A stretch of DNA of 21,308 nucleotides from a virus (IMGVR_UViG_3300030090_005192:1-21308); one strand, 5' to 3'; shown: positions 1 through 21,308, counted from the first letter of the stretch. Made by a program: numbers and translations. Notes: a model not told the origin generated them from the letters alone.

Positions 1-13
1 TGGTACCATTTAT

Positions 14-187
14 TTATAAACATTTTTTATGCTCTGTATACCATTGAGGTAACATTACCTTAGGCTTATTTTCTGTACCTAAGATAATCATTGATTGATC
101 TTTGTTCGTGGTTTTTTTTCCACATTTCCTACATATAGGATATTCTTTTATCATTGACTCTCGCCATTCTTTAAATGTTTTACTCAT
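14..187 (-). CDS. small Cys-containing hypothetical protein (57 aa)
   Basis: Read directly from the minus strand: ATG at 187-185, TAA at 16-14, 57 residues. It has a CRKC pair at residues 19-22 and another Cys at 56, so it could bind a metal, although a full four-ligand set is not evident. The stop of the upstream 35-aa gene directly abuts this ATG (TAAATG), so translation is probably coupled, and the reading frame continues the leftward operon. The product is basic (many Lys) and lacks a signal peptide or membrane segment. No family was recognised. The gene is supported by its position, the coupled start and the resemblance of its CxxC pair to those of its neighbours. Its small size is the main doubt. 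Confidence 0.55.
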   Translation of the reverse strand: MSKTFKEWRESMIKEYPICRKCGKKTTNKDQSMIILGTENKPKVMLPQWYTEHKKCL

Positions 188-295
188 TTATTTTCCTAAT
201 TCAAAATTAATTTTGTCTTTTTCTATTTGATCTTCGCAATAATCACAGGCAAAATCATCTTGCCATGATTCTTTTCTGCATTCACATTTACTCAT
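188..295 (-). CDS. mini zinc-ribbon-like protein (35 aa)
   Basis: Minus-strand gene with ATG at 295-293 and TAA at 190-188. The 35 residues contain C4-x-C6, a 10-residue gap, then C17-x-x-C20, which is a plausible four-cysteine zinc site. The same CxC...CxxC layout is seen in the 34-aa gene at 1388-1492. The start overlaps the stop of the upstream gene (ATGA overlap, 4 nt) and its own stop abuts the next ATG, so it sits in a coupled three-gene block. Such tiny zinc ribbons are common in phage early regions and often modulate host transcription or nuclease complexes. Here function is unknown. Confidence 0.55.
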   Translation of the reverse strand: MSKCECRKESWQDDFACDYCEDQIEKDKINFELGK

Positions 296-588
296 AAGTT
301 TAACTTCATTTGATTTAAGTGAAACTTTTTAGCTTGTTCATGGTTTTCTTCTACCCATACTTGTGCTTTTATTGGATCTGATTTATACCATTGATGTACT
401 AATTCTTCTATAACATTAGGATACAAGCTACTGTCTTCGCTTTTGTCGAAGTAATCTGTTATGTCATAGACTAAATCTCTGATTGAATTGTCAAATTTTT
501 CTTTACTGATGTCTAGATCTTTTCGCATTTGTTGTTCTGCTATGTCTAGTTCTACATCGAATTCTATTTTCCCTTCTAAGTTATCCAT
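292..588 (-). CDS. acidic hypothetical protein (98 aa)
   Basis: Minus-strand gene of 98 residues, mostly charged and predicted helical, with no cysteine cluster and no membrane segment. The start at 588 (MDNLEGK) is chosen because an AGGAGAG ribosome binding site lies about 4 nt upstream. The open frame extends to a GTG at 657, but that codon lies inside a perfect palindrome and has no binding site. The stop overlaps the next gene by 4 nt. It is the first gene after the terminator-like structure at 654-706, so it either needs its own promoter (none is obvious) or is expressed by read-through. No family was recognised. Confidence 0.65.
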   Translation of the reverse strand: MDNLEGKIEFDVELDIAEQQMRKDLDISKEKFDNSIRDLVYDITDYFDKSEDSSLYPNVIEELVHQWYKSDPIKAQVWVEENHEQAKKFHLNQMKLNL

Positions 589-653
589 TTCTCTCCTAAA
601 TTTGAAGTTTTTAAAATTACAGCCACTCTGAATATCATCGTGACCTTCCCAAA

Positions 654-689
654 GCACACTCGCATAAAAAATTTTTTATGCGAGTGTGC
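654..689. repeat. perfect 36-bp palindrome
   Basis: Two 18-nt arms (654-671 and 672-689) are exact reverse complements with no spacer: GCACACTCGCATAAAAAA followed by its complement. The arm 680-689 is also one side of the UUCG hairpin at 679-706, so in a leftward transcript the two structures compete for the same bases. Confidence 0.9.
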
Positions 690-706
690 CCGAAGACACA
701 CCCGCA
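679..706 (-). terminator. Rho-independent terminator with UUCG loop (leftward)
   Basis: In the leftward transcript this segment folds as GCGGGTGTGTC, loop TTCG, GGCACACTCGC: 11 pairs (two G-U) plus an outer T-A, closed by the very stable C(UUCG)G tetraloop. The pairs that are G-U on the minus strand are A-C mismatches on the plus strand, so the structure is built for the leftward RNA. A six-T run follows about 8 nt later. It lies 11 nt after the stop of the 194-aa gene. Confidence 0.75.
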
Positions 707-716
707 CTCAAAGGAG

Positions 717-1301
717 TTATTTCTTTCTATTAGCTGTTTGTCTATCAACTTTTTCTCGTACTGATTCTTTTTGATTTTCGTATATCTCAGTATCTTTATT
801 GTAGTCAATTTGACCCACTGATATGTGATCTTCGTGATTATGTATCTGACTTTCTTCAACTACATTCTCATATATCCCTTGATTAGATGCTTTCATAGCC
901 CATTTTCTAGACTTTAGTTCATCTAATTCTTCTTGGATATCTTCACTAGCTGACTTTGAGTCTTCACTAGCTAACATATTCTGAAGATTTTGTATTCTAT
1001 CGTTAGTGGGTTTTATATCATCTTCCCAAGTATATTCTTTAGTTCCTAAAGCTATAGTTGGATTTGATCTCGCCCACTTAGAATAATTGTCAGGGTCGTG
1101 CATGAAGTCAATCTCATTGAATACAAATATGTATCTCAATTTATCTCCTTTTCTCATGATCACATTTCCTTGTTTGTCTTTTAAGTCGTACTTTAGATTC
1201 CATGGACTTGCCAATGGTTTCTTAAGGGTATGATGTTTATAGTTCTGCCCTTCGTACATACTGTAATTTTTAAACTGTGTATTATAATTATTTATAGCCA
1301 T
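717..1301 (-). CDS. hypothetical protein (194 aa)
   Basis: Minus-strand gene starting at 1301, with AGGAG about 4 nt upstream of the ATG. The N-terminal half (residues about 1-90) is mixed alpha/beta and aromatic-rich. A central helical, glutamate/lysine-rich stretch (about 95-135) could be a short coiled coil, and the C-terminus is strongly charged and probably flexible. There are no Cys pairs, unlike most of its neighbours. It is flanked by hairpins on both sides (1328-1387 upstream, 654-706 downstream), so it may form its own transcription unit or be fed by read-through. No family was recognised; it could be a phage early or DNA-associated protein. Confidence 0.7.
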   Translation of the reverse strand: MAINNYNTQFKNYSMYEGQNYKHHTLKKPLASPWNLKYDLKDKQGNVIMRKGDKLRYIFVFNEIDFMHDPDNYSKWARSNPTIALGTKEYTWEDDIKPTNDRIQNLQNMLASEDSKSASEDIQEELDELKSRKWAMKASNQGIYENVVEESQIHNHEDHISVGQIDYNKDTEIYENQKESVREKVDRQTANRKK

Positions 1302-1327
1302 AACTCTCCTATTAAGCTATTATTTGT

Positions 1328-1350
1328 AAAAACTGAAGTTACTAACTTCT
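1328..1350 (-). terminator. short hairpin plus T-run terminator (leftward)
   Basis: In the leftward direction GAAGTT-AGT-AACTTC (1349-1335) forms a 6-bp stem with a 3-nt loop. It is followed 2 nt later by five T residues (complement of 1332-1328). It lies between the 34-aa gene and the 194-aa gene and directly after the larger stem at 1351-1387. Confidence 0.5.
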
Positions 1351-1387
1351 GTAAGGGATCGGTGCCCTTGAGGTACCGATACCTTAC
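1351..1387. repeat. long imperfect hairpin (16 possible pairs)
   Basis: On the plus strand GTAAGG pairs with CCTTAC, one G/A mismatch follows, then ATCGGTGCC pairs with GGTACCGAT (one G-T) around the 5-nt loop CTTGA. It begins exactly next to the stop codon of the minus-strand gene at 1388. In the leftward RNA it is interrupted by two mismatches but is still strong. It may stabilise the 3' end of the upstream message or act together with the adjacent terminator. Confidence 0.8.
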
Positions 1388-1492
1388 CTAGCTATTCTTT
1401 GTTATTTTGCAAGACTCACAGATGATATCTACATCATTAGTTCTTTCTTGCAATTCTTGACATCTACAATGTTCTTTGATTATGCTTTTCAT
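1388..1492 (-). CDS. mini zinc-ribbon-like protein (34 aa)
   Basis: Minus-strand gene, ATG at 1492-1490 and TAG at 1390-1388. AGGAG lies about 6 nt upstream, inside the end of the previous gene, with only 1 nt between the stop at 1494 and this start. The 34 residues hold C9-x-C11, 13 residues, then C25-x-x-C28, a likely four-cysteine zinc site matching the design of the 35-aa protein at 188-295. The protein is too short for any other fold. No family name can be assigned. Its strong ribosome binding site and tight coupling favour a real gene. Confidence 0.65.
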   Translation of the reverse strand: MKSIIKEHCRCQELQERTNDVDIICESCKITKNS

Positions 1493-1493
1493 A

Positions 1494-1811
1494 TTATTCT
1501 CCTATGTATCTAATGTATTGTATTTTGTGTAGTGGGTGGAGTAGGTTATCGTCTTCATCTGAGCAATTCTCATCATAATTTCCGATAACTGATCCACAAG
1601 TCACACAATTCAGCATTCCATGATCTAGTAAATCATTTTCTGCTTGTATGTATTCTGCTGATAGCCACTCATGTTCTATCACAGGATCTAAAGCTTTCAT
1701 TTCAGTCAGACTCATGTTATTTTCATACAGGAAGTCCGATAGTGCTTGATCGTTTGGATCCTTGCTAGATTGATATTCTGCGGGTGGTAGTTTAATGTAT
1801 TTGATATCCAT
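1494..1811 (-). CDS. hypothetical protein with C-terminal CxxC (105 aa)
   Basis: Minus-strand gene starting at 1811 with an AAAGGAG ribosome binding site. The first two-thirds is acidic and helical. The last third carries C69-x-x-C72, then C83, H92 and H95, which could form a zinc site of mixed Cys/His ligands. The upstream gene stops 2 nt before this start and the downstream gene starts 1 nt after its stop, so it is central to a four-gene coupled block (2238 to 1388). No family was recognised. The protein is negatively charged overall, a trait of phage proteins that mimic DNA or bind host enzymes, but that is speculation. Confidence 0.7.
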   Translation of the reverse strand: MDIKYIKLPPAEYQSSKDPNDQALSDFLYENNMSLTEMKALDPVIEHEWLSAEYIQAENDLLDHGMLNCVTCGSVIGNYDENCSDEDDNLLHPLHKIQYIRYIGE

Positions 1812-1813
1812 AA

Positions 1814-1993
1814 TTATTCTCCTTTATGGTTTATTTTATAAATTGGTATGAAGAATTCGTAACAACAGTTATTGTGTTGTATTATTTCTTCACAAGACTC
1901 ACAATCATAGTTTCTATATCCTGAGTCGTATGTATGGTCGGGGGATTGGCAATCTTCCCAACTGATTTTGTCTAGTAAGATTTTGTTTACCAT
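1814..1993 (-). CDS. small Cys-rich hypothetical protein (59 aa)
   Basis: Minus-strand gene, ATG at 1993-1991 and TAA at 1816-1814, with TAGGAG about 8 nt upstream. It overlaps the end of the preceding gene by 7 nt. Cysteines at 15, 31, 34, 43 and 44 include a CESC pair like that of the 34-aa protein, so zinc binding is likely. It is rich in aromatic residues, with a hydrophobic patch near the C-terminus that is too short for a membrane helix. No family was recognised. Confidence 0.65.
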   Translation of the reverse strand: MVNKILLDKISWEDCQSPDHTYDSGYRNYDCESCEEIIQHNNCCYEFFIPIYKINHKGE

Positions 1994-2238
1994 TTTATTT
2001 CTCCTAAATCTTTATTGTATTGTAAACGGGTTTCAATTTTATTGTTAATGATGTCTTGCATTAAAGTCACTTGAGCTCTTTTAAGCTGATCTAGAGTTTG
2101 ACAGTCTTCGCACTTATATGCATGTAACGCGGGACAAGTACCACCACAACATATTTCCTTGTTTGTTTCATCAAACCCAAAATGATCGCCTATGAATGTG
2201 TTGCATGATTGGCAAAGTTGATAATTGATTGTATCCAT
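1987..2238 (-). CDS. Cys-rich zinc-ribbon-like protein (83 aa)
   Basis: First gene of the leftward operon. The start at 2238 (MDTINYQL) has AAGGAG about 7 nt upstream and is preferred over an in-frame ATG at 2280, which lacks a binding site. Seven cysteines (9, 12, 30, 31, 35, 43, 46) with two CxxC pairs (CQSC, CEDC) indicate one or two zinc sites in residues 9-46. A charged helix with possible coiled-coil character follows (about 48-75). It overlaps the next gene by 7 nt. It is served by the consensus promoter at 2628-2657 through a leader of about 380 nt. No family was recognised. Confidence 0.7.
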   Translation of the reverse strand: MDTINYQLCQSCNTFIGDHFGFDETNKEICCGGTCPALHAYKCEDCQTLDQLKRAQVTLMQDIINNKIETRLQYNKDLGEIKW

Positions 2239-2285
2239 GATTAACTCCTTTAAGTTATATTTATAAAGAATACAGCCCACTAAAC

Positions 2286-2350
2286 ATCTTTTCTCTTTTG
2301 CTCATAAAAATGCACAAAAGTTACACATAAAAAAGCAAAAGAGAAAAGAT
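2286..2350. repeat. 17-bp perfect inverted repeat, 31-nt spacer
   Basis: ATCTTTTCTCTTTTGCT at 2286-2302 is exactly complementary to 2334-2350. One arm is pure-purine-like and the other pyrimidine-rich. It lies in the untranslated leader of the leftward operon, about 50-110 nt before the first start codon. It could form a stem-loop in that RNA or bind a protein as DNA. It is not followed by a T-run in either direction. Confidence 0.85.
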
Positions 2351-2365
2351 AAAATTGAACTAATC

Positions 2366-2383
2366 AGCCCGCTCCGTCGGGCT
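2366..2383. repeat. GC-rich hairpin (6 bp)
   Basis: AGCCCG-CTCCGT-CGGGCT forms a perfect 6-bp stem with a 6-nt loop, unusually GC-rich for its surroundings. It resembles a terminator stem, but no T-run follows immediately on either strand. It pairs up with the next hairpin at 2387-2407. Confidence 0.7.
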
Positions 2384-2386
2384 CTA

Positions 2387-2407
2387 GCGAAAATCTCCGA
2401 TTTTTGC
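2387..2407. repeat. 9-bp hairpin
   Basis: GCGAAAATC-TCC-GATTTTTGC forms nine pairs (one G-T) around a 3-nt loop. It lies 3 nt from the hairpin at 2366-2383. On the plus strand the pair could act as a terminator whose T-run is inside the second stem; this is uncertain. Confidence 0.6.
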
Positions 2408-2495
2408 AACAAAAAATTTAAATGATAGCTATGTTATTCTTCTGCAATGGTTGTTCGCTGATAGCTTTGGGGTATAGCTTGTGTTTTCTCCCTTT

Positions 2496-2507
2496 TATGT
2501 ATACATA
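2496..2507. repeat. 12-bp palindrome TATGTATACATA
   Basis: A perfect dyad inside the leader of the leftward operon, of the size of a typical dimeric regulator site. It is unrelated in sequence to the AGCT motifs around it. Only the symmetry supports it. Confidence 0.4.
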
Positions 2508-2568
2508 CCTGTGACAAAATTTTTTTTGCAAAAGGGACTTGCGATGGCTGTAGCTACTATATAGCTAA

Positions 2569-2595
2569 TTGCTCTCCCTCTTACGGGGAGAGCAA
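2569..2595. repeat. 10-bp hairpin in leftward leader
   Basis: TTGCTCTCCC (2569-2578) pairs exactly with GGGAGAGCAA (2586-2595), plus one T-G pair, around the loop CTTAC. It lies about 25-50 nt after the expected start of the leftward transcript. The 8-mer AGCTAATT occurs directly repeated at 2563 and 2596, bracketing the hairpin. There is no following T-run, so it is more likely an RNA-stability or regulatory stem than a terminator. Confidence 0.75.
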
Positions 2596-2627
2596 AGCTA
2601 ATTATGGTATTCTTCTCTCGCTATAGC

Positions 2628-2657
2628 ATTATATAGCTATATTGCAAAGGGTGTCAA
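2628..2657 (-). promoter_or_regulatory. consensus sigma70-type promoter, leftward
   Basis: On the minus strand TTGACA (2657-2652), an 18-bp spacer and TATAAT (2633-2628) match the housekeeping sigma consensus at all twelve positions. Transcription would start near 2621 and read the small-gene operon after a leader of about 380 nt. The palindrome ATATAGCTATAT overlaps the spacer and -10 box, suggesting operator control. An exact match implies a strong, early promoter recognised by unmodified host polymerase. Confidence 0.85.
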
Positions 2658-2683
2658 TACAAGGAAAGCTTGAAAAATGGACG

Positions 2684-2744
2684 GATAGGGGGAATTGTTT
2701 AGAATAGATAATTATATGTGAATATTTATTTGCTCCCCCCTATC
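2684..2744. repeat. G-tract inverted repeat flanking an A+T-rich loop
   Basis: GATAGGGGG (2684-2692) is complementary to CCCCCTATC (2736-2744), nine pairs, separated by 43 bp that are almost all A and T. It lies just before the rightward promoter and 65 bp before the small terminase gene. It could be a protein-binding site, a packaging signal or a chance hairpin. Confidence 0.6.
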
Positions 2745-2756
2745 ACGAGAGAAAGG

Positions 2757-2785
2757 TTGACTATGAAAGCCAACAATATTATTAT
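2757..2785 (+). promoter_or_regulatory. near-consensus promoter for packaging/head operon
   Basis: TTGACT (2757-2762), a 17-bp spacer and TATTAT (2780-2785) match the sigma70 consensus at 10 of 12 positions. The expected start near 2792 leaves a very short leader holding AGGAGG (2795-2800) before the ATG at 2809. It is the only clear promoter for the rightward operon in the window. Confidence 0.7.
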
Positions 2786-2808
2786 ATTGTAAGTAGGAGG
2801 GCAGGTCA

Positions 2809-3243
2809 ATGGCATTTAATGATAAAGAAAAAGCCCAAATAAAGGCTCATTTTTTAAAAGAATACGATAAAACGAAGACAGTTTCCACGGCAATAAGTGG
2901 ATTACCTATTCACAGGAAGACACTTTATAATTGGTTTAGAGATGATCCTGACTTTAAGCAGGAATTTGATGATGCAAAACTAGCAATTGGAGAAAGTTTA
3001 GAGAGTAAAGCTTTTACTTTGATAGATAAAATGATAGAAAAAGGTGATTATGGGAAGCCTGTTTTATTAATAACCATGCTAAATGCCCACTTACCTGAAA
3101 GATATAGACAGCAAGAAAATGCAGGTGAGGATTCTAGACAGCTTATTTCAGAGTTTAGAAGGATGGCAAAGGGCAAAAAGGCTAAAAAACCTAAGGTAGT
3201 TAAGGAAGCAGAGGACATAATTAATGACTCAGACAGCAAATGA
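2809..3243 (+). CDS. terS: terminase small subunit (probable)
   Basis: The 144-aa protein lies directly before the large terminase, the standard position of the DNA-recognition subunit of the packaging motor. Residues about 20-50 look like a helix-turn-helix: a helix, a GLP turn, then HRKTLYNWF and DDPDFKQEFDDA, the pattern seen in many phage small terminases. Residues about 55-95 form helices suitable for oligomerisation, and the C-terminus is Lys-rich (KGKKAKKPK) and probably contacts DNA or the large subunit. The start has AGGAGG 8 nt upstream. Its 3' end overlaps the large terminase by 20 nt. The expected DNA target would be a site in the nearby control region. Assignment rests on motif style and synteny. 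Confidence 0.8.
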   Translation: MAFNDKEKAQIKAHFLKEYDKTKTVSTAISGLPIHRKTLYNWFRDDPDFKQEFDDAKLAIGESLESKAFTLIDKMIEKGDYGKPVLLITMLNAHLPERYRQQENAGEDSRQLISEFRRMAKGKKAKKPKVVKEAEDIINDSDSK

Positions 3244-4564
3244 GTTAACAGATTTCCTTTATGAGAAGGTAGGCTTTGAACCTACCGACGAACAAAGGCA
3301 AATCTTAGACTCAGATAAAAGATTTACACTAGTAGCAGGTGGAGAACAAGCAGGAAAAAGCATGATAGCTAGTAAATTTCTGCTTAGAAAGATTTTTGAA
3401 ACAGAAGAAAAAGGCCTGTATTGGTTAGTTGCTGCCGACTATGGTAGAACTAGAGCTGAATTTGAATACTTAATAGAAGATTTTGGTAAGCTAAATCTTT
3501 TAAAGAAGGCATCTAAAAGAGTAGATCCTGGCAGAATAGAACTTGCCGATGGTACTGTGATAGAAACCAAGTCAGCAAAAGACCCTCGTACCCTAGCTAT
3601 GAGAGCACCCGATGGAATTATTGGTTGTGAGGCTAGTCAGCTAGACTTAGAAAGTTATTACAGAATAAGAGGTAGATGTGCACCTAAAGGAGCATGGATG
3701 TTTCTAGCAGGAACATTTGAAGGTAGCCTTGGTTGGTACCCTTCGTTATTTCAATCATGGAAGTATGGAGATAAAGACGAAAAATCTTTTTCCCTGCCCT
3801 CTTATACAAATAAACATTTATACCCGGGAGGCAAAAATGATCCTGAAATACAAAAACTTAAAAATGAGGCTAGTGATGATTTCTTTATGGAAAGGATTGA
3901 AGGTATTCCTTCGCCACCTACGGGAATCGTCTTCCAAGAATTCCGAAGTGACAGACATATATCGGAAGAAGCTAAGTATATTCCAAGCGAACCCGTACAC
4001 TTGTGGATCGACCCGGGGTATGCAGGCGGCTATGCTATCGAAGCGATACAGATCGTCAATGACCAAGTTAGGATTATCGACGAGGTTTACGAAAAATCCC
4101 TCATTACAGAAGAAATGATTAATATTTGTCAGAATAGAGAGTGGTGGAATGATGTACAGTTCGGAGTAATTGATGTAGCAGGGTATCAGCATCAGGCTAT
4201 GGCAGCTCCTGCAGAAGTTTGGTTAAATGAAACAGGATTATTTCTTGATTCTGAGAAAGTTAAGATTAATGATGGTACAGAAAAGTTAAAATCTATGTTA
4301 AAACTTGCTCCTAATGGAGAGCCAAGACTAATAATTAACCCACAATGTAAGGGAATATTGTCAGAATTTGGAGCAGCACCTAATCCGTTTAATGGACAGA
4401 CACTTGTTTACAAATGGAAAACAGATCGTGATGGAAATATAGTTGGCAATCAGCCCGAAGATAAGTATAATCATGGTGTCAAAGCCGTAATTTATGGTTT
4501 AATTAATCATTTTGGTTACGCACATATAGAAAATAGAACATCAATCCGTGTAAGGAGATGGTAA
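3224..4564 (+). CDS. terL: terminase large subunit
   Basis: ATP-driven DNA translocase and headful/cos nuclease of the packaging motor (446 aa, a usual length). The ATPase half shows Walker A GGEQAGKS (residues 39-46), a Walker B-like strand IIGCE (132-136, catalytic E136, with Cys where Asp is usual) and the coupling motif LAGTFEG (161-167). The nuclease half (RNase H fold) shows WIDPG with D263, VIDVAG with D317, and a third motif around D413 with YNHGVKA (415-421), where a Lys (K420) sits at the usual 'NHxxDA' Asp. The gene overlaps the small subunit by 20 nt and shares one base with the portal start. A stretch at about 3901-4200, around the first nuclease motif, is richer in GC than the flanks. 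Confidence 0.93.
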   Translation: MTQTANELTDFLYEKVGFEPTDEQRQILDSDKRFTLVAGGEQAGKSMIASKFLLRKIFETEEKGLYWLVAADYGRTRAEFEYLIEDFGKLNLLKKASKRVDPGRIELADGTVIETKSAKDPRTLAMRAPDGIIGCEASQLDLESYYRIRGRCAPKGAWMFLAGTFEGSLGWYPSLFQSWKYGDKDEKSFSLPSYTNKHLYPGGKNDPEIQKLKNEASDDFFMERIEGIPSPPTGIVFQEFRSDRHISEEAKYIPSEPVHLWIDPGYAGGYAIEAIQIVNDQVRIIDEVYEKSLITEEMINICQNREWWNDVQFGVIDVAGYQHQAMAAPAEVWLNETGLFLDSEKVKINDGTEKLKSMLKLAPNGEPRLIINPQCKGILSEFGAAPNPFNGQTLVYKWKTDRDGNIVGNQPEDKYNHGVKAVIYGLINHFGYAHIENRTSIRVRRW

Positions 4565-6405
4565 TGGCAAAAGCTAGTTATAAACCTGAAAGAATTATAG
4601 ATAAAGTAGAGAGTCATTACGAAGCAACAGAGCCACTTCGTAATAGAATGGACAAAGATTACTCTCTTTATAGACTAGATCCCTATGATGCGGGTGATGG
4701 ATATCAATCATATACATCAAATGAACCCTCAACCTATGCCGATAAGATAATATCTTTTGTTGTTGGATCTGAAATGGTAGCTAGAATTCCTAATGTTTCT
4801 GAAAAAGAAGACATTAGAAAATCAAATAATATGAAAGAAAGATTTTTTCTTGGTGCATTAAGAAGTGCTGATGAAAGAATTAAAAAAGCATCTATGCCTT
4901 CAATTAAAAACCAACTAGGTTGGTATATATGTATGAGAGGATGGTATGCAGGCAGAGCATTACTTGTTAAAGATGACAATGAAAAGACTTATGTAGATAT
5001 AACTCCTTGGGATCCAATGCACACTTATTGGAGTGGAGGAGCAGACGGGCTTGATTGGGCTTGTTATAAAATTAAAAAATCTAAAGAACTAGTAGAAAGT
5101 CAATATAACATTAAACTTCCAAGAAACGAACAGTACGATGACGAAGATTGGATAGATGTATATGATTATTACGATAAAGAAATGAATACAGTTGTTCTTT
5201 CTAATGGAAGAGTAGCTAAAAAACCTACACCACACGGAGCAAATAGGGTGCCTGTATTTTTGGGGCCTGTAGGGTCAGCTCCTATGATACAGGCACTTAA
5301 TGATATGACTCCTATTGATGACACTATTGCTGATTATGGCGAAAGTATATTTAAACATAATAGAGAAAATTATGAAAAAAATAATCAAATGATGTCTATT
5401 ATGTTAGAGCTAACAGCTAGAGCAAGACGACAAGGATTAAAAATAAAATCAAGAGATGGAATGAAGACATTAGATGAAGACCCTTATAAAGAAGGAACTG
5501 AAATATCTCTTGCACAGGGAGAAGATGTAGAGCCACTAGGCATGATGGAAGTAGCTAAAGAAACAGGGGCTTTCATGGGACTAGTGTCGGGAGAAACCCA
5601 AAGAGGATCTATTCCTCATACACTTTATGGAGATATACAATTTCAATTATCAGGATTTGCAATCAATACCCTTAGACAAGGTATTGATTCTGTAATCTCT
5701 CCTAGAATAGAATCTCTTGAAAATGCTTACACAACTATATGTATGCTCTTAACAGATCAATATCTAACTGAATCGTTTAATGTTATGGAACTTTCAGGAC
5801 AAGATATGAACAGACAATATTTTTCTCAAAAAATTACTCCTACAGCTATTAAAGATGCGGGAGATATGGAGATAACATTTGTAGGACAACTTCCTCAAGA
5901 CGATATGACAAAGATGAGCATGGCTCAAATAGCAAGAGAAGGAGAAGCACCTTTGTTGCCTGATATATTTATTAGAGATAAGATTCTTGGACTACAAGAT
6001 ACAGATCAAATTGATGATGCTATTAATGAACAGTTGGCTGAAAAAGCTTTACCCGAAGCACAGCTTTATACATTAATGAAATCAGCCGAAGAAAGAGGTA
6101 GACCTGATCTAGCTCAATTATATTTCGGAGAATTAACAACTATTATTAATCAAAAGTTGCAGATGCAAATACAATCAATGCAACAACTACAACAAGTGGC
6201 TATGCCACAACAAGCTCAACAAGGAATGGGAGGCCCCCCAACAGCAGACCCAAGGGTTATGCCTAATGCTATGACGGGAGCACCTCCTCCCGCACCTACT
6301 CCTCAAGCAGGAGGGTTTGTTCCTGAAGGAACACCAAGGCCAGGGGCACAAAGTCCTGAAACAAGAGCTGATTTATTACGACAATTCGGCCCCACAGGAG
6401 TTTAA
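4564..6405 (+). CDS. portal protein
   Basis: The 613-aa protein follows the large terminase, the usual place of the dodecameric portal ring that forms the head vertex and DNA channel. The start is set at 4564 because AAGGAG (4552-4557) is 6 nt upstream; an ATG at 4558 touches the binding site and would add only two residues. The fold is typical: N-terminal helices (ADKIISFVVG, about residues 60-70), a mixed wing/clip (about 120-250), and a long C-terminal helical part including the segment around GDIQFQLSGFAINTLRQ (about 355-375). The last 80 residues are Gln-, Met- and Pro-rich (QQLQQ, PPPAPTP) and probably flexible. No direct motif proves the assignment; length, composition and synteny do. 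Confidence 0.82.
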   Translation: MAKASYKPERIIDKVESHYEATEPLRNRMDKDYSLYRLDPYDAGDGYQSYTSNEPSTYADKIISFVVGSEMVARIPNVSEKEDIRKSNNMKERFFLGALRSADERIKKASMPSIKNQLGWYICMRGWYAGRALLVKDDNEKTYVDITPWDPMHTYWSGGADGLDWACYKIKKSKELVESQYNIKLPRNEQYDDEDWIDVYDYYDKEMNTVVLSNGRVAKKPTPHGANRVPVFLGPVGSAPMIQALNDMTPIDDTIADYGESIFKHNRENYEKNNQMMSIMLELTARARRQGLKIKSRDGMKTLDEDPYKEGTEISLAQGEDVEPLGMMEVAKETGAFMGLVSGETQRGSIPHTLYGDIQFQLSGFAINTLRQGIDSVISPRIESLENAYTTICMLLTDQYLTESFNVMELSGQDMNRQYFSQKITPTAIKDAGDMEITFVGQLPQDDMTKMSMAQIAREGEAPLLPDIFIRDKILGLQDTDQIDDAINEQLAEKALPEAQLYTLMKSAEERGRPDLAQLYFGELTTIINQKLQMQIQSMQQLQQVAMPQQAQQGMGGPPTADPRVMPNAMTGAPPPAPTPQAGGFVPEGTPRPGAQSPETRADLLRQFGPTGV

Positions 6406-6407
6406 TT

Positions 6408-9311
6408 ATGGCAGATCCACAAATAACTATTATTGATTCAGGTTTAAGAGATTTAAATGAAAGAGTTATTCCTATTGGTCTTGAAGGAGATTATAGTGGT
6501 AGCCAATATGCAGGGGTCTATAATCAACTTGATGGTATAAGAAAAGAATTATTGAATTCAGGATTATTAACTGAAGGATTTGAAAAGTACATGAAAAGTG
6601 ATGTGTACGGCGTTGATACTTTTAATTTATTTAATAAACCTAAAGGGGTTAAAGGTAGTGTTCTTACAGGAGATCGAGTTGAAGTATGGAACGAAGCACA
6701 ACTTAGTAATATTACTGAAAATCAAATTCCTGTTTTTAAAATGCAAAACGGAAAATGGCAATTAACAGATATTAATATAGGAGAACCTGAACAACAAAAC
6801 AAATCTGATGTGTTACTTAGCATGGATATTATGGCTAACCCTGATGCAGTAAAAGAATATAAAGCTAGAAAACAAATATTTAATCCACAAATTACAACAA
6901 AAACAGGGCAAGTACTTGATGCTTCACAACTTCCCCGTGCTCCTCAAACTCCACAACAAGCAAGAATAGGTCGGAAAATTACTCCTACAGCAGCAACTAC
7001 TGTAGAAGATTGGATGGAACTAGGTTTTACAGAAGCAGAGGCAGAAGAGAGAGTAAGACAAGGTACTCCTTATGTTGATGCAAATGTGGGATCTTTAGCA
7101 GACACACCTCTTTCAGGAGAATGGGATGACTTTGCTACTGTTACACCAAGTGATTTAAGACCTAAGTATTATAGTCAAGATGTTAAAGATGCAACAGGAA
7201 ATGTTACAAGACAAGCGGGCCCCGTAGGTACTATGGGTGGAGCTTGGGCTCCTCAAACTGTAGAAGAATTAAAAGAACAAGGTTACTCAGAAGAGGAAGC
7301 CTTAGCATTTCAACAAGAATCATTAGCTCAAGCTAAAAAAATGTTTCCACAACAATTTCCTTTAGATATGACAGTAAAAGAAGCTCAAGCTCAAAAACAA
7401 GCACAAATGCAAGGAATGGCAGGATCGGGAATGCCAAATGTAGGAGCTATGGGAGCAGGTGCATTAGGAATGAATCCTGATTTGCAATCTTTGCAATGGG
7501 CAGGATTACCTACTTATGATTATGCAGGAGCATTGCCTTATGCTTTGCCAAGTGCAGGTATTCCTTTAATAGGAGATGTATACCAAGATGTTATTCCTAA
7601 ATATAAACAAGCTTATGATATGGCTCAGTTATTAGGAGTAGTTCAAGCAGATCCACAAGCATTAGCAGGACAAACAGGAACTATAGGATTTCAACAATTT
7701 ATGCAAAGTAATCCTGATGTAAGAGGATTACTTGGTTCAGGATTAGATGCAATAGAATCTGTAAAAGGAAAAATAAGTTCAGGATTATTACCTTCTGCTT
7801 TATCTGATAATGAACAATCTATATTTTATAATTATATTCAAGGAAGCCAAGGTAATCCATTAGCAGGAGTTCAACAAGAACTTGCTTTAAGACAAAGCTT
7901 AACAGATTATTTACCCGAAGCAGTAAGAGGAGCAGCTAGAGCAGGTCTTGCTAGACAATATCAAGAAACCTTAGCTACAAATCCATTAGATTTATTTGGA
8001 GGACAAGCATTAAGTAGATTTAGTCCTTATCAAACAACTGATCCACTTGCTTTTACTCCGACTCCTCAAGGAGGAACTCCACCTATGCCACCGATGTCAA
8101 CAAATACAATGAGGGCACCTATGGCATCGCCTATGGATTTGCCTCCTCAACCACCATCTCCTACTACAAATACAAGTGAACAAGTAACTGTGGCTGCAGC
8201 ATCAACAGCTCCGCCACAAGCACAACAAACTCCTGACGATATACAAACATACAATGCTGAAGTTTTTAAAAGCATAGCACCTGCAGCTCCAACTGCAGAG
8301 CAATATGCTAAAAGCCCTGCCTCTTATCCCGATTATGTTTTATCTAATACAGGAAATGTAATTCCTAAAGAAGGAAGAGATGCTCAATATTGGGAACAAA
8401 GAGCAGTTGTAGATGACCCTGCAGCAGCAGGATTAGTTCCAAGATATGATCCTTATGATGAAAATAAAATAATAGGATGGGACAGATTAGGAGTTGATCC
8501 TGAAGGTATTCAAAAGAAAGTACAGACTTGGGTAGATAGTGAAGGGAATATGCAAAACAGAGTAGTAGGTGGGGAAGAAGCAAGACTAATGAAGAAAAGT
8601 GGATTTATGGATCCCAAAGGAATTATCCCTTCCTTAGGAGTACCTGCAATTGCAGCAGCAACCGAAGGAAGTAGTTATATGCAGGGAGAGAATCCACAAG
8701 GAGCAGGAGTTAATATACCAGATTATAAAATGGTAAATGAAGATTATCTTAGATGGTTAAATCAAGGAGGATACCGATCATTAGTTAATGTAGATCCTAC
8801 ACAAAGCCTTAATGAAGGTATTGGACTAGGATCTCCTACTAGAATACAAGGTACAATAGCTAATTATCTTCCACTAACATTAGGAAATCAAGTAGATAAA
8901 AATTATTATAACTTTTTAACAGGAAGTTATTTTCCTAAGATTGGTATAAGTGCAGGATATGATCCTCAAATGATAGCAGATCAGACTCAACAAAAGATTG
9001 GTATAAGTGCAGGATACGATCCTCAAATGATAGCAGATAAAGCACTTACTTTAGCAAATGCTTCTCCTCCTACTTATATTCCTGTAGATTATTCAACAAA
9101 TACTATAATTCCACAACAACAATTAATAAAAGGATTTAATATGGCTCCGTTTACTCCTAGTGAAGGAATTGGACTAGGGTCTCCACCAATACCATTAGGA
9201 GGAGGATTGTTACAAACTCAAGGTATATTAGACAAAATGCTTACTACAAATCAAGGAGCTGCATTTGGACAACAATTATATCCTTACTTAAACCCATCAT
9301 TAGTGAGGTAA
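6408..9311 (+). CDS. large Pro/Gln-rich hypothetical virion-region protein (967 aa)
   Basis: Not recognised. The gene starts 2 nt after the portal stop with GGAG about 8 nt upstream, and is followed 2 nt later by the 114-aa gene, so it belongs to the head operon. The N-terminal 130 residues look globular. Two similar helical motifs follow: TVEDWMELGFTEAEAEERV (about 198-216) and TVEELKEQGYSEEEALAF (about 284-301). Next come Gln/Ala/Gly-rich stretches (about 310-350) and a Pro-rich linker (about 550-610). Near the C-terminus KIGISAGYDPQMIAD is repeated in tandem (844-858 and 863-877), and the octamer EGIGLGSP occurs twice (about 803 and 919). No enzyme motif, signal peptide or clear membrane segment is visible. 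It may be a structural or ejected internal protein, or a partner of the giant protein. Confidence 0.85.
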   Translation: MADPQITIIDSGLRDLNERVIPIGLEGDYSGSQYAGVYNQLDGIRKELLNSGLLTEGFEKYMKSDVYGVDTFNLFNKPKGVKGSVLTGDRVEVWNEAQLSNITENQIPVFKMQNGKWQLTDINIGEPEQQNKSDVLLSMDIMANPDAVKEYKARKQIFNPQITTKTGQVLDASQLPRAPQTPQQARIGRKITPTAATTVEDWMELGFTEAEAEERVRQGTPYVDANVGSLADTPLSGEWDDFATVTPSDLRPKYYSQDVKDATGNVTRQAGPVGTMGGAWAPQTVEELKEQGYSEEEALAFQQESLAQAKKMFPQQFPLDMTVKEAQAQKQAQMQGMAGSGMPNVGAMGAGALGMNPDLQSLQWAGLPTYDYAGALPYALPSAGIPLIGDVYQDVIPKYKQAYDMAQLLGVVQADPQALAGQTGTIGFQQFMQSNPDVRGLLGSGLDAIESVKGKISSGLLPSALSDNEQSIFYNYIQGSQGNPLAGVQQELALRQSLTDYLPEAVRGAARAGLARQYQETLATNPLDLFGGQALSRFSPYQTTDPLAFTPTPQGGTPPMPPMSTNTMRAPMASPMDLPPQPPSPTTNTSEQVTVAAASTAPPQAQQTPDDIQTYNAEVFKSIAPAAPTAEQYAKSPASYPDYVLSNTGNVIPKEGRDAQYWEQRAVVDDPAAAGLVPRYDPYDENKIIGWDRLGVDPEGIQKKVQTWVDSEGNMQNRVVGGEEARLMKKSGFMDPKGIIPSLGVPAIAAATEGSSYMQGENPQGAGVNIPDYKMVNEDYLRWLNQGGYRSLVNVDPTQSLNEGIGLGSPTRIQGTIANYLPLTLGNQVDKNYYNFLTGSYFPKIGISAGYDPQMIADQTQQKIGISAGYDPQMIADKALTLANASPPTYIPVDYSTNTIIPQQQLIKGFNMAPFTPSEGIGLGSPPIPLGGGLLQTQGILDKMLTTNQGAAFGQQLYPYLNPSLVR
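8937..9038 (+). repeat. tandem duplication, 57-bp period
   Basis: A 45-nt block at 8937-8981 recurs at 8994-9038 with a single T/C difference (silent, TAT/TAC), separated by 12 nt. It encodes the 15-residue repeat KIGISAGYDPQMIAD inside the 967-aa protein. The near identity shows a recent duplication. Confidence 0.95.
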
Positions 9312-9313
9312 CA

Positions 9314-9658
9314 ATGGCAACAAATCCTTTTCAAAGTTATATATCAAATGAATTTTTAGAACAGCAACCTCGTGCTACTTATTTAAGTTCGCCTTTTGCT
9401 CAACAATGGCAACAAAGAAGTACAGGAGTGACAGATCCATCTAGAAGAAGATTTTATCAATCTTCTTTTCAAGATGTTTATAATGATTATCTTGCTCAGC
9501 TTGGAACACAAGCAAGAGCAGGGCAAGTTCCTAGCATGAGATTTAGAGATTATCTTGAAAACGATCCGTTTACAGAAAGATATTCAAGATTAACTCCTAT
9601 GCAAAAAGGTTTATATAGTGGAGATTTTAACCCTAGAACAAGGATGATATATTATTAA
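9314..9658 (+). CDS. small Arg/Tyr-rich hypothetical protein (114 aa)
   Basis: Not recognised. It starts 2 nt after the 967-aa gene with GAGGT about 5 nt upstream, and its TAA shares a base with the ATG of the giant gene (TAATG), so giant-protein translation is probably coupled to it. The protein is basic and rich in Arg, Gln, Phe and Tyr, with the repeated flavour 'RRRFYQSSF' and 'MRFRDYLENDPF' and an aromatic C-terminus (RTRMIYY). It has no cysteine or membrane segment. Its conserved-looking place between the two large genes suggests a virion accessory, adaptor or chaperone for the giant protein, but this is inference from position only. Confidence 0.75.
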   Translation: MATNPFQSYISNEFLEQQPRATYLSSPFAQQWQQRSTGVTDPSRRRFYQSSFQDVYNDYLAQLGTQARAGQVPSMRFRDYLENDPFTERYSRLTPMQKGLYSGDFNPRTRMIYY

Positions 9659-12600
9659 TGCAATGGAATCCTTTTGATACTAGTCAATATATACCTGTTC
9701 AGCCTGAAACTTTACCAAAGCCACAGGCTGATCCTAATTTGGTGCAACAAGCATCTCCTCAACAACAATTAACATTACCTCCTCCTGCTCCGCCTACATT
9801 ACCACCTCCCCCTCCAATGTCGCAAGCTTTGGTTACACAACCTAAACAACAAAGTGCTTTAGGTGCTTTGGGTAGTTGGGCAATAACACCTTTAGTTCCT
9901 GAGTCAGCAGCAGATTTTTTGCCAGGCCCCTTAGGATCAGTAGGAAGATTTATAACTCGTATGACATCTCCTGCTGAAATAGCATTTACTATCGGAACAT
10001 TAGGATGGGGTGCTGCAGCAGGTGCGGGAATAAGAGGAGCTACTACTGTTGGACAGTTGGCAAAAAGCGGAGTTCCTAAGTTAGCACAAAAACCTTTGAA
10101 TTGGACAGGAAGAGCAACTGCAAATTTGGTTGAACCTGTATACATGGGAACTCCAAATGAAATAGCAACAATAACTAAAGCAGCAGCAACAAGAGGCACA
10201 ACTTTTGGTGCAGTTAAAACTTCACGACAAAACATAGTACCAAGAACAGGTAAAGAATTAGCTTTAATAGCAGGAGCACAGTTTGGCTTTGAACAAACTG
10301 CAGAACCTATGGCTGAAGCTTTTGGAACTGTAGGAGGAGCAATTGGAACAACTGCCGCAGGCTTGGCAGGTGGAGTAATTGCAGCTCTTGGAGGACAGGC
10401 AGCAGCTCGTGCTTTTAAACAAGGGTTAGTAAAAAACAAAAATGTTCCTGATGTACGATTAACTCCTGAAGAGGAACTTAAACTTGTTAATGATAATTTA
10501 TCTCTTCCGAACAAAGCTACAATACACGATATTTATACAGTTGATATTCTTGATACTCCTGAAAAACTTATTACTCAAAAACTTCAATTAGATAAAAATG
10601 GGCAATATATAGACCCTGAACTTAAAGAAGACAGTATACAAAAAATTGAATCAAAAACTAAAGATCATTCTATTGAAGGAGGAGTTAAAATGACGGCACA
10701 AGACTATGCTGATTTTAGTGAATCCCTTTGGGGAAGGATGGTCGCAGGAAGTCCTCAAGTATTTCAAGAAGCTTTTAATAGAGTACAATCTTATCTAACT
10801 CCAAGTGCAGCAGCAAGAAATTTACCCGAACAGTTTCTTGTTACACTAAAACAATTATGGGGGAAAATAGACCGATCAGTAAGAGCAGATGCAGATTATT
10901 TAAAAGCTTCTACTGAATATCATGAAAAAGTATATGGGAAACAAGATGCTTACGGGTTTGTTGTTCCTAATTCAGGGGGCCCTATTACTGATGATTTTAT
11001 TAAAGCAGTACAAGATTATAATAAAACTGCTGAAGGAAAAAAGAATCCTATTACAAATCCTGCCCGATGGACTCATCATAGAATAGAAGAAGCTATAACA
11101 GGGTTTGCTCAAATTAAAGAAAAAGGCAAAATGAAAAATGCTGATTGGGGTATATTTGAAAAGCTAGGCTATCTAACAGACGAAATGAAAGATATAGCAA
11201 ACAGGTGGAACATACACAAAAAATACATGGAAGATTATGGAACAGCCATGGGTTACAAAATAGATTTAAAAGAAAAGTTTACTTTAGATAACTTTGAAGA
11301 ACTTACTTTAAAATATGCTTGGAGTCCTAACAAAGATGCTTTGTTCAATTTACTTCCTGAAGGAATTACTCCTAAACAATGGGATGATATGTTTGTTAGA
11401 GGATATATTCCAAGAGCAATGATAGAAGTAGATCCTGTTACTCTTGAAAGAAAAAGCATAGGATTTGGGCACGAAAGTCAGGATGGGAGATTTCATTTTA
11501 CAGAACTCTCAGGTCAAACAAATAAATTTGAGGGGCCTAGAATATTTGGCTCTGCCGAAGAAGCAGCATCAGAAGGATTTAAATTTTTAGATTTAGCTGA
11601 AACTAAACAAGCATGGACAGGCAATAGATATAAAAGAATTATGATGGATAGTGCTGCAAAATTTCTTCAAAGAGAAAGTACTGCAGAAATTGGAAGGCCT
11701 AGTAAATTTCCGTTTGTATTTAAAGACACCTCATTTGGCAGACAAAGACAACAATTGTGGAAAGCACAAATAACAAATAAAAGAATTAGCCAAGAATTTT
11801 TGGATGAATATGGTGAGGATATTATTATTGAAGGCGAAGGTTTTAGAGAAAATCTTACACAATATTATGATGAAAACAAAAGAATGGAACAACTAACTTC
11901 GTCTGATAAAAATAACTACGATAAGAAATTTAACAAAACTCAAGCTAAAAAAATAATCGATAACGAACTAGCTGAGATTACTGAAAAACTTGCAGCCACA
12001 CAATATGATCCTTTTCTTCTTACCAAGCTAACCGAATACCAAGAATGGACAGATGTTTTACAAAGATTTTCAGGATGGGCAAATTCTCAAAAGACAGGAG
12101 CTATAGTATCTTTTGACACATTTAAATCAGCCGATATAAAGTGGCTTCAAGAAAACATTGATAAGTTTGCAGAATTAGAACCATTAAGAGAACTTATTAT
12201 TCCAACAGGAACAAATGAATTAAAAGAAGTAGCCTTTAGTTTTTTTGAAGAAATGTCTAGTAATTGGTGGAAGTGGGAACCTTTAACTGCGTTTAAAGGT
12301 CAACCTACAAAAGAAATAAGAGCTACTGCTTTTATGAAAATAAAAGATGCCTTGGATCAAGCTTATGGTTTTTCAAGTCCAAGAGCTTTTACTTTCCAAG
12401 TTAGAATTAATCAGCTACAAAGATTGTTTGGAGAAGACTTTAGTCGTATGCCCGTATTAAAAAAACAAACTATTATAAACGATATAACCAATTTCAGAAA
12501 TATGGATATTGAAACTAGAAACCAACTAGAAGAAGAATTTTTAGATCAGTTTTTAGAAAGCTCAGAAATAGCAATTAAAGAATACAATACCTTACTTGAT

Positions 12601-15600
12601 GATACTGCAAAGTTAGAATTAGATACTGTTGAAAAAAGAATATCTAAGTTATTGCCTAAAGCTAAAGAGCAAACAGAAGGAAGACCATGGGCTCCCGAAG
12701 GAGGGCCCGTTGGTGCTAGATGGTTAACAGTAGACAGCCCTTTATATAATGCAATTGTAAAAGATAAAACAGGTACATTTAACCAAGGACAACCTGCTGC
12801 TTGGTACGATCCTTTAAACAGACAGATTATTTTAAACGAATCAAGAATAAATGATTTTTGGGCTGAGTATCAAGAAACAGGAGTCTTTAGTCCTAACTCT
12901 TTGCAGTTAATGGATGTAGTTAAAACTAAAAGCGAATTTATTGATTTAGTTTTATATCACGAAATTCAACATATTAATAATGCAATAGGTATAAAAAACG
13001 GAATAGCCGATCCTTTGTTAAAAGGAGAAAGCCAATTTCAAAATGAATTAAGAATGACTCATCAAGCCATAAAGCAATTAGAAGATTTAGGATTTAGAGG
13101 AAAAACAAAAGATACTATTAAAGATCCTGATTGGGGAAACAGAATAATAACTAAAGATTTTCTAGAAGAAACTATTGCTAATAGTAATAAAATATATGTG
13201 CATTGGGATAAGAATCTTGTAGCAAAAGCTAGAGAGGCTTATGTACAAGAGGAACTTCCGAAGAAATTACGGGAAATGTCTGAAAGTGAAGGAAATAAAA
13301 AAACAACAAAGTGGAGAACTTTTGTTGACCCTGTACCTTGGGGAAGAGAAGCTAGCAGATCTTATGGCAAACAACAATACGAAAATAAAATAGTAGATAT
13401 TAAAATAGAAAGCTTACCTGCAACAGATAATGTTTTGTATATAAGTGGTGGAAGAAATTACGCAAGAGCAGCAGATAATTTTCACAAATATTATGCTCCT
13501 GATAGTCAGGAACAACGATTGCAAATTAAAAGAGAATATGTAAAGTCAAGAACTCCTCAACAGACATCTAGGGAAAAATTAAATATGGATGAAGCTTTGG
13601 TAGCTTATATTAAAAAGTTTGGAAAACCAAAATTAATAGTAACAGGTGACGCAACAGGAGCAGATTATTATATAAAACAATTAGCAAGAAAATATAAAAT
13701 TGATGTTAAAGCTCTTGAACCTGATGGGATTGAAAGAGGGCAAACTTTAAAACAACGAGAACAAGGAATACGAGGAAAAGATACTGTTGCTTCTTGGCAT
13801 GATATAAATTATTGGTCAAGGCAAACATCAAAACAACCACTAATGAGGATATCAAGAGAAAATGGTATGTCTAACGGAAAGCTTTTAACATGGACAGAAG
13901 ACAGAGTAAGACGATTTGCTAAAACACATTTTGGATTGTTAGATACCGATCCTGCTGATGTTCAAATAGAAAAAATGGGACAAATGAGAAAAAAAATAAT
14001 GGAAGAGTGGGGGCAGGGATATTATTATTGGACAGGTAAAATGAGGCAAGGAGTTGATTATAAAGGGAACCCTAGAGAAGAATATGATATTAGAAGAAAT
14101 CCTACCCCAAATATAGATGAAATGGATAAATGGCACATGATTTCAGTTAGCATGGCAGGCCCCCGAAGAAATATTCAAGCCATAGAAAACTATAATCCAA
14201 CTCATGCTTTAACATTTGATGACGGAGGTTCGGGCACTAGATCTGCCAAAAGAGCTTTAAATGAAAGAGGTATTGAAACATTTGAATTTGCAAAAGATAG
14301 ACAAGCAAGTTTAAAAAGATTGGAAGTAGATCCTAATAAAGAATATGATATAACCCAATTAACAAAAGAACAAATAGAAGAGTTAAGAAAAGCTACTCCT
14401 GAAGAAGCAGCAGCAAAAGGGTTAGTCTTAGAACAAGTTCCTTTAAAACGACAACAAATAATTGAATCTGCTTATGATGTAAGTAGTGGAAACCAAGACA
14501 ATTTTGGTCATCAATTTAGTGCATTAGCTGCAAGATTTGAAGAAGGTGATAATAAAGGATTGGTATTAGAAGAAGTATTTCAAACACATATTAAAGATCC
14601 TTTAAATGTTTTGAAATTAGAAAAGCCAAAACCTCGTACAGGAACAGCAAGGCAAAGAATACAACAAGTATTAAATTCAAATGTATTTAAACAAACAAAA
14701 GGAATGAGCCCTGAAGTAATACATAGACGATACATTGCCGCAGGAGAAGTATATCCTTATGCAAGAATAATTCTACCTTCTGAAATATCTGAACAACAAA
14801 TAGTTTCTCCGTCTTTGATTGACCAAACAGAATATAATTGGGTACAAAAAGATTTAGAAAACGGAATCCTTGTAACTCAAGATTTAACATCAGATCAAGT
14901 ACAAAAACTATATCCCGAATATTACAAACAACTAGAACCCAAGCCTACTGATAATGAAACTGTTACTATGTATTTTAATTACGAACCTTTAAACAGTGCT
15001 TATGATAAATTGTGGGATGAATGGGCTAAACAAAATGAAAAATTAATAGAAGAGTTAAATGAGAAAACTAAAGGTAAAAAAATCATTGATACTAAGATGA
15101 GTGAAAGTGCATTTGCTAAAGATCCTAGAATTGTAAATAGCCAAGCTAAATCTTTGGCAAGAATTTTAACAGATAGATACGGAACTACTAGGCAAGGAGT
15201 AAGGGGAGAAAGATATAATGTAGGAAAGAATTTCCCGATCATAACTCCTCAACAGGTAGATAGTGACAAGAATGTATTATGGATATTTGGAGATAATGTA
15301 GCAACTGCAAATGATCCTAAAAGTTTTCCAGGTAGGGGCGGATTAGCTAAACCAATGAGAGCTCCTGAAAAAAGAGAAAAAGATAATGCTTTTGGGATTA
15401 GAACTAAATGGAGACCTGATACAAAAGCAGGAGCTTATTTTGAAGGAGCAGCTAAAGGAAGTAGGGAGTATGAAGAAATAGTGCAGATGATTGACGAGGA
15501 TATACAAAGAATTCCTAGAGGAAGAACAATTAAAATGCCTTGGGATCCTGTTAAAAAACAATATGCAATTGGAACAGGAATGGCAAAATTGCAAGAAAAA

Positions 15601-18600
15601 TCTCCCGATGTATTTGAATATTTACAAACTGCTTTAGCTGAACTAGAGCACGGAGGGCTTACAGAATCCTTTATAAGAGCAAATCCCAATAAGATATTTG
15701 TTATCGGAGATAATGTAGCACAAGATAATTTTTATCCGTTTGCAGAACCAATTAGATATAGTGAAAAAATAGACTTGGAAGATCCTGAAAAATATATTCT
15801 CATGTATGACAATAAAGATATTGTATGGGTTTCTACAGGAGAAATGAGAGGGATAGATATAGAATCTCAAATGCCTTATAAGGTAGATAAATTTGGCAAT
15901 CTAGTTTACAAAGATATGAGTCCTAAAATGAAAGGAGTGGAGTCTGCTTATTCAACTAAAACAGATTATAAAGCAGGTGATTTAAAAGCTTTAGATTATG
16001 ATTCTAAAACAAAAAAAATGACACCAAGGTTTAACCAAATTCCTTATGAAAGAGATCCTAAAACAGGAGAGCCAACAAATAGAATAGCTAAGCCTACACA
16101 AGTGCGATATGTGCAGGATTATTCTATGCAAGAATTAAAACAATTAGCACAACAAAGAAAAAAAGGCTATGAAGTTAGAATTAAACAGTTAGAAGATATG
16201 CTAAAGCATAAAAAAGGACAACCTATTAAGCCTCCTGAAGAAGTAAGAGCAATATATGACGAAATAAAAGCAACAAGAGAACAACAAAAAAATAGTTATA
16301 ATATGTTATTAGATGTTAATTATGTTAAAAAAGGAGAGGAAGGTTATTATCTTGCTGCGGATGTAAGAGATCTTCCTAATGTCATAGCAATTCCTATACG
16401 ATGGTCAGCAACTAACAGGGCAGGGAATGAGGCTCTTGGTGAAAATGCTTTCTTTAAAGACCCTGCAAAAGGCGAAGTATCTAAACCTGCAAAAAGTAGA
16501 ATAGATAAAGCATTTGAAGATCTTGAGGAACTAAAGAAAAAAATGCCTAATGCAGAAATAATTATTGACGAAGACTCTACTTATGATCCGATAAGATGGT
16601 TGTCCCGACCTAATATAGGAGGAGATAAAAACAAGATGGTAAGAGGGCAAAAAACCCTTGATAAAAAACAAGTTAAAATGAGAAGAATGAGGAATCCTGA
16701 AGCTAAAGAAACAATGGGATATATACAAAGAGAATTAGATAGATTGTTTCCTGAAAACATGGAAGAAGGTAAATTAAAAGCACACATAGAAAAGGCTATC
16801 CCTGATAATATGCCTAATTTAAAAATATTACCTGAGTTTAAAAAAGACATGACTAATATGCAGTATATAAAAGAATTAGAAAAATGGTTTAAAGATATTC
16901 CTCATGATAAAGATATTGTTTTGCCTGTTAAAGAAAATCCTTATCAATATACAACATCAGATATAGGACTGCACATTACAGGACAAAAATATATTATCAA
17001 TACTCCATGGGCAGAAGATACTGCAAGAATTCCTGTTAACCAAAGACTTGAAAATATGTTTAGAATCGGAGGAAGCTTAGATAAAAAAAGATGGGAACTT
17101 GCCCCTGAACCTGAAAAGGCATTAAAAGGAACTTTAGAATATAGACAGGGTAAAGAATTAAATAAATTACTAGGTAAAAGATTTGAAATAGATTCTGTTA
17201 TTAATAATATTAAAACTAGAAAGAATCCTAATTTGATTACAGAAGATGACTATCAATTCAGATCTGTTGATGCTAGACCAACAGAGTCTTTGTCTTTCGA
17301 GGATCAAGAGATTGAAAATTCTTTAATAAGTTGGAATAAAGATAATTATCACGGATATCAAAAGAAAAACTTTGTTATAACAGATCAAATAAAAACTGCT
17401 CTTAAAGACGGGTATGAAAGAATAGACAAAGAAAGAGCAAGGTTTAGCGAAATCAATGACGAAAATAGTATATTTAATGACATGGGACAAATCAAGAAAA
17501 ATTATACAAGAGAAGGTGAGTTTACATTTAGTGGTAGTCCTTTTATGGCAAATAAATTTTTTGCTTATTTAGACGATCCTATTGCAAAAGCAGAAGCAGA
17601 TAAGATGGTAAGAGATTTTGACAAGATGCAAGAATTTGTAAGTGTTCCTAAGATAGTAGACAAACTAAGACAGCTAAATGAAGTGCAAAGAATAGTAGCA
17701 TTAGGGGGAGATGGTAGTGTATTTGGAATACAGTTAATACAAATGTGGTACTACAAACCTAAGATTGCTGCTAAAACTACAAGAGTATGGACAAAGTATT
17801 TTGTCCAAGCATTACAGAACCCTGAAGCAGTAGAAGCTTATCAAAGAAGTAGATTAGAAGATCCCACAATAAAAAAGATTTACCGAGATATGCCATTAGT
17901 AAACAGGAGCACAACTACTCCTAATGAATCAACGGCTGCCTTGCAAGAAACGGGAATATTAAAAAAGATTGGAAGAACTCGTGTAGGTATGGCTTTTAAA
18001 TTAGCTTTAGAAGCTGCTTTAGATTCCGCAGGAGATGAGTTAGCTGTTGCTTTACATCCTCAAATTAAAAGAATTAAAAGATTACAAATAGCAACTCCTG
18101 TAAGAGGAGAGTTGCAACAAGTTGATAGGGGAGGAGGATATTTTTCTGAAAAAGGATATGGTGCAAAGCAATCAGTTCCTCAAGATATAGTAGATGAATC
18201 TTTGATTAGACCTTTATCAGGGGCAATTTCAGATGAAACTAATTTGTCATTTGTTAAAAGCGAATTGTCAAAAATGGGATATGGAGATAGAGAATACTTA
18301 GCAGAATATATAACAGTATTACAAGACCCAAGATTTCAACAATGGGCAAGACAAGTTAGTTTATACGGAGATCAAAGTAATAGAATTTTAAAAATAATAA
18401 GAAATAGTAATGTAGAACAAATGGTAAAAGGAATTCACGGAGGAGAACCAAGAAGCAATCCTTTATTTATATTGAGAGAAACTTTAGGAAATAACTATAA
18501 TTTTACAGTTGATTTAGATCCGTATTCCGTAAAAGAAGTAAGTGAATTTATTAATTACATGAGAGGCATCACATCATCTGCTGAACAAGGAATACCTGCT

Positions 18601-19986
18601 AGACAAAGAATATGGGAATCAATATTCTTGTTAGCACCAAGATACAGAAGAGCTATTGCAGGTATGTATTCAAAATTATTTAGTAAAGATAAATTAACAA
18701 GACAAGAAGCAAGAAAAGGTATAGTAAGATTTTACGGAGGTTTAGGGCTAACAGTTATGAGTTTGCAAATGATGAAGTCATTAATAGAAGGAGATAGTGC
18801 TGAACAAATGACAGGTAAAATCCAAGACTTACTTGACCCTTCATCAGGAAGCTTTATGTTGTTTGATGTTGAAGGACAAAAAGTGGGGCCAGGGTCAAAG
18901 ATTTTATCAGACATGAAAATAGCTGCAAAAGCAGCTAACTATTTTTGGAAAGAAGCAAGTGGAGAAGAGCTAGATGATTGGGAAGATTTTACTGCTATAG
19001 ATAGAGATAACCCTACATTAAAATGGGTTAGAGCCCAACTAGCAGCAGCTCCATCTGAAGGAATAGACTTTCTTTTAGGTAGTGATTTTATAGGAGAACC
19101 TGCATATAGAGGAGATAATAGTGTAGAAAAATTACAGAATACTGCACGACCAATAGCACAAAATGCTGTTCCTTTATGGATATGGTCTGCTTTAATGGAA
19201 AACTCAGGTACATTAGATTGGCAATCTCAAGTTAAAGGAAGAGTAACTAGAGGTGCAGGAGAGTTTGTAGGATTAAGAGCATTTCCTCAAGGAGCATCTA
19301 CTATATTAAGAGAAGCATCTTGGGATTATTATGCTACAAATTATGACAAACTAGAACCTTTTCAAAAAGAATTGTTACAAAAATTAACTAACGATCATTT
19401 AGCACAAATTCAAAAAGAACAATTAGAAAGAGGAACAAGTGACTTTGCTATATACTATGCAAACTTAAAAAGAATAGATCACGAGTTTCACGATTCTTTA
19501 AAAGCTTATATGACTATATACCCTGACAGCCCCGAAGGTAATAGAGATTTATTGTTTAGATATGGCAAGTTAAAAGATTTTAGAAGAGGACAAAGAAAAG
19601 AAGTGGGAATAGATATAGAATTTGAAGAGCATGATGTTAATCAAAAAGATCCTATTAAAAGAGCTTTGGCACAATACTATTCTTTATTTGATGATCCTGA
19701 AGTAAAAGTTCCTAATACTAATACTATTAATTGGGAAAAATGGGATAACAAATATGATGCTTTAATGGCAACTTTAACTGCAGAACAGCAATTAGCTATT
19801 ATGAGAAATACGGATAGGTTACCTTTACCTAGAGATTTCTTAGAAAGAATCTCTAGAATAGGTACAGGAAAAGAATATACTAGATTAATGCAAGCTCAAG
19901 AATTAAGAGAAGATTATTTATCTGCTATGGGAAGACCTGATTTGGCAGAAGTTTACAAACAATATTTCTTTATGCTTGAGGATTGA
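9658..19986 (+). CDS. giant multidomain phage polyvalent protein (3442 aa)
   Basis: A single uninterrupted gene of 10.3 kb. Regions in order: a Pro/Gln-rich head (1-60); two glycine-zipper, membrane-like stretches (107-127 and 222-250); a helical region with GYIPRAMIE (582-590); a zincin motif HEIQH (1101-1105) in LVLYHEIQHINN; a SLOG domain of the DUF2493 type with SGGRNY (1263-1268), TGDATGAD (1329-1336), AGPRRN (1500-1505) and GGSGT (1524-1528); an FGDN-type domain (about 1873-1995, FGDN 1877-1880, IGTGMA 1971-1976); a second, interrupted FGDN-like copy (GDN 2017-2019, continuing about 2240-2290); a charged coiled-coil stretch (about 2150-2215); and a C-terminal region (about 2980-3180) with a hydrophobic helix and a PTLKWVRAQLAAAPSEG motif like large phage inner-virion proteins. 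Established knowledge: such 'polyvalent proteins' are packaged with phage DNA and delivered into the host. The start shares its A with the previous stop; no good binding site is seen. Confidence 0.9.
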   Translation: MQWNPFDTSQYIPVQPETLPKPQADPNLVQQASPQQQLTLPPPAPPTLPPPPPMSQALVTQPKQQSALGALGSWAITPLVPESAADFLPGPLGSVGRFITRMTSPAEIAFTIGTLGWGAAAGAGIRGATTVGQLAKSGVPKLAQKPLNWTGRATANLVEPVYMGTPNEIATITKAAATRGTTFGAVKTSRQNIVPRTGKELALIAGAQFGFEQTAEPMAEAFGTVGGAIGTTAAGLAGGVIAALGGQAAARAFKQGLVKNKNVPDVRLTPEEELKLVNDNLSLPNKATIHDIYTVDILDTPEKLITQKLQLDKNGQYIDPELKEDSIQKIESKTKDHSIEGGVKMTAQDYADFSESLWGRMVAGSPQVFQEAFNRVQSYLTPSAAARNLPEQFLVTLKQLWGKIDRSVRADADYLKASTEYHEKVYGKQDAYGFVVPNSGGPITDDFIKAVQDYNKTAEGKKNPITNPARWTHHRIEEAITGFAQIKEKGKMKNADWGIFEKLGYLTDEMKDIANRWNIHKKYMEDYGTAMGYKIDLKEKFTLDNFEELTLKYAWSPNKDALFNLLPEGITPKQWDDMFVRGYIPRAMIEVDPVTLERKSIGFGHESQDGRFHFTELSGQTNKFEGPRIFGSAEEAASEGFKFLDLAETKQAWTGNRYKRIMMDSAAKFLQRESTAEIGRPSKFPFVFKDTSFGRQRQQLWKAQITNKRISQEFLDEYGEDIIIEGEGFRENLTQYYDENKRMEQLTSSDKNNYDKKFNKTQAKKIIDNELAEITEKLAATQYDPFLLTKLTEYQEWTDVLQRFSGWANSQKTGAIVSFDTFKSADIKWLQENIDKFAELEPLRELIIPTGTNELKEVAFSFFEEMSSNWWKWEPLTAFKGQPTKEIRATAFMKIKDALDQAYGFSSPRAFTFQVRINQLQRLFGEDFSRMPVLKKQTIINDITNFRNMDIETRNQLEEEFLDQFLESSEIAIKEYNTLLDDTAKLELDTVEKRISKLLPKAKEQTEGRPWAPEGGPVGARWLTVDSPLYNAIVKDKTGTFNQGQPAAWYDPLNRQIILNESRINDFWAEYQETGVFSPNSLQLMDVVKTKSEFIDLVLYHEIQHINNAIGIKNGIADPLLKGESQFQNELRMTHQAIKQLEDLGFRGKTKDTIKDPDWGNRIITKDFLEETIANSNKIYVHWDKNLVAKAREAYVQEELPKKLREMSESEGNKKTTKWRTFVDPVPWGREASRSYGKQQYENKIVDIKIESLPATDNVLYISGGRNYARAADNFHKYYAPDSQEQRLQIKREYVKSRTPQQTSREKLNMDEALVAYIKKFGKPKLIVTGDATGADYYIKQLARKYKIDVKALEPDGIERGQTLKQREQGIRGKDTVASWHDINYWSRQTSKQPLMRISRENGMSNGKLLTWTEDRVRRFAKTHFGLLDTDPADVQIEKMGQMRKKIMEEWGQGYYYWTGKMRQGVDYKGNPREEYDIRRNPTPNIDEMDKWHMISVSMAGPRRNIQAIENYNPTHALTFDDGGSGTRSAKRALNERGIETFEFAKDRQASLKRLEVDPNKEYDITQLTKEQIEELRKATPEEAAAKGLVLEQVPLKRQQIIESAYDVSSGNQDNFGHQFSALAARFEEGDNKGLVLEEVFQTHIKDPLNVLKLEKPKPRTGTARQRIQQVLNSNVFKQTKGMSPEVIHRRYIAAGEVYPYARIILPSEISEQQIVSPSLIDQTEYNWVQKDLENGILVTQDLTSDQVQKLYPEYYKQLEPKPTDNETVTMYFNYEPLNSAYDKLWDEWAKQNEKLIEELNEKTKGKKIIDTKMSESAFAKDPRIVNSQAKSLARILTDRYGTTRQGVRGERYNVGKNFPIITPQQVDSDKNVLWIFGDNVATANDPKSFPGRGGLAKPMRAPEKREKDNAFGIRTKWRPDTKAGAYFEGAAKGSREYEEIVQMIDEDIQRIPRGRTIKMPWDPVKKQYAIGTGMAKLQEKSPDVFEYLQTALAELEHGGLTESFIRANPNKIFVIGDNVAQDNFYPFAEPIRYSEKIDLEDPEKYILMYDNKDIVWVSTGEMRGIDIESQMPYKVDKFGNLVYKDMSPKMKGVESAYSTKTDYKAGDLKALDYDSKTKKMTPRFNQIPYERDPKTGEPTNRIAKPTQVRYVQDYSMQELKQLAQQRKKGYEVRIKQLEDMLKHKKGQPIKPPEEVRAIYDEIKATREQQKNSYNMLLDVNYVKKGEEGYYLAADVRDLPNVIAIPIRWSATNRAGNEALGENAFFKDPAKGEVSKPAKSRIDKAFEDLEELKKKMPNAEIIIDEDSTYDPIRWLSRPNIGGDKNKMVRGQKTLDKKQVKMRRMRNPEAKETMGYIQRELDRLFPENMEEGKLKAHIEKAIPDNMPNLKILPEFKKDMTNMQYIKELEKWFKDIPHDKDIVLPVKENPYQYTTSDIGLHITGQKYIINTPWAEDTARIPVNQRLENMFRIGGSLDKKRWELAPEPEKALKGTLEYRQGKELNKLLGKRFEIDSVINNIKTRKNPNLITEDDYQFRSVDARPTESLSFEDQEIENSLISWNKDNYHGYQKKNFVITDQIKTALKDGYERIDKERARFSEINDENSIFNDMGQIKKNYTREGEFTFSGSPFMANKFFAYLDDPIAKAEADKMVRDFDKMQEFVSVPKIVDKLRQLNEVQRIVALGGDGSVFGIQLIQMWYYKPKIAAKTTRVWTKYFVQALQNPEAVEAYQRSRLEDPTIKKIYRDMPLVNRSTTTPNESTAALQETGILKKIGRTRVGMAFKLALEAALDSAGDELAVALHPQIKRIKRLQIATPVRGELQQVDRGGGYFSEKGYGAKQSVPQDIVDESLIRPLSGAISDETNLSFVKSELSKMGYGDREYLAEYITVLQDPRFQQWARQVSLYGDQSNRILKIIRNSNVEQMVKGIHGGEPRSNPLFILRETLGNNYNFTVDLDPYSVKEVSEFINYMRGITSSAEQGIPARQRIWESIFLLAPRYRRAIAGMYSKLFSKDKLTRQEARKGIVRFYGGLGLTVMSLQMMKSLIEGDSAEQMTGKIQDLLDPSSGSFMLFDVEGQKVGPGSKILSDMKIAAKAANYFWKEASGEELDDWEDFTAIDRDNPTLKWVRAQLAAAPSEGIDFLLGSDFIGEPAYRGDNSVEKLQNTARPIAQNAVPLWIWSALMENSGTLDWQSQVKGRVTRGAGEFVGLRAFPQGASTILREASWDYYATNYDKLEPFQKELLQKLTNDHLAQIQKEQLERGTSDFAIYYANLKRIDHEFHDSLKAYMTIYPDSPEGNRDLLFRYGKLKDFRRGQRKEVGIDIEFEEHDVNQKDPIKRALAQYYSLFDDPEVKVPNTNTINWEKWDNKYDALMATLTAEQQLAIMRNTDRLPLPRDFLERISRIGTGKEYTRLMQAQELREDYLSAMGRPDLAEVYKQYFFMLED

Positions 19987-20011
19987 CGAACTTTATTTAT
20001 TTTGTTATTTT
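19983..20011 (+). promoter_or_regulatory. possible promoter before scaffold/capsid genes
   Basis: TTGACG (19983-19988, overlapping the giant gene's TGA), a 17-bp T-rich spacer and TATTTT (20006-20011) match the consensus at 9 of 12 positions. It would boost scaffold and capsid expression, which must greatly exceed that of the giant gene. The A+T-rich background makes chance matches common. Confidence 0.3.
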
Positions 20012-20027
20012 TATATAAGGAGGAGTT

Positions 20028-20780
20028 ATGATAAATGAAAATGAAAATACACAACCTGAGTTAAACTTAACCACAGAAGAGTCTTCAGCTCCTGTAGCAG
20101 AACCACAGGCAGAGCCTGTAGCAGAGCCACAGGAAAGCCAAGATGCAGTAGCTGAACCACAAGAAACTACTGCTACTGAAACTACTGAAGTTTCTACTGA
20201 CCAAGCAGTAAGTCAATACCCGGGTAGTATTACTGAAACTAGTGACGATAATCCTATTGTTCAAAAACAGCTAGAAGAAACACAACAAAGATTAACGCAA
20301 GTAGAACAGCAGAATATACAGAATCAAATCTTGTATGAAACTGAAGCTTACAAGCAACAATTGTTTAATCAAGGCTACACAAATGAACAAGTGACTGCTG
20401 CGGCACAACAACATTATCAACAAAGAATTCAACAGCATCAGCAAGAACAAAGTTATCAAAATAGTTTACAGTACAAAGAAGGACAATTTAAGGCTTCTTT
20501 ACAAATAGGTAAAAAGTATAATGTAGATCCCGAAGTATTATTAAAATACAACAGCCCTCAAGAAATGGAACAAGCTGCAAGACATCAGTCAGAAGTTAGA
20601 GCACTCAAAGAGGAAAATGCTCGGCTTAAAAAACAGCAAGTGCCTGCACAAAGCTTTGACAGTAGTTCGGCTCCCGCAGATGCTAGTTCTAGTGAGGAAA
20701 GATTATTGGATCTTTACAATTCAGGAGTTCGCAATCCTGAAACCGAAGCAGCAGCTCGAAGGGCTGCAGGCCTCGGATAA
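20028..20780 (+). CDS. capsid scaffolding protein (probable)
   Basis: The 250-aa protein lies directly upstream of the major capsid-like gene, where head scaffolds are found. The composition fits: a very acidic Pro/Glu-rich N-terminus with repeated AEPQ/VAEPQ units (about residues 20-50), then long Gln- and Glu-rich helices (about 78-160) and a leucine-zipper-like segment (RALKEENARLKKQ, about 190-202), a Ser/Ala linker, and a charged C-terminal helix that could contact the coat protein. There are no cysteines. The start has the strong binding site AAGGAGGAG ending 2 nt before the ATG. The scaffold directs assembly of the procapsid shell and normally leaves afterwards. The call is based on composition and position. 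Confidence 0.8.
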   Translation: MINENENTQPELNLTTEESSAPVAEPQAEPVAEPQESQDAVAEPQETTATETTEVSTDQAVSQYPGSITETSDDNPIVQKQLEETQQRLTQVEQQNIQNQILYETEAYKQQLFNQGYTNEQVTAAAQQHYQQRIQQHQQEQSYQNSLQYKEGQFKASLQIGKKYNVDPEVLLKYNSPQEMEQAARHQSEVRALKEENARLKKQQVPAQSFDSSSAPADASSSEERLLDLYNSGVRNPETEAAARRAAGLG

Positions 20781-20812
20781 CTTTATAAACCTTATAAAAA
20801 GGAGTAGTCGTA

Positions 20813-21308
20813 ATGGCACAGACAGCGACAACAGGTAATCTAGAAAATGCGAGTAAGATAATTATCGCAGCAGCTAGGTATACCGAAGAACATAATGCCC
20901 CTGCTATGGCTTTGATTGAGCAATTTACTTTGCCAAAAGGAGCTAAACAGGTAACAGTACCTAAAGTAGGGCAAATGACAGTATCTGATTTAACAGATGG
21001 TCAAGACATTGTTGACGAAGAAGAGATCGGAATGACAACTGTTGATCTTACTGCAAGTGAAGTAGGAGCAAAAGTTATCTTAACCGATAAACTAGTTCGT
21101 GAACAACAAAACAATGTATTCACAATAATTGGTAAACAGTTAGGTGATGCAATGGCAAGAAAGAAAGATACAGATGTTCACTCATTGTATAGTTCTTTAA
21201 ATGGTGGTACCACTCTTGGTGCTGCAACTAAATTTATGAAAGCAAGTAATGTACAGGGAGCAATCACTTATGCAAAAGCTAATAAATTTGGTAGCCAAAT
21301 TTACATTT
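20813..21308 (+). CDS. major capsid protein, N-terminal part (cut by window edge)
   Basis: Reading begins at the ATG at 20813 with AAAAAGGAG ending 8 nt upstream, and 165 codons are present before the right edge without a stop. The protein begins MAQTATTGNLENASKI and shows a pattern typical of HK97-fold coat proteins: a Leu-rich N-terminal arm, a strand around QVTVPKVGQMTV (about 45-56), an acidic DEEE loop (about 69-72), GAKVILTDKLV (about 84-94) and then a helix ending GDAMARKKDTD (about 109-119). It follows the scaffold-like gene. The sub-family could not be named from this fragment. The remaining part lies beyond the window. Confidence 0.8.
   Translation, partial: MAQTATTGNLENASKIIIAAARYTEEHNAPAMALIEQFTLPKGAKQVTVPKVGQMTVSDLTDGQDIVDEEEIGMTTVDLTASEVGAKVILTDKLVREQQNNVFTIIGKQLGDAMARKKDTDVHSLYSSLNGGTTLGAATKFMKASNVQGAITYAKANKFGSQIYI

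Follow-up and report, generated by a model that had tools for sequence, protein, structure and literature searches.

Why should a single reading frame of 3442 codons lie among the head genes of a phage, and what could its product do for the virus? The question arises from an IMG/VR virus record, a fragment of 21,308 bases that was analysed over its whole length and is referred to here as the window. Its genes form a head series running from the small and large terminase subunits and the portal through a 967-aa gene, a 114-aa gene and the giant to the scaffold and the major capsid protein, MCP (Table 1). The first-pass annotation had placed an ORF of 3442 aa between portal and scaffold. This ORF is real: it lies two genes past the portal and directly 5' of the scaffold gene, and its start shares one base with the stop of the 114-aa gene (TAATG). 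The same gene order is observed in relatives whose contigs are long enough, some of which harbour an extra gene 5' of the 114-aa gene.

Table 1. Coordinates of genes and protein segments in the window (residue numbers refer to the giant protein)
Feature	Nucleotides	Strand	Basis or remark
Probable terminase small subunit	2809..3243	+	position; Sf6_terminase E=0.016
Terminase large subunit	3224..4564	+	tblastn matches to annotated phages
Portal protein	4558..6405	+	position and conservation
967-aa gene, candidate second inner-virion protein	6408..9311	+	variable in relatives
114-aa gene, candidate third inner-virion protein	9314..9658	+	directly 5' of the giant in this lineage
Giant polyvalent protein gene, 3442 aa	9658..19986	+	single uninterrupted ORF, ATG start
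Conserved N-terminal part, aa 1–~671	9658..11670	+	homologous to positional homologues
Sole hydrophobic stretch above threshold, aa 225–246	10330..10395	+	small-residue rich; mean Kyte-Doolittle 1.48, borderline
Cargo, aa ~672–2621	11671..17520	+	absent from close relatives except L118
Zincin-type metallopeptidase segment, aa ~1047–1140	12796..13077	+	motif and homology to L212
SLOG domain, YspA/YAcAr type, aa 1255–1548	13420..14301	+	motifs GGRNY, GDATGAD, AGPRRN, GGSGT
Insert within SLOG, ~135 aa, aa 1354–1488	13717..14121	+	low model confidence
FSAL domain (PHROG 9995), aa 1616–1842	14503..15183	+	interrupted by ~110 aa
First FGDN domain (DUF7831), aa 1861–1997	15238..15648	+	every family-invariant residue retained
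Second DUF7831 copy, degenerate, aa 2002–2023 and 2221–2291	15661..16530	+	split by ~200 aa
Conserved C-terminal part, aa 2622–3442	17521..19983	+	inner-virion-like by position
Scaffold protein	20028..20780	+	position and conservation
Major capsid protein (MCP), truncated by contig end	20813..21307	+	annotated tblastn matches

The closest isolated phages, judged by the capsid, are pelagiphages such as HTVC111P, at 29% identity. As the genes in the portal–scaffold interval of HTVC111P-type pelagiphages do not exceed about 330 and 609 residues, the giant is a trait of this lineage and not of the wider group. Tblastn searches of isolated phages with the N-terminus and C-terminus of the giant and with the portal gave no match. 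A genome scan with the terminase as query found no relative, and hence neither a prophage nor a host can be assigned to the phage. Comparison of tail proteins with the PDB yielded no tail type.

Comparison with uncultivated relatives was more revealing. A terminase search of viral contigs supplied these relatives (n=80, 67–95% identical, with one short fragment at 60%), and complete homologues of the giant were obtained from further stretches of their contigs. The positional homologues occupy the same genomic place and are 1490–1890 aa long: the six with a terminase 93–95% identical to that of the window have 1814–1886 residues, and more distant ones go down to 1490–1512. Residues 1–~671 of the window protein correspond to the first ~685 residues of the relatives (profile comparison, 98% probability), with hhalign giving 98.5% for residues 1–300 and 98.3% for residues 200–720 against core columns 342–685, versus 0.4% for a reversed control. 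An end of this homology at residue ~240 was considered and discarded, as deeper profiles carried the shared part to residue ~671. At the opposite extremity, residues ~2622–3442 correspond to the last ~680 residues of the relatives; the portion from ~2958 onwards is 35–48% identical in close relatives, and the C-terminal part aligns with a second group of homologues at 99.9% (hhalign). Residues ~672–2621 had no match in the positional homologues by profile comparison. As the ends match and the centre matches nothing there, a block of ~1950 residues stands in place of the ~450 found in the relatives. The two conserved ends add up to ~1490 residues, close to the size of the smallest homologues. 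This pattern of conserved ends and a replaced centre is absent from the first-pass annotation and is a more useful result than the domain calls.

Two earlier descriptions of the ends need qualification. The C-terminus had been called inner-virion-like: relatives do conserve this end of the gene, but in the window protein it has no library match, and the window protein by itself matched no internal-virion or LPD family. Two positional homologues (L059 and L061) carry LPD38 (E=6e-12), for which hhalign revealed no link to the window C-terminus. The glycine-zipper hydrophobic stretches reported earlier were an overstatement, since there is only one borderline stretch and a search of the N-terminal hydrophobic part for GxxxGxxxG found none.

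Could the replaced centre be an artefact of assembly? The contig is metagenomic and the complete cargo occurs in no close relative, as a chimera would predict. However, the giant is one intact reading frame, and its third-position GC is nearly equal in core (0.17) and cargo (0.18). In addition, one relative on an independent contig, L118, whose terminase is 91% identical, combines the same N-terminal part with a SLOG–FSAL–DUF7831 cargo, both at 22–41% identity, and has a HEIAH motif; it is truncated by the contig end. The alike composition and this second contig make a chimera scarcely credible. Recent horizontal gain of the cargo was also considered and left aside, base composition carrying no signal of it. 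A scan of viral sequences with the whole giant returned one match.

The first recognizable domain of the cargo is the zincin segment; residues 672–1039 before it, and 2311–2621 near the end of the cargo, gave no match. The zincin motif listed by the first-pass annotation holds up in the sequence. It consists of HEIQH at residues 1101–1105 (nucleotides 12958–12972) and a Glu about 25 residues downstream, that is, the HExxH plus downstream Glu ligand that characterizes zincins; HExxH by itself arose in 45 of 2000 shuffles (about 2%). The segment aligns with the zincin of L212, another FSAL-bearing giant ORF (hhalign 87%, with 34% identity across 76 columns; by BLAST the match is weak, E 0.04).

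The SLOG domain is confirmed too. A YspA profile, made from stand-alone phage YspA proteins with the window left out, scored 24.2 bits (E=3e-7), versus 4.3 for the best among 200 shuffled copies. Its two matches are consecutive in the profile (26–64 and 65–119) and separated in the protein (residues 1315–1353 and 1489–1545), and four motifs (GGR, GxxxGAD, AGxxRN and GGxGT) are present in order in the alignment. In the confident parts of the predicted model, strands and helices succeed one another in an order compatible with a five-stranded Rossmannoid fold. Pfam YAcAr scored E=0.13 and 12.5 bits on the window, short of the 28.2-bit cut-off, and E=5e-5 and 23.5 bits on L118, also under it. The weak score on the window is accounted for by the split in the domain; as the cut-off is not reached, the label YspA/YAcAr type is given by motif and profile and is not Pfam-grade. 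A viral scan with the window SLOG matched only one locus, L144. The model of SLOG and FSAL is poor (mean pLDDT 60), and Foldseek found no significant PDB match for it, DprA being the most probable among those listed (probability 0.77); DprA was also a weak match of the SLOG profile in the PDB (E=0.16). The catalytic signature that marks LOG enzymes is not clear in SLOGs of the YspA type, whose function may be limited to ligand binding.

The stretch separating SLOG from DUF7831 holds a further domain, absent from the earlier domain list. It matches PHROG 9995 (E=3.8e-5), is supported by alignment and BLAST to L001, L209, L210 and L212, and is named FSAL here from its FSAL/FSAM motif. Elsewhere FSAL is found mainly in giant phage ORFs (2100–4100 residues) and in many phiKZ-like phages. 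In L118 DUF7831 lies inside FSAL, whereas in the window it follows it.

The two FGDN domains noted at first belong to the Pfam family DUF7831. The first copy is intact: it scores 75.2 bits against a cut-off of 27 (E=5.1e-21, residues 1861–1991), conforms to the invariant pattern FGDN...G..GG.A...R...NA.G..TK..P...GTG and has an AlphaFold2 model with a mean pLDDT of 82. The second is genuine yet degenerate, and although split it is collinear with a profile from 80 viral members. Despite the confident model, Foldseek found nothing in the PDB at E<=0.001; a PDB sequence search gave triosephosphate isomerase and similar proteins at E>=0.2, dismissed as chance matches.

The state of these domains bears on whether the giant serves chiefly in virion structure or ejection, its cargo domains having decayed or acting as mere spacers. 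A degenerate, split second DUF7831 and long inserts in SLOG and FSAL are what such a history would leave. Yet the first DUF7831 keeps every invariant residue, the SLOG its four motifs and the zincin its HExxH, and the 1950-residue centre is dispensable in relatives, which manage without it, so that it is not required as a spacer. This reading is unlikely.

What, then, might the cargo act on? The company kept by DUF7831 in other phages offers an indication. Among 80 viral loci with the domain, 60 encode small stand-alone proteins and 20 carry it within ORFs of at least 650 aa (652–4114 residues, mostly 1100–4100). Together, these long ORFs hold SLOG, DUF4326, NADAR, ART (as ART-PolyVal) or N4-type virion RNA polymerase modules. 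DUF7831 follows a cpYpsA SLOG in L133 and precedes one in L143; it stands between a DprA SLOG and DUF4326, after an M78 zincin, in L135, and between a 2OG oxygenase and NADAR in L140; in L150 it is joined to N4-type virion RNA polymerase domains. Four DUF7831 giants match an internal-virion-protein PHROG. Around the stand-alone genes, a YspA SLOG occurs within about 6 kb at 8 of 60 loci, three of these eight being near-identical; the corresponding figure around terminase genes is 1 of 80 (Fisher p=0.005). The combination of SLOG, two FGDN domains and a zincin, not recognized as described by the first-pass annotation, is a new architecture but not a unique one: L118 shares SLOG–FSAL–DUF7831 and HEIAH, and SLOG with DUF7831, or the zincin–SLOG–DUF7831 series, recurs in L133, L143 and L135.

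The same inventory can be interpreted in another way, namely that the protein is ejected and its cargo acts on nucleic acid, the SLOG working in a DprA-like manner, for example to protect or repair the incoming genome or its transcripts. A DprA-type SLOG PHROG is present in three DUF7831 giants (with Pfam DprA in L135), exonuclease PHROGs occur in L129, and DprA is the most probable among the listed, non-significant structural matches mentioned above. By profile, however, the window SLOG is of YspA/YAcAr type, and the NADAR, DUF4326 and ART company points to ADP-ribose chemistry. Action on nucleic acid is rather unlikely on this balance.

The giant is probably a polyvalent inner-virion protein, packaged and ejected with the DNA, whose exchangeable cargo is directed against nucleotide- or ADP-ribose-based defence. 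The polyvalent character proposed at the outset has good support in its size, its mixed domains, its head-cluster position, the zincin and the recurrence of these domains in further giant proteins of virion type: a phage-encoded chain in a terminase–portal context carries at least two unrelated effector-type domains (zincin, SLOG, FSAL and DUF7831 twice). From such sequence features we infer packaging, ejection, processing and nucleotide or ADP-ribose targets, the last by association, through co-occurrence with SLOG, NADAR, DUF4326 and ART. The N-terminal ~670 and C-terminal ~820 residues would constitute a packaging and delivery scaffold common to the lineage, and the central ~1950 residues an exchangeable cargo. 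The zincin might cut the giant chain itself or target host proteins. In the opening phase of infection, nucleotide or ADP-ribose derivatives would be the substrates or ligands of SLOG, FSAL and DUF7831, whose binding or breakdown of them could blunt host defence or NAD+ loss.

Parts of this picture have precedents. The survey of polyvalent proteins by Iyer et al. (2017) proposes zincin processing and injection for the class (PMC5512222) and mentions neither SLOG nor NADAR. The window protein resembles phage members of the class in its very large size, mixed enzymatic domains, zincin and location among virion genes. Of the domains in the polyvalent catalogue, the window protein has a zincin by motif and homology only, and LPD38 appears only in the L059 and L061 homologues. 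The giant also contains a SLOG, and the comparison of fixed ends with an exchanged centre is made here. In the virus NAD+–ADP-ribose survey, Iyer et al. (2022) propose phage SLOG, NADAR, Macro and DUF4326 as counters to ADP-ribose signals and describe SLOG, NADAR and Macro as usually encoded alone or within small fusions (PMC9503650). The likeness lies in the YspA/YAcAr SLOG and in the association of DUF7831 with SLOG, NADAR or DUF4326 in other giants; the difference is that the window SLOG is embedded in a 3442-aa virion-type protein. A giant of virion type with SLOG and DUF7831 therefore represents a new architecture that joins two known themes.

Two classes of ejected proteins provide further parallels. 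N4 virion RNA polymerases are packaged and ejected; like them, the giant is a very large product of the head cluster, and the DUF7831 giant L150 has N4 polymerase domains, but neither Pfam nor PHROG gave an RNA polymerase match in the window protein. As in the T7 gp14–16 type, three consecutive genes of very unequal size lie between portal and scaffold, and one relative (L228) has no tape-measure-sized long ORF 3' of the capsid gene; the window differs in having no sequence match to any such internal virion family.

Alternatively, the giant may be made and used in the infected cell and never packaged, in keeping with the often early, stand-alone phage SLOG, NADAR and similar proteins (PMC9503650). 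Its place among the head genes, its translational overlap with the 114-aa gene and its conserved ends, together with the internal-virion and virion-polymerase modules of other DUF7831 giants, render this very unlikely. In this marine phage protein, the shared ends and swapped middle suggest a delivery protein that phages reload with varied anti-defence tools. A broader and more tentative proposal is that an ejection protein with fixed ends is the general delivery vehicle of the lineage, its cargo swapped between close relatives as a counterpart of polymorphic toxins, and that DUF7831 and FSAL are unrecognized nucleotide- or ADP-ribose-handling domains carried in this way here, in N4-polymerase-type proteins and in other giants. 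If this is right, close relatives with the same ends, with or without the 1950-residue defence-related cargo, amount to a natural experiment: because the same ends occur in both states, packaging, processing and counter-defence are open to comparison.

DUF7831 would likewise become a candidate new virus-side component of nucleotide and NAD+ immunity. A literature search for DUF7831 by name found no mention in the papers covered, and neither it nor FSAL was found in the available portions of PMC9503650 and of the jumbo-phage survey PMC7824862. The distribution of the domain extends beyond phages: Foldseek with its model retrieved DUF7831-annotated proteins from phages and also from giant viruses that infect eukaryotes.

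The FSAL domain (PHROG 9995), carried by the window's giant protein, is also present in phiKZ-like phages, and its phiKZ homologue comprises approximately 112 residues. Whereas this homologue occupies phiKZ 79900-80235, the annotated PHIKZ082.1 covers 80128-80244 only, and in several phiKZ-like records no gene is annotated at the FSAL position; the phiKZ FSAL gene looks under-annotated. A 176-kb viral contig, of which stretch L001 is part, harbours four long ORFs in succession (855-2555 residues): FSAL is found in one of them and an HELLH motif in one. The FGDN domain, DUF7831, is combined with other modules in two further giant ORFs (see table), and that of contig L150 also contains two HExxH motifs.

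The 967-aa gene upstream of the window's giant, which encodes a candidate inner-virion protein, is very variable among close relatives, displaying less than 50% identity or no BLAST match, in contrast to the terminase and portal, which are 80-95% identical in the same relatives. Its direct repeats encode KIGISAGYDPQMIAD twice. One close relative of the window's phage, with 91% terminase identity, contains a stand-alone SLOG gene. The portal ORF appears split into two parts in two contigs, possibly owing to frameshifts or assembly errors.

Locations of features in the window and in other viral contigs
Feature	Location	Strand	Details
967-aa gene	window 6408-9311	+
Two direct repeats	window 8937-9038		45 nt, near-identical (98%), inside 967-aa gene
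FSAL homologue, phiKZ	L219:3001-3336
Long ORFs	L001:2-20150
Giant ORF, 3833 aa	L150:853-12351		DUF7831 (aa 1713-1826); N4-type virion RNA polymerase domains (aa 2520-3331)
Giant ORF	L140:1468-11232		2OG-Fe(II) oxygenase, DUF7831 and NADAR, adjacent
Stand-alone YspA-type SLOG gene	L020:1541-1930	-	opposite strand
Apparent two-part portal ORF	L030:5161-7035
Apparent two-part portal ORF	L079:787-2666
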